A DNA stretch of 64,000 bases from Crossaster papposus (taxonomy: Eukaryota; Echinodermata; Asteroidea; Velatida; Solasteridae). The position numbers and the translations under genes were made by a program. This document shows positions 1 through 64,000 of this stretch, in pieces (the first letter of the stretch is position 1; every line of letters starts with the position of its first letter). The stretch spans positions 310,001 to 374,000 of the forward strand of contig JBAIAA010000029.1 in NCBI GenBank assembly GCA_037893245.1, given 5' to 3'. The notes below the pieces were generated by a model, which was not told where the DNA came from, ran no database searches, and saw nothing but the letters and a program-made list of their open reading frames with translations.

Positions 1-51
1 AAAAAACGGCTTCAGATGTCGACCTCTCATAGTAGCTTAGTAGATAATGGG

Positions 52-1363
52 TTAAGCCCCGGTCGATCTTCACGATGTTGCATCACGACTGCGCCAGGAG
101 AACGAAAAGTATATGCAAATCGTGACCAATCTCTCCAACATCCGTTTGACATCTCTGTTAGTCTCTGACACTCGTGTGTGTTGAATCGGCATACCTTCAC
201 GAAAGTTTTGAGCATGTTCAAAACCTTTTTTTAATAATTTATTTATTGTAATCTTTAAAGAGGGTAGTCCTTTTCAGTTAACAAACTGCTTTCCAAAGGA
301 GCCCTCTAATTATAAGAATTACTGATCACTATACCAATTCATAAATACATTATTTTAAACAATTTGAAATATTAGGGCCTAGGCCTATTTAAAAATTGAT
401 AGATTAAGAAACACATAGAAATAAAAATGATACAAACATGTAAAGAGTTTAAACCGGTTGAATAATTTAGGAAGATTTATTGGACTTTTAAACAATACAG
501 ATGATGTACAAAGTACATATACAGATACATGCTTGGGTCTAATCATGCTACCATGCAGAAGATATAGCCACACAGTACATGCATAGTCAAACTCGGGAAG
601 TGCTGCATTAACCATCAAAATAAAAACACACAACAACCTCCAAGGCCCAAGCATGTAATAAAACAAATAAAAATCAGGACAGATGCAAATAGACTACATA
701 AATATATTCAAGTTAAGTTGAAATAAGTTTTGTTTTAGGTTCAGTTGGAAGGTCGTCAAGGATGGAGACTGTTTTAGTATAAGGGGTTCATAATAAAACA
801 ACCTTTCGTAGGGTTGCCACGAGTTTTGACATTCGCTTCGCTCCTTTTACTGTCGCTACACCCTCCAAATAGTCGTAAGGCTGTCCACATGGCATCGCGC
901 ATACATTTGTGATATTCGTCTGCAGTCGCGGCACTTCCGAACGCCGATTTTATTACGAATGACTGAGATAACAAAGCGATTGAGTACGATAATAAAGGTA
1001 GTGCTAAGTTCCTTTGTAATCCCTGTCAATCGGCGGCAATCTCCTCAGCGCAGTAGCGCCACTGCTTTGCGCTCGTGTATAATCGGAGCAAATCGCTGCA
1101 AACTTCCTTTGAATCGGCGGCCGCGGCAAGGGAAATCGAGATTTGTAAACATCGCTTACCACCGTCTTGAGCAGTCGCTGCACTCTCGCTAACCATCTCT
1201 TAGCCGTCGCCGTGTGTCTCTTTGTTGTCTTGTCGGGACGCCAAGCGCATGCCGATTTCTCATCAGCATCACAATCAGTCGTGAGAGAAACAAATTCGTG
1301 GACAGTCCCTTATACTTCCTGTCAGTCGTGATGCAACAACGTGAAGGTGTGACCGGGGCTCAT
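52..1363. mobile_element. TIR element, TTAA-type, degenerate
   Basis: Inverted ends match over about 36 bp: GCCCCGGTC at 56 reads inward to GCATCACGACTG, and its reverse complement lies at 1323-1359. The left end is preceded by TTAA (52-55); the right flank is TCAT, so the duplication is eroded or absent on that side. The end resembles the GCCCCTGTCACAC terminus of the element at 45611, suggesting the same TTAA-targeting (piggyBac/Kolobok-like) superfamily. The interior has an AT-rich part (230-770) and a GC-richer part (840-1330) with repeated ATCGGCGGC-type words. No transposase is visible; the 774-974 minus-strand ORF is unassigned. Confidence 0.5.
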
Positions 1364-1524
1364 TTTTTTCTTCCCAAACGTAACTGGCAGACCATGAAAT
1401 ATTCAGTAGTTCGGATGAGAAGTTATGCTTATTCATCGGAATAAAACATGACGTCACAGCATTGTTGTTATTTAGTTAACTAGTTACATTAAATCACTTT
1501 AAAGAACAGCTGTTGTCGAGCTGC

Positions 1525-1640
1525 TATACGTAGTGTAGTAGATAGTGGGATGGGCTGTAGATCAAAGATTCCTGGTTCGAATCTGCTGTAGGTCACCTCG
1601 TTTTTCCCTAGTCAAATTGATTTAAGGGAAAAAGGTATTT
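1525..1640 (+). mobile_element. tRNA-derived SINE-like fragment
   Basis: A pol III A-box-like stretch (TAGTGTAGTAGATAGTGGG, 1531-1549) is followed about 30 bp later by a good B box (GGTTCGAATC, 1574-1583). No tRNA cloverleaf closes around them, so this is a SINE head rather than a tRNA gene. The 3' limit is uncertain. Confidence 0.4.
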
Positions 1641-4010
1641 TTTTATTTAAGGGAAAAAAGAGACCTAGTATGTGTTGTACAGTGAGCAATGCAAATACTG
1701 AATAATTCATGAAATCTGCCAGTTAGGTTTGGGAAAAAAATATTCGCTACCGGGGCTTTATATAGATCGTACGACTGCTAATTGTTCATTGACTATCTTT
1801 TTGGTCTTTCAAGTTTATTGTCGGAGTGAGATTAATTTCAGAGAAGGTAAGGATCTCAGAACCTAAGTGTCTTCCACTCAGTGTGGTCTGGATACGCCCA
1901 GTTATGATAATTGCCTGTCACCATCCTAGGAGAAATAACAAATAAGCGGCCCGGAATCCACAAATAAAACCACGCGTTGACCAGCCTCTCTCACATACTT
2001 TATAAACAACATCGCCTAAAATATGAAACAAAACCCGAAATACCTTCAAACTGGCGCCGGTCTGAAGCTAGTCTCCGCCCACTGTGTTCAATCATTATTG
2101 TATATACACCTAAAATGTGTTATTACATATATTTAAAATTGTGAAGTTTTTCAGTTTTTCAGCAATATTCTTATTTATAATCTACACCTTTGAAATCTTA
2201 TATATGCCCAAATTCATGAGCTGAAGTAAGTCGGTACCACGCATTTCAGGAAATAGGATCATTTTTAGCGATAATCCTATGGTATAATTCTCTCACCGAC
2301 AGACGAAAACGGGTGTCTTTTGTAATATAATGTTTATTTACTGTTTTCCTAAACTGGGAATTAAATATTTTCGTCCTTTTTTGTTCACCGACAGACAAAA
2401 ACACCGCTCGCCAACAATGAGACGCACCACACCGGCTGTATGTTCTGTGATCCCGTCCTTTCGCCGTTAATTGAAGCCAAGCATGCGAGCATGCACCGCG
2501 GTAGACAGGGAGGGGGGCGAGGAAGGGGGCGTAGCAGACACACAAAGTTACTTAATAAAGTCTTCTAATGATCCTTGACCCTCGAAACATGGGTACAGAC
2601 ACCTTACTTGTGCGATTATGTCAATATTGGCCGACATTATTATGTATACAAATGAATTTTCGATAATACATGTACTCCTATCCAACGGACACATGTCACT
2701 TCGATAATTTATTGAGAGTTTTATTGTGATCTTTGACCCTCAAAACATGGGTCTAGACACCTTCTTTATTCAGTTAACTGCAATATTGGCTGAGATATAG
2801 TGAAAAATAGATTTGTTGATAATGGCGGCACTAATTTGCATACAAATTATACGTGGGACAATTTTTTAATTTTTTAACATAGCAAATCGTTTTCAACGCA
2901 TTTTTTCTGACCTAGAAACACCAATTAGAAATTGATTTCCGAGGGTGCACGGAACCCCCTCCTTCCCACTAAACTATTATGTCAACGCAGGAAGAATAAT
3001 CTGCATTGGAATACACAATCTGAGTGCAGTAACGCTTCTCAGATTCAAATGTTTGGGGATATAAAAGTGATATCATTTTATATAACTGCAGTACTTCGAA
3101 GTGAAAAGTTTCTAAAAATGCATTATACTATCCAAAGCTGCTGTACTTAAGTAAGTTTTTATTGCCATTAATTTTTGGAGTAATTACCAAACGTATACGA
3201 TCCCTTTAAGAAGCCTAATACAAATGCTCATCGTGACTGATAAGAAATTTTCAAAACACTAATGGTGATTTATGAGAAGTTCGCCGTGTAATTGAACTGC
3301 ATAGTGATTTTCCAGCGTCTGAACTGGCAGTTGAAATTGCCCACGCTGAACTGTCATGGTAGTCCAGGGAAAATACCTAATTTTGTTTTGTTGACCTCAC
3401 ACAAATTGCAACCCAAAAAAAATCACCAAAGTGCACTCCAAGGTCCTTTGAATGACATACTAAAAGTCTCTAAAAATCCAAGTGGTGGAAATATGTCTAA
3501 TTTACATAAATCGTTAATCCCTGCCGTGTAATATGTTTATTCCCATATTTTGGTATATACTTTTAATTACATTTTTCAAAAGTTTATTTTGAACACAAAA
3601 ATAACTATTTTGACATAGTCCGAATTGCTGTTCAATTGACTTTATTGCCCCTAAACAGAAAAATCGTAACAAAATACTGAAAAAACACATTTTTTGGGAC
3701 TAAAAATAAAAAATGTGACATGCCACGTAAGAACTCACTTGTTTTAAAGACGTATTTGAAAAAAAAACCACACTCGCATCGTTTGCTAAGCAATTGTTTT
3801 CACCTCTTAAAGTGTTTCAATCTACATCCTATCGATTGGTCAACTTGTATCTGACGTTAAAACTGTACACAGTGGGCAGGTGATAAAACACGAATAGATT
3901 GCCTTGTGTATACGCGGCATTTTATTACAAAATTGCCAGCAACTTAAAGCTGTCAAGCAATTGATACATATTTTCTAATTAAAAGTATTTTGTTTGTATT
4001 TTCTCACATA
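1640..4010. other. AT-rich intergenic DNA without a gene
   Basis: No supported exon. Two diverged direct repeats around AAACATGGGT...GACACC lie near 2585 and 2747. A MITE fragment is described separately. Confidence 0.6.
3356..3545. repeat. Fragment of TAGTCC...GGGAAAATAC MITE family
   Basis: The left end TAGTCCAGGGAAAATAC is followed by DNA whose reverse complement matches the right-hand parts of the copies at 34948-35278 and 54330-54507 (shared words include CAGGGATTAACGATTT and ATATTTCCACCA). No right end is evident, so it is probably truncated. Confidence 0.6.
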
Positions 4011-4039
4011 ACTCGGTCGTGTATTAGACTATGGGAAAA

Positions 4040-6190
4040 TAAGGTTGCGAATTGACAACTCTCCGTTCATACTTCAAATAGAAGGAGGTGAATTTGCAAC
4101 CCTCCATTTAATCTTAAAATGCAAGGATGCGAATTGACAACCATTCGTTCAATCTTAGAATGAAAGGATATGAATTGACGACCATCCATTCAATCTTAGA
4201 ATGGAAGGATACGAATTGACAACCCTCTATTAATCTTAGAATAAATGGATGCGAAATGACGACCCTCCATTCAATCATTATAATGAAATGATATGAATTG
4301 ACGACCCTCTATTGAATCATCATAATGGAATGATGTGAATTTACAACCCTCCATTCAATCATTAGAATGGAATGATGTGAATTGACAACCCTCTATTCAA
4401 TCATTAGAATGGAATGATGTGAATTGACAACCCTCTATTGAATCATCAGAATGGAATGTTGTGAATTGACAACCCTCTATTGAATCATCAGAATGGAATG
4501 TTGTGAATTGACAACTCTCCATTGAATCATCGGAATTGACAACTCTCCATTGAATCATCGGAATTGACAACCCTCTGTTAAATCATCCGAATGAAAGGAT
4601 ACGAATTGGCGACCATCCATTCAGTCTTAGAATGAAAGGATACGAATTGGCCATTATCCATTCAACCTTATAATGGAAGGATACGAATTTGAGACCATTC
4701 ATTCAGTCTTAGAATGGAAAGATATGAATTGGCGACCATCCATTCAGTCTTAGAATGGAAGGATACGAATTGGCAACCCTATATTAATCTTAGAATGAAG
4801 AGATGCGAATTGACGACCCTCTATTAATCTTAGAATTAAGGGATGCGAATAGACGACCCTCTATTCAATCATCAGATTAACGGAATGACGTGAATTTACA
4901 ACCCTCCATTCAATCATCAGAACGGAATGACGTGAATTTACAACCCTCCATTCAATCATCAGAATGGAATGACGTGAATTTACAACCCTCCATTCAATCA
5001 TCAGAACGGAATGACGTGAATTTACAACCCTCCATTCAATCATCAGAATGGAATGATGTGAATTAACAACCCTCCATTCAATCATCAGAACGGAATGACG
5101 TGAATTTACAACCCTCCATTCAATCATCAGAACTTGACGTGAATTAACAACCCTCCATTCAATCATCAGAACGGAATGACGTGAATTTACAACCCTCCAT
5201 TCAATCATCAGAATGGAATGACGTGAATTTACAACCCTCCATTCAATCATCAGAATGGAATGACGTGAATTTACAACCCTCCATTCAATCATCAGAATGG
5301 AATGATGTGAATTAACAACCCTCCATTCAAGCATCCGAATGGAAGGATACTAATTGGCGACCATCCATTCAATCATCAGAACGGAATGACGTGAATTTAC
5401 AACCCTCCATTCAAGCATCCGAATGGAATGACGTGAATTTACAACCCTCCATTCAATCATCAGAATGGAATGATGTGAATTAACAACCCTCCATTCAATC
5501 ATCAGAACGGAATGACGTGAATTTACAACCCTCCATTCAATCATCCGAATGGAATGACGTGAATTTACAACCCTCCATTCAATCATCAGAATGGAATGAT
5601 GTGAATTAACAACCCTCCATTCAATCATCAGAATGGAATGATGTGAATTTACAACCCTCCATTCAATCATCAGAATGGAATGATGTGAATTTACAACCCT
5701 CCATTCAAGCATCCGAATGGAAGGATACTAATTGGCGACCATCCATTCAAGCATCAGAATGGAATGACGTGAATTTACAACCCTCCATTCAATCATCAGA
5801 ATGGAATGATGTGAATTGACAACCCTCCGTTTAATCATTAGAATGAAATTATGTGAATTGACGACCCTTCATTCAATCATCAGAATGGAATGATGTGAAT
5901 TTACAACCCTCCATTCAAGCATCCGAATTTAAGGATACTAATTGGCGACCATCCATTCAATCTTAGATTGAAGGATACAAATTGACAACCCTATAATAAT
6001 CTTAGAATGAAGGGATGCGAATTTACAACCCTCCATTCAATCATTAGAATGGATTTTTTGTGAAGTAACGACCCTCCATTCAATCATCCGAATGGACAAC
6101 CATCCATGCAATCATCAAAATGGAAGGTTACGAATTGACAACCCTCCATTTAAACTCGGAAAGGAAGAATGCGAATTTTGACAGCCCTCA
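4040..6190 (-). repeat. Tandem satellite, ~42-bp unit
   Basis: About 50 units of roughly GAATGGAATGACGTGAATTT plus ACAACCCTCCATTCAATCATCA. The core at 4860-5960 is strictly 42 bp, which lets the reverse strand stay open as a 14-residue peptide repeat; this is a by-product of a period divisible by three. The edges (4040-4860, 5960-6190) are more diverged, as expected for an array homogenised from its centre. It is the same family as 47820-52930 in opposite orientation. Confidence 0.95.
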
Positions 6191-7690
6191 ATTGATTTTA
6201 ATTTTGTTTAGCCGTCGAAGGACTAGCATCTTTGGTGCAAAATTGATTGTTTCATTTACGCCTTGGACATTTGTTTTATCAAACGACTTTACTTGAAAGC
6301 ATTTAATAAAGGAACCAACATTGACAAAATAACATTTCACCGACTTCATTCATGTACGTTAAATTTCATTCACAAACTAGTGTCATGTTTTCACAAACAT
6401 ATTAATTTCAACATATAAATCAAGAGAACGTCTTTTATTAGGCTTCAACATATCAGTATCCATGACTTGGCCAGTTGGAGTAGTTTTGTGTGGCATAGAA
6501 TTAGGCGTCCCGGTAACGTTTCTAAAATGTTTTAAACAATTTGGCATTCTACATGTATATTGACAAGTTACAATAATATAAGGACAAGGATAAGTTAAAG
6601 TCAAAGGTTAAGTGAGCCTGAAACTTTATAACCAGCCCCGTGCAGGTCGACCTGCGATTTGCTTTTGCCCTGATGGAATTGTCAACATCATGTAGAAAAA
6701 TAACGCTCGGGTCAAAACTTAGAAATCGTAGAACACAAAATTCAATAGTTATAGTGTTATCGGACGATCAATGAGCGAACGCGCCCTCTTGTGGTGACTT
6801 GACAAGACACCGCAGTTCTATTGCCTCACTTGGCCAGTTGTTGTTGACAGATTAGTTTAGACGGGTCGACAATGCTATGCGGTTGATTACATCCCAGGGG
6901 TCCGCTTATGCACATCTTTAGACGACATTTGTTTTAAAAACTTTTGACAGCATCTGTTCAACTTTTACAATGTCTAAAGATGTAAAATAAATCTTGTTGG
7001 GAACACGTTCCATAGCGGCTGTTGATTTGTGTTTTTAGCGCCGACGAATGGTCTTAATAGTCGTCGCAGTTAGAATGGGGTCGCAAAACAAAAAAATTGG
7101 GTCTGTTTCGTCGCGCCCGCAAGGTCGACTTGGTTTAAAAGCCACGGCGGCGGGCTTCCGGCAACCTTAGGTCGTCGATCACTATTAGTTCTTGAACACT
7201 GATCGAAATGCAGTTTAACCCAAAAATCTCCTTAAAATCACCGTGAAATTTCACGGTTTTCAATAACTCATAGTGTATTATCTCGATTACGGTTGTTTTT
7301 CACATAGTACATTTGCGTGATAACAAGATATGTGTAACAATGCGAACGAAGATCCACCTACTTACAGCCGATGGGTTCAACATGTTGATGGGCTGGATTG
7401 AATGAAGTCGTTGTTAGCGGTTAGACATCATGGTTTTATATTAAATTGTTTGCTTTCATAAATGATGGCCACACAATTATTGTATAATTATTTATTTTTT
7501 AATTCCAGAAGTCAGAGGTCAGTTTGGGTTGGGCATTTCTCTTCCATGTCAGGTGATTGAACAGTCTTCAATAAATACCCTTTTGGGGGTGATCATTTTA
7601 TAGAAATCAATGTACCACGATTATTCTCGGTTAAAAATTTAATATGGTAATTTTGCTTTGTCATTCAAGGTATTTAGAAGCGCGCAACAT
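6190..7690. other. Gene-poor DNA downstream of the DUF7869-like gene
   Basis: No supported exon. Contains a perfect GCAGGTCGACCTGC palindrome near 6642. TTTATT at 7491-7496 reads AATAAA on the minus strand, about 200 bp past the stop of the gene ending at 7697, and is a plausible poly(A) signal for it. Confidence 0.45.
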
Positions 7691-7696
7691 TAATGT

Positions 7697-8083
7697 TCAG
7701 GCACTATTACATGCCTGTTCAATTTCAGCATACTTGTCTTTAAGAGTACTGACCGTCTGTGATTTCAAACAGCTCTTTTTTGCTGTTAAGGGAAAATCCC
7801 ACAATATAGCGGTCCTCAGGTCCAGCAGTTCGGTGTACGGGCTCCTACTAGCCCCTGAACCTGTATAGCGAGGCTTGCAAGGGCCCGTCCATGAGCTGCT
7901 GTACCAGTGCACGTTTATTATAAGACCCTCCTCATCCTTTGAAACGAGTCGGCCGATCAATGGTCTTGCTGGGAGGTAGTCCACGTACAGTGCCACCAAC
8001 AGATCGGGTTGCAGACTGCTGTAGTCGTCCATCATTACGACGTCCTTTAATTTTTTAGGACGCCCTTGGCTTCCAATGAAGAC
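7697..8083 (-). CDS. DUF7869-like gene, terminal exon 10
   Basis: 387 bp, phase 0, with a stop at 7697. Encodes VFIGSQGRPKKL, then LLVALYVDYLPARPLIGRLV, VHWYSSSWTGPCKP, AILWDFPLT and LKDKYAEIEQ. Many DUF7869 proteins end in this kind of small beta-rich (Tudor/PWWP-like by appearance) module; that likeness is inference. The 5.7-kb intron before it holds the 4-kb foldback element. Confidence 0.78.
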   Translation of the reverse strand, partial: VFIGSQGRPKKLKDVVMMDDYSSLQPDLLVALYVDYLPARPLIGRLVSKDEEGLIINVHWYSSSWTGPCKPRYTGSGASRSPYTELLDLRTAILWDFPLTAKKSCLKSQTVSTLKDKYAEIEQACNSA

Positions 8084-11000
8084 CTTGATACATGTAATAG
8101 GCAAACAAAAGAAAATATTTATTTTGATAATCTATTTTATAATTACGGTTAGAAATACTGCACCACCTACGTATTCATGGCATAGGCTATACACGTGTTC
8201 AAAATCTGAACGAAAAGCACAACGTACTTGATCTGTAAAAACATAATAAAAACAAACGATTATTGTAGCAAAATAGTTTTTTATATTAGTGTTTCCCAGT
8301 TATTTTGTGAATTCATGGCACCTGGCGTGCTGTCGTTTAAATGTTTGTATCGATTGCTATCGGTCGTCGGCCTCCCATACAAACAAATAATACCCTTTGT
8401 TTTTCTTAAAAGCAATGCCCTGATTTATCAAATTTCGTATGTCCGCTATAATTATTATGTTTGCAATCTTTCACCCAATCTGAAAACGGGTGCAATCCAG
8501 TTATTCTAGTTCCCGACGTGAATACAATTAAGTAGGATCAGGGAGCCAAACTACAAAAACTGCATTTTGTTCTGGTTTTCCCAGCATCTATAAATAGTTT
8601 GAACACAAAACGTTAAAACGTTTAGTGTAACAATAATTATTTGCTATAAAATACCGCCCCTGATAATTACAGCAAAAGCATTTTAGATGTATACATTGTT
8701 GTCCCAAAACATAGTCGAGCTTTAGGCCATTTAAAATTAATAAAAAGTTTAACATCGCTGAGATTTAAAAAAATTGGTGGGGAGGGGAATTTATATTTTA
8801 TATTTTATATTTTTAGTATTTTACTTTCCTTCATATCCAAGGTGCCCAAATTATATGTAGCGACCGTTTGCTGTTCATTGTTTATTTAATAGTATCAATA
8901 CAGTGCATGTGGCTTGAACACATTGTAATGGTCGTCATAGTGGAAGGAATAGGACATACATCTGACATCGTTAGCCACCTGTCCACCAGCGTGCAGCGAC
9001 TTGCCCTGTTGACTGTAGTCTTTAGGCAAGACGTTGCTTAATCTGCAGCCACGAGAGGGCGCTATCGTGACAAACCATCATCACTTACGAACCTGTCGGT
9101 TGCTAATATGATGGTTTGTCGCGATAGCGCCCTCTCGTGGCTGCAGATTAAGCAACGTCTTGCCTAAAGACTGACGATCTTTTCAGAGCGCGCTATTGCA
9201 TGCCGTCAGCCACGTGATGCGACTTTTCTGAAGGCGGGTTTTGATGACGCGATCGCGTACATCTCCCTACAAGCACTGGATGGCGCGCGCAGTTGTTATC
9301 GACGATCTTAGACCATCGATTGCATGCACAGAAGTAGAAAAAACACAGTTTTAGAAAAAATATAAAATATAAAAAAATATCGGGACGGAGCTCAAAATCG
9401 GGACGGACGGCGATGTTAAACTTTTTATTAATTTTAAATGGCCTAAATAAAGTTAAAATTGGTAGCATTTTAATTCATCTTATAAGTGTCCTCACACCAA
9501 AGCGATCACCAGTTGCATATGGTTGCGAATACAAAATAGTGGTCATAAGTTCCGAACGCAACTCACACGCAACTAATATAGTCCAGGAGCTAGCAGACTT
9601 TTATCGGTATTGTTGCGTACAAAAGGTTTGACACCTGAAATGAGTAGGACTATGTGTGGGAACCCCAAAATGTGGATTCTTAAGTTTGGCACTCTTGCAC
9701 TGCCCCCTGGGGGCACTCTCAAAATGACCCCCTTATATTTTGTATCGGTATTGTGGCGTACGAGGACCAATTTTTTGTCATTATGTACTTCAAGGGAGTC
9801 TAATCTCAAAAAGCCAATTCTTAAGTTTTCAACTAATGCACTAAGCCACTTAAGAATGGCCTAATTAACGCTAATTAGCACTTTTATCGGTATTGTCACG
9901 TACGAGGACACATTTTGGCTCAAAATGTACTCCAAGATATCCTGATTCCGAATATCTAATTCTTAAGTTTCAACTCCATGCACTAATCCACTTAAGAATG
10001 GGTCAAAGATCGATAATTGACCTAATTACGTTTGGAATAATGTGACCCGCTCCATCAAAATAAGGAATAAGTCTCAAAAGAGTTATGGTCTGATGAAGAT
10101 GACAGGTGTATATTTATTTGCCGAATCCACATTCCGAGAAAAACAGCTCTGAAATAAACAAAATTGACCAAAATCATACGGACAGCCCAATAAAATACTT
10201 GGTCACGATTTTCACCCATGCATTCACTTCAACGGCCGATTGCGTAAAACGGCCTCAGCGACTTATTCCTGATTACGATGGAGCGGTTCACATATGCCAT
10301 TTCTCCGGAACCACATGGGGTAGAGGATTGAAATAAGGTTTAATGTGAAGGTCTAAACATTGTGGACAAGGACCAGTTGTTAAAGTAGTATTTTGTTGGT
10401 GTCTTCATGGCTTAAACATGCAATTATGCCTAAAAGTGTACCCTTTTGACCCACCATGTGTTTATAATTGTATCGGTATGATCGAGTACGTCCACAAAAC
10501 TTATGTCAACATGTTCATCTGGCAACCCAGAATACGAAAAACTCGTTCTTAAGTGTCCATCTGATGCACAAATCCGCTTATAAGAATAAGAAATCGGTCA
10601 ACTCATGAAAGCATGTTTAAGCTATTATTGAGTTATTCCTCATGAAAAGGAGGCCTTCATCAAAAGTTTAATTTACCAAGAGCTTTTCGGAGTTTTCATG
10701 TGTACTTTAAGAATTGCTCGCATCCAATTATTAAGCTGGATAGTACAGTAACCATTTGTCTGTGTCTAGGACAATAAGACTATTATATATATGCCCTATT
10801 GTTCATTGTACCTTATAAAATAAGCACGAGCTCTCGTGACAGATGAGGGCACTTGGCAGAAGATATTGATTGAAATAAACTTTAATTAAAAATCAAATCA
10901 AAATTACGTGTAACACTTAATATGTATTATAGTCATGTTCTCAGTTTGCAATTTGAATGGTTACAAATTATGAAATCATTCAATTCCCGGCTGGTGTATT

Positions 11001-14000
11001 CCCACCTTGTTTCAAATTGAATCACTCAGCTGTTATTTAGTTCTCTTCGGAAAGTCCTTCCTCTTCATCAGATGGTGCGACCTTGCCTTTCCTCACTCCC
11101 GTCAGTCTTCATTTCATCTTCTTCTACCAGGGTTTGCGGTAGTTGATGTCCTTCAAGTTCAAACCAGATTGGAGTGTATATCCATACCCTGACCATCATG
11201 CTTATTGATGTTTTGCATAGCTAAGAGTAGAACATTTACAAAATCTTCTAAACTACAAGCATCACAACAAATTAAGGGAGACGGAGAGATATTTCATTGG
11301 GCGGTGTGCCAATAAAATGTAACTCGCAATTATACGGCCAGGCCTATACTCACAATGAATATTTACATACCTTTACCGTAAACAATACGGAAACCTTTTA
11401 CAGGTTATTTCCACACTTTTTTTGATAATCTTTTGCTTAATAAGCTGTGGTTGATGATGAATGTTGCTTACCAAGAATCAGTATTAACCTCCTCATCCTC
11501 TCCATGACGCTATGAACATTTTTGTAGAACAGAAACCTAACTGATCCCTTATCCAAGGGGAGACCCCCCTGAACTACATGTAGTTTCTAGATGCTCTATT
11601 TTCCAAAGACTGCAGCCAACCACGATTCTTCGTTCGCAGGGCAAATAGTCGGCTTCTGCCAATTCAGTATGATTTTTAAAACGCTAAGTTTCTGGATTAT
11701 GAATCATGGTATACACAAAATTGTAGCGATTTATGATACAGGCTATTCCTTACTTTACTAAATCACATTAATCTTGTCCTTATATTGAAGTCATCTATAC
11801 AAGTTGCTATAAATGCAACTTGAGTTTATTCATGTCCATGGTACTTTAGCTACCAGTAGATTTTGACATGATAATAGTCTGCCAGTTAAAATGCATATAT
11901 ATTTTAAAAAAATAGTATAACTTACACCCGGGAACTTACATCCATGTAAGCAAGGCGCTGCAGCTTTATTCATGGATAACATGTTTGGGAAATGTAAATC
12001 ACCAAGATTAAGATATAATAATAATAATATACAGTAACTGCAATATTGCACCGTACTTCAAAGAAGTATTTGCATGTTTAGGCATGGGCTGGCTTGTTCG
12101 AGATGAATACGCAGATCATTATTGTATCATAGGTCAATATTTGCAATTTGTCACACTAAAGCAGATCCTTATAGTTCTTGTATTAACATAGATTCATTCT
12201 AATTCAAGTGTAGTGCAGTGCAATATTGTAATTAATGTGTTTAGTATTGTGACAGTGTTACACGTAATTTTGATTTGATTTTTAATTAAAGTTTATTTCA
12301 ATCAATATATTCTGTCAAGTGCCCTCATCTGTCACGAGAGCTCGTGCTTATTTTATAAGGTACAATGAACAATAGGGCATAAATATAGTCTTATTGTCCT
12401 AGACACAGACACTTGGTTACTGTACTATCCAGCTTAATAATTGGATGCGAGCAATTCCTAAAATACACATGAAAACTCCGAAAAGCTCTTGGTAAATTAA
12501 ACTTTTGATGAAGGCCTCCTTTTCATGAGGAATAACTCATAATAGCTTAAACATGCTTTTATGAGTTGACGAATTTCTTATTCTTAAGCGGATTTGTGCA
12601 TCAGATGGACACTTAAGAACGAGTTTTTCGTATTCTGGGTTGCCAGATGAACATGTTGACATAAGTTTTGTGGACGTACTCGATCATACCGATACAATTA
12701 TAAACACGTGGTGGGTAAAAAGGGTACACTTTTAGGCATAATTGCATGTTTAAGCCATGAAGACACCAACAAAATACTACTTTAACAACTGGTCCTTGTC
12801 CACAATGTTTAGACCTTCACATTAAACCTTATTTCAATCCTCTACCCCATGTGGTTCCGGAGAAATGGCATATGTGACCCGCTCCATCGTAATCAGGAGT
12901 AAGTCGCTGAGGCCGTTTTACGCAATCGGCCGTTGAAGTGAATGCATGGGTGAAAATCGTGACCAAGTATTTGTTTGTGCTGTCCGTATGATTTTGGTAA
13001 ATTTTGTTTATTTCCGAGCTGTTTTTCTCGGAATGTGGATTCGGCAAATAAATATACACCTGTCATCTTCATCAGACCATAACTCTTTTGAGACTTATTC
13101 TTTATTTTGATGGAGCGGGTCACATTATTCCAAACGTAATTAGGTCAATTATCGATCTTTGACCCATTCTTAAGTGGATTAGTGCATGGAATTGAAACTT
13201 AAGAATTAGATATTCGGAATCAGGATATCTTGGAGTACATTTTGAGCCAAAATGTGTCCTCGTACGTGACAATACCGATAAAAGTGCTAATTAGCGTTAA
13301 TTAGGCCATTCTTAAGTGGCTTAGTGCATTAGTTGAAAACTTAAGAATTGGCTTTTTGAAATTAGACTCCCTTGTAGTACATATGACAAAAATTTGGTCC
13401 TCGTACGCCACAATACCGATACAAAATATAAGGGGGTCATTTTGAGAGTGCCCCCAGGGGGCAGTGCAAGAGTGCCAAACTTAAGAATCCACTTTTTGGG
13501 GTTCCCACACATAGTCCTACTCATTTTAGGTGTCAAACCTTTCGTACGCAACAATACCGATAAAAGTCTGCTAGCTCCTGGACTAATAGGTTTTATAGGT
13601 TTTAGTACGCAACAAGCACGCAGGTGATCGCAGACACACGCAGAGTAAGTTTGGAAATTTAGAATGGCGTTAAAATAAAATGTTTATGATATGCGTTAAA
13701 ATAACTGGGAAATCTTATAGCGCCATGATGTAACTACTGATGGTTGTGTGTGTTAGTCAAGTTTGGCATGTTCGTATTCACATGCAACGTCAACGAAAAA
13801 CTTACCGGTGGGCAGTCTTGAGTCAGTTTCTGGTGGATGTCTTGCATTCTGCCTGGGGTCGATTCGTTGGGGTCCTGACTTGTCAACGGCGTTTGTGAAA
13901 GAACTCTTGCAGTATTTATATACTGAACGAGTTGTTTCATCTTCCAAATAGGATCTTTAGGTGGGACCTTTTAATGAGAAGTAATACTGTGTTTTAATGG

Positions 14001-17000
14001 CATGTACACAGTTCGCATAAGTTAATTATTTATTGCAATGGCCTAGTGTTGATTTATCTTGTATGCGTCTGGTTTGAACTCCAGTTCGCCCGCGTTGAAT
14101 GAATTAAGAACGAACATCAATTTAGGGCTAGATTTGCACATAATAACTGTAATCCATGTATGGGGTGTAAAACTTGATATATTGAATTTACTTTTTGATT
14201 AGGGCTAGTTGGGTAAAACCAAAGCTATTACCCTGGGAGACATCAACCAATTTTTTTTACGCAGAGGCACCAAGATGCTCCAATTTGGAGCACATATGTT
14301 GTGGGGGTAATGAACTGTCTTTGGGGGCACAATTTCTTTTCTCACGGTCTGAACATATGGATAGAAGTTCCCTGGCCACACTAGTCTTGGTTCCAAGACC
14401 TTCGTGTTGTTTATTCCGCGATCACTGACACAAACCACCGATGTTACAAAGGGCGCTATCTCCAGACGAATCGCACCCGCGAACTGGACTCACTCGAAGG
14501 AAATTCAAAATTATGTACGTTTGTCAAACGCCGGCTCCAGTGCGACATGGATCCAGCCACATTTTGTAAACTAAGCATGCGTGAGACCAGAAAGCACACG
14601 AAGCCGGGATTTGAAAAAGAGACAGCGTTAACGAATCTGTGAGCGTGGTGGGCGCCGAAATAACACAAGGGTCTAGGGCTAGACTATGGCAACACAAACC
14701 AAAGATTTAAAAGGTTTTGTTTTAAAGACATCCCGCGGCAATCAAAACATTGAAATCAGTATTGCCATGCAATACACGCACTGACATAAAACAGCCACAG
14801 GGTGAAGAAACAAAAACACAGCAAACAACAACTATAACTACCCCCAGGGTATTTCTGGGTCAGGATTGGAAACTGATATGCTTGCCTTTGATCCAAGGCC
14901 GAACACTGATGCCAGAGACCTTTATTGACAGTTGGCTATCCAAAAAAGGGATCAGGTTTCGATTTCTCTGCACAAGTCTATGGCGTTTTGCCAAAACCGT
15001 TATTTTGAATGGTTGGCCTGCCCCCTAAATAACCTCTGGGGTTGTAAATGTGTTTTCAGCCTATTGAGCAGGGTCTAGGGGTAGATGAAAATTCAGCTCT
15101 GTTGACTTAACGAATTGTTTTTAATTAACACAAATAGGTTTTTGTTCCACCCGTTGGAGGGGTTTCGCTTCTCCAAGGGTTAAATAAATCGATGATCTAT
15201 TAAATTCCGTATACTGCCAACCTCTTGTAGTTGTTCAATATCCTTCGTGAATTTAGTCCACCACTCCTTTGCCTCAGTATCAAACCGTCCTGAATATCCT
15301 CTGGGAAGGTCTTTCTTCAGTTGACCTGGGTCCATATTTTCCAGATCAGGAACTACCCAATTTGGCCCGTTTTCGAGATTTGGGATTGTCTGTATACAAT
15401 AAAAACCAATAATAATTCGATTAGAACTTTAACATCAGTTGGTGGATGTCCCGAAATAATGGTGTTTCATCTGGTTTTAATCGAGTACATTTAAAGCCGG
15501 GTAATGGAGCGGAGCGAGCAAAAAGAAACCCATTCTTTACCATGGACCCTAGCCGTTTAAAACACGCCAAGCACATTTTATTCATATTCATAACAGAATT
15601 ACAAATGTTCATCGATTTTAGTCAACAATATGCATATTACTTAGGTGTCCATTTTCCCTACAACTCATTCTTGCATGTTTTACTCCCATCAACTGCATGT
15701 TTATATTACCTGAAAACACTTTAGACCAGCGGACTCCTCCAATGGTTCATCACCCTCTTCTGGGGGTTGTGGTCTCCACTCGTCACAGCTCCAGAGCCGG
15801 TAGTGCATGACGACCGTCCCCTGAACTTTCTGGAACCGGAAGCAGTGAGGACGACTGTGATTGCCCATTGTTTTAAACATATGGGGCTCCATCCACTTCT
15901 TGATGTCATACAACTGGGTCACATCCTCTATTTGCACCTCAGGTGTATAACTTGTTCTTATACTGGAATACAGATCTGTAAGAAATATGAATTATTTGCC
16001 GGGGGAAAAGTATTAAACAAATGCGTGTAAATCATTCCACGGGGTTTCAACAGTAATGTCAGTTTTAATTTAACTACGTTTCCGATCACTTTGAAACTAG
16101 ATGTTTATCCGTTACGTTATTTAAAGAACAAACGTATAGAGAATGTATTTACCCTGGAGAGTGTACACATTCCGCCTTGCTATCTTGCTCGCGAAGGCAG
16201 AGAACATCTGATCTACGTCTTCGTGCGTATGGCCAACCACGAGAAAGTTAACATAGACCTGAGAAAGAAAATACAGACTGCTTTAGTGTGGAAATCGTAT
16301 TATTAATCTCTGAAAATGTTGAAAACAAATCGTGGACGGAAACTGACTTTTTCGATAGATTCTATCGTTGGTGCGATTTTGTATCATCATTTGTGTCAAA
16401 ATTCCTTGAATGGGCAAATTTAAAAAGCGAGGGGGTGTGTTGCGACAGAAATTTCCAAAGCCAACTTGCGCACTTAATTGTCTTCCTAATCCTTACACCA
16501 AAGCGATGCATTTACATATGTCAGTGTTGTATTTCTGGGTTTTTTTACTTTTCAATATTGAAAAATTACAAAACAAAGATCTTAGGGGGTCTTGATCTAA
16601 CCAACCTCCGTCAAAAAATATGTGGGAATATAAATACCCTTTCCATGATTGGCGCCCACGAAAACAATTTAAGTCGCTTATTTCAACTATAACTTGCATA
16701 ATGATTTGCATAAATTAAATTCCCTTATTAACGAATTACCGCTTAACAAAACAGCTGACTGCGGAATGAATGTCAGGGTGCGAAATTTAATGTTCTTACC
16801 TCTGAAAATATTCCATACTCAACCATTAATGAGCAGAAGGACAACACAAATCGGTTTTTGTTTTCTCTGAAACAATTGTCCAGTTGCAAATGTAAGATTT
16901 TGCCAAGATGTTGCTTTTTATTCCACAGTATTCTCAATAGAACGTTCATGGTTAAATTGGGGTCATGTGGAAACGGTCTCAGGTCCATGAAGGCAAGTGG

Positions 17001-20000
17001 TATTTTGCCAGACGGCACATTTGTGTGCAGTATGGCACCTATGTGGGAAACGAAAAAGAAAAGCAATTTAATGCTGCCAATTATGGTATTAACAGAACAT
17101 TTTCTGTGTTTTGTTATTTGCATTTGAATAATTATTAAAATCCAAGAAGTGGGCCAGGAGGACCATTGAAGAGGGAGAGTGGCAGCTTATTATTACCTGC
17201 AACATAATACCCGGGATATTGTTTATCTCAAGCTAGCTATCATCATTACAAAAGCCCGGCCTTTTGGGACAAAATTCCAATTTGTTTGTCTCTGTGCAGT
17301 TGACACATTTACCTAACAGTAATCTTAGTCACGAGGTCAACCACTAACCTGTTATATGAGTCCGAAGTCTTGCCAGATGTTCCGTCGATTTATCTGAAGT
17401 GGTCAGATGGGGCACATCGGTTTTTCGCTGGTCCATGCCATCGATTATTAAGGCTACGTCCTCGGTAGAACCTAGACGCGCCTTCTCCCTACTGTTATAG
17501 TATTGCTGACGCTCCATCCTAACAAACACATGAAACCACATAAAACGTGCCTTAGTTGTATGCATCTTTTATTTTACTCAATATGCTGTACACTTAACAC
17601 GAACTCCATCCTTTGGACGAGTTGAAATTAATGTTAGGTTTTTAGCACTCAGAAAATCAGTCTGAAAATCAATTCATATTTTATAAATTCCATTTCATCA
17701 ATTTAATTAGTTCTAGTTGTACATCGCCAGTTATGGTTTTAAGGACAGTGACGCTATAAAAACAAACATTTTTACCTTTAAAAAATCCTGATATTTTGTG
17801 GGGTTTCGTGTGGTTGTGTGCGTTGTGAGCTTGAAATATTGTTGTCAAAGTGTGGATATTCTAGCATGCACGCCGGCTTTTGGCCGCCACATTGTTATGG
17901 GTTGTTCTAAAAAAAACTCGACCCCCAATCCCTCGACCCCCATTTATATAGATAAATATTAGCAGTAACAACAATATTATTATCGGAAAATGAATGCGCG
18001 TATGTTTTTTTGGGGGGCGTGTCGATATGTTGGGAAAAAGCTTGTTTGTGTGTGTGTAAAATATACAAAATATACAACAATAATGGGGGGGGGGGGGGGG
18101 GGGGTGGGGGGGGGGGGGGACTGAAACAGTTGAAATAATATTGAACTGGCGTTACAGGACTTGTAATTTCTGTAACGATATTATTATGTTTTCACAGGAC
18201 AGTCTTGGCGTTCCATTTTGTAAGATTTTGTGTGAAAATATGATTTCTTTTTTTTCTTCAACAAAGTGAGTAATGTCTTACGATGGTACTTACATCAGCT
18301 GCTGGCAATGGATTTCTTTCAGATCAGCTATCTGCTTCTTAATGTCCTGGTTTTTTGTGCTGTGATACCGTTCTTCAAGCTCCACACAAGTGCTACACTT
18401 TGTGAATTCAGAGCCCTGTATAAAATACGCATATTGTTTTGTATTACTTCAAGTTAACCCGAGCGTACATTGCGGTTTCAATCGTAATGTACACAATTTT
18501 GTAAACAAAAGGACATATCCGTTTAATCTGAAATTGCAAATAACATTAACAAGTTACTGTCTGAATACGTATACCTTATCTTTATAGTACTTAGTAGTAA
18601 TCACAACAAAATCAAAAATTGGCTAGCGTGGAACAAGATTTATTACACTATACGTTCGTCGCCTTGAAGGCAATGACCACCTCAAAGCAATGCCCCAAGG
18701 CCTTTCTTTAAGATCCCATGTCGCCAGTTTCGGAATTTCTGACATGTGAACATAATGTGATGACCACCTGACTTTTCCAAGTAACCCTGAATACTGATTC
18801 AGGCAGTTTTAGTTAGATTGTATATTGTGCTGAAAATTTGGAGGACTAAAAGAAAATGTTCTAGCCCGTTTTTGCAAAATTAGGTCATACCACTCACCAG
18901 CTACACAGTAAAGTAATCAAGTGTAATTTATTTTTCTTTAAAAAAGTATGCTGCATTTTTTAAATCGGTGTCGATGTTGATATTACATTTTTCGTGTGAA
19001 TTTTGTTAAAATTTCTGAAAGTTTTTCATTTAAAACATGTTTTCTCAACTTTTACCTTGAAACAAAAACTTGCCTGAATTTCACAAAAAATAAGGACGAG
19101 TCTAGAGAAATGTAACGTCGTTCACACGGTTGATGGTAACATTGCGGCACTGTCCGTAAATAGAACTCAGCGACTGCGTCTGTACTATGTATCCCAAAAA
19201 ATATGGAACGCCAAAGAGGCATTTAATGTGATCATCGAATCGGTGATGTACTTTCACGATCGGTGATGGACTTTTGTAATCGAGTGATGGTCTTTTGTTC
19301 GCGATCGGTGATCAACCTTTGCGAGCGGTGATGAACTTTTGCGATCGGTGATGAACTTTGCGATCGGTGATGAATTTTGCGATCGGTGATCAACTTTTGC
19401 GAGCGGTGATCAACTTTTGCGAGCGGTGATGAACTTTGCGATCGGTGATGAATTTTGCGATCGGTAATCAACTTTTGCGAGCGGTGATGAACTTTTGCGA
19501 TCGGTGATCAAATTTTGCGAGCGGTGATGAACTTTTGCGATCGGTGATGAACATTTCCTTCCCTAAAATCAGTACAACTGCTTGTATTTTAATCCTAGAC
19601 AATCCATCTTCCATGTTCATATCTTTTCCGGCCTAACCACATATACAAAAGCTCCTATTTTTCATATTAGTATTTGCTTTTCTTTTTTCAAGGTAGCCAA
19701 GACACAACCTTAAAAAATTACGAGTAAATACTGCAAATCTAAAGCATTTACTAATTGTTATTCATACCAAATGGAGCAAATACTATATTCATTTTTATTC
19801 ATACAGATTCCATTAAATGCTTAAAAATTGGTAGTGAAAGCAAATGCTAGTTTTTATTCATACGGCCCATTAAACTCGGTGACCTGCCAACTGGTCATGG
19901 CCAGGGTGCACTGTAAATTTTGTATTTTGTACACCATAACATATTTCGATGTTGCTTGTTATAGCCTTATAGTAGTATGCTACTGCCAAGTGTCTGTCTT

Positions 20001-23000
20001 TATTCAGAGTTGTCATAGGTACATTGTTTATACACAGTGTAAACTATAATAAGAACATAAAGAGAAAGTTAATGGCCTGCTTGTCATCAAGCGGGCACGG
20101 CCTGGCTCAAGCCTAGTGACCTTAGGAGTGATTTTAGATGAGTTATACATGTAGATAAGCATAATCAGCACATCACATATTCTTTAATAAATGTTTGAAT
20201 AGGCTGTTGCTGTAAACAAAGTTATTTAAAAGATACATGATGTACATAAAAATGTTTAAATTTCCAAATGTCATATCAAGATAAGAAAACAAAGTCTGAA
20301 GGCTATTAGTCACGGTTTGTAGAGTTCATGAGAGTCCTTTGTTACATTATATCATGGAGGAATAAGAGCAGATATACCGTTTCAGTTGATTAATCTATTA
20401 TAGGTTTTCCCGGCCAATTTCATCACAAATTTATTCAAATTCATTAACACGCATTCAAATTCACGCCATTCCTTCTGTGACAGATGGAAACGGGCTCTTC
20501 AAGTCTTGAGATGGAATTCATGTTTTTATTCTTTCATGATCAGTGGCATGCATGTACGCGCAACCAGCGCTGTGAAAAACTTTCTCAAGAACAGCTTTCG
20601 TGTCAGTGGCTACTTCAAGACTGAACCATTGGACCACATGATATGTTGGCCTGTGCCTCACATTCCTGGGCAACTATCAAGGGATTATAAGAGGCAATAA
20701 ACAAGAGTAACTAAAACCTCATGAATAATAATGAGTTGGGGGGCAGTGAGTATAATGGTGATTACTTTAGCAGAGGATTGGAATGTGGTTGACCCTGTGG
20801 CTCTAGTACTTGGTTGTATCATGGAGGAATTATTCCTCCATGGTTGTATGTACAATGTACATTGAGTGTTGAAGGCTGATGCAACGGAGCATTAATTTTC
20901 AAATGAAATTAAATAAACCGGGTATTAAATTGATTGAAATTATGTTTAAATTCGCCGGGGAAACCTAGGCTATATTAACATTAAACGGGTATCAAGAGTT
21001 GGAAAGCAATCAGTCGAAATATATGCGCGTTGGTATTTCCAAACATTTTTAAACAAGTTATGTCGTTACGAAGAAATATTAGATTAATTCATTGATCTTG
21101 GGTATTCTTTTTATTAATAAAGCTTTCATTTTGGTTTACATTGGCCATTTACATTAACGTACACGTATACTACAATATCTAATCTAGTCTACTTTGCTAA
21201 CTCTACAGGGTTGATCACCGATCACGCGCCCCACCATCGATCGCGGGATAAATTCATTCACCCCTCGCAAAATATCATCACCACGCGCAAAATTCCATCA
21301 CCGATCGCAAAAGTTGATCACCGATCGCGAAAGTCCATCACCGATCGTGAATATGCAACACCTGTTACGCCCATCAGCGATCACGTGGAAAAGTTGATCA
21401 CGCGCTCGCAAAAGTTGATCACCGATTGCAAACTTCATCACCGCTCGCAAGAGTTCATCACCGCTCGCAAAAGGTTATCACCGCTCGCAAGAGTTCATCA
21501 CCGCTCGCAAAAGGTTATCACCGCTCGCAAAGGTTGATCACCGATCGCGAACAAAAGACCATCACTCGATTACAAAAGTCCATCACCGATCGTGAAAGTA
21601 CATCACCGATTCGATGATCACATTAAATGCCTCTTTGGCGTTCCATAAAAAACAACATTGCGGGGGTATGACGCAAAGGAAACTCACACAAAACGACTCA
21701 CAAATATAATTTTTAAATGAAGTCATTAAAACGGAAATTACATACAAAGATTGACGGTTTTCTGTAAATAAACTTTAAAAACCTTCTTTCTCTAAATTAT
21801 AGTTTCGGCATTTTTACTAGGAAAAAAACCCCAAAATATTTATTGCGAGTGTGGGCAACAAATTACAAGCATTTTAAAAGCGTTGTCATCAAACAAGAAA
21901 ATACAAATTATTTTTGTTTTACTTGCCGTGTGAAACTTTAGTGTCGCACCATTTTTCTTTCCTTGTTTTTTTTTTACTTTGGGAGCAGTCAGGGCGTAGC
22001 GAGGACATTGAATCAAATTTCATAAATTTGCCTTGACATTTTGGGCTGCATTATCTTTCTTCTGAGCGGAACCCATCACCTATTCAACAGTTTACTGCAA
22101 AAACCATGTGTATTGTGCAGGCCTATTTCTTCAACCAAGGTTAAGAATTCAGATTAATAGTTCTGTTAAAAATTGAACTGAGGTGAGGATTAAGATCTCA
22201 GTGACTGTTGAATAGGTGATGGGTTCCGCTCAGAAGAAAGATAATGCATCCCAAAATGTCAAGGCAAATTTATGAAATTTGATTCAATGTCCTCGCTACG
22301 CCCTGACTGCTCCCAAAGTAAAAAAAAAACAAGGAAAGAAAAATGGTCACTTAGTCTCAAGTCTCGCAAGAACTTAGGGTCAAATGGGGGTCAATGTACA
22401 CTTGACGATAGATGATGAATAAAGTATGCTGGATAATTACTGAGAAGGCTTTCTGCGCTATTTTCTTCAGTCGGCTTTTGAGCCTGCAATGGGCCATTTT
22501 GGGGCAAATGGGCTCATTTTTTTGAGTGATTTTTTGTTGTGGTCCAGTTGCTGACTGAGGCTTGAAATGCCGATTGAGGGAAATTACTTGGGTGTGACAC
22601 ACCAACACATATTCGTACGCATACAAATACAGCGGTGTTATTATTTTGACATAACTAGGACTGTACATGTGTTTTCCTTACCTTTCCTATGTGAACGTTT
22701 GCAAAGGAAAACTTCCACAGAGCCAGGAAATGTCCGTAAGAAATGATTCCTTCTTCTTCGATTCCACGTGCCTGAATATTGTTTTACAAAATGAAATTGC
22801 TATTATTTTGGGCAAACTCATTTGGCCAGGCACGCAAGGATCGAGTTGTAAATCTAACTTTGACCCAAAATATAATATTGACAATTTCAAATAAGATCTT
22901 TGTAAATGTGACAAAATATATAATACAACCCTGTAAATGCAATCTTTATCGTTGGCTATTTTGAGGGCCGTGGGAGTAGAGAGAGGGGTTTGAGGGGTAA

Positions 23001-24347
23001 GTGAATTCGCCCGTGTTTGGCAATAACAAAAACCCAATAAGTTTGGACCCTCTTCAAATACAAATTAGAATGGTAATTGGTATGACATAACAAACTTCAG
23101 GAGATGCTGGTGTTTAATACTCATTGTTCGTTTTCAAAGGATTATTGAATTTGACTCAACGCCATGCAAGTAAATTTTGTAATATTTATACATATTTTTC
23201 TGGAAGTAGAAGTAAAGAATCTTACCTGAAATTCTGCAGTCATATTGGCATACACTTGTTTTTTGTTCCAAGTTGGCGGAAGATTGATAACGCTTTTGTG
23301 AGGCATAAAGTCGCCGAATGTGTGGAAAAATACATCCATCCACCCTGTTGCCATGGTTGATTTTTCCCTTGGATGTTTTTTACCCAGGTTACCATGAGAT
23401 ATGCTGTGATAACCTTCCTTGACGAGCTTGAGGCATCTGTCAAAGCGTGATTGTGAAACTTGGTAAACTTTCATCCAAGCGTCGTTACAAAGCGTGTGTC
23501 CACAGACGACTAGATTCATATGAACGCACACTTTGTGGGGCTGCCCGCTATTTGACGCTGCAGTGATTACTGCATGTCGTCTCATCTGTTCTAATAGGAA
23601 ATTGCGTTGCATTGCCTCATCTAAACCGATAAACTCATCGTGGCACTGGGTGATGTCGTTTAAACTAAGCATACTCAAACACTTTCTGGTACAACGACAG
23701 GTCTTTTTAATAATAGAAAGGGGAGATGCTAGGTTTTTTCGTCTCCTTTGCCTTTTCGATACCGTGTAACTTGATTTGTCAATGGATGCGGCTGGTTGTA
23801 TTTCGCTGTCTGAAAACTCCGAATCACTTTGTAGGATTCCAAAATACGAATCTGTCAGTGTCGTATCTCTTGTATGGGGAGAACTGGTTGAATCGTTTTC
23901 ATTTGAATCAGTTAAGGAAAGCGTGTACTCATTCTCGATCGGGCTAGTGCTGTCTCCGCGCGCCCCTGAAAGACACTCGTTCTCAATATCGGATTCGCCT
24001 AAAATGTCGAAGTACGAATCATTGAGTGTTACGTTCCTTATTGGAGTTTGTTCATTTGAGGGAGAACCCAGATTGCCATAAGCAGCACAACTAGTACTAG
24101 TAGTAGCAGTACTGGTTATCGGTGTCGATGTGAATCGTGGTAGGCGAATTCTGACCGGTGTTTGACTCAGCTCAGACCATGGATCAGAAACAGTAGGTTC
24201 ATCATGTTCATCATCGGAATCAGACATAAGTCCAAAATAAGAGTCTGACAGTGTTTGGTTCTTGGTTGGAGATGGTTCATCACACGAAGACATTTCAATC
24301 TCAAGTTTCGAAGTGGCTGTGCACTGTGCAGGAGCTGGACACAGCAT
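7697..24347 (-). CDS. Ten-exon DUF7869-type transposase-like gene
   Basis: Predicted protein of about 934 aa, assembled from ten exons (listed separately) with consistent GT-AG sites and phases. The order is an acidic N-terminus with three TLxDSYFxIL repeats (32-176); a basic patch KRQRRRK (198-204); Cys clusters (C217, C219, C223 and C274, C282, C287); ISYGHFLALWK; FTKCSTC; a core with IIDGMDQ (D471), LQLDNC..ENKN (D555) and GHTHEDVDQ (590-598); WRP and WW segments; and a C-terminal IGRLV...VHWYSSSW module. These motifs recur in a large uncharacterised eukaryotic family (Pfam DUF7869). A DDE/RNase H-like fold is inference. No frameshift or internal stop was found. Introns 2 and 9 hold several inverted-repeat elements. 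No terminal repeats flank the gene, so it could be a domesticated copy. Weakest points: the exon 8/9 junction and a possible missed small exon. Confidence 0.82.
8721..9447. mobile_element. 727-bp TIR element in intron 9
   Basis: 36-bp near-perfect inverted ends (TTTAGGCCATTTAAAATTAA... at 8721, reverse complement ending at 9447). Both ends continue into TATATTTTATATTTTT. No ORF. It carries a second palindromic element, 9017-9172. Confidence 0.7.
9017..9172. mobile_element. 156-bp hairpin, 65-bp arms
   Basis: Left arm 9017-9081 and right arm 9108-9172 are near-perfect reverse complements (one mismatch, CGTGACAAAC against GTTTGTCGCG) around a 26-bp loop. The arm contains GAGGGCGCTATCG, a word also seen at other MITE edges here (9061, 14449). 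It is nested in the 8721-9447 element. Confidence 0.8.
9579..13585. mobile_element. 4.0-kb foldback element, 1.33-kb arms
   Basis: Left arm 9579-10917 and right arm 12254-13585 are inverted copies that begin TAGTCCAGGAGCTAGCAG. Each arm holds repeated words of the form TATCGGTATTGT..CGTAC (9603, 9745, 9884, 10470 and mirror positions) and an inner palindrome around TGACCCGCTCCATC. The arms differ by scattered substitutions and small indels. The 1.34-kb loop has no transposase; a short coding-like stretch lies on its minus strand at about 11055-11190. Possible short duplication ATA or CTAATA at the ends; unclear. Non-autonomous by appearance. Confidence 0.85.
13586..15179. other. Introns 8 and 9 outside the exons
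   Basis: Apart from exon 9, no coding exon or clear repeat was recognised. Short ORFs at 14195-14668 lack splice-site or family support. Confidence 0.4.
13806..13954 (-). CDS. DUF7869-like gene, exon 9 (5' edge uncertain)
   Basis: Ends with a clear donor CCACCG/GTAAGT. It encodes MKQLVQYINTARVLSQTP through QDCPP. The start is either 13954 (phase 1, after CTAAAG) or 13940 (phase 0, after GGAAG); both keep the same frame. Joined to exon 10 it gives CPP-VFIGSQGRP, which fits the family. Confidence 0.55.
15222..15389 (-). CDS. DUF7869-like gene, exon 8
   Basis: 168 bp entered in phase 0 after TATACAG; encodes LENGPNWVVPDLENMDPGQL and EAKEWWTKFTKDIEQLQE. The donor GAG/GTTGGC is weak. An alternative donor 7 bp on (GGCA/GTATAC) fits a phase-1 acceptor of exon 9. 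Read through, the frame stops at 15180, so a truncated isoform is possible. Confidence 0.68.
15710..15975 (-). CDS. DUF7869-like gene, exon 7
   Basis: 266 bp, phase 1 to 0; acceptor CTTACAG/ATC, donor CAG/GTAATA. Encodes VTQLYDIKKWMEPHM, HCFRFQKVQG and LWSCDEWRPQPPEEG. The post-core region is typical of the family. Confidence 0.83.
16153..16258 (-). CDS. DUF7869-like gene, exon 6
   Basis: 106 bp, phase 0 to 1; acceptor TTTCTCAG/GTC, donor CAGG/GTAAAT. Encodes FLVVGHTHEDVDQMFSAF, the hallmark GHTHED[IV]DQ motif that follows the LDN motif directly in the family. Confidence 0.9.
16800..17038 (-). CDS. DUF7869-like gene, exon 5
   Basis: 239 bp, phase 1 to 0; acceptor CACATAG/GTG, donor GAG/GTAAGA. 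Encodes the core signature LHLQLDNCFRENKNRFV followed by SLMVEYGIFSE, the most recognisable stretch of the family. Confidence 0.9.
17349..17518 (-). CDS. DUF7869-like gene, exon 4
   Basis: 170 bp, phase 2 to 1; acceptor TTGTTAG/GATGG, donor CAG/GTTAGT. Encodes MERQQYYNSREKA and ALIIDGMDQRKTDVPHL, with D471 the likely first acidic residue of the catalytic core. Confidence 0.85.
18085..18119. repeat. Poly-G tract
   Basis: G20-T-G14 on the plus strand (poly-C in the sense of the host gene), in intron 3 of the DUF7869-like gene. The exact length may be unreliable in an assembly. Confidence 0.9.
18294..18415 (-). CDS. DUF7869-like gene, exon 3
   Basis: 122 bp, phase 0 to 2; acceptor TATACAG/GGC, donor GAT/GTAAGT. 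Encodes GSEFTKCSTCVELEERYHST and a charged helix ending KEIHCQQL. The CxxC is typical of the family. The 4.3-kb intron before it carries two inverted-repeat elements. Confidence 0.82.
19225..19552 (-). repeat. GATCGGTGAT minisatellite, left arm
   Basis: About 17 units of 18-20 bp with core GCGATCGGTGATGAACTTTT and variants (GAGCGGTGATCAAC). It mirrors the array at 21213-21610. Confidence 0.85.
21213..21610 (+). repeat. ATCACCGATC minisatellite, right arm
   Basis: About 20 units of 18-20 bp with cores ATCACCGATCGCAAAAGT and ATCACCGCTCGCAAAAG; inverted relative to 19225-19552. Both arrays become identical toward the element ends. Confidence 0.85.
21948..22347. mobile_element. 400-bp palindromic MITE, 143-bp arms
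   Basis: Left arm 21948-22090 and right arm 22205-22347 are near-perfect inverted copies beginning ACCATTTTTCTTTCCTTG; the loop is 114 bp. The arm contains GCAGTCAGGGCGTAG, similar to the direct repeat at 24831 and 25512. Lies in intron 2. Confidence 0.85.
22682..22771 (-). CDS. DUF7869-like gene, exon 2
   Basis: 90 bp, phase 0 to 0, with acceptor ATTCAG/GCA and donor AAG/GTAAGG. It encodes GIISYGHFLALWKFSFANVH, the conserved step before the Cys-rich FTKC segment of this family. Too short for ORF finding; recognised by motif and splice signals. Confidence 0.8.
23226..24347 (-). CDS. DUF7869-like gene, exon 1
   Basis: Codes for 374 aa from ATG to a strong donor (CAG/GTAAGA), ending in phase 0. 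An in-frame ATG at residue 19 is an alternative start. It holds the acidic Ser-rich region with three TLxDSYF repeats, a basic stretch and two Cys groups, then LPPTWNKKQVYANM. The reading frame runs on for 27 codons past the donor, which is intronic. Confidence 0.85.
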
Positions 24348-26030
24348 ACATGTACATGTAAATGATATACATGCACATGTAAATGATGTACATGTAGTAT
24401 AAAACGAAGAGTATCGAATATGGGGATGCAGTCAGTCCGCAGCGCACTGAAAAGCCGTTCATTTTATGTGCGCTTTATGCATGGCACTTTGTGGGTGACC
24501 TCGTTTTTGAATACCTAATGAGCTGGCGACGACGCCTGGAATTTGGTCCGAAACATCCGTTTTATTTACCGACTGTCAATATTAGGTATATTTTCTTTTG
24601 GATAAGAAAACATTATTGTATAACATACAATTATATTAGAAATTATATGACATTTAGAGGGTGAAATTTATAACGTAAAAAAAGCTTCCGAACTAACAAA
24701 TTGACCTTCAGAAAACGAAGAGATTTTCCCATTTTCTGGCGGTGGCCACAACCCAATTTCACACTGATGTTAAAGATAATTTCATATTCTATCGAAAAAC
24801 TGTCGATTTGGGGTTGATTTTAACTTAGTCCAGTCAGGGCGCAGAAAATGCTAACGTCCACAAGAAAGTAACGAACGGAATATCCCACCATGACAGTCCA
24901 TAGTCTTCCTGCGCCCTCATTGGTCGAAAATGACGTCATTGAAAGGGCTTCGTGATGATAGGTGGTTTAGAGGTCAGTGGGTGATAGTGATACCCATACT
25001 AGAGAGGCGGCCGACATGCTGATAGCGTGGCTGCGATGGCTGTGGTGGGCATGGCCATGGTGGTGGACGGCATGACCTACTGTCTACATGTAATAAGAAA
25101 CATATTGGAAGACAGAAAAAGGAACTGTGAAGTTTAGCAGTAACTATTAAACAAGTTTTATAACTTTGAACAAAACGTAGGCCTAAGTCGTTTTTATACA
25201 AGACAAATCAATTGTGTATGCATGACATGAAGGCAGAAACTTGGGCATATAAATAAGCCACAAAAAACAAAACAATTTACATGTTCATGTACATGTACAT
25301 GTGCTTGTGTGCATAATACAGTAATACACGCTCTGCGTATTAAGTACACGCCGAAAGACATGGCCGAAAAAAAGTAAAAATCGCGCGCACGAGAATCGCC
25401 GCAGAATACATGAAAAACATGTCGCCACAGGCTAAATTGTATATCAAACGAAAGATCATTGCTAATTTCTTTATCGACGTGTAGTGATCATTTTTGGCAA
25501 TATTTGTTAGTCCAGTCAGGGCGCAGGAACTAAACACACGACAAAAAAAACCTTAAAATAATCATACCCTAAGTTCGAGTGAACGGAAATCTGCCAAAAA
25601 CATAATGAATCTCGTTATATTATATATCATTCGATTCAGAACAACGTTCGCTTTTCACTTTCCACGCCATCTTGGAGAATAACTGCTCCGTTTGCAACGT
25701 GTAGCTCGTTAAAACAAAGCTGCCGAACTTTCGAAATTACTCGCGTAAATCTCGTTGCCGATTTGCGACGCCGGCCGTGCAAATCAAGTTCGGGATATTG
25801 ACCTCATTAACGCGTGCGCTGCGGACTGACTGGATGCTGCCGATATGAGAGCACGACCCAATGTACGTCACATGTGGGGGGTAGTCTGTTAGAGACAGTT
25901 AAGGAACCTGCTGCTGTATATGGCGCTACTAGACTCTCTCACCTTGACGCGGCGTGTACCGTACCATGAGCGAGTTCCTCGGGTCACCCGTTTGTTTTCA
26001 TATAAATCACACGAATTCCGTCGGTGTATT
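24348..26030. other. Region upstream of the DUF7869-like gene
   Basis: No exon recognised. Close to the ATG are repeated ACATGTAAATGATGTACATG-type words (24351-24396). A 19-bp perfect inverted repeat (24429-24447 and 25814-25832, CAGTCAGTCCGCAGCGCAC) encloses a 19-bp direct repeat TAGTCCAGTCAGGGCGCAG (24826, 25508). The promoter is presumably in the first few hundred bases but cannot be pinned down. Confidence 0.45.
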
Positions 26031-29000
26031 GCATGTTATGTATTGCGTCCTACCATGGAGGAATAAGGCTTATTCCTCCATGGTCCTACCATAGACATGG
26101 AGTTTTTTTCTCTCCATGTCTATGGTCCTACCATGGTCCTACATACAAGCTAAAACCTTTTTGAGAGCGGACCACTCCGGAGGATTTAAAAACATTAGGA
26201 TTAAACCTACAACCTACTAGGTTGTAGGAATTTTAGAAAATAAATAATGCAATGGTTGATGAAGGGCACCTTAGTTTTGTTTAAGTTTATTTTTACAAGT
26301 TTTCTCTGACAATACTGGAAAAAATACAAAACAGACTATTACATACACAAATTATGAAATTTTGGCCTAAAATGTCAACTGATGAATCAAATTTTACAAA
26401 ACTTGGCCTCACTGAGATGTCCTAACAACATCCCAAACCACATATCAGAAAAAAAGACTTTCATGGAAAATTAAAACATTTTGGGGCAAAACTTATGTTT
26501 TAATGCACTTTGTCCCAATTCGGGAACATATATAATGAAATGTTGGCCTAAAATGTCAACTGATGGATTAAATTTTACAAAACGTGGCGTCAGATATCGT
26601 AACAACATCACAAACCAAATTTTAGAAAAAAAAAAAACCTTCATGGAAAATTAAAACATTTTGGGGAAAAACTTATGTTTTAATGCTGACTTTGTCCCAT
26701 TTCGGGATCTTTTTAATGAAATTCTGGCATAAAATGTCAACTGATGGATCAAATTTTACAAAATTTGGCGTCAGATGTCGTAAAAACATTGCAAACCACA
26801 TATCAGAAAAAAAAGGACCTTCGTGGAAAATTTAAACCTTTTGGGGCAAAACTTATGTTTTGTATGTTATGTATTGCGTCCTACCATGGTCCTACATACA
26901 AGCTAAAACCTTTTTGAGAGGGGACCACTCCGGAGAATTTAAAAACATTAGGATTAAACCTACAACCTACTACTAGGTTGTAGGAATTTTAAGACGAATT
27001 TGGACCATATTTGAAGTGCGTTGACATCAATCATGAAGGAACCAACTGCACTTTTTGTTTTAGAAAATAAATAATGCAATGGTTGATGAAGGGCACCTTA
27101 GTTTTGTTTAAGTTTTTGTTTACAAGTTTTCCCTGACAATACTGGAAAAAATACAAAACAGACTATTACATACACAAATTATGAAATGTTGGCCTAAAAT
27201 GTCAACTGATGAATCAAATTTTACAAAACTTGGCCTCACTGAGATGTCCTAACAACATCCCAAACCACATATCAGAAAAAAAAGACTTTCATGGAAAATT
27301 AAAACATTTTTGGGCAAAACTTATGTTTTAGTGCACTTTGTCTCATTTCGGGATCTTTCTAATGAAATTTTGGCCTAAAATGTCAACTGATGGGTCACAT
27401 TTTACAAAACTTGGTGTCAGATATCGTAACAACATCGCAAACCAAATTTCAGGAAAAAAAGGACCTTCGTGGAAAATTTAAACATTTTTGGGCAAAACTT
27501 ATGTTTTAGTGCACTTTGTCTCATTTCGGGATCTTTTTAATGAAATTTTGGCCTAAAATGTCAACTGATAGGTCAAATTTTACAAAACTTGGCGTCAGAT
27601 GTCGTAACAACATTGCAAACCAAATTTCAGGAAAAAAGGGACCTTCGTGGAAAATTTAAACATTTTGGGGCAAAACTTATGTTTTAGTGCACTTTGTCTG
27701 ATTTTGGGATATTGTTAATGAAATTTTGGCCTCAAATGTCAACTGATAGGTCAAATTTTACAAAACTTGGCGTCAGATGTCGTAACAACATTGCAAACCA
27801 CATAATAAGGAAAAAAAAGACCTTCATTGACATTTTTTTTAAAAATGGGCAAAACTTATGTTTTAATATGCACCTTGTCCCATTTCGGGATCTTTTTAAT
27901 GAAATTCTGGCCTAAAATGTCAACTGATGGGTCAAATTTTACAAAACTTGGCGTCAGATATCGTAACAACATCGCAAACCAAATTTCCGGAAAAAAGGGA
28001 CCTTCGTGGAAAATTTAAACATTTTGGGGCAAAACTTATGTTTTAGTGCACTTTGTCCCATTTCGGGATCTTTTTAATGAAATGTTGGCATAAAATGTCA
28101 ACTGATGGGTCACATTTTACAAAACTTGGCGTCAGATATCGTAACAACATCGCAAACCAAATTTCAGGAAAAAAGGGACCTTCGTGGAAAATTTAAACAT
28201 TTTGGGGCAAAACTTATGTTTTAGTGCACTTTGTCTGATTTCGGGATATTGTTAATGAAATTTTGACCTCAAATGTCAACTGATAGGTCAAATTTTACAA
28301 AACTTGGCGTCAGATGTCGTAACAACATTGCAAACCACATAATAAGGAAAAAAAAGACCTTCATTGAAATTTTTTTTTAAAAATGGGCAAAACTTATGTT
28401 TTAATATGCACCTTGTCCCATTTCGGGATCTTTTTAATGAAATTCTGGCCTAAAATGTCAACTGATGGGTCAAATTTTACAAAACTTGGCGTCAGATATC
28501 GTAACAACATCGCAAACCAAATTTCCGGAAAAAAGGGACCTTCGTGGAAAATTTAAACATTTTGGGGCAAAACTTATGTTTTAGTGCACTTTGTCCCATT
28601 TCGGGATCTTTTTAATAAAATTCTGGCATAAAATGTCAACTGATAGATCAAATTTTACAAAATTTGGCGTCAGATGTTGTAACAACATCACAAACCACAT
28701 ATCAGAAAAAAAAGACCTTCATTGAAAATTTAAACTTTTTTGGGCAAAACTTATGTTTTAATGCTGACTTTGTCTCATTTCGGGATATTTTTAATGAAAT
28801 TCTGGCATAAAATGTCAACTGATGGATCAAATTTTAAAAAATTTGGCGTCAGATGTCGTAAAAACATTGCAAACCACATATCAGAAAAAAAAGGACCTTC
28901 GTGGAAAATTTAAACCTTTTGGGGCAAAACTTATGTTTTGTATGTTATGTATTGCGTCCTACCATGGTCCTACCTCTAAAACCTTTTTGAGAGGGGACCA

Positions 29001-29810
29001 CTCCGGAGGATTTAAAAACATTAGGATTAAACCTACAACCTACTACTAGGTTGTAGGAATTTTAAGACGAATTTGGACCATATTTGAAGTGCGTTGACAT
29101 CAATCATGAAGGAACCAACTGCACTTTTGTTTTAGAAAATAAATAATGCAATGGTTGATGAAGGGCACCTTAGTTTTGTTTAAGTTTTTGTTTACAAGTT
29201 TTCTCTGACAATACTGGAAAAAATACAAACAGACTATTACATACACAAATTATGAAATGTTGGCCTAAAATGTCAACTGATGAATCAAATTTTATAAAAC
29301 TTGGCCTCACTGAGATGTCCTAACAACATCCCAAACCACATATCAGAAAAAAAAGACCTTCATTGAAAATTTTAAAAAAAATTGGGCAAAACTTATGTTT
29401 TAGTGCACTTTGTCTGATTTCGGGATATTTTTAATGAAATGTTGGCCTAAAATGTCAACTGATGGGTCAAATTTTACAAAACTTGGCGTCAGATGTCGTA
29501 ACAACATCGCAAACCAAATTTTAGGAAAAAAAAGACCTTCATGGAAAATTAAGACATTTTGGGTCAAAAATTATGTTTTAATATGCACTTTGTCCTATTT
29601 CGGGATCTTTTTAATGAAATTTTGGTCTAAAATGTCAACTGATGGGTCAAATTTCACAAAACTTGGCGCCAAATGTCGTAACAACATCGCAAACCACATA
29701 ATAGAAGAAAAAAAAGACCTTCGTGGACAATTTAAACATTTTTGGGCAAAACTTATGTTTTAATGCACTTTGTCCCATTTCGGGATAATTTTAATGAAAT
29801 TGATCTTTTG
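26031..29810 (+). repeat. ~178-bp satellite with 250-bp inserted block
   Basis: About 17 monomers of 175-185 bp (landmark GCAAAACTTATGTTTTA). Three copies of a distinct ~250-bp block (26031-26290, 26859-27125, 28937-29195) that starts ATGTTATGTATTGCGTCCTA interrupt the array. A three-monomer higher-order unit of about 540 bp repeats at 27690 and 28230. ORFs inside are period artefacts. Confidence 0.9.
26053..26125. repeat. Two adjacent short hairpins
   Basis: A 31-bp perfect palindrome (CCATGGAGGAATAAG, arms 15 bp, 26053-26083) is followed by a 14-bp-arm hairpin (CCATAGACATGGAG, 26089-26125). The other two copies of the satellite block lack both, so they are insertions into this copy. Confidence 0.8.
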
Positions 29811-30094
29811 ATCCATCAGTTTGATCAAATTTGATCCATCAATTGAAGGCCAACATTCTACTATTTTGTTCCTGAAATTGGACAAACAATGGCCAGCTAT
29901 TGCCTCAAATCACAGTCAGAATGTGACTGTGACCCATGGGAGTACTGAATTTTAACAAGCTCAGACCAGGGTCAGCGCTGCCCATTGGACCAAGTCCGAG
30001 CATGGATGAATATTCCTCCATGATCTGAGACAGTTATATATCTTTATTATATATATTATTAATATCTTTGTATATGGTGGAAATATATTGAATG

Positions 30095-30660
30095 GTCTTA
30101 TTATTATTATTATTATTTATTCGGCCAAGAAATAAAAACAAACCAAAAAACAGTACATTGACAAAGTTATACATGTACATGAAATCATTGCAAGTATAAA
30201 GTAACAATGCTTTCAATATAACAGAAACAATAAGTTTAAATAGCAAAACTGAATTATTCAAGAGGTAAAGAGGATTAGAGAGCTGGGGTCAGTGGGGGAT
30301 GGGGTTATCGGAGGGAAACGAAGGAAAATGAGAAGTAAAGTATACAATGGGGATTGGGGAAGGATTGAAGTGGTTGAGAAGGGGAGGGGTGAAGGAGGGG
30401 ATTGGTCGAGGAGGGAAGGGGTGGGGAGGGGAGTGGTCAAGTAGGGGGGGGGGGGAGTTGTGAGTGTGTGGGGTAGGCGAGTGACGAGTGGTTGTGGGTT
30501 TACAGAGGGAAAGGAAGGGAAATAGGGAATAAAGAATGTGGTCTATTTGGGAGGGGGGGGGGAGGTTAGACAAATGATAAAAGATTGAGGGTTGGAATTA
30601 AACAAAGACAAAAAAAACCTGGCCAGGGTAGGCAAAAGTGTACTAAAATACTGTAGCCCT
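30095..30660 (-). mobile_element. LINE 3' end fragment with (AAT)n tail
   Basis: On the minus strand, a pyrimidine-rich segment (30250-30590 on the plus strand is a near-pure polypurine run) leads to CTTGGCCGAATAAATAATAATAATAAT, a typical CR1/L2-like tail. No reverse-transcriptase residues remain. Assignment rests on the tail, so it is tentative. Confidence 0.5.
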
Positions 30661-31464
30661 AAAGCATGCCTACCCAACCTTGAAATGTCTACATACAATT
30701 ACTATATATCAAATAAAAAATACATTTAAATTAAATACAAATTCCCGGATGTTGAATTTGGTGCACATCATCATAATCATTTAGAAACAACAAAAACGAG
30801 AACAACACCGGACTCTAGCCCCGTCTGCAACGCGGCTGAAAACAGGTTTTGAACTCAATCTAGTGATATTTTGTTTTTTACTGGGGCCAATGTTTAGCAA
30901 CACTAGATGACGACATTGCGTTCAGATACTAGTCTTTAACGTATGGCTCTTACTTTTTCAAAATACAGTTCTGAAGATTTTGTAATTTAGTAGGTTTTCA
31001 CTTGAATTCACTTTTTAGCCACCACAGTTTAGTTAATTGTGTACTAAACTGGGTGCAGTATATCCACTGATAACCATAAATCAGTGCACAGCGCAGGAAA
31101 TGGACCGATGAGTGACGCGAGTTGACCACTGCAGACAATGAAACCATTAGTGAGGGGCCTTGGCTCTCTCTGTCCCTGGCCGGCATACTTCGAGTGTGGA
31201 AAGAGAACAAGAGCAACACAACAACTACCACATGCCGCTCTACAGCGACGAAAATCATTAACATTCTGCACAACTTAGGTTTGGAGTTTCACAACAAAAT
31301 TAATGGATACCGGTACACCTTATGACCTGTTTGCAGTTTATTATACCGGTTGATGTGATACGGTTCAAGCTTTCGCGAATTATGGTTATATAATTTGGAC
31401 TGAAGAAACTGTATCCCCTGAAAAAGCTGACAAAGAATACCAACAATTGTCGTAGTTCTCTCCT

Positions 31465-31680
31465 CGCCTTCCACCACTATGACCCGTGTTCGATACCGGC
31501 CTGGGCCATTATGTAAATTGGATTTTCAGTCCCTGTCGGTTTTCCCCAGGATATTCTTCTTGGGCTTACTTCCTCCCACCTCTAAAACTTTACCTTCTTC
31601 TCAATGTCTTCTCTTTATTTTTACGCTTACGAGCTACAGTGTCAAATAATAACAAGAAAAATACCTATAGGGGTACAAGA
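31465..31680 (+). mobile_element. SINE-like fragment
   Basis: A B-box-like GTGTTCGATACCGGC (31486-31500) is followed by a TTCCTCCCACCTCTAAAACT stretch seen downstream of tRNA heads in several invertebrate SINEs. The A box is not evident. Tentative. Confidence 0.4.
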
Positions 31681-31899
31681 GGGCTCGAGTGTTTGTTTTT
31701 TAATGGGGAAGTATTCTTCAGGCCTCGCATTAAAAAATAGTTCGGGGTGTGTGCACAGAAACAACACCTTTAATAAAAAAATGACAAAAATTTCAATAGG
31801 TTAAGATTACGAAATAGCATAGAACATAACATTGATAATATCGCGTGTTTTCAACCATTTTTCGGTTAAGTATTTATTGAAAAACCTTCCATTTCCGAT

Positions 31900-32263
31900 A
31901 GTTGTCATGAATGGTGTTACTGGCAGTTATTGGGACAGGGGTCTGTAAATCAGTAAGAAATGTCCGCTCGCTGGCAACGCAATTAATGTACCGTGTTTAC
32001 GTTTTCAAGGTTCTTCCAGGAGGCCACGCAAATCACAGCGAAAGCAAGTGTCGAGGTTTGAGCCAATCAGTAGGCTATGCTACGACCAACCACGTGTCTT
32101 GGCAGCATGTTTAAATTGGCCACCCTTAACGGCCACAGACATTCGTCCCACGTCTTCATACTGACATCTATGATACTGAGCTCCTTGCATAAGCACCGTT
32201 ATCGGCATCTTATTTTAAAGTTAACGAATTTTCTTAATTCTTCGACACAATAATTCGAACGAA
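31900..32263 (+). promoter_or_regulatory. Putative promoter/5' UTR of the ParB-MTase gene
   Basis: A CCAAT box (AGCCAATCAG, about 32060) lies 200 bp before the start codon in moderately CpG-containing DNA; no TATA box was seen. The transcription start is unknown. Confidence 0.35.
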
Positions 32264-32467
32264 ATGCCAAGCAAACGATCCTGGTGGTTTGAACCAGACC
32301 CGGAAGGCGAAGATGGCAAGAACTGTACCATTTTTGTCATGGCGCTCTCGCAAACGGCAACTGGTTGGAGGGAAATCAGACTACATCATCCTATCGGTAG
32401 AGGAAAAACGCTGAAGTACTTCAAAGCGGTCACAGATCTTACAGTTTGCGACGGTGGTCAGGTGAAG
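32264..32467 (+). CDS. ParB-MTase gene, exon 1
   Basis: 68 codons, ATG with purine at -3, donor AAG/GTATGT, phase 0. Encodes MPSKRSWWFEPDPEGEDG and a WREIRLHHPIGRGKTLKYF stretch; no family recognised. Confidence 0.75.
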
Positions 32468-34572
32468 GTATGTTTCAAATTTCTTTATGTTCCATTAATA
32501 TAAATATACACATTTAATTGTATACTTTGAGATCTTCCTGTAGTTCATAATTACGTCATACATGACGTACGCGTGTGAAGATGCTTCTGAACCTAAACAT
32601 ATTGACACAGCTATATAGGGCAGTAAATGATCTAAGTGTTATGGTAAAGTCGAATGGGGGAAAATACTTCTATTTTTTGTAGCACATAATAATAATATAT
32701 TTTTATCACGTGTTTATTATTTGTTTTAATTAGTTATTACTTGTTGTCACTGTCATCGGTTCGACGTCTTGGCAGATTCAGTCTGCGATTTATTTTTGGT
32801 GTATACACATTAGGCCTACACGTACATATACAGTTTGGACAAAAGGCGGTAAATAATGCGCCTATCAATTGCCTATAAAATCATGCAAATTGACAGCAAA
32901 GGGGGGGGGGGGGACAATATACACCAAGTACAATTTTACCCTTTGTACCATATCTCAATTGTACGTCGAAAAAGTCACACTTAACTAGTTTTGTTTGACT
33001 CGTGGAATTGCTTTCACTAGCGGGTGCGTGCGTATATTAAAAATACATACATATGTACATGTACATACATTTTGTAATTGAAAAAGTCACATGACCAAAT
33101 TTAAACCAATATTCTTTTTAAATTATTCTATTTAAACAACATATCCTTTTAGTTCTAGATGGAACGTCTTTTTAACTCATCCCGACAATGACTAGCTCTT
33201 TCTTCAATATTTTTTTGTAAATATAGAGTGCACGAGCCTAATTCAATTCCCATTGAAAACATTGTATAATCGACAATGTTCAGGACCAAGTTTCGTGCAA
33301 CAATCAGATTATTGCCTTGGTCTTTACCTTTTCATTTCTTTTTACTTTGTAGTGGGTTAGCCAATTACATTTTTTTAATATTCACACCAAAAGAAACTCA
33401 CCTCCCGAAAAGTGATACTTTTTTTAAAATGATACTTACTATTTTACAAATGGAATCCCTCCACGTTCTAGGGCAAATAAGACCCATTTTCAACCGTAAT
33501 TGTATCAAGTCTGCCCTCAGATTAAATAAGCTCAAAAACCAGCTCAAATATAACCAGTGGCTATATTTACACTATCCCACTTTTTTTCCCAACGGTCTCC
33601 TTTAAAACAAAACAATTGAGGGGGGGGGGGGGGGGGGGGCACATTTCATGCTAATGAACTCGCGTATAAATTCTCCCTTCAATTAGGGTAGTGCACCCTA
33701 ATACTAGTCCTTTTTGTTTTACTACAGTATGCACCATTCGCTTTTGCTGTAGTTTTCAAAAATGGATGAGTTAGGAGATTCATTTGTTATAGTAAATATT
33801 GTGACGCTGACAAGAGTGTAGTGTACTTAGAAGCTGGAAAAACCAAGAAAAAGTGCTGGTCTTGCAGTCTGGTGTATTGACTTGCTTCAAACGAATTTAA
33901 TAAGTTGAGGGCAGTGTTTAAAAACATTCAGGTTTTTAAACGATTGCTGGCCGGGAATCGTTTAATTTTGTTATACAAATTCCACTTTTCCTGAAAACCA
34001 CATCACATCATGTGCCGTGATTTTACAAAATTAACAGGATGCTTGAGACTGTTATTCACAAACAATCAAAGTTGTTCATAATATTAATTTAGTATTTTTT
34101 TATGTTTGCAAATGGTGTTTAGAATTATCACGGTGTTGATCTTGTGTATTATAAAGTCAACGTATTATCTGTTGATTGGAATGGATCGACGTCCAACCCA
34201 ATTGTATTTACATGTAAATCGAATCTACACGGTACACACAAAACTAGTAAAAATTGAAAAATGTCAAAATGCTGTTCACAGGTCCATTTCGAAGATGGTC
34301 AAAGGGTTGCCAAATCAAGAGAGCACTTCGACTGGAGTAGAAACCTCTTTTCAAAGAAATTCCGGAGGTCGGTGACCGCAGCTTCCTTTGTCAGTGCTTT
34401 CAGAGATGTATGTGGTATCACTAATGATGATGTTACCTGGTCAACTGTGACTGAGACACAACTACCGGTAAGCTGTAGTGTTAGTTAGCTTATTACAAGA
34501 GTAATCAGTAAAGTTTCGAGGAGATAATTGTATTTGTTTATTGAGGGTTACCCCCCCCCAAAAAAAAAAAAA

Positions 34573-34608
<36 letters not shown>

Positions 34609-37600
34609 AAATAAAAAAGAAGAAGAAAAAAGAAGACATATATATATATAGATATACATATATGTAAAAAACTATTACAACAAAAATACAGATTAAACAA
34701 TTACTCCCAAAACGGACAAAACACAGATACACTATCATCAACCAAACAATAATAACAAGAATATTATTTGTTAGTATAAATATATGGGCTACCTAATTTG
34801 AATTTCTACGGAATTTGATTGGGTTCGGTTCAGGTAAGAAGCGTAATTAACTACGGGTTACAATACAATGTCTAAACAAATCTTACTTAAATGAAACAAT
34901 GCATTGGTTGGTTATCAAGCGTGACTATGACTACAGAACATGAGTAATAGTCCCAGGGAAAATACTTAACTTGCCAAATTTGAAGCTCACCAATACTGAC
35001 TACTTGAAGATATCTGAAGACAAGATAAATGCGTGAAAATTATAGGGTATGATTGTAGTCATTTTGGACCATTACTATATTTTCATAATTATTCAGTCAC
35101 TTACAAGCTTTGAAAAATTACGCGGCAGGGATTAACGATTTATGCAAATTAGTCATATTTCCACCATTTATTTTGGAGATTTTTAGTATGTCATTATAGG
35201 GACCTTATAGAAATGCACTGTGGTGAAAAATATTCTATTGCAATTTGTGTGAGGTCCAAACGTATTTTCCCGGGACTATAAACCCAGTCGTTTTATTTGA
35301 GTTCAATTCAATTCTAAAAGTAAGTAGGAGTTTACATTATTTTTCTCTGTCACAATTCACAGCAGGAGAGCGCAGAATCAACACCTTCGGGATCTTTCAA
35401 TGACTCGCAAGACACGAGTGGTGCAGTTTTCGTCAGTTTACGGGATTTACAGGATAGTGACACTCCCAGCACATCTGGATCAGCAGAATCACAACAGGTT
35501 TTTGTACAAAGGTAATCAAATATATTTATAACATAACAAACACTGGAATGCGCAATATTCACATTCAGTGTATACAAACCAAACTTTCCCATTACCAGAC
35601 AAAGCCCGGTCTAATGCGTTTTTGGCGAAACGTGCTTTCCCAGGTTCGTATTTATAAGCGTCGTGTGCTCCCCCAGAGTTAATATTCATGTATTGATATT
35701 TGTCATCAGAGATATACTTTCAAATTCAGGGAAAATTCGATGCTCACAGACTATAGTTTCCTAATAAATTTAAATTATATGCGAAGATAAATCGGAAAAT
35801 ATACAGGGGTCCAACAAGTTTTGTATTTTTTTCTCAATTTCTTCAGGGTTTGTCTCATTAGTTTTCAGAAAGGTCCCGGTAATTGTCGTTATTATTACTT
35901 TCTGTGTAAGTTTTTTTTGGGGGTACACTATAAAAGCTGTAACAAAAAATATTTCGCCCCGCGCACACGAGGTCGAGAGAAATCAGGGCACAAACACATC
36001 AATTCACGCCGCGATTCAAGGCCCCCGATTCTTTCCGCAATGTGATGGATGGTACCCCAAAAGTCACAGTATTCCCTTTGACAAGTGGGGGATTAGCCCA
36101 CTGATTTCCCTTGACCTCGTGCAACGGCTCTGTTCAAAAGATATATAGTTGTCAGTCCAGATGTGATTCCAATTAACTAAAGCTATCCAGAATCGATGTT
36201 GTGCCACTTTACAGTTTGCACGTGTGTTGTGTGAATATTCTCCACAGAGAAGTAATCGCCCACGTGTAAAATTAATCCTGGATATTGTGGCCCTGAAAAC
36301 ATTTTTTTTCTAAAAGTGGCACACACTGTCTTGATTGTTAGTGCTGGTGGTTAATCAAACATATCTTTTAATTGACAAAAGCCAATAAGGTAAAACAAAC
36401 GGCATTTGAAAGCTGATCTGGTTATCTTGTAGCTCATACAAACACCCATAGCAAGTTCCGATTTGTTTATATTTTTTTCGGGGGGGGGGGGGGGGGGGAC
36501 ACACTGATTATGTTTGATACACCATTGGTTATTGCTTGAATTATCATAAATGGGTAGATTTGGGGGGTTGTATTTTATAGTCATTTATGCCGAGAAAAGC
36601 ACGAAAAAATCGTTTGTTTTCAACCAGCGTCGAGCAGTTATTCTTAAGTTATCTTTGTTTTAACGCGGCGATCGCGAATCTTTCTTTATAACATTATATT
36701 TTTCGGAATAATTACAGGATATCTAGCGCAATCGTTTTGCTTGATGCCTAGAATCAATATTTACTTTCAAATGAGTAAAATATTTCTCATTTAATTTTAT
36801 TTCCCATAAACCTTTAATTTGTATCCCTTTATAATTGTTTCCAATCACTGCAGACAAAGTACCGGTAGTAAAAAGAGAAAATCTCTTGAAACCAGTGATG
36901 TCCCCGGATTACTCAGAAAAAAGAGATCTGCAAAGCCTACCAAGATGAATGCTACCACCAAGGACGATGCACGTCGTCTTCTGACTGAAAGTGTTCCAAA
37001 ACACGAAGTCGGTATGTATAGTACCACGATAATCAATGCCCATGCCACAAACAATCTGTCATCATGCTTTCAGCAAAAGTGAACAGAAAAACTTCGGTGG
37101 TCTAAGCACATTGAATGAGAAGGGGGAGGGGTTTGGGGGGGGGGGGGGGGGGGTTGGGTTATTATTGTATCAAAATGTGAGACATTTTTGATGGTTTAAT
37201 TAGGCCTATTGTAAATTATTATGTAAATGCGAATGTTGCCATTGCAACTAAGACCGTTTTTTACAAGTTCTAGGCCTATACCTGAATTTGTTGGTTGTCT
37301 AACAACATTCTTGTTTGTTCTGTTTATCATATCGTAATGGTAATTAAAAAACAAACTCCAACGCCTAATGGCATCAGTTTATGACAAATGAAGACCAATT
37401 TTTTAAAATGTAAAACATCTATATGCCATGTGAAATTGTCAGAAGATACGCACATAGACAAATATACGGTCTGTTAATATGCATTGACTTACAGTTTGCT
37501 ACTGAAAGGATTTAACAAAATTGACCAAATTAATTTTACCAAAATAATGTATTTCATTACCTCATCGTGTACAACTTTTTTCCTGTAACAATCTTCATTT

Positions 37601-40600
37601 TCAGCCACCAATATTTTGATAAACATATCAAACATGGGGTTAGGCGAGCAGGCCAGAACTGTGGACAAAACATTCTGCAAGTCTTTGACGAAAAAAGTGA
37701 GGGAGTTTGTGGACAACACTCACCAGGCCTTGCTGCTACATGTTGAAGATGTGGGGGTTAAAGATTATGACCCTAAAAAGGTATAACTTGTGTGTTGTGA
37801 TGTCAAATCTACAAAAACATATATATATTGGCTTCGGGAATAAAAACCCTCTTCTGGTCACTCACAGTCTTATCAGGACGATTATAGACGGGCTCAAAGT
37901 GACCCCATTGCCGGTCTAGTGATGTTGTGTATCATAGTTTTCTTTTGCTGAAAAATCACACAGGCAAACGGGTACAGCTACACGGTGATAGGCGGACAGC
38001 ACTGCTTCCTGGCCATGAAGGCCCTGTCCAAAGAGCAACCGGACAACAAGGCACTACAGGCCCGGAGATGTGTTGTATATGCTGGTCTTAACCAGGAGCA
38101 GATGCTCTGGTTATCTAATGAACATAACCGAACAGGACAACTGCGGCACGAAATATCATTCAAGGACAAGGTGGGTGTCTTATTTCATAACAAAACTCCA
38201 TGACTATTTAACGAAGCTGATCGTCAAATTCAAGTTTGCAATGTGGTATAAATCAAATGTTACATCATCTTCACAAACCTGAAGCATTGTTCGCACAATA
38301 TCGAAAAATTAATGATATATGCAAAAGATCGGTCGTGAAGCTTGACTGAAGCGCTGCAATCAAACAGTTACAGTTACTCACGTACTCATGCTTTATACTT
38401 ATGTGCGATTATACGTGCATGGATTATAATGTGGGTGTGCGTGAGTTTGTTTTTTATTCGAAGGTAAGATACAACATTTGCAGATATCGAGAAATTTACT
38501 AGCAAATTATTAAGAAATATCTTTTGTTATTACTGAAAGTAAATAATGATTGTAGGCACCAAGCAAAAGGTTTGCGCTAGATATCCTGTAATTGTTCCCA
38601 AAACATTTATTTTATATAACAAAATCACGATTGCCGGACGGCCATCGCGCAAAAAACCCACACAAAACATAAGAACAACTGCCCAACGCCAGTTGAAAAC
38701 AAACGCCGTTTTTCTTTCTTTTCTCAACTTCCAGATTGAAAAACTTCGGACAGGTCAATTAAACAATATTTACTCTAAAATACACCCCCCAAAGCAACCC
38801 ATTTAAGCAATTACCAATGGTGTATCGTATAGGGACGTAGAACCAATAAGGGCAATAGGGACACTTACAAGTCACTTAATCACTCTGCACCAGATTATCT
38901 CTCCCCTCTTCTCAAAATCCACAAGAGTCCTTACTCCCTTCGTTCTTCTGCTTGTGAGTCTCTTGTTATCCCTAAGTCACATAAATTGGCTGGTGACAGG
39001 GCCTTCTCTGTTGCCGCCCCCCGGCTATGGAACAACCTGCCCATCTCCATCAGAAACTCAGGCAGTGTTTTTTCCTTCAAAAAAGCTCTCAAGACCTACC
39101 TTTTTCCCCAAACGTAACTGCATGTCCTTTTCTTTGTTGTTTTTTTGTCTTCTATTCCTCTTTCTTCCTTTCTAGCGCCTTGTATCCTTTGGTAATTTGG
39201 CGCTATAAAAATCCAGTTATTATTATTATTATTATTATTTGGAAAAGGTCCCCGATTCCGATTCGTGCACAAAACATATGGGAGGTCTTCTGAAAGAGTA
39301 CAAACAAAAGAGGGACAGGGACAGGGGGTCCCTGAATGGAGGCGTATATACACTTGAATTGTGTGCAGACGGCCTTGCATGGATAAAAGAGACTTTACTA
39401 CAATTTCCTCTCGATTTCCTCCCATTAATAATGGGGACCTGGGCAGGTAGAAAACAGACCCGCTGATCTTAACCTGATGCAAAATACAACAAATGCAATT
39501 TGTTTTTTACTAAATTATAGTTGCATGTGTTTGAAAGATAATTGTTATTTTACGTAATTTCAATAAAGGTATCAATTTGCAGAAAGCGATTGCAGGACCT
39601 GGCAGACACACCACGCAAGGTAGCAGACTGGAAGAAGTCCTGCTGCGTCATTTTAGATGAGGTAAAATACATGATAATGAGGTAAAATGCCGATTGGGTT
39701 TGTTTTGCATTCGACTTCATTTGGAAACGGTTTCTCCACCTAGAATAGCCTTTAAAACACTTCGATGCTACCGTACTGTAATTAATATCATTATACCTCT
39801 CAAGTAACACAAATAAAATGGTTAAACAATCCATGTATTCATTGTCTCTCTTTTTGTAGCAAGAAAATGATCTGAGAACCATTTTCTTCGTTGCTCTTTT
39901 GAGCAACGACGCATATAGCATTTTTCTGCAAATCGTGGAAATGTATGAGTCAGGGGACATCAAGGGCCAGAAATTGAGAAGAGGGGATTTCGTTGCCACT
40001 CCCGACATTGCAAAGGTGGCATACACTTTGCTGCCGCTATCGGGGTTGCACGAAGAGACGGCCAATGAGCTTCTGCAGCAGGTTGCTGACGGAAAGCTAA
40101 GCACCGCAGAGCTGAGAAGGGATGCTACTGAGGTGAAGAAGCTTATCCCGGTAAATATGCTTTATTTAAATCTTGGAATTGTGACCCTTCATCCAAGTTT
40201 CCGCATTCAAAATTTGCTTCCTAAGTCGCAAATACATGCATTCGAAAACAAAATATATATTTGACTTTTTGGCCATACATGAACAGTGCAACTCTTTCAA
40301 CCAAACACAAATGGAAACAATAGCCATTATCTTGTATATCTCTTCTGTATACTTTGTATATTTAAAACGGTGCCGTGTTGTTATTGTGGGGCCCTCTTCC
40401 AATTTTGTGTATAGAGCCTTGGGCCTTGAGAGTCCAAAGCCAAGTTGGCCTGGTCCTGAGGATCAAGATTTGTGCTCCAACACCGATAAATATATAGCAA
40501 TTTACGACACTAATTGTCCCCTTTGAAAAACGACTTTGACTTCACACCTGTCAAGTGAATGTACGTAAAACATTAAATGCATCATATTTGCACGTAGGCC

Positions 40601-42989
40601 TATTTATTTCATCAAAATGCGTCCAATTTAAAAGGTAAAATACAATATAAAAATACCAATCTGGCATAAAAACCTGAATTTCGTAAACTTCATCAATACG
40701 TAACTTTTCATCACGACGCTGATCTTATTAATTTCTAGCCATTTTGTTGTTGTCATAAACAAGATTCAGAAAGCCTTCTGCGACCACACGGGTTGCACGA
40801 CTTGGCAAGATGCCAGCACAAAATACCCCGAGACAGCCACACGCGAGGTCCTGTCGCGCTTTGCCCCAAACTTTAAGGCTGGTGATCTAGAATTCAAGAG
40901 CTTCTGCTTGAGAATAAAGCACCAGCACGAGTTTGGGGTACCGAGCGACCTGTACTCCCACAACTCCTCAATCGGGTGTGTGATGACATCAGACGTAATG
41001 AGCATCACTCCCGATGAGATCAAAACCCATTGGCCTGGTTTTATTGGAGCGGACTTGACCATCATTGACCTGCCCGAGGTATTATTTTTACCACTGAATT
41101 ATTAAAGGGGTACATTGTCTTGCGATTAAAAACAAAAATTGTTTCAGAATATCAGAACAATTACAGAATATCTAGCGCAATCATTTTGCTGGAAGCCTAG
41201 AATTGTTATTTACTTTCATTATTTAATTTACAATTGAAATTCGGTAGTAAAATGTTTCCTATACCTTCAATACAGACATGTAATCTGCGAAAGAATTGTT
41301 TGCTTGTACAACAAATTAAGAAATGTGTTTGTCTGTGTTACAGGAGTGGACAGAGGAAGAGCTGGCCACATTTGTCAGGACATTAAAAAACCTGAATGGG
41401 GCAAAGAGCTCGTTCCGGTTGGTGGTTGTGTGCCCACCACATAGAATGTACATGGTAAATTGCGTACTGGCAAAGACCAATTTTTTTCTACAAACGGAGG
41501 ACGCATTTTATCATGTCGTTAATGCCACAAGCAACAAAGGTTCGTTTTATTGTTTTTCTATAATAATTATAATAATAATAGGCAATCAATAATGCGCCAT
41601 TACCACCCTAATGAGATGCTCAAAGCGCAGCTAATAAAAACAAGATAGCCACATGATATAAAACGTGGACATTACACAACACAACCTGACAATCAAATGA
41701 ACGAATGAGCTAATCGAATGCAACTTGAAAGACGTGGGTCTTCAGAGCACATTTGAACTCTTGCAATAAAGACACATTGACCAAGTATTACTTTATTCAT
41801 TAAATGTACACCTGATCATAAAGTGTCTAGGGAAGGTGTTAGCTTTTCGTATTCTCCATACCTATTTACTCATAATATTATTGATAATGATTTCGGTCAA
41901 TATATTTGTCACACAGAAGACCCAACTTCACTCTTCTATCCAGCCGTCGGAGGACTCGTTATGGCGTTCTTCGAACACACTGGACAAATTCATCCAGCCC
42001 GATTTAACATCAAGCAGTGCCAGGAGAATATGTTCAGTGTGTTCAAAGAACCACTGAAAAGGGACGACCAGGGGGTTATCATCAACAAGGCAGAAAAGCC
42101 GGCTGAATTGATGCTAAGCCTGGTCAAGCTTCTCACACACAAAGGGGATGTGGTATTCGATGCCTGCTGTGGAACAGGTTAGTAATGTATCCACACACAT
42201 CACAATTATTTAAATGTACACCTTACATTTATAAAGTACTAAAACAAGTTCATGTTTACATGATACACTCATTGCAATACATTCACGACACACCAAACAT
42301 GTATAATTCGAATGCAACACTCGCCTTTAATCAAACAAGTAGGCCTATATATCGAAGGCACTAATATGCAATGTTGATGACAATGTATATTTGTTCAGGT
42401 ACTGTGCTAATGGCGGCACTAGTCCAAGAGAGAAGCTGTGTAGCAGTCGATAGTGATGCCAGACAAACTGAATTTCTCGATACATCTTGTCTTATTGCCT
42501 TTGGTGAGGACTTTTCGCTACAAATAGCAGGTAAGGATCTTCTAACATCGATATAAAATCTACGTGCACATGCATCATTTGAGTACAGTAACCTAAACAG
42601 CGCAAAAAATCAGTCATCAGTCAAAAATACCAGCCACATTGAAGGTGTCGCACAAAACAGGAAAATCCAGTTATGCCTTGTAAAGTTCAACCAATATAAG
42701 TTTAAAAGCAACCAGATTTCACGGACGTCCGCATTTCATGAGTCATCGGAAAAGTGTATAAAACTGGCCCCAGTGTTTTATCGGCCACGTGACGGGCTCC
42801 CGACCCATAGGCATTGGTAATCTGTCTGAAGTGTGAATTTGTCTTTAAACAATATTGATTTTTTATTTGCCTACAGGTGACGATGATGATAAAGATGATG
42901 ATGATGATGACGGGGAAGAAGAAGACGGTGGAGAAGATGACGAAAAAGAAGATGACAGCAACCCTGGTGAGGAAGAGGATACCCCGTAA
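32264..42989 (+). CDS. ParB-like domain / permuted amino-methyltransferase fusion, 13 exons
   Basis: Predicted 818 aa from 13 exons with matching phases. Residues 1-130 are an unrecognised N-terminal region; 131-180 Ser-rich; 181-208 two basic clusters (KKRK, RKKRSAKP), a likely bipartite NLS; 234-385 a ParB/Srx-like domain with YTVIGGQH (297-304) and NEHNRT (343-348); 386-520 a helical linker; 520-781 a methyltransferase-like domain in beta-class order: motif IV position IDLPE (581-585), VVVCPP, KP (711-712), motif I FDACCGTGT (731-739), AVDSDARQ; then an Asp/Glu tail to 818. Bacterial and phage ParB-DNA-methylase fusions share this order. Motif I keeps DxxxGxG, so AdoMet binding is plausible; motif IV has lost PP[YFW], so catalysis is doubtful. 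The likely role is DNA binding or modification in the nucleus (inference). Closest alternative: part of an unrecognised mobile element. Confidence 0.83.
32901..32913 (+). repeat. Poly-G tract, intron 1
   Basis: 13 G on the sense strand of the ParB-MTase gene. Confidence 0.9.
33620..33639 (+). repeat. Poly-G tract, intron 1
   Basis: About 20 G on the sense strand. Confidence 0.9.
33690..34130. mobile_element. Diverged MITE copy in intron 1
   Basis: Matches 43980-44020 plus 46484-46520 (GCTTTTGCTG...AAATGG, then TATAGTAAA) and 46965-47195 (GATGCTTGAGACTGTTRTT, GCAAATGGTGT). It is therefore an uninterrupted relative of the sequence into which the TTAA element at 45611 inserted. Confidence 0.6.
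34282..34467 (+). CDS. ParB-MTase gene, exon 2
   Basis: 186 bp, phase 0 to 0; acceptor TTCACAG/GTC, donor CCG/GTAAGC. Encodes VHFEDGQRVAKSREHFDWSR and a FVSAFRDVCG helix. Confidence 0.78.
34948..35278. mobile_element. 331-bp TA-flanked MITE, intron 2
   Basis: Inverted ends GTCCCAGGGAAAATAC and GTATTTTCCCGGGAC lie between TA dinucleotides (Tc1/mariner-like). Other copies: 3356-3545 and 53400-54507. Confidence 0.75.
35363..35511 (+). CDS. ParB-MTase gene, exon 3
   Basis: 149 bp, phase 0 to 2; acceptor TTCACAG/CAG, donor AAAG/GTAATC. Low-complexity Ser/Asp/Thr-rich linker (STPSGSFNDSQDTSG). Acceptor choice may shift by one codon (NAGNAG). Confidence 0.7.
36480..36498 (+). repeat. Poly-G tract, intron 3
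   Basis: About 19 G on the sense strand, immediately before a MITE copy. Confidence 0.9.
36500..36785. mobile_element. MITE (GGTAGTATACACCATT family) copy, intron 3
   Basis: Shares ATACACCATTGGTTATTGCTTG, ATGCCGAGAAAAGCACGAAAAA, GGCGATCGCGAATTTTTC-like and TACAGGATATCTAGCGCAAT with the full copy at 46527-46915; the right end is lost. A 90-bp fragment of the same family is at 41150-41250. Confidence 0.7.
36854..37011 (+). CDS. ParB-MTase gene, exon 4
   Basis: 158 bp, phase 2 to 1; acceptor ACTGCAG/ACA, donor GTCG/GTATGT. Encodes the two basic clusters of a putative nuclear signal and a DDARRLLTES helix. A MITE copy sits in the intron just upstream. Confidence 0.75.
37135..37153 (+). repeat. 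Poly-G tract, intron 4
   Basis: About 19 G on the sense strand, preceded by GGGGGAGGGG. Confidence 0.9.
37605..37780 (+). CDS. ParB-MTase gene, exon 5
   Basis: 176 bp, phase 1 to 0; acceptor TTTTCAG/CCA, donor AAG/GTATAA. Opens the ParB-like region: FCKSLTKKVREFV, then VEDVGVKDYDPKK. Confidence 0.78.
37964..38170 (+). CDS. ParB-MTase gene, exon 6 (ParB signature)
   Basis: 207 bp, phase 0 to 0; acceptor CACACAG/GCA, donor AAG/GTGGGT. Encodes SYTVIGGQHCFLAMKAL, RRCVVYAGLNQEQ and SNEHNRTGQ. GGQH stands where ParB has its G-[EH]-x-R box and the NEHNRT matches the ENxxR box. Cys replaces the usual Arg after GGQH. Confidence 0.85.
38878..39240 (+). mobile_element. LINE ORF2 C-terminus and 3' tail, 5'-truncated
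   Basis: A reading frame ending at 39117 contains GDRAFSVAAPRLWNNLP and FKKALKTYLF, diagnostic of the end of CR1/L2/Jockey-type reverse-transcriptase ORFs. A short 3' UTR ends GGCGCTATAAAAATCC and (ATT)n at 39217-39240. It sits in intron 6 of the ParB-MTase gene in the sense orientation. The frame is intact, so the insertion is fairly recent. Confidence 0.85.
39587..39661 (+). CDS. ParB-MTase gene, exon 7 (5' edge uncertain)
   Basis: Encodes RLQDLADTPRKVADWKKSC to LDE; donor GAG/GTAAAA. With acceptor GAAAG/CGA it joins exon 6 in phase 0. The stronger-looking acceptor TTTGCAG at 39582 gives the same frame only if a small phase-2 exon lies between 38171 and 39582. A residue or two may therefore be missing. 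Confidence 0.6.
39860..40150 (+). CDS. ParB-MTase gene, exon 8
   Basis: 291 bp, phase 0 to 0; acceptor TTTGTAG/CAA, donor CCG/GTAAAT. A 97-aa helical segment (IFLQIVEMYESGDIKG, HEETANELLQQVADGKLST) with no recognised family. Confidence 0.8.
40770..41078 (+). CDS. ParB-MTase gene, exon 9
   Basis: 309 bp, phase 0 to 0; acceptor GATTCAG/AAA, donor GAG/GTATTA. Ends ADLTIIDLPE, the position of methyltransferase motif IV. Also contains CDHTGCTTW. Confidence 0.83.
41344..41539 (+). CDS. ParB-MTase gene, exon 10
   Basis: 196 bp, phase 0 to 1; acceptor TTACAG/GAG, donor AAAG/GTTCGT. Encodes EWTEEELATFVRTLKNL and FRLVVVCPPHRMYMV, the helix and strand that follow motif IV in beta-class enzymes. Confidence 0.8.
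41917..42177 (+). CDS. ParB-MTase gene, exon 11
   Basis: 261 bp, phase 1 to 1; acceptor CACACAG/AAG, donor ACAG/GTTAGT. Encodes KAEKPAELMLSLVKLL and GDVVFDACCGT, i.e. the KP...L box and the first half of motif I. Confidence 0.85.
42399..42530 (+). CDS. ParB-MTase gene, exon 12
   Basis: 132 bp, phase 1 to 1; acceptor TGTTCAG/GTA, donor GCAG/GTAAGG. Completes motif I (GTVLMAALVQE) and has motif II-like CVAVDSDARQTEFL. The intron splits the motif I loop. Confidence 0.83.
42877..42989 (+). CDS. ParB-MTase gene, terminal exon 13
   Basis: 113 bp entered in phase 1 after CCTACAG; encodes an Asp/Glu-rich tail ending NPGEEEDTP. The GAT repeat makes length polymorphism likely. From 42891 onward it lies inside the tandem duplication. 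Confidence 0.8.
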
Positions 42990-43276
42990 ACAATAGTTCC
43001 GATAAATTCGTGCAAATTTATCCCAGCAAATTTGCGCAGTGTATGTTCACGCATTGTCATACAATGTTCTGTCTAACCCACCGAGATTTACAATCGTTCT
43101 GAATACTCGTTTCATTTTGCTTGCAGTCTATTCTACTTCACTTCCATTAATAAATTTGTGTGCATATTACTAAATCAAATTCTTTAAAGATGGACTACAA
43201 CGGAATAATGATAAAGGCTGTGTTGCTGTTTTTGTTCGAGAAATGTATAATGATTACTAATATATCATTAGTATTC

Positions 43277-43282
43277 AATAAA
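43277..43282 (+). terminator. Poly(A) signal of the ParB-MTase gene
   Basis: AATAAA about 290 bp after the stop, followed by an A-rich stretch (43300-43312). It is duplicated at 44860. Confidence 0.55.
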
Positions 43283-44027
43283 ACTTGTTCCTTCATGCAA
43301 AAAAAATAAATTTGATCGGCGTTCTACGACCCAGAAAAACCCAGTTTTAGCAAAAGCCCTTAACTCATGAATAATTCATACTTTGTGTGTGACGTACTAC
43401 CCATGACGATTTACTCGGATCGATCGTGTGCGTGCATACATAATACACACAGAATAACATGGCGTCTTTTGTTTACTCTCGGTTGATCATGGGTAGTACG
43501 TCATCACTTTTCGCTGGTTTACAAGTCCGCTGGTACTATATCGTGGATTTCATTGTGGTTTTCAGTGGATCTTTGCCGGGAACCAGTACAGGGCGGGAAA
43601 TTTCAAAATCGAAGAATCGAGATCAAATTTTTTCGGTCAAATTGCAACGAAATTATTTAGAGAAAAACATGGCCGCAACAATAAAGTGTTACCTGAACAC
43701 AACATAAACAAGGTCCGATAATAAATTTAATGTGTGAGTTTTCGTTGTAGTCCATCTTTAATGCTATTCTTTAATTCGTTGGAACGATTTCCTTTCAATA
43801 GGAATTATTCAATGGTTTGTTGTTATTTAAGTTTGCATACAAAAGCGCTGCGTTTTTGTAAGACTTTCAATCTACTTAAAAATAATTCATAAAGAGAAAA
43901 TTGAAAGGACTACAAATTCCTATTCCAGAAGCTATTGTTATCATTGTCGTTTCAAGTATGTTAATGAAAGATAATATTGGCCTACTCCATTTGCTTTTGC
44001 TGAAATTTTCGGAAATGGGTGGGTTAA

Positions 44028-44473
44028 GCCCCTGTCACACTTGTCCGAATCGTCACTCCGTTCATATTCCGAGTAAAAAATTGTGGATTCGGTGTTTAAT
44101 CGGTTTGAACTGAACTCAAACAGAATTCCCTCGGTTTCCCTCGGTTTCCCTCGGTTTTCCAACGCTATATACTCGTGTACGTTCGGTGATGTACTGAGGA
44201 ACTCGGAGAAATTATTGAACCTGTTTAATAATTTCTCCGAATTGTCGCGGCAACTTCAATACGGACGGTATCCGGTATACACACGGAATATGCACGGAAT
44301 ACACGGAAAACACACTGTACTCATTCGTTGCCATTCGTTGCAATGCGGAATAGGTACGGAAGAGTACGAAACAGTTTGTAGTGCACGTTGTAAAGTCTTG
44401 AACTTGAAGCGTTGTGAGAGAAGGTGCCGGGTGCGCTCCTTGTTATAGCCGTCCCACCCTCGGTTGCCGTTCT
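44028..44473. mobile_element. Truncated copy of the TTAA element
   Basis: The left 446 bp of the element, cut by the tandem-duplication junction; TTAA at 44024-44027. Confidence 0.88.
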
Positions 44474-44572
44474 AAAGATGATGATGATGATGACGGGGAA
44501 GAAGAAGACGGTGGAGAAGATGACGAAAAAGAAGATGACAGCAACCCTGGTGAGGAAGAGGATACCCCGTAA
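44474..44572 (+). pseudogene. Partial copy of ParB-MTase exon 13
   Basis: Duplicate of the acidic-tail coding sequence including the stop codon, lacking the first 14 bp and the 3' splice site. It cannot be spliced in as is. Confidence 0.85.
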
Positions 44573-46056
44573 ACAATAGTTCCGATAAATTCGTGCAAAT
44601 TTATCCCAGCAAATTTGCGCAGTGTATGTTCACGCATTGTCATACAATGTTCTGTCTAACCCACCGAGATTTACAATCGTTCTGAATACTCGTTTCATTT
44701 TGCTTGCAGTCTATTCTACTTCACTTCCATTAATAAATTTGTGTGCATATTACTAAATCAAATTCTTTAAAGATGGACTACAACGGAATAATGATAAAGG
44801 CTGTGTTGCTGTTTTTGTTCGAGAAATGTATAATGATTACTAATATATCATTAGTATTCAATAAAACTTGTTCCTTCATGCAAAAAAAATAAATTTGATC
44901 GGCGTTCTACGACCCAGAAAAACCCAGTTTTAGCAAAAGCCCTTAACTCATGAATAATTCATACTTTGTGTGTGACGTACTACCCATGACGATTTACTCG
45001 GATCGATCGTGTGCGTGCATACATAATACACACAGAATAACATGGCGTCTTTTGTTTACTCTCGGTTGATCATGGGTAGTACGTCATCACTTTTCGCTGG
45101 TTTACAAGTCCGCTGGTACTATATCGTGGATTTCATTGTGGTTTTCAGTGGATCTTTGCCGGGAACCAGTACAGGGCGGGAAATTTCAAAATCGAAGAAT
45201 CGAGATCAAATTTTTTCGGTCAAATTGCAACGAAATTATTTAGAGAAAAACATGGCCGCAACAATAAAGTGTTACCTGAACACAACATAAACAAGGTCCG
45301 ATAATAAATTTAATGTGTGAGTTTTCGTTGTAGTCCATCTTTAATGCTATTCTTTAATTCGTTGGAACGATTTCCTTTCAATAGGAATTATTCAATGGTT
45401 TGTTGTTATTTAAGTTTGCATACAAAAGCGCTGCGTTTTTGTAAGACTTTCAATCTACTTAAAAATAATTCATGAAGAGAAAATTGAAAGGACTACAAAT
45501 TCCTATTCCAGAAGCTATTGTTATCATTGTCGTTTCAAGTATGTTAATGAAAGATAATATTGGCCTACTCCATTTGCTTTTGCTGAAATTTTCGGAAATG
45601 GGTGGGTTAAGCCCCTGTCACACTTGTCCGAATCGTCACTCCGTTCATATTCCGAGTAAAAAATTGTGGATTCGGTGTTTAATCGGTTTGAACTGAACTC
45701 AAACAGAATTCCCTCGGTTTCCCTCGGTTTCCCTCGGTTTTCCAACGCTATATACTCGTGTACGTTCGGTGATGTACTGAGGAACTCGGAGAAATTATTG
45801 AACCTGTTTAATAATTTCTCCGAATTGTCGCGGCAACTTCAATACGGACGGTATCCGGTATACACACGGAATATGCACGGAATACACGGAAAACACACTG
45901 TACTCATTCGTTGCCATTCGTTGCAATGCGGAATAGGTACGGAAGAGTACGAAACAGTTTGTAGTGCACGTTGTAAAGTCTTGAACTTGAAGCGTTGTGA
46001 GAGAAGGTGCCGGGTGCGCTCCTTGTTATAGCCGTCCCACCCTCGGTTGCCGTTCT
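44474..46056 (+). repeat. 1583-bp tandem duplication, copy 2
   Basis: Near-identical to copy 1; one difference seen (A at 43891, G at 45474). It carries exon-13 coding DNA without its splice acceptor, so it is a dead exon copy. It continues into the complete TTAA element. Confidence 0.93.
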
Positions 46057-46478
46057 GTGCGCCACCGGTACATGTTCGGAATACAAACAGAATGGCCGAA
46101 ATACGCTCAGAATGCGATCGGAATAGTTCGGAATGCGTCACTTTTGACCGGTATAGCCGTCCGGTGAACAATTCGGTGCATATTCTTTGCAACCGGAGAC
46201 GAACGGAATATAAACGGAATGTTCGGAAAGCGGTCGGTCTTGAGATCAATGAATTTGTCAAAGTTTGGCATGTCCGGTGTTGATCAGAGAGGTTCTGAAT
46301 ATAGACGGATTGCACTCGGAATAGCAACTTATTAGATTCGGAATAAGACCGGATTATGGTCGGTGTATTTTCATTTCTGGCTGTTTTTTTGACATTTCTC
46401 TCCGAACGTGTCCGAATTAATAATATTTCAGATCGGTTTATGAACGGAATTATAGATTCGGACAAGTGTGACAGGGGC
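45611..46478. mobile_element. 868-bp non-autonomous TTAA element
   Basis: A perfect 23-bp TIR (GCCCCTGTCACACTTGTCCG...) lies between TTAA duplications (45607-45610, 46479-46482). The interior is dense in CGGAAT/ATTCCG words in both orientations. The 217-aa minus-strand ORF across it is not a recognisable protein. piggyBac/Kolobok-type by target site. Confidence 0.88.
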
Positions 46479-46526
46479 TTAAGGGGAGTCATATTTTATA
46501 GTAAACATTTTAACGCTGATCTGCTT

Positions 46527-46915
46527 AAAGGTAGTATACACAATATTGGTAATTGCTTGAATTATCATGAATAGGTAGATTTGGGGGGTTGTATTTCATA
46601 GTAAATATCGTTTAACTGACTTTTCCGAAGTTTTACAATCATGGATGCCGAGAAAAGCACGAAAAACAGCGTTTGTTTTCCACCGGGGTCGAGCAGTTAT
46701 TCTTATGTTATCTTTGTTTTTTCGCTCTCGCCGTCCGGCGAGAGTGAATTTTTCTTTATAAAATTCATTTTTTTGGAATAATTACAGGATATCTAGCGCA
46801 ATCCTTTTGCTGAATGCCTAGAATCATTATTTACTTTCAATTGAGTAAGGTATTTCTTAATAATTCAGTAGTAAATATTTTCGATATCTGCAAATGGTGT
46901 ATACTACCTTTACAG
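46527..46915. mobile_element. ~390-bp MITE with AAAGGTAGTATACAC ends
   Basis: Left end AAAGGTAGTATACAC, right end GTGTATACTACCTTT. The interior has ATGCCGAGAAAAGCACG and a GCCGTCCGGCG palindrome. Reference copy for the family found at 36500, 41150, 61650 and 62253. Confidence 0.8.
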
Positions 46916-46964
46916 TTTTGTTTCCAAAGATGCTGAAACACCAGACGAATTCACGAATATAATA

Positions 46965-47195
46965 TCCAGATGTGTTTAAAACTATAAGTTTTTCCAAACG
47001 ATCGCTTGCCGGAAGTTGTTGTCAAGTCGTTGAAAATTGATACAAAATTATATTTTTCTTGAACACCCCAGGTCATCATCAATTAACGTGATTTGACAGT
47101 ATGCTTGAGACTGTTGTTAACTTACAGGCAAATATAATATTTCATAATAATCGACTGTTTTTATATTTGTAAATGGTGTGTACTATCCTTAGGTA
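46965..47195. repeat. Diverged repeat related to 33905-34130
   Basis: Shares TGCTTGAGACTGTT, GTATTTTTTTATRTTTG-like and TGTAAATGGTGTGTACTATCC words with intron 1 of the ParB-MTase gene. Confidence 0.5.
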
Positions 47196-47199
47196 ATAT

Positions 47200-47820
47200 T
47201 ATCTTCTGTTATAGTCAATATACCTAATTGTTCGTTGTGTTTGAACAGTATTAATCTGTGTTTGTTAAATCATGTATAGACGAATCCAATGGGAGGGGGG
47301 CGTGCGGACGCGTCATATACATCGGTAAATGAATCCAATTTGTTTTTTCCGAATACATTCTTAAAATACTCAAAGCCAAACTTATTTGTACTTTTTTCGT
47401 AAATAACTTTAACACTCGAGGTTTGCTTTCTATTTCGTACTGGCCCACTATAATGACGCGTTCAATGGGGGCGTCCAATGAGGGCGCCACGGGCCCACCG
47501 TGCGTTGTCCATCTGATTTGTCCAAACCTAAAGACTTTTCATGATGATAAAACCCCTTCAATGTTAATATCGAATACGGGAAAGCTTAAACCGATCCTAA
47601 AGTAGTAAGCATGTACAGACTTCATCGTAAATTGCAAGAAAATCGAGACAAAAATAATTACATTCATGAAATAATAAGTTTTTGTGCATCCATCAATTTT
47701 TGGGGAAAAATAACGGTGTTTAAAATTCAGATTACTTTCTTACTTTGATGTGTTGTCAATTCGTATTCTTTCGTTCAAACTTTAAAAAGCAGGTTCTCCT
47801 TTTATATCTGAATAAATGAT
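47200..47820. other. Intergenic DNA without a gene
   Basis: No exon or clear repeat recognised apart from short GC-rich words (GGGCGTCCAATGAGGGCGCC). Confidence 0.5.
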
Positions 47821-50800
47821 ATATCGTCAATTCTCATCCTTTCATTTTAAGATTAAATGGACGTTGTCAATTTGCATCCTTATATTCTAAGATTAAATTG
47901 AGGGTTGTCAATTCGCATTCTTCCATTCCAAGATTAAATGGAGGGTTGTCAATTACATCCTTAAATTCTAAGAAAGAATAGAGTGTCGTCAATTCCCATC
48001 CTAAAACTCTAATATTGGACGGAGTGTTGCCATTCGCATCTTTTCATTCTAAGTATGAATAGAGGGCTGTCAAATAGCAGCCTTTCCATTTTGAGAATGA
48101 ATGTAAGGTCGTCAATTCGCATCCTTCCATTATAAGATTCAACGAATGGTTGTCAATTCGCATGCTTCCATTCTAAGATTAAATTTATAGTGGTCAATTC
48201 GTATCCTTTCATTCTAAGATTCAATAGAGGGTTGTCAATTCGCATACTTTCATTCTATTATCGAATGGAGGGTTGTAAATGAGCATCTTCCATTTTAAGA
48301 AAGAACGGAGGGTTGTCAATTCGAATCCTTCCATTCTAAGAATGAATAGAGGGTTGTCAATTCACATCCTTTCATTCTGATGATTGGAAATTCACATCAT
48401 TCCATTCTGATGATGGATTGAAGGGTTGGTAATTCGCATCCTTCCATTCTAAGATTCAACGGATGGCTGTTGATTCTCATCCTTCCATTCTAAGAATAAA
48501 TAGAGGGTCGTTAATTCACATCCTTCTATTCTAAGATTGAACGGACGGTTGTCAATTTGCACTATCCATTCTAAGAGTGAACAGAGGATTGCTAATTCGC
48601 ATCCCTCCATTCTAAGAATGAATAGAGGGTTGTCAATTCGCATACTTTCATTCTCAGAATAAATGAAGGGCTGTCAATTCGCATACATTTCTTCTTAATT
48701 TGTAAACGGAGGGTTGCGAATTCGCATACTCTCATTGAATGGAGGGTTGTCAATTCGCATCCTTCCACTCCAAGAATGAATAGAGGGTCGTTAATTCACA
48801 TCCTTCTATTCTAAGATTGAACGGGCAGTTGTTAATTTGCACTATCCATTCTAAGATTGAACAGAAGATTGCTAATTCGCATCCCTCCATTCTAAGAATG
48901 AATATAGGGTTGTCAATTCGCATACTTTCATTCTCAGAATAAATGAAGGGCTGTCAATTCGCATACATTTCTTCTTAATTTGTAAACGGAGGGTTGTCAA
49001 TTTGCATACTCTCATTGAATGGAGGGTTGTCAATTCGCATCCTTCCACTCCAAGAATGAATATAGGGTCGTTAATTCACATCCTTCTATTCTAAGATTGA
49101 ACGGGCAGTTGTTAATTTGCATCCTTCCATTCTAAGATTGAACAGAGGATTGTTAATTCGCATCCCTCCATTCTAAGAATGAATAGAGGGTTGTCAATTC
49201 GCATCCCTCCATTATAACATTAAATCAAGGGGTGGCAATTCGCATACTTTCATTCTCAGAATAAATGGAGGGCTGTCAGTTTGCATACATTTCTTCCTAA
49301 TTTGTAAAGGGAGGGTTGTCAATTCGCATACTCTCATTGAAAGGAGGGTTGTCAATTCGCATCCTTCCACTCTAAGAATAAATGGAGAGTCGTCAATTCA
49401 CATTCTTCTATTCTTATATTGAACGGAGGGTCGTTAATTCGCATCTTTCCATTTTAAGATTGAACAGAGAATTGCTAATTCGCATCCTTCCATTCTAACA
49501 TTTAATGAAAGGGTTGTCAATTCGCATCCTTCCATTCTGAGAATGAATAGAGTGTTGCCAATTCACATCCTTTTATTCTGATGATTAAATGGAGGATTGT
49601 AAATTTACATCTTTCCATTCTGAATATTGATTGAAGGTTTGTCAATTCGCATCATTTCATTCTAAGATTCAAGGGATGGCTGTTTATTCTCACCCTTCCA
49701 TTCTAAGAATGAATAGAGGGTCGTTAATTCACATCCTTCCATTCTAAGAATGAACAGAGGGTTGTCAGTTTGCATACTTCCATTCTAAGATTAAATGGAG
49801 GGCTGTCAATTCGTACACTTTTCTTCTAAAATTTTAAAGGGAGGGTTGTCAATTCGCATTCTCTCATTCTAAGATTGAATGGAGGGTTGTCAATTTTCAT
49901 CTTTTCATTATATAGATGAATAGAAGGGTGTCAATTTGCATCCTTACATTCTAAGATTAAATATACGGTTGTGAATTTGTATACGTTTATTCTAAGATTG
50001 ATAGGTTTATGGTACCTTTTATTCTTTCATTCGAAGATGAAATGGAGTGTGGTCAATTATCATCCTCCCATTCTATGGAAAGTTGTCACTTTGCATCCTT
50101 CTACATGTATTCTCATGTATTCGCACCCTTTCATTCTAAGTTTAAATGGAGGGTTGTCAAATCGCACCCTTTCATTATAAGTTTAAATTGGGGGTGGTCA
50201 AATCGCACCCTTTCATTCTAAGTTTAAATGGAGGGTTGTCAAAACGCACCCTTTCATTCTAAGTTTAAATGGAGGGTTGTCAAATCGCACCCTTTCATTA
50301 TAAGTTTAAATTGGGGGTGGTCAAATCGCACGCTTTCATTCTAAGTTTAAATGGAGGGTTGTCAAATCGCACCCTTTCATTATAAGTTTAAATTGGGGGT
50401 GGTCAAATCGCACCCTTTCATTCTAAGTTTAAATGGAGGGTTGTCAAAACGCACCCTTTCATTCTAAGTTTAAATGGAGGGTTTTCAAATCGCACCCTTT
50501 CATTCTCAGAATAAATGGAGGGTTGTCAAATAGCACCCTTTCATTCTCAGTTTAAATGGAGGGTTGTCAAATCGCACTCTTTCATTCTAAGTTTAAATGG
50601 GGGGTGGTCAAATCGAATCCTTTCATTCTAAGTTTAAATGGAGGGTTTTCAAATCACACCCTTTCATTCTCAGAATAAACGGAGGGTTGTCAAATAGCAC
50701 CCTTTCATTCTCAGTTTAAATGGAGGGTTGTCAAAACGCACCCTTTCATTCTAAGTTTAAATGGAGGGTTTTCAAATCGCATTCTTTCATTCTAAGTTTA

Positions 50801-52930
50801 AATGGAGGGTTGTCAAATCGCACCCTTTCATTATAAGTTTAAATTGGGGGTGGTCAAATCGCACGCTTTCATTCTAAGTTTAAATGGAGGGTTGTCAAAT
50901 CGCACCCTTTCATTATAAGTTTAAATTGGGGGTGGTCAAATCGCACCCTTTCATTCTAAGTTTAAATGGAGGGTTGTCAAAACGCACCCTTTCATTCTAA
51001 GTTTAAATGGAGGGTTTTCAAATCGCATTCTTTCATTCTAAGTTTAAATGGAGGGTTGTCAAATCACACCCTTTCATTCTCAGAATAAACGGAGGGTTGT
51101 CAAATAGCACCCTTTCATTCTCAGTTTAAATGGAGGGTTGTCAAAACGCACCCTTTCATTCTAAGTTTAAATGGAGGGTTTTCAAATCGCATTCTTTCAT
51201 TCTAAGTTTAAATGGAGGGTTGTCAAATCGCACCCTTTCATTATAAGTTTAAATTGGGGGTGGTCAAATCGCACGCTTTCATTCTAAGTTTAAATGGAGG
51301 GTTGTCAAATCGCACCCTTTCATTATAAGTTTAAATTGGGGGTGGTCAAATCGCACCCTTTCATTCTAAGTTTAAATGGAGGGTTGTCAAAACGCACCCT
51401 TTCATTCTAAGTTTAAATGGAGGGTTTTCAAATCGCACCCTTTCATTCTCAGAATAAATGGAGGGTTGTCAAATAGCACCCTTTCATTCTCAGTTTAAAT
51501 GGAGGGTTGTCAAATCGCACTCTTTCATTCTAAGTTTAAATGGGGGGTGGTCAAATCGAATCCTTTCATTCTAAGTTTAAATGGAGGGTTTTCAAATCAC
51601 ACCCTTTCATTCTCAGAATAAACGGAGGGTTGTCAAATAGCACCCTTTCATTCTCAGTTTAAATGGAGGGTTGTCAAAACGCACCCTTTCATTCTAAGTT
51701 TAAATGGAGGGTTTTCAAATCGCATTCTTTCATTCTAAGTTTAAATGGAGGGTTGTCAAATCGCACCCTTTCATTATAAGTTTAAATTGGGGGTGGTCAA
51801 ATCGCACGCTTTCATTATAAGTTTAAATTGGGGGTGGTCAAATCGCACCCTATCATTCTAAGTTTAAATGGAGGGTTGTCAAAACGCACCCTTTCATTCT
51901 AAGTTTAAATGGAGGGTTTTCAAATCGCACCCTTTTATTCTCAGAATAAATGGAGGGTTGTCAAATAGCACCCTTTCATTCTAAGTTTAAATGGAGGGTT
52001 GTCAAATCGCACTCTTTCATTCTAAGTTTAAATGGGGGGTGGTCAAATCGAATCCTTTCATTCTATGTTTAAATGGAGGGTTTTCAAATCACACCCTTTC
52101 ATTCTCAGAATAAACGGAGGGTTGTCAAATAGCACCCTTTCATTCTCAGTTTAAATGGAGGGTTGTCAAATCGCACTTTTTCATTCTAAGTTTAAATGGG
52201 GGGTGGTCAAATCGCATCCTTTCAATCTAAGTTTAAATGGAGGGTTGTCAAATCGCACCCTTTCATTCTAAGTTTAAATAGAGGGTTTTCAAATCGCACC
52301 CTTTCATTCTCAGAATAAATGGAGGGTTGTCAAATCGCACCCTTTCATTATAAGTTTAAATGGGGGGTGGTGAAATCGTACGCTTTCATTCTAAGTTTAA
52401 ATGGAGGGTTGTCAAAACGCACCCTTTCATTCTAAGTTTAAATGGAGGGTTTTCAAATCGCACCCTTTCATTCTCAGAATAAATGGAGGGTTGTCAAATC
52501 GCACTCTTTCATTCCAAGTTTAAATGGAGGGTTGTCAAATCGCATTCTTTCATTCTAAGTTTAAATGGAGGGTTGTCAAATCGCACCCTTTCATTCTAAG
52601 TTTAAATGGAGGGTTGTCAAATTGCACCCTTTCATTCTAAGTTTAAATGGAGGGTTGTCAAATCGCATTCTTTCATTCTAAGTTTAAATGGAGGGTTGTC
52701 AAATCGCACCCTTTCATTCTAAGTTTAAATGGAGGGTTGTCAAATCGCACCCTTTCATTCCAAGTTTAAATGGGGGGTTGTCAAATCGCACCCTTTCATT
52801 CTAAGTTTAAATGGAGTGTTGTCAAATCGCACCCTTTCATTCCAAGTTTAAATGGAGTGTTGTCAAATCGCACCCTTTCATTCTAAGTTTAATGGAGTGT
52901 TGTCAAGTCACACCCTTTCATTCTATAAGA
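47820..52930 (+). repeat. Tandem satellite, 41-bp unit, with higher-order structure
   Basis: About 120 units. 47820-50100 is a heterogeneous zone (GGGTTGTCAATTCGCATCC type); 50110-52920 is a homogeneous zone (GGGTTGTCAAATCGCACCC type). The rare variant GCACGCTTTC recurs at 50328, 50861, 51271 and 51804, i.e. spacings of 533, 410 and 533 bp = 13, 10 and 13 units. It is the reverse complement of the 4.0-6.2 kb family. Confidence 0.95.
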
Positions 52931-53399
52931 TTGAAATGAATTTGGCTAGTATTTGTCTTAAGTTCAGTTTAATATGTTTAATATAGCCACCTAGTTTTGG
53001 TGGGAAAGACAATGGTCGGAAGGGGTTGGTGGTTTTGAGGGGTAGTTGTTTGTAGGTTGTTAAAGGTTTTTAATTCATATTTTGTTTCTCTTTTATTGTA
53101 ATAATTTGTAATTTGTAACTCAAATATTTTAATTTACGAGCATGTTCGACAAGGCAACTTTCCATTTTCGATGGACAATAAAAATTTGAATAATTTTATT
53201 AATTTGAATAATAAGATTACACCACATTATGTTTTCACTTGAAAAATTGTTCGATTCAATTATTAGTTGAAATTATCCTAAATTTTGCTCCCAAAACACC
53301 ATGATTTATAATATATTACTCCGTCAAAATAGTTCTTAATGTGTTTTTGGTGATTCTACTTACACATCCTTATTTTAATAACATTTTCTAAAGCATGTA

Positions 53400-54507
53400 A
53401 GTGATTGAATATTTATGAAAATATAGTAATGGTCCAAAATGACTTACCTTGTCTCCAGATATCTTAAAGTAGTCAGTATTGACGAGCTGCAAATTCACCA
53501 AGTTGCTTACTGGCACAGTTATCATATTAAAACCTTATTGAAAATCATATAAACAATGATAACATTGTGATATTTAGCCCAGCAAACAAACAAAATGAGG
53601 AAAAACTATGTGTCCATAAATTCGGCTAAAAGATAGGTGAAGGGTTGCCGAAGGTGAGAGACTTGAACAAGATCAAGGAAACCCCCAAAATTAAGGATGT
53701 TTGTTGCTTATAATTAGCATGTCTACGTTTAAATGTATTTGGGGGATTTCCTTGAACTTCCCATGTTAGACAACTCTTTAACTACTTTTTCGCCCAATTT
53801 ATGAACACACCATTTTCCCCAGTTTTTGTTTGCTGGGCCAAATATCACAATGTTATCATTGTTCATATGATTTTCCATAAGGTTTCAATATGATAACTGT
53901 GCCAGTAAGCAACTTAGTGAATTTGAAGCTCACCAATACCGACTACTTGATGATGTGCTATTTCGAATTCGCCTCTTAGTGAAAACGCAAAAGGGCACTT
54001 GAGGACCAATTTGCCCATTCGTTAATTAGGTTAATTAGGATTTTAATGATTTTTTGGATGTATAACTTCACCAGGTTGTAGAAATATTTAATCGTTTTCA
54101 TCAAAAAAATTAATTTCGATAAATAGACGATTTTTCATGAAGTTTGCCTCTTCGTGAAAACGGTGACGATTTACGGGTTCATGAAGTTGTCATTTTGGAT
54201 AATTACTATGTTCACATAATTATTCAGTCACTCATATGCTTTAGAAAATGTTATTGAAGAAAGGATATGTAAGAAGAATCACCAAAATTAACTTTACAAA
54301 AAAAATTGAAATAATATACCCAAATATGGGAATAAATATATTACGCGGCAGGGATTAACGATTTGTGCAAATTAGTCATATTTCCACCACTTGAATTTTA
54401 AGAGACTTTAATATGTCATTGTGAGGACCTTTTAGAAATGCGTTGTGGTGAAAAAAAAAATGGTTGCAATTTGTGTGAGGTCAAAACTTATTTTCCCTGG
54501 ACTATGG
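53400..54507. mobile_element. TAGTCC-type MITE split by a foldback element
   Basis: Right part 54330-54507 ends TATTTTCCCTGGACTA; left parts match 34955-35100. The interruption at 53468-53949 is a 480-bp inverted repeat. Confidence 0.6.
53468..53949. repeat. ~480-bp imperfect hairpin
   Basis: Arms 53468-53699 and 53738-53949 share AAGTTGCTTACTGGCACAG, AACAATGATAACATTGTGAT and CAGCAAACAAA; about 90% similar by eye. Confidence 0.8.
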
Positions 54508-54655
54508 TGCATGGGCGCAGATTATGCTTACATTTCTGATTATGCTTGCATTTCTGATTATGCTGGCTACTGATTGGCCCTACTCTGGCCAATCGTTGCC
54601 GAGAGCGCACAAACTGATTGGCATATCTTCACACAGGCTGACCGTGTTAACGTCC

Positions 54656-55140
54656 AGGGGCCAATTTCATAAAACATGTAAGCATACAAATTTGCTAAGC
54701 ACAACAACAGTTTTACTCAGTAAAAACAGGGGCTAATTTTCTAAAACATGTAAGCACAATAATTTGCTTAGCACAACAAAGTCTTGCTAAGTAAAAACAG
54801 GTTATCGAACAAAACTTCACATGCTTTTCATTCGAAACAAAAAAAAGGCTGAATACCAGTCACTAACAATGTACATCACCAGAAAGTTTGGTTTGCAACC
54901 CTGTGGGTTTTTTTAAGGAACAATTTTCATGCTAAGCAAATGTTGGTGCTTACACGTTTTATGAAATTTGCCCCAGGTTACCAGCCAAAGTGCTTTCAAT
55001 GCTAAGCAAAAAACAGCTGAATATCAGTCACAAACAATTATTATAAACATCACCTGAAAATTGGATGTGCAACCCTCCAAAGAAGAATTTTCTTGCTAAG
55101 CAAATTGGTTGTGCATACATGTTTTATGAAATTCGTGCAC
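54656..55140. mobile_element. GGGGCCAATTTCATAAAACATG repeat, nested ends
   Basis: Two left ends (54656, 54728) and two right ends (54974, 55140: TTTTATGAAATT) of one inverted-end family, interspersed with TGCTAAGCA words. A truncated copy is at 63382-63600. Confidence 0.7.
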
Positions 55141-55493
55141 CGCGTATAATATATTTTATCGCCTGTTTGCGATAAAATTGAATAATCCCGATGAGGGTTA
55201 TTCCAATAAAATAAACTGCAAATAGATTAGCTTCAACTTTGCCACGTTTAGCTACTAACACCGACCCGCATTATTATTGTACACCCTAACAAATATTATT
55301 ATATACAATTATCATACAAATATGGAGTTTTACGATTCAGTAATAGTCATTTTTTGGTACACAATTATTCATGTGCTGTACTAGTATCACGAAATTTAAG
55401 AAATTAGTCATAATTTTTCGCCAATTGCGGGTAGGTAAAAGATTTAAGACGTGTGTTGTTTTAATCTTACGTACTATATACTAAGGGAATAAC

Positions 55494-55640
55494 TGTGTGT
55501 TCGGTCGGTTTTAATCACTCTGTTTAATACCGCTTGGAGTCTGGGTGCTGATAATTACCCGAGCCGAAGGCGAGGGTAATTATCAGCACCCAGACTCCAA
55601 GCGGTATTAAACAGAGTGATTAATACCGACCGAACACACA
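55494..55640. repeat. Hairpin with 66-bp arms
   Basis: Arms 55494-55559 and 55575-55640 differ at one position; the loop is 15 bp (CGAGCCGAAGGCGAG). Begins TGTGTGTTCGGTCGG. Confidence 0.88.
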
Positions 55641-57375
55641 TTTATTCCCATTCATAAATACCTTTTTTGTAAAATTCAGCCATAAAAGCCCCGAAAATCA
55701 CGGAAAATTGTCGCAAGTAAATTTCGGTGTTTCGCCATTCTGTGCGTGTCAAATGACATGTTTCCGCCTCTGTCGCTCTACACAATACATGCAATAAAGC
55801 GTATTTACTAGGAACCAGACTATTACTGCTATTGGCAACCTCGTTTTCAGCGTGTCAAGCTCTACGCGCCCAACACCACCCTACTATTGAAGACGAAAAA
55901 CGGTTGGAAATAAAGTGAGCCTTGGGGACGGGTATAATGCGACATCGCGTGACGTATTTTGCTGCCAGCTAGTTTTAAACACTTCCAGCCATGTCTTTAT
56001 CGTCCGTTTAATACCGGCCACGTGACGGGCTCTCGACCAATAGGAATACCTAAACTGTCCCAGGTATTTATGAATGCTTATTAAAGGTATATACAAGTAA
56101 TATGAAACATTTGCAAGAATAAAATAACGAATAAATTTATATTAATTACTTAACTGCAAGTGAATAATAGTCTGAAACATCTGGTGTGCTGTCATATTTG
56201 TAGAAAGTGGAATTTTAGGTGTGTCAATTTCCAACGATGGTCGATCGACCATCATTGGAAATGTTTTTGTTCAATACTTTTCTTTTTTAATATAGGTTTA
56301 TCTAGTTATGTCAACACTTATATCACACATATTCCGTAATAATTACACTTTAATGTTGTCCCCGATCATCGCTGAGCTCAATTTTCAATTTCAATGTAAA
56401 AAACGGTTACCAATGGATTTCGTTTAAGGTCAAGTTTAATACAAAATTGTAGCATTCTGATTCGTGCAATAATCGTGAAATTCTTCTGATGGGGCGATCG
56501 ACGTTAAATTAAAAAAAGCTAATTCGTGTTTTGTGTTTCGTTCAATTTGACGGTGTTGTCATTCCGTTTCGTTCCGTTTATTCCGAAACTTTACGGTTAG
56601 GAAATGAATTACAATGATCAAAGCGTTATTACAAAAAGACAGAAAACGAATTTGCTTTTTTGATTAATATCGCCCGATGAGACGGATTTCACGAACTTAG
56701 CGTAAATCATAATGCTAACAAAATTGAATTATACTGCACCTTAACTTAAATCTATTGGTAAACCTTTGAAATTGAAATTTAGAACTGAGCGTGGTAATGA
56801 TTTGAAACCCAATTTAAATCCCGATATAGGGATTTTGAATGACATATTATTAAAAAGACTATTGGAAAACCTATACAAACCCCAATTTACCAAATTTAGT
56901 AAGACCACATTTTGTTTAGCCAGGTCGTCTACACCTCTGACCTAACATTTCCCCGACTTATATAAGCCTATTTGTTTGAAGTAGGGTTAGACGACCATGC
57001 AGACTTACTTGAAAAGTAGAATTGTGTTGTTTTTTTCTCCAGCATCTACGAACATAACAATTAGAGCAGGTCATTGTAACAATATCTACTATAAACTATA
57101 CCACCACCAGTACAGCAACAAAAACAGTTAGGGGTGAGAGGTGCCAAATGATTGATATTCAAATAAAAAGATGTGTTCAGAGTGAATGGTGTCTAATATT
57201 TATCAGGACAACCGTGCACACAAATAAAAACGTGAACATTACACCTTTATAACCACACGTTCACAAATGGTTCACTTTGCTACATTAAAATGTGAAGTTC
57301 ACTAATATCTTCAAAGTATCCGACCTGTTTTGGAGGTCTTTGTTTCTGAGATGCGATAATTGCTGTAGCAAAGCA
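55641..57375. other. Intergenic DNA, 3' of the GPCR
   Basis: No exon recognised. GGCCACGTGACGGGCTC at 56018 also occurs at 42783, so a dispersed repeat is present. Contains ATCGACCATC/GATGGTCGAT hairpins near 56236. Confidence 0.5.
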
Positions 57376-58422
57376 TCACTGGGGATGTGACGACCCGGCG
57401 TTAACGTCCACGGTCGCTAGGGAGTTTTCGGCGTTGACCTTGTTGTCGTTGCAACAACGGCAGAACATCTTCTTGGCGTGTTTCTTGAAGTGGTCGTACT
57501 TAAAAGCGTAGATGAAGGGGTTCACGCACATGTTGCACATCACCATCACGGTCACCACTTTGTGCGTGGTGCTCGTGAAGTCGTAGTCTCGGCCCAGGTT
57601 GAAGAGAAGAAACGTGAACTCCGTTGGAGTCCAGCAGATCACATAAGACATGAAGACGAGGCAGAGAGTTGCCGTCACGTTCTTTTTTGCCTGCTGGAAC
57701 GTCTTGTTGGCCTTCCCGTTGCCACGCCCTTTTAGCACAAGGATGATACTGACATAGGAGAACGTCATGATGGCCAGAGGGATGATAAACTCGCAGAGGA
57801 ACAGCACAACCCCCATAATTCTCTGCAGGACAACGCTGGGCCAAAGAGGATAACACACACCCTCTGCGTAGTGCTGGATGGACGGCCAGTAGGCTTGGTA
57901 TGTTAACCCGATGAGCCACACGAGGGCCATGCCGAATTTAGCCATTCGCTTGGTGAAGAGATTCCTGTGCTTTACCGGGTGGCATATGGCCAGGTATCGC
58001 TCCAGAGACACGAAGACCAGGTTCACAGTCGAGGCTATGAACAGCGACCACATGAAATATTCGGAAACCCACAGTCGACAGACGACTTCGCCCCAAACTG
58101 TGACGTCATCAGAGGGGGCGACATGTCCGAATCGTATGGCCAGGAACAGAACAGAGTCTCCCAAGTCGATCAGCGATTGGTTGAGAATCAAGAGATTGGT
58201 GATCGAGCCGAAGGACTTACGTTTGGCAATAAACACAAAACATACCAGTCCGTTACCCAGGATTCCCGAGCCGCCAATAAATCCGTACAGTATCCATAGA
58301 AACGTTTCCCATCCGGTTGAAGGCGTGACGTCACTCCGCACTGTACTATTTGCATATTCCACAGTTTGGGTAAATTCGGTAGCAATTAAAGTCTCCATGA
58401 TACCAAAATCCGTGCTAGCCAT
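57376..58422 (-). CDS. Class A (rhodopsin-like) GPCR, intronless
   Basis: 348 aa. Extracellular N-terminus with one N-glycosylation site (N25-S-T); TM1 with GN57; TM2 with LxxxD-type D86; C115 and C190 positioned for the usual disulphide; ERY (141-143) for DRY at the end of TM3; TM6 CWTP (263-266); TM7 NPFIYAF (301-307); a Cys-rich juxtamembrane tail (C321, C323, C324) suited to palmitoylation. Length and motifs are complete, with no break. Met9 is an alternative start. The family looks peptide-receptor-like, close in style to the many single-exon orphan receptors of echinoderms; the ligand cannot be given. It should sit in the plasma membrane and couple to G proteins. Confidence 0.93.
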   Translation of the reverse strand: MASTDFGIMETLIATEFTQTVEYANSTVRSDVTPSTGWETFLWILYGFIGGSGILGNGLVCFVFIAKRKSFGSITNLLILNQSLIDLGDSVLFLAIRFGHVAPSDDVTVWGEVVCRLWVSEYFMWSLFIASTVNLVFVSLERYLAICHPVKHRNLFTKRMAKFGMALVWLIGLTYQAYWPSIQHYAEGVCYPLWPSVVLQRIMGVVLFLCEFIIPLAIMTFSYVSIILVLKGRGNGKANKTFQQAKKNVTATLCLVFMSYVICWTPTEFTFLLFNLGRDYDFTSTTHKVVTVMVMCNMCVNPFIYAFKYDHFKKHAKKMFCRCCNDNKVNAENSLATVDVNAGSSHPQ

Positions 58423-61400
58423 GTTTCTTTGATGGTTTCCAAAACTTCTCCAATGTCACCACGTGGCTCTTAACCTTCCCATGGTTTGACAGTACAAATA
58501 TATACAAATGTCTCGAGTCCAGTCGTTTGCATGAGTATGCGGAACACCATTCTGCACACAGCTTCAATGTACAAACTGCATGCGCAAAAATATACAGTGT
58601 ACCGTTGTGCTGCTGAACGACTGATCCACGAAGTGACTTCGGCATGTGACGGTTAATGTACTTGTACCAGTGGTATACAAATCGTAGTTTTAACTCCAGT
58701 CGTAAACTACAGCACTCTCTCCCTAAACGTCTACGATTTAACAACGGCGGTTCTTTTCAACGGTTGATTTATTAAGTCCAAGTTGAAACGCGTCTTCGAC
58801 ATTATAGGTCGAGCAACGGTACTCGCGTGTTTGTAGCGTATGTACGCGTGTGGCGAATTTGGAAATGGTAAACCAGTAGTTCCCGCGTTTCGTATACACG
58901 GCTATATGTGCACCACACTATTCTGCTAGCGTATGTCACGTTGAATTTGTTTTGCCAGTGGGTGATTAGGCACACACCGCTTCGTCGTTATGCAAGATGC
59001 GATCGTAACCATGCGGTGTTGCCAACGCATCGTCCTTCAGCGCGGCGACTCTTCAAACTCGTCTTTCTTAAATGTCCCGAGTGCAGTTTAATTGCAATTA
59101 AGAGACCGTCTCGCTTCTTAAATACACACGAACAAACAAAGCAATTCAAGGCCTCGTTCCATTTTAAATTACAAACTCCCGTGAATATTGGTCCGTCTAA
59201 TGACACCAGAATTGTCGGCCAGCGTTGCGGGAGAAAGTTGCACCGTGTAGAGCGCGCGATTTCCCCGCCTGGTGATTAAATTTTGCTCGCTAGGTTTGAT
59301 TATCAGCGTGCGGACGCCGGCGACCACAGGAATCAAACCTTTGAATCAGGAATAGTGCAGTTCACCAGCGGCTTATATAAATTATCGGTTCGATACGATA
59401 CTCAAATAATATATGTGATTAAATTCAAGCTTTGTTTGTCGATGTGCTGCCGACGTCTGGACGAAGTGATAACCGGTATTGTCAGTGTAGCGAATTCGTC
59501 ATCTATAGTTTCCCAGCACTCTTTGCAGACGTCAATCTTTAATACTTTGCACAAGCGTAAAATAATATATATAACTACCAGTAACAATAGTTAATGGCTA
59601 TTTCTTATGCAAACTAGCACGTCACCGCAGTTGCATCAAAAATACACGTCTTCACAAATTGCCCAAAATGGCAGTTCCTACTCGCAAAACTGCACTCGTT
59701 GAAGTCGATCAATTCGAATCAAGACTCAAAACCTAAGAGATATAGATTTATAGCTAAACACCATCACACCGCATGCCGCTCTTGCCGAAAGAACCGTACT
59801 TGACAAGGCGACGGCTTCGCTCTGAATGCATCCGCGTTGCGGCGCCCACAGCAACGTCCGTGCAACATGTGGTGCCGTGACGTACTGCGCATAGACGCAG
59901 CGTTGCAGCTCTGCGCATTTGTACTCATCGCATGCGTGTCGTTGCCACCGTTTGCCAACTGCGCGAACAATGGTTAATTGGGGCAATAGCTTACTCTAGG
60001 TGGCGCTGTTTATTTAAATCAGCCTTGCCGGTGAGGTCGCTGATGACGCATTGAACCGGACGCGGTGAGCCGATCATTGATCGTCGAACAACCGTCGAAC
60101 CCTTGTCCAAGGCTATAGTTGTTTGTATGGGTTTATTGGTAAGCTTAATTGCGGAGGTTTAATTTACATTATGAACAAAGTATCACAAACCACGCGGTCA
60201 TCGACTTGGATTCTGAAACCTTATCACACATTGATGCATATGAATTTCTTGTGTTCACTTAAGCTCAAACCAGCTGTACGTGTACGTGCGGGCCCGTTTC
60301 CGATAAAAATCCGCGTAAAATTTACCTTTTTCTGACGTTTCGAGTCGTAGTTTGATAACCATGAGGTATTTTACACCGGGGCGAACGGTTCTGTATGGTT
60401 TAACTCTTTGTCGTTCTCGTGGTTTATATTAATAATTTTTTTCTTGAAAATAATCACCGTACTTTTGGCTTTAAAAATGTGAGCTTTTCATTATTTTACT
60501 GTGTAAACGCAGTAACTGAGCGCTCTCGCGTCGACTCTTTTGACTCTAACTCCAGACGGGAGTATCGAATTGTATGGGGGCGAACGGAATCGAATAGCTT
60601 AGACCCTCCTTAGACCCCGTTTTGATTGGTTGGAAAAAAACACCGTACTTTTCACAAAGAAAAAAGTGGCCAATGACAACTTTCGATCGATATGACATGT
60701 ACCATTGCTCACCACGCGTTTCGCGATTTTGGACTCGGCTCATAAGCAGGTTTTACAGCACAGATTTTTTTTTCGATTTTACTATTAGTTAGACGTTTAA
60801 AAACTGTCCACTTGTACATCAGTTATCTGGTATAACAACTGTGTTGTTTTGATGAGTTAATTTCATTTTAAAATAAAACAAATTTGGACCTGAATACTGT
60901 GCACTTCACGGCAGTTGCAGAAATTTGTGATGGAAAGCACGCGCACTTGCTTATTGGGTTGTACCATTTTGTATGTGGGGAGTATTATGCATGTACTGTA
61001 CACTTATACATTGGACTAAAATTCAACAAAGTCAACCACTTCCAAGTTGTCTACATACATCAGAACTGTTTTATTTATTTATAAGTCTTGTCTGAATTAA
61101 TCGAGTGTTGTTTAGAAAATAAAAGATTTCACTGAACCCCGTTTCTTGCTTGCAGCTAATTATGCTTGCCAACGTTCAAACGTGGTTAGTTTTACCCATT
61201 TTGTGAATGGAGTGTGTCGGACCACATTTCAGGGTCGAACGCACAGCTACACAGGGCTAGCGTTAATCCAATTTAATAGCCCTGGACCTCTGTGGCACTC
61301 TCGACGTGCCAGATTTAAACTGTGAAATTAAGTGAACAAAAATGGGGGTTACAAATTCATATGTGTTGCACATGCAGTCGATATGTATTAACTACAATAC

Positions 61401-61640
61401 CCTGTCATCATATACGATTCAATAATATTGGCATTGGGTATACGGACTGATTAATCTAAAATGTGGCGATCCCACTGTTATTGTGTGACAGGGAAGCATC
61501 TCTCTGGATAACGAGATTAAAAAATGGTCTGTGGATACCATCGTTCACTTGGGTTACCGTCAGGGTTTTGGGCTTAATGAACACTGGGGAATCGCCCAAT
61601 TGGGCTACAAAACGCGTTTTAAACGAAATTGTGTTCACCG
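58423..61640. other. GPCR upstream region, no further gene seen
   Basis: 58750-60110 is visibly richer in CpG than the rest of the window (for example around 59220-59280 and 59820-59960), as in promoter-associated DNA, and may include the GPCR promoter. ORFs here are short, without splice or motif support. Confidence 0.4.
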
Positions 61641-61659
61641 ATAAGAGTATTTATAGGTA

Positions 61660-61855
61660 GAATACGCCATTGGTAACTACTTGAATTAGCAGGAGTGGGT
61701 GGATGTAAAGGTAGGATACACCATTGGTAATTGCTTGAATTGTCAGGAATGGGTGGATGTAAAGGTAGGATACACCATTGGTAATTGCTTGAATTATCAG
61801 GAATGGGTGGATGTCAAGGTTGGATACACCATTGGTAACTGCTTGAATTATCATG
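61660..61855 (+). repeat. Tandem copies of a MITE left end, ~54-bp unit
   Basis: Four units of GGTAGGATACACCATTGGTAATTGCTTGAATT plus GGAATGGGTGGATGT; the unit is the left terminus of the family at 46527. The MITE body follows to the right end at about 62182. Confidence 0.85.
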
Positions 61856-62185
61856 AATGAGTGAGTGGATTGATGGGGTTGTATTTTAAGGTAACCTGTC
61901 TGAAGTTTTTAGACGCTGAGAAAAGCAAGAAAAACAGCATTCGTTTTCAACTGGCGTCAGTGGTTCTTATGTTGTTCTTGTTTTTCGAGCGATCGCCGCT
62001 TGGCGATTGTGATTTTCTTTTATAAAATTAAATTTTGGGAACAATTACAGGATATATAGCACAATGCTTTTGCTTGATGTCTAGAATCATAAATGATTAT
62101 TTACTTCTAAATAAGTGAGACATTTCTTAATAATTCGGTAGTACAAATGGTCGATATCTGCAAATGGTGTATACTACCTTTAAAC
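61660..62185. mobile_element. MITE copy with amplified left end
   Basis: Body contains CGCCGCTTGGCGAT, ACAGGATATATAGC and the right end AATGGTGTATACTACCTTT; same family as 46527-46915. Confidence 0.75.
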
Positions 62186-62333
62186 ATTGGATTGAAAATA
62201 TTCGTCATTACAGATCAAATTCGTCAAGTTGTTGCTTGGACGAATTTGATCTTTAAAGGTAGTATACACCATTGGTAGATTTAGGGGATTGTAGTTTATA
62301 GTAAATATCGTTTAACTGAGCTGTCCGAAGTTT

Positions 62334-62463
62334 TACTTCACTTCACTTCACTTCACTTTATTTTCCACATAAACAATTGAGACAACCAACAAAGGGTTTG
62401 TATACATAATATGTGGATGGGGATCCCTAAAAAGCAAAGCTTGTCGAGTAGAGATCCCCAATC
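62334..62463 (-). mobile_element. Retroelement 3' tail with (AAGTG)n
   Basis: On the minus strand, TTGTTTATGTGGAAAATAAA leads into four AAGTG repeats, typical of a LINE/SINE 3' end. Inserted in the MITE above. Confidence 0.6.
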
Positions 62464-62619
62464 ATGGATGCCGAGAAAAGCACGAAAAACAGCGGTTTGT
62501 TACAACCGGCGTCGAGCAGTTATTAGCTGTTTCGGTTTTTCACCCCAACAGCTTTTGTTTTCGTTAAAGTTTTTTCACCGAAACAGCTTTTGTTTTCGTT
62601 AAAGTTTTTTTTTTTTTCC

Positions 62620-63100
62620 CCTTTCAGTGTTTTTACCCATAGGATTTACACACGTTTGTTCTGCCAATACACTTTGGTAAATCCAATCGACTTGAGACTT
62701 GGTATACACTTTGACCTCCACCCACAGATGGTCCTTGAAGAAATTTGGCTCGATTGCGTCATTCAAGGTCACGTGACGTCACGTTAAATGTTTAATTTTC
62801 CCCATAGGTTTTGTACACGTTTTTCTTCAGACTATTGACTTTGGCACTTCAGTAAATCCGACCGACTTGAAACTTGGCATACACATAGGCCACCATCCAC
62901 AGATGACCCTAATAGAAATTCGGCACGATTACGTCATTCAAGGTCACGGGGCGTCACGTTAAAGTTTCTATTTTTTTCCCATAGGTTTTGTACACGTTTT
63001 TCTTTAGACTATTGCCTTTGACACTTTAGTAAATCTGATCGACTTGAGACTTGGCACACACAAAAGACCTACAGCACATATTGAAAGTAAATTTAGACAC
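62620..63100. repeat. Three diverged ~180-bp tandem units
   Basis: Landmarks repeat three times: CCCATAGG, TACACGTTT, CGACTTGARACTTGG, and twice ATTCAAGGTCACG..GTCACGTTAAA. About 75-85% similar by eye. Confidence 0.7.
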
Positions 63101-63381
63101 TCGAAACAGCTCTGTGTTTGTCCACAAACACATGTCTAGTTGTTATGTTATCTTTGGTTTTTTGCGATCGCCGTCCGGCGATCGCGAATTTTATAAAATT
63201 ATAAAATTATAAAATTATATTTTTCGGAATAATTACAGGATATCTAGCGCAATCATTTTGCTGGATGCCTAGAATCAACATTTACTTTCAAATGAGTAAG
63301 ATATTTCTTAATAATTCGGTAGTAAATGTTTTTGATATCTGCAAATGGTGTATCCTACCTTTAAGGCGAATATTTTTGACC

Positions 63382-63600
63382 CGGGGCCAATTTCATAAAA
63401 CATGTAAGCACACAAAATTGCTTAGCACAAATAAAGTCTTGCTCGGTAAAAACAGGTTACCAGCCAAAGCTCCATGTGCTTTTTTGGCTAAGAAAAAGCC
63501 AGCTGAATACCAGTCATAATTATAAACCAGTTGAATAAACATCAACTGAAAATTTGGTTTGTAACCCGTTTTTGCGAAGAAAGAATGTTCATGCTGTTCA
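63382..63600. repeat. Truncated GGGGCCAATTTCATAAAACATG repeat
   Basis: Matches the left half of 54656-54974 (GTCTTGCTCGGTAAAAACAGG, CAGCTGAATACCAGTCA). Confidence 0.7.
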
Positions 63601-63713
63601 TACTGTTTATTCGAATGGGCAAGTTTCCTCCAGGCTTTTGTTGTTGAATAACAATCAAAGAAGATGCTACTAGTTACTGTATATACGCGATAATTCAAAT
63701 TGAACGCGACGGA

Positions 63714-64000
63714 TAATTGAGATCGATGTCACTCTACTGGGGATCGATGTCACTCTACTGGGGATCGATGTCACTCTACTGGGGATCGATGTCAATCTAC
63801 TGGGGATCGATGTCACTCTACTGGGGATCGATGTCACTCTACTGGGGATCGATGTCACTATACTGGGGATCGATGTCACTCTACTGGGGATCGATGTTAC
63901 TATACTGGGGATCGATGTCACTATACTGGGGAGCGATGTTACTCTACTGGGGATCGATGTCAATCTACTGGGGATCGATGTCACTCTACTGGGGATCGAT
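63714..64000. repeat. 21-bp minisatellite, runs off the window
   Basis: More than 13 units of CTGGGGATCGATGTCACTCTA with single-base variants. The 21-bp period keeps a 7-residue ORF open on the minus strand; not a protein. Confidence 0.95.

Follow-up and report, generated by a model that had tools for sequence, protein, structure and literature searches.

The gene for a ParB-like region and a DNA methyltransferase that we analyzed in Crossaster papposus is probably, at a rough probability of 0.8, carried as the second gene by a giant echinoderm DNA transposon of 49.8 kb that was active recently. The window, to which all coordinates refer, is the whole analyzed stretch of 64,000 nucleotides. 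The element has terminal inverted repeats, 4-bp target duplications and a divergent DUF7869 gene, and its introns were copied together with the exons. Its features are as follows.

3592..53345, no strand assigned: whole transposon, 49,754 bp, TTTG target duplication on both flanks
3592..3614, + strand: left terminal inverted repeat, matching the right end at 20 of 23 bases
4049..6096, - strand: left subterminal satellite, 42-bp unit, inverted relative to the right array
15704..24431, - strand: DUF7869 gene, putative RNase-H-type transposase, may extend further
24431-23145, 18448-18293, 17568-17347, 17186-16776, 16282-16124 and 15991-15704, - strand: pieces of the DUF7869 gene
26354..29800, no strand assigned: central satellite, three arrays with a unit of about 180 bp, lying between the divergent gene pair
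32264..42989, + strand: ParB-like/methyltransferase gene, 13 exons, 815 aa plus stop
42890..46056, + strand: tandem duplication of 1,584 bp (42890-44473 and 44473-46056, 99.9% identical)
47826..52940, + strand: right subterminal satellite, 41-bp unit
53323..53345, - strand: right terminal inverted repeat

The left end is common to the window and the copies on contigs C17, where similarity continues to base 7933, and C251; the right end is shared by the window, C3, C251, C17 and C553. Sequences flanking these shared ends are unlike between copies. Perfect target duplications were present in two of three testable copies (TTTG/TTTG in the window, ATAT/ATAT at C17), and that of C251 agreed at three of four bases. 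Copy C3 has lost its left repeat. Terminal inverted repeats and a target duplication of fixed length, the marks of a cut-and-paste DNA transposon, were both found. The inverted subterminal arrays are about 71-72% alike. The 1,584-bp segment is doubled in the window copy and single in C251, C17, C3 and C553.

The 1.02-Gb genome contains the methylase gene in no fewer than 13 near-identical copies, since exon 11 was found at full length with 98-100% identity on 13 contigs. The mitochondrial COX1 of this genome is read with the echinoderm genetic code. In C251, C17 and C3 the entire coding sequence of 2448 nt is intact, with no indels, no stops and every splice site kept. Relative to the window, these copies differ at 0.16-0.37% of exon and 0.35-0.51% of intron positions. 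Their non-synonymous/synonymous changes (6/3, 6/1 and 3/1) are small counts and give no sign of constraint. The C553 copy covers 1570 nt, has one inserted base and differs from the window by 14 synonymous and 9 non-synonymous changes over that length, 7 of the non-synonymous ones being counted over exons 7-12. Comparison with one older copy, C833, shows protein-level selection on exons 4-8 (16 synonymous and 10 non-synonymous changes, dN/dS 0.16, P 7e-6). Furthermore, diverged relatives of the methylase half and of the ParB-like exon 6 were found elsewhere in the same genome.

Among 135 open reading frames of the element (at least 58 aa, satellites and methylase gene excluded), Pfam highlighted DUF7869 alone, in two frames; nine other families reached E-values of 0.006-0.05 in one frame each. 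The matches to PF25273 (E 1.4e-25 and 6.6e-14) define two pieces of the DUF7869 gene, and the remaining pieces were chosen by eye; its acidic motifs were likewise read by eye. The predicted product looks like an RNase-H-type transposase. In the literature searched no mention of the name DUF7869 was found.

The DUF7869 and methylase genes are arranged head to head, a pairing also retained by diverged relatives at other places in the genome. DUF7869 has at least 177 matches genome-wide. Among the matches listed, 15 contigs carried both genes no more than 30 kb apart, and in 14 of these the genes were divergent at distances of 6-27 kb: C409, C641, C235, C304, C787, C444, C37, C553 (1.83-1.85 Mb), C599 and C537, and, recognized via exon 6, C890 (1.23-1.24 Mb), C691, C854 and C299. 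The fifteenth contig, C1070, has exon 12 alone about 0.2 kb from DUF7869 and is a rearranged fragment. C192 and C890 (0.83 and 0.94 Mb), where the genes lie 60-110 kb apart, were left out of this count. Several other DUF7869 places, C353, C644, C336 and C123 being examples, had no methylase match among the matches listed.

The gene model of the preliminary description, 13 exons with host-style introns in an animal genome, was borne out: the exons join into one open frame of 815 codons, all 12 introns are GT-AG, and the coding sequence is intact in three other copies. A start of exon 7 at 39583 breaks the frame, and 39596 was used. All exons are on the + strand.

32264-32467 and 34282-34467: exons 1-2, N-terminal region, residues 1-130
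35363-35511 and 36854-37011: exons 3-4, linker that includes a basic stretch
37605..37780: exon 5, opening half of the ParB-like region
37964..38170: exon 6, core of the ParB-like region, carrying the GGQH and HN motifs, which do not vary among 10 aligned sequences
39596-39661 and 39860-40150: exons 7-8, linker
40770..41078: exon 9, methyltransferase start, motif IV position (IIDLPE) at its 3' end
41344..41539: exon 10, opens with EW after motif IV
41917-42177 and 42399-42530: exons 11-12, KP box, SAM motif I and AVDSDARQ, PF01555 at residues 705-756
42877..42989: exon 13, acidic tail

No family was found for residues 1-130 in Pfam or PHROG, and residues 41-88 matched J-base-binding protein only weakly (E 0.62), which was treated as chance. 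The linker of exons 7-8 is similar in C409 and C235 and weakly so in C537. The acidic tail noticed earlier is indeed present in exon 13, but it falls within the segment that is duplicated in the window copy and occurs once in C251, C17, C3 and C553.

The C-terminal half is, by its sequence, a beta-class N6A/N4C DNA methyltransferase of permuted order. It matched PF01555 at residues 705-756 only (E 1.8e-9, 38.3 bits against a cut-off of 26.7) and phrog_3008 (E 3.4e-11). Comparison of a four-family profile with 40 phage ParB-methylase proteins gave an E-value of 7e-8 over 220 aligned columns, at a score of 59.4 compared with a maximum of 23.0 among 40 column shuffles. In this alignment GADLTIIDLPE falls on kAnLVxTDPPY, and KP box and motif I fall on their counterparts. 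The profile thus confirmed the permuted order proposed before, motif IV, KP box (X), motif I. SAM motif I (FDACCGTGT) spans the junction of exons 11 and 12, and the intron just 3' of motif IV has the identical position in the other families read. The catalytic [DNS]PP[YFW] was not found: the window has DLPE and other families have DPPM, DPPK, DPPD, NLPQ or DITE. DPP is kept at C199, C751, C251 (1.28 Mb), C544, C890 and C409 and absent from the window, C235/C800 and C537. In the window and at all nine loci of other families, M, K, D, E or Q takes the place of the normally aromatic fourth residue.

ParB proteins have conserved boxes G-x-R-R..A and then E-N-x-x-R. In ten aligned sequences the GGQH...A and HN boxes are invariant and the nucleotide-binding arginine is not conserved; profile comparison puts both boxes in ParB register. 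A ten-sequence profile scored above all 200 column shuffles by a narrow margin (22.01 against a best of 21.93), while 2 of 60 shuffles outscored a four-sequence profile and 411 of 1527 scored shuffles outscored the single sequence. Single-sequence hhalign recovered the methylase and missed ParB. A predicted model of exon 6 alone, of low confidence (mean pLDDT 62.7), has three strands and one helix, with a strand after the G-rich box where ParB has a helix. The region gave nothing above noise against Pfam, PHROG and PDB. The missing Pfam match weighs little, judging by phage proteins: of four methylases scanned from the phage comparison family, which was reached through Javan558, one had ParB_N above it, two just below and one (L047) not at all. 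L045-L047 among these belong to the 40-protein profile, whose other 37 members lay outside the scan. Taken together, the two boxes and the profile give modest support to the ParB-like assignment made earlier. The evidence supports a protein in which a ParB-like region precedes a permuted N6A/N4C methyltransferase of the beta class, and this order, as previously claimed, is that of phage ParB-methylase proteins.

A pattern scan with the window protein, which detects close relatives only, gave 16 matches in IMG/VR and 42 in prokaryotic genome contigs, none of them a relative. By tblastn the ParB region had no match in plasmids and one chance match (E 1) in phages. The phage matches were ordinary beta-class methylases, and a Pfam scan of those fetched first (L001-L004, L036, L037, L040 and L041) found no ParB_N; L034, L035, L038, L039 and L043 were outside that scan. 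An ancient transfer may underlie the gene.

The preliminary description had assumed a single transferred gene of the host. A host gene of the ordinary kind, gained in a single horizontal transfer and acting in host DNA methylation, would agree with the host-style introns and with selection on exons 4-8, but is highly improbable and already contradicted at the window locus: at least 13 near-identical copies exist, with precise ends and target duplications, the gene is one of many diverged relatives in this genome, and such relatives adjoin DUF7869. For the transposon gene that we prefer, the question becomes what its protein does. The DUF7869 protein would be the transposase moving the element as DNA, and the ParB-methylase an accessory protein that loads onto the DNA of the element itself, most probably close to the satellite arrays next to the element ends. 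By marking or covering this DNA it might help transposition or evade host silencing. In the window family, whose motif IV is DLPE and not DPP[YFW], the protein may bind SAM and DNA without methylating, while families with DPP may still methylate. In a bolder scheme, a whole lineage of giant animal transposons would encode its own bacterial-type DNA marking: a ParB-like clamp would load on satellite-flanked ends, and the N6A/N4C methylase fused to it would mark them, being still active in DPP families and serving elsewhere as a reader or clamp that does not methylate. We propose this bolder scheme tentatively, as the odds run against it.

Its parts have competitors. One is that the protein methylates adenine or N4-cytosine in element DNA in the window and the other families alike, as a bacterial-type epigenetic mark of an animal transposon. 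The kept SAM-binding motif and DPP at six loci would fit this. Replacement of the aromatic fourth residue in the window and nine loci, together with loss of DPP in three groups, makes it rather unlikely, and the degenerate motif IV, as read, speaks against methylation by the window protein itself. An inactive methylase working as a DNA- or RNA-binding scaffold, for which METTL14 is the comparison, would accord with DLPE here and with NLPQ and DITE in two other families. DPP kept in three other sequence groups counts against it, and we regard this reading as less likely than not. The region ahead of the methylase could also be an unrelated, family-specific domain without ParB fold that resembles the GGQH and HN boxes by chance, as the missing library match, the weak shuffle margins and the missing helix would allow. 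We consider this unlikely, since both boxes occur in order, invariant in ten sequences and ahead of a methylase of the phage ParB_N type, and ParB_N is near or below the Pfam cut-off in phage comparison proteins too.

Fusions of a ParB-CTPase fold with an N6_N4 methyltransferase (PF02195 and PF01555) in phages are surveyed in PMC12704722. Like our protein, they have a permuted beta-class methylase behind a ParB-like region. In contrast, the window protein is animal, has 13 exons, an extra N-terminal region, the linker of exons 7-8 and an acidic tail, reads GGQH for GGHQR, has a degenerate motif IV and is borne by a DNA transposon. Mobile elements with a DNA methylase gene have also been described: virus-integrated Mariner elements with endonuclease and methyltransferase (PMC3627910) and retrotransposons with cytosine methyltransferases (PMC5890265). 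These methylases are of other classes, and the portions of both papers at hand mention no ParB-like domain; unlike them, the gene pairing of our element is found again in diverged relatives within a single genome. Sola2 transposons end in terminal inverted repeats that are short and imperfect, their 4-bp target duplications are AT-rich (ATAT, for example), and some carry captured proteins (PMC3627910). Our element is alike in its short imperfect repeats and AT-rich duplications and differs in its 49.8 kb, introns and satellites. As to membership in the Sola superfamily, the agreement seen is the 4-bp AT-rich target duplication. In the literature searched, which did not extend to subscription journals and Repbase, no description of an animal or transposon-borne ParB-methylase was found.

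These results outline a lineage of giant transposons with two genes, centred on DUF7869. Whether animals have native 6mA and 4mC is a matter of dispute. A bacterial-type methylase gene kept across diverged transposon relatives is a concrete candidate source of such marks, and the mobile element that carries it, with ends and satellites of its own, is a directly testable target. Sulfiredoxin, with the signature GGCHR, shares the GGxH core of the ParB/Srx superfamily with the window protein, which has glutamine at the position of the catalytic cysteine and is continued by a methylase. This suggests that ParB-like domains reached animals in a setting besides sulfiredoxin.

The ParB-methylase gene is a transposon gene, and this setting is more interesting than the reading of the gene in the preliminary description. 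A DNA search of the genome with exon 11 resulted in 13 full-length copies on 13 contigs, including that of the window, with 98-100% identity. Four of the other copies (contigs C3, C17, C251, and C553) were compared with the window across the surrounding 50 kb. Similarity stretched far past the limits of the gene, and after masking of satellites, colinear segments at least 200 bases long shared 92-99.6% identity, with C553 the lowest. The following features were placed in the window:

3592-53345: the DNA transposon, 49,754 bp in length
32264-42989 (+): the ParB-methylase gene, 13 exons, 815 codons and a stop
9579-13582: about 4 kb missing from C17, probably a nested insertion
42890-46056: a 1,584-bp tandem duplication, 99.9% alike, beginning within the last exon and single in C251, C553, C17, and C3
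57379-58455 (-): right of the element, an uninterrupted 359-codon frame which by eye has the look of a seven-helix receptor

The right end of the element (...TTAATGTGTT) was common to the window and all four copies, each with unlike flanks, and the left end at position 3592 lay at the identical base in C17 and C251. The two ends form an imperfect inverted repeat, matching at 20 of their first 23 bases. Target duplications were compared in the window, C17, C251, and C3. These were perfect in the window (TTTG) and in C17 (ATAT); C251 carried GCAT and ACAT, and in C3 the left repeat was replaced by other sequence. Inverted 41/42-bp satellites are located near each end and an array of approximately 180-bp units in the middle. 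Because introns were copied along with the exons, the element moved as DNA.

The 13-exon animal gene proposed from the sequence is real. It reads as a single frame with GT-AG borders in 12 of 12 introns, exon 7 starting at 39596. The complete coding sequence was retained in C251, C17, and C3 without indels or stops and with every splice site kept. Differences from the window amounted to 0.37%, 0.29%, and 0.16% in the exons and 0.40%, 0.51%, and 0.35% in the introns, respectively, and the ratios of non-synonymous to synonymous changes (6/3, 6/1, and 3/1) are based on numbers too small for testing. For C553, 1570 of 2448 coding bases were covered; they contain one inserted base and differ from the window by 1.5%, through 14 changes that are synonymous and 9 that are non-synonymous. 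The older, truncated copy on C833 has lost two bases and gained one in its coding sequence, and its introns differ at 73 of 2129 positions. Across the 778 nt of exons 4-8 that this copy covers, 16 synonymous and 10 non-synonymous changes were counted, giving a dN/dS of 0.16 (Fisher P 7e-6); the ParB-like stretch has therefore been selected as a protein between these copies. Old broken relatives were found on contig C87: four places within 243364-454072 carry pieces of ParB exons interrupted by stops, and the longer pieces match the window at 86-92%.

In the rest of the element, 135 ORFs reach 58 aa or more, and only 2 of them had good Pfam matches; both lie on the minus strand and match DUF7869 (PF25273). 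Adjoining minus-strand pieces read IDGMDQRKT, QLDNCFRENKNR, and GHTHEDVDQ, which by eye may correspond to the acidic motifs of RNase-H-type transposases. At least 177 DUF7869 matches were obtained genome-wide, with 150 of 358 candidates scored. The methylase half gave 137 matches, many of them diverged (32-46% identity for pieces of exons 9-11, 53-61% for exon 12), and the ParB region 78, with exon 6 at 39-53% identity in diverged loci. Among the matches listed and excluding the window family, 15 contigs surveyed by eye carried both genes at most 30 kb apart. The divergent orientation of the window, with 6-27 kb between the genes, was found in 14 of these; on the fifteenth, C1070, which seems rearranged, exon 12 alone is present, approximately 0.2 kb away from DUF7869. 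Methylase and DUF7869 form a lasting partnership. Outside this group, the two genes lie 60-110 kb apart on C192 and C890 (0.83 and 0.94 Mb), and several DUF7869 loci, for example on C353, C644, C336, and C123, had no methylase match among those listed. On C633 (106359-124884), a fragment of the gene has become a tandem array: a piece of exon 9 recurs every 1,282 bp or at a multiple of this spacing, with 12 units among the matches listed.

The proposed order of a ParB-like region followed by a methyltransferase held firmly for its second half. Pfam N6_N4_Mtase matched residues 705-756 (E 1.8e-9) and two PHROG methylase families matched the protein (E 3.4e-11 and 6.9e-11). An exon-joined profile of four families aligned over 220 columns with 40 phage proteins (E 7.2e-8; score 59.4 versus at most 23.0 in 40 column shuffles), which are called ParB fusions on the basis of ParB_N in 3 of 4 scanned family proteins, one above the cut-off, and the annotation of one record. 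Motif IV and KP/motif I each aligned with their phage counterparts. One phage gene of this kind, from Streptococcus phage Javan558 (MK448983.1, 12012-14123), is seemingly split by an intein, with PF14890 and Hint_2 matches both under the cut-off.

The first half proved more difficult. Residues 1-480 gave nothing above noise in Pfam and PHROG scans (best E 0.013, under its cut-off), comparison of the region with ParB as a single sequence gave nothing, and a PDB profile search matched no ParB or sulfiredoxin chain. A four-family profile scored 22.4 and was exceeded by 2 of 60 column shuffles (27.5 and 23.8). A ten-sequence profile scored 22.01, above all 200 shuffles (best 21.93), and 10.1 when reversed, placing GGQH on GGHQR, CVVY on cVVv, and HN on NK. 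The predicted structure of exon 6 alone (mean pLDDT 62.7) has a strand at the position of a ParB helix, and such a model is uninformative or mildly against ParB. The ParB reading is probable, at roughly three chances in four, mostly because the two boxes, their order and the ensuing methylase agree jointly.

In the window, and in each of the nine loci read from other families, motif IV has an intron behind its fourth residue. The motif is IDLPE in the window, VNLPQ in C235 and C800, IDITE in C537, VDPPM in C199, C751, and an other-family locus on C251, VDPPK in C544 and C890, and ADPPD in C409. The usual aromatic residue is missing throughout, and the first proline is lost in the window family, whose protein may be non-methylating. 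The next exon opens with EW in the window, C409, and C235, and the tryptophan is kept in C537, the fourth locus read; a function for this residue two positions past the motif is speculation.

In the most likely working of the element, cutting and joining of the ends would fall to the DUF7869 protein. The role of the ParB-methylase would be to bind element DNA, with the satellites next to the ends as a possible loading site, and to mark or shield it. In a survey of the ParB-CTPase fold, N6_N4 methylase fusions are commoner in phages and sulfiredoxin is the most frequent eukaryotic form (PMC12704722). Another paper (PMC3627910) describes Mariner elements that reside in viruses and carry a methylase, as well as Sola2 elements showing AT-rich 4-bp duplications and captured proteins. 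In the sections seen of a giant-transposon paper the term methyltransferase occurs once, in another context (PMC6431247). No account of a ParB-methylase transposon like this one was found in the literature searched, nor the word DUF7869. The element belongs to a known category, transposon-borne DNA methylases, but its architecture and partner are new.

The assembly comprises 1.02 Gb in 1841 contigs, with the window at 310001-374000 of contig C29. Compared with a mammalian COX1 chain, COX1 on the mitochondrial contig C1841 uses the echinoderm code (AAA as Asn in 6 of 7 cases, ATA as Ile in 13 of 21, TGA as Trp in 13 of 13), which makes an echinoderm the most likely host. Stop-free COX1 matches were also found at 2872001-2873343 and 5208663-5210009 of contig C8, which is over 5 Mb long, and perhaps derive from a bacterial symbiont or contaminant within the assembly.
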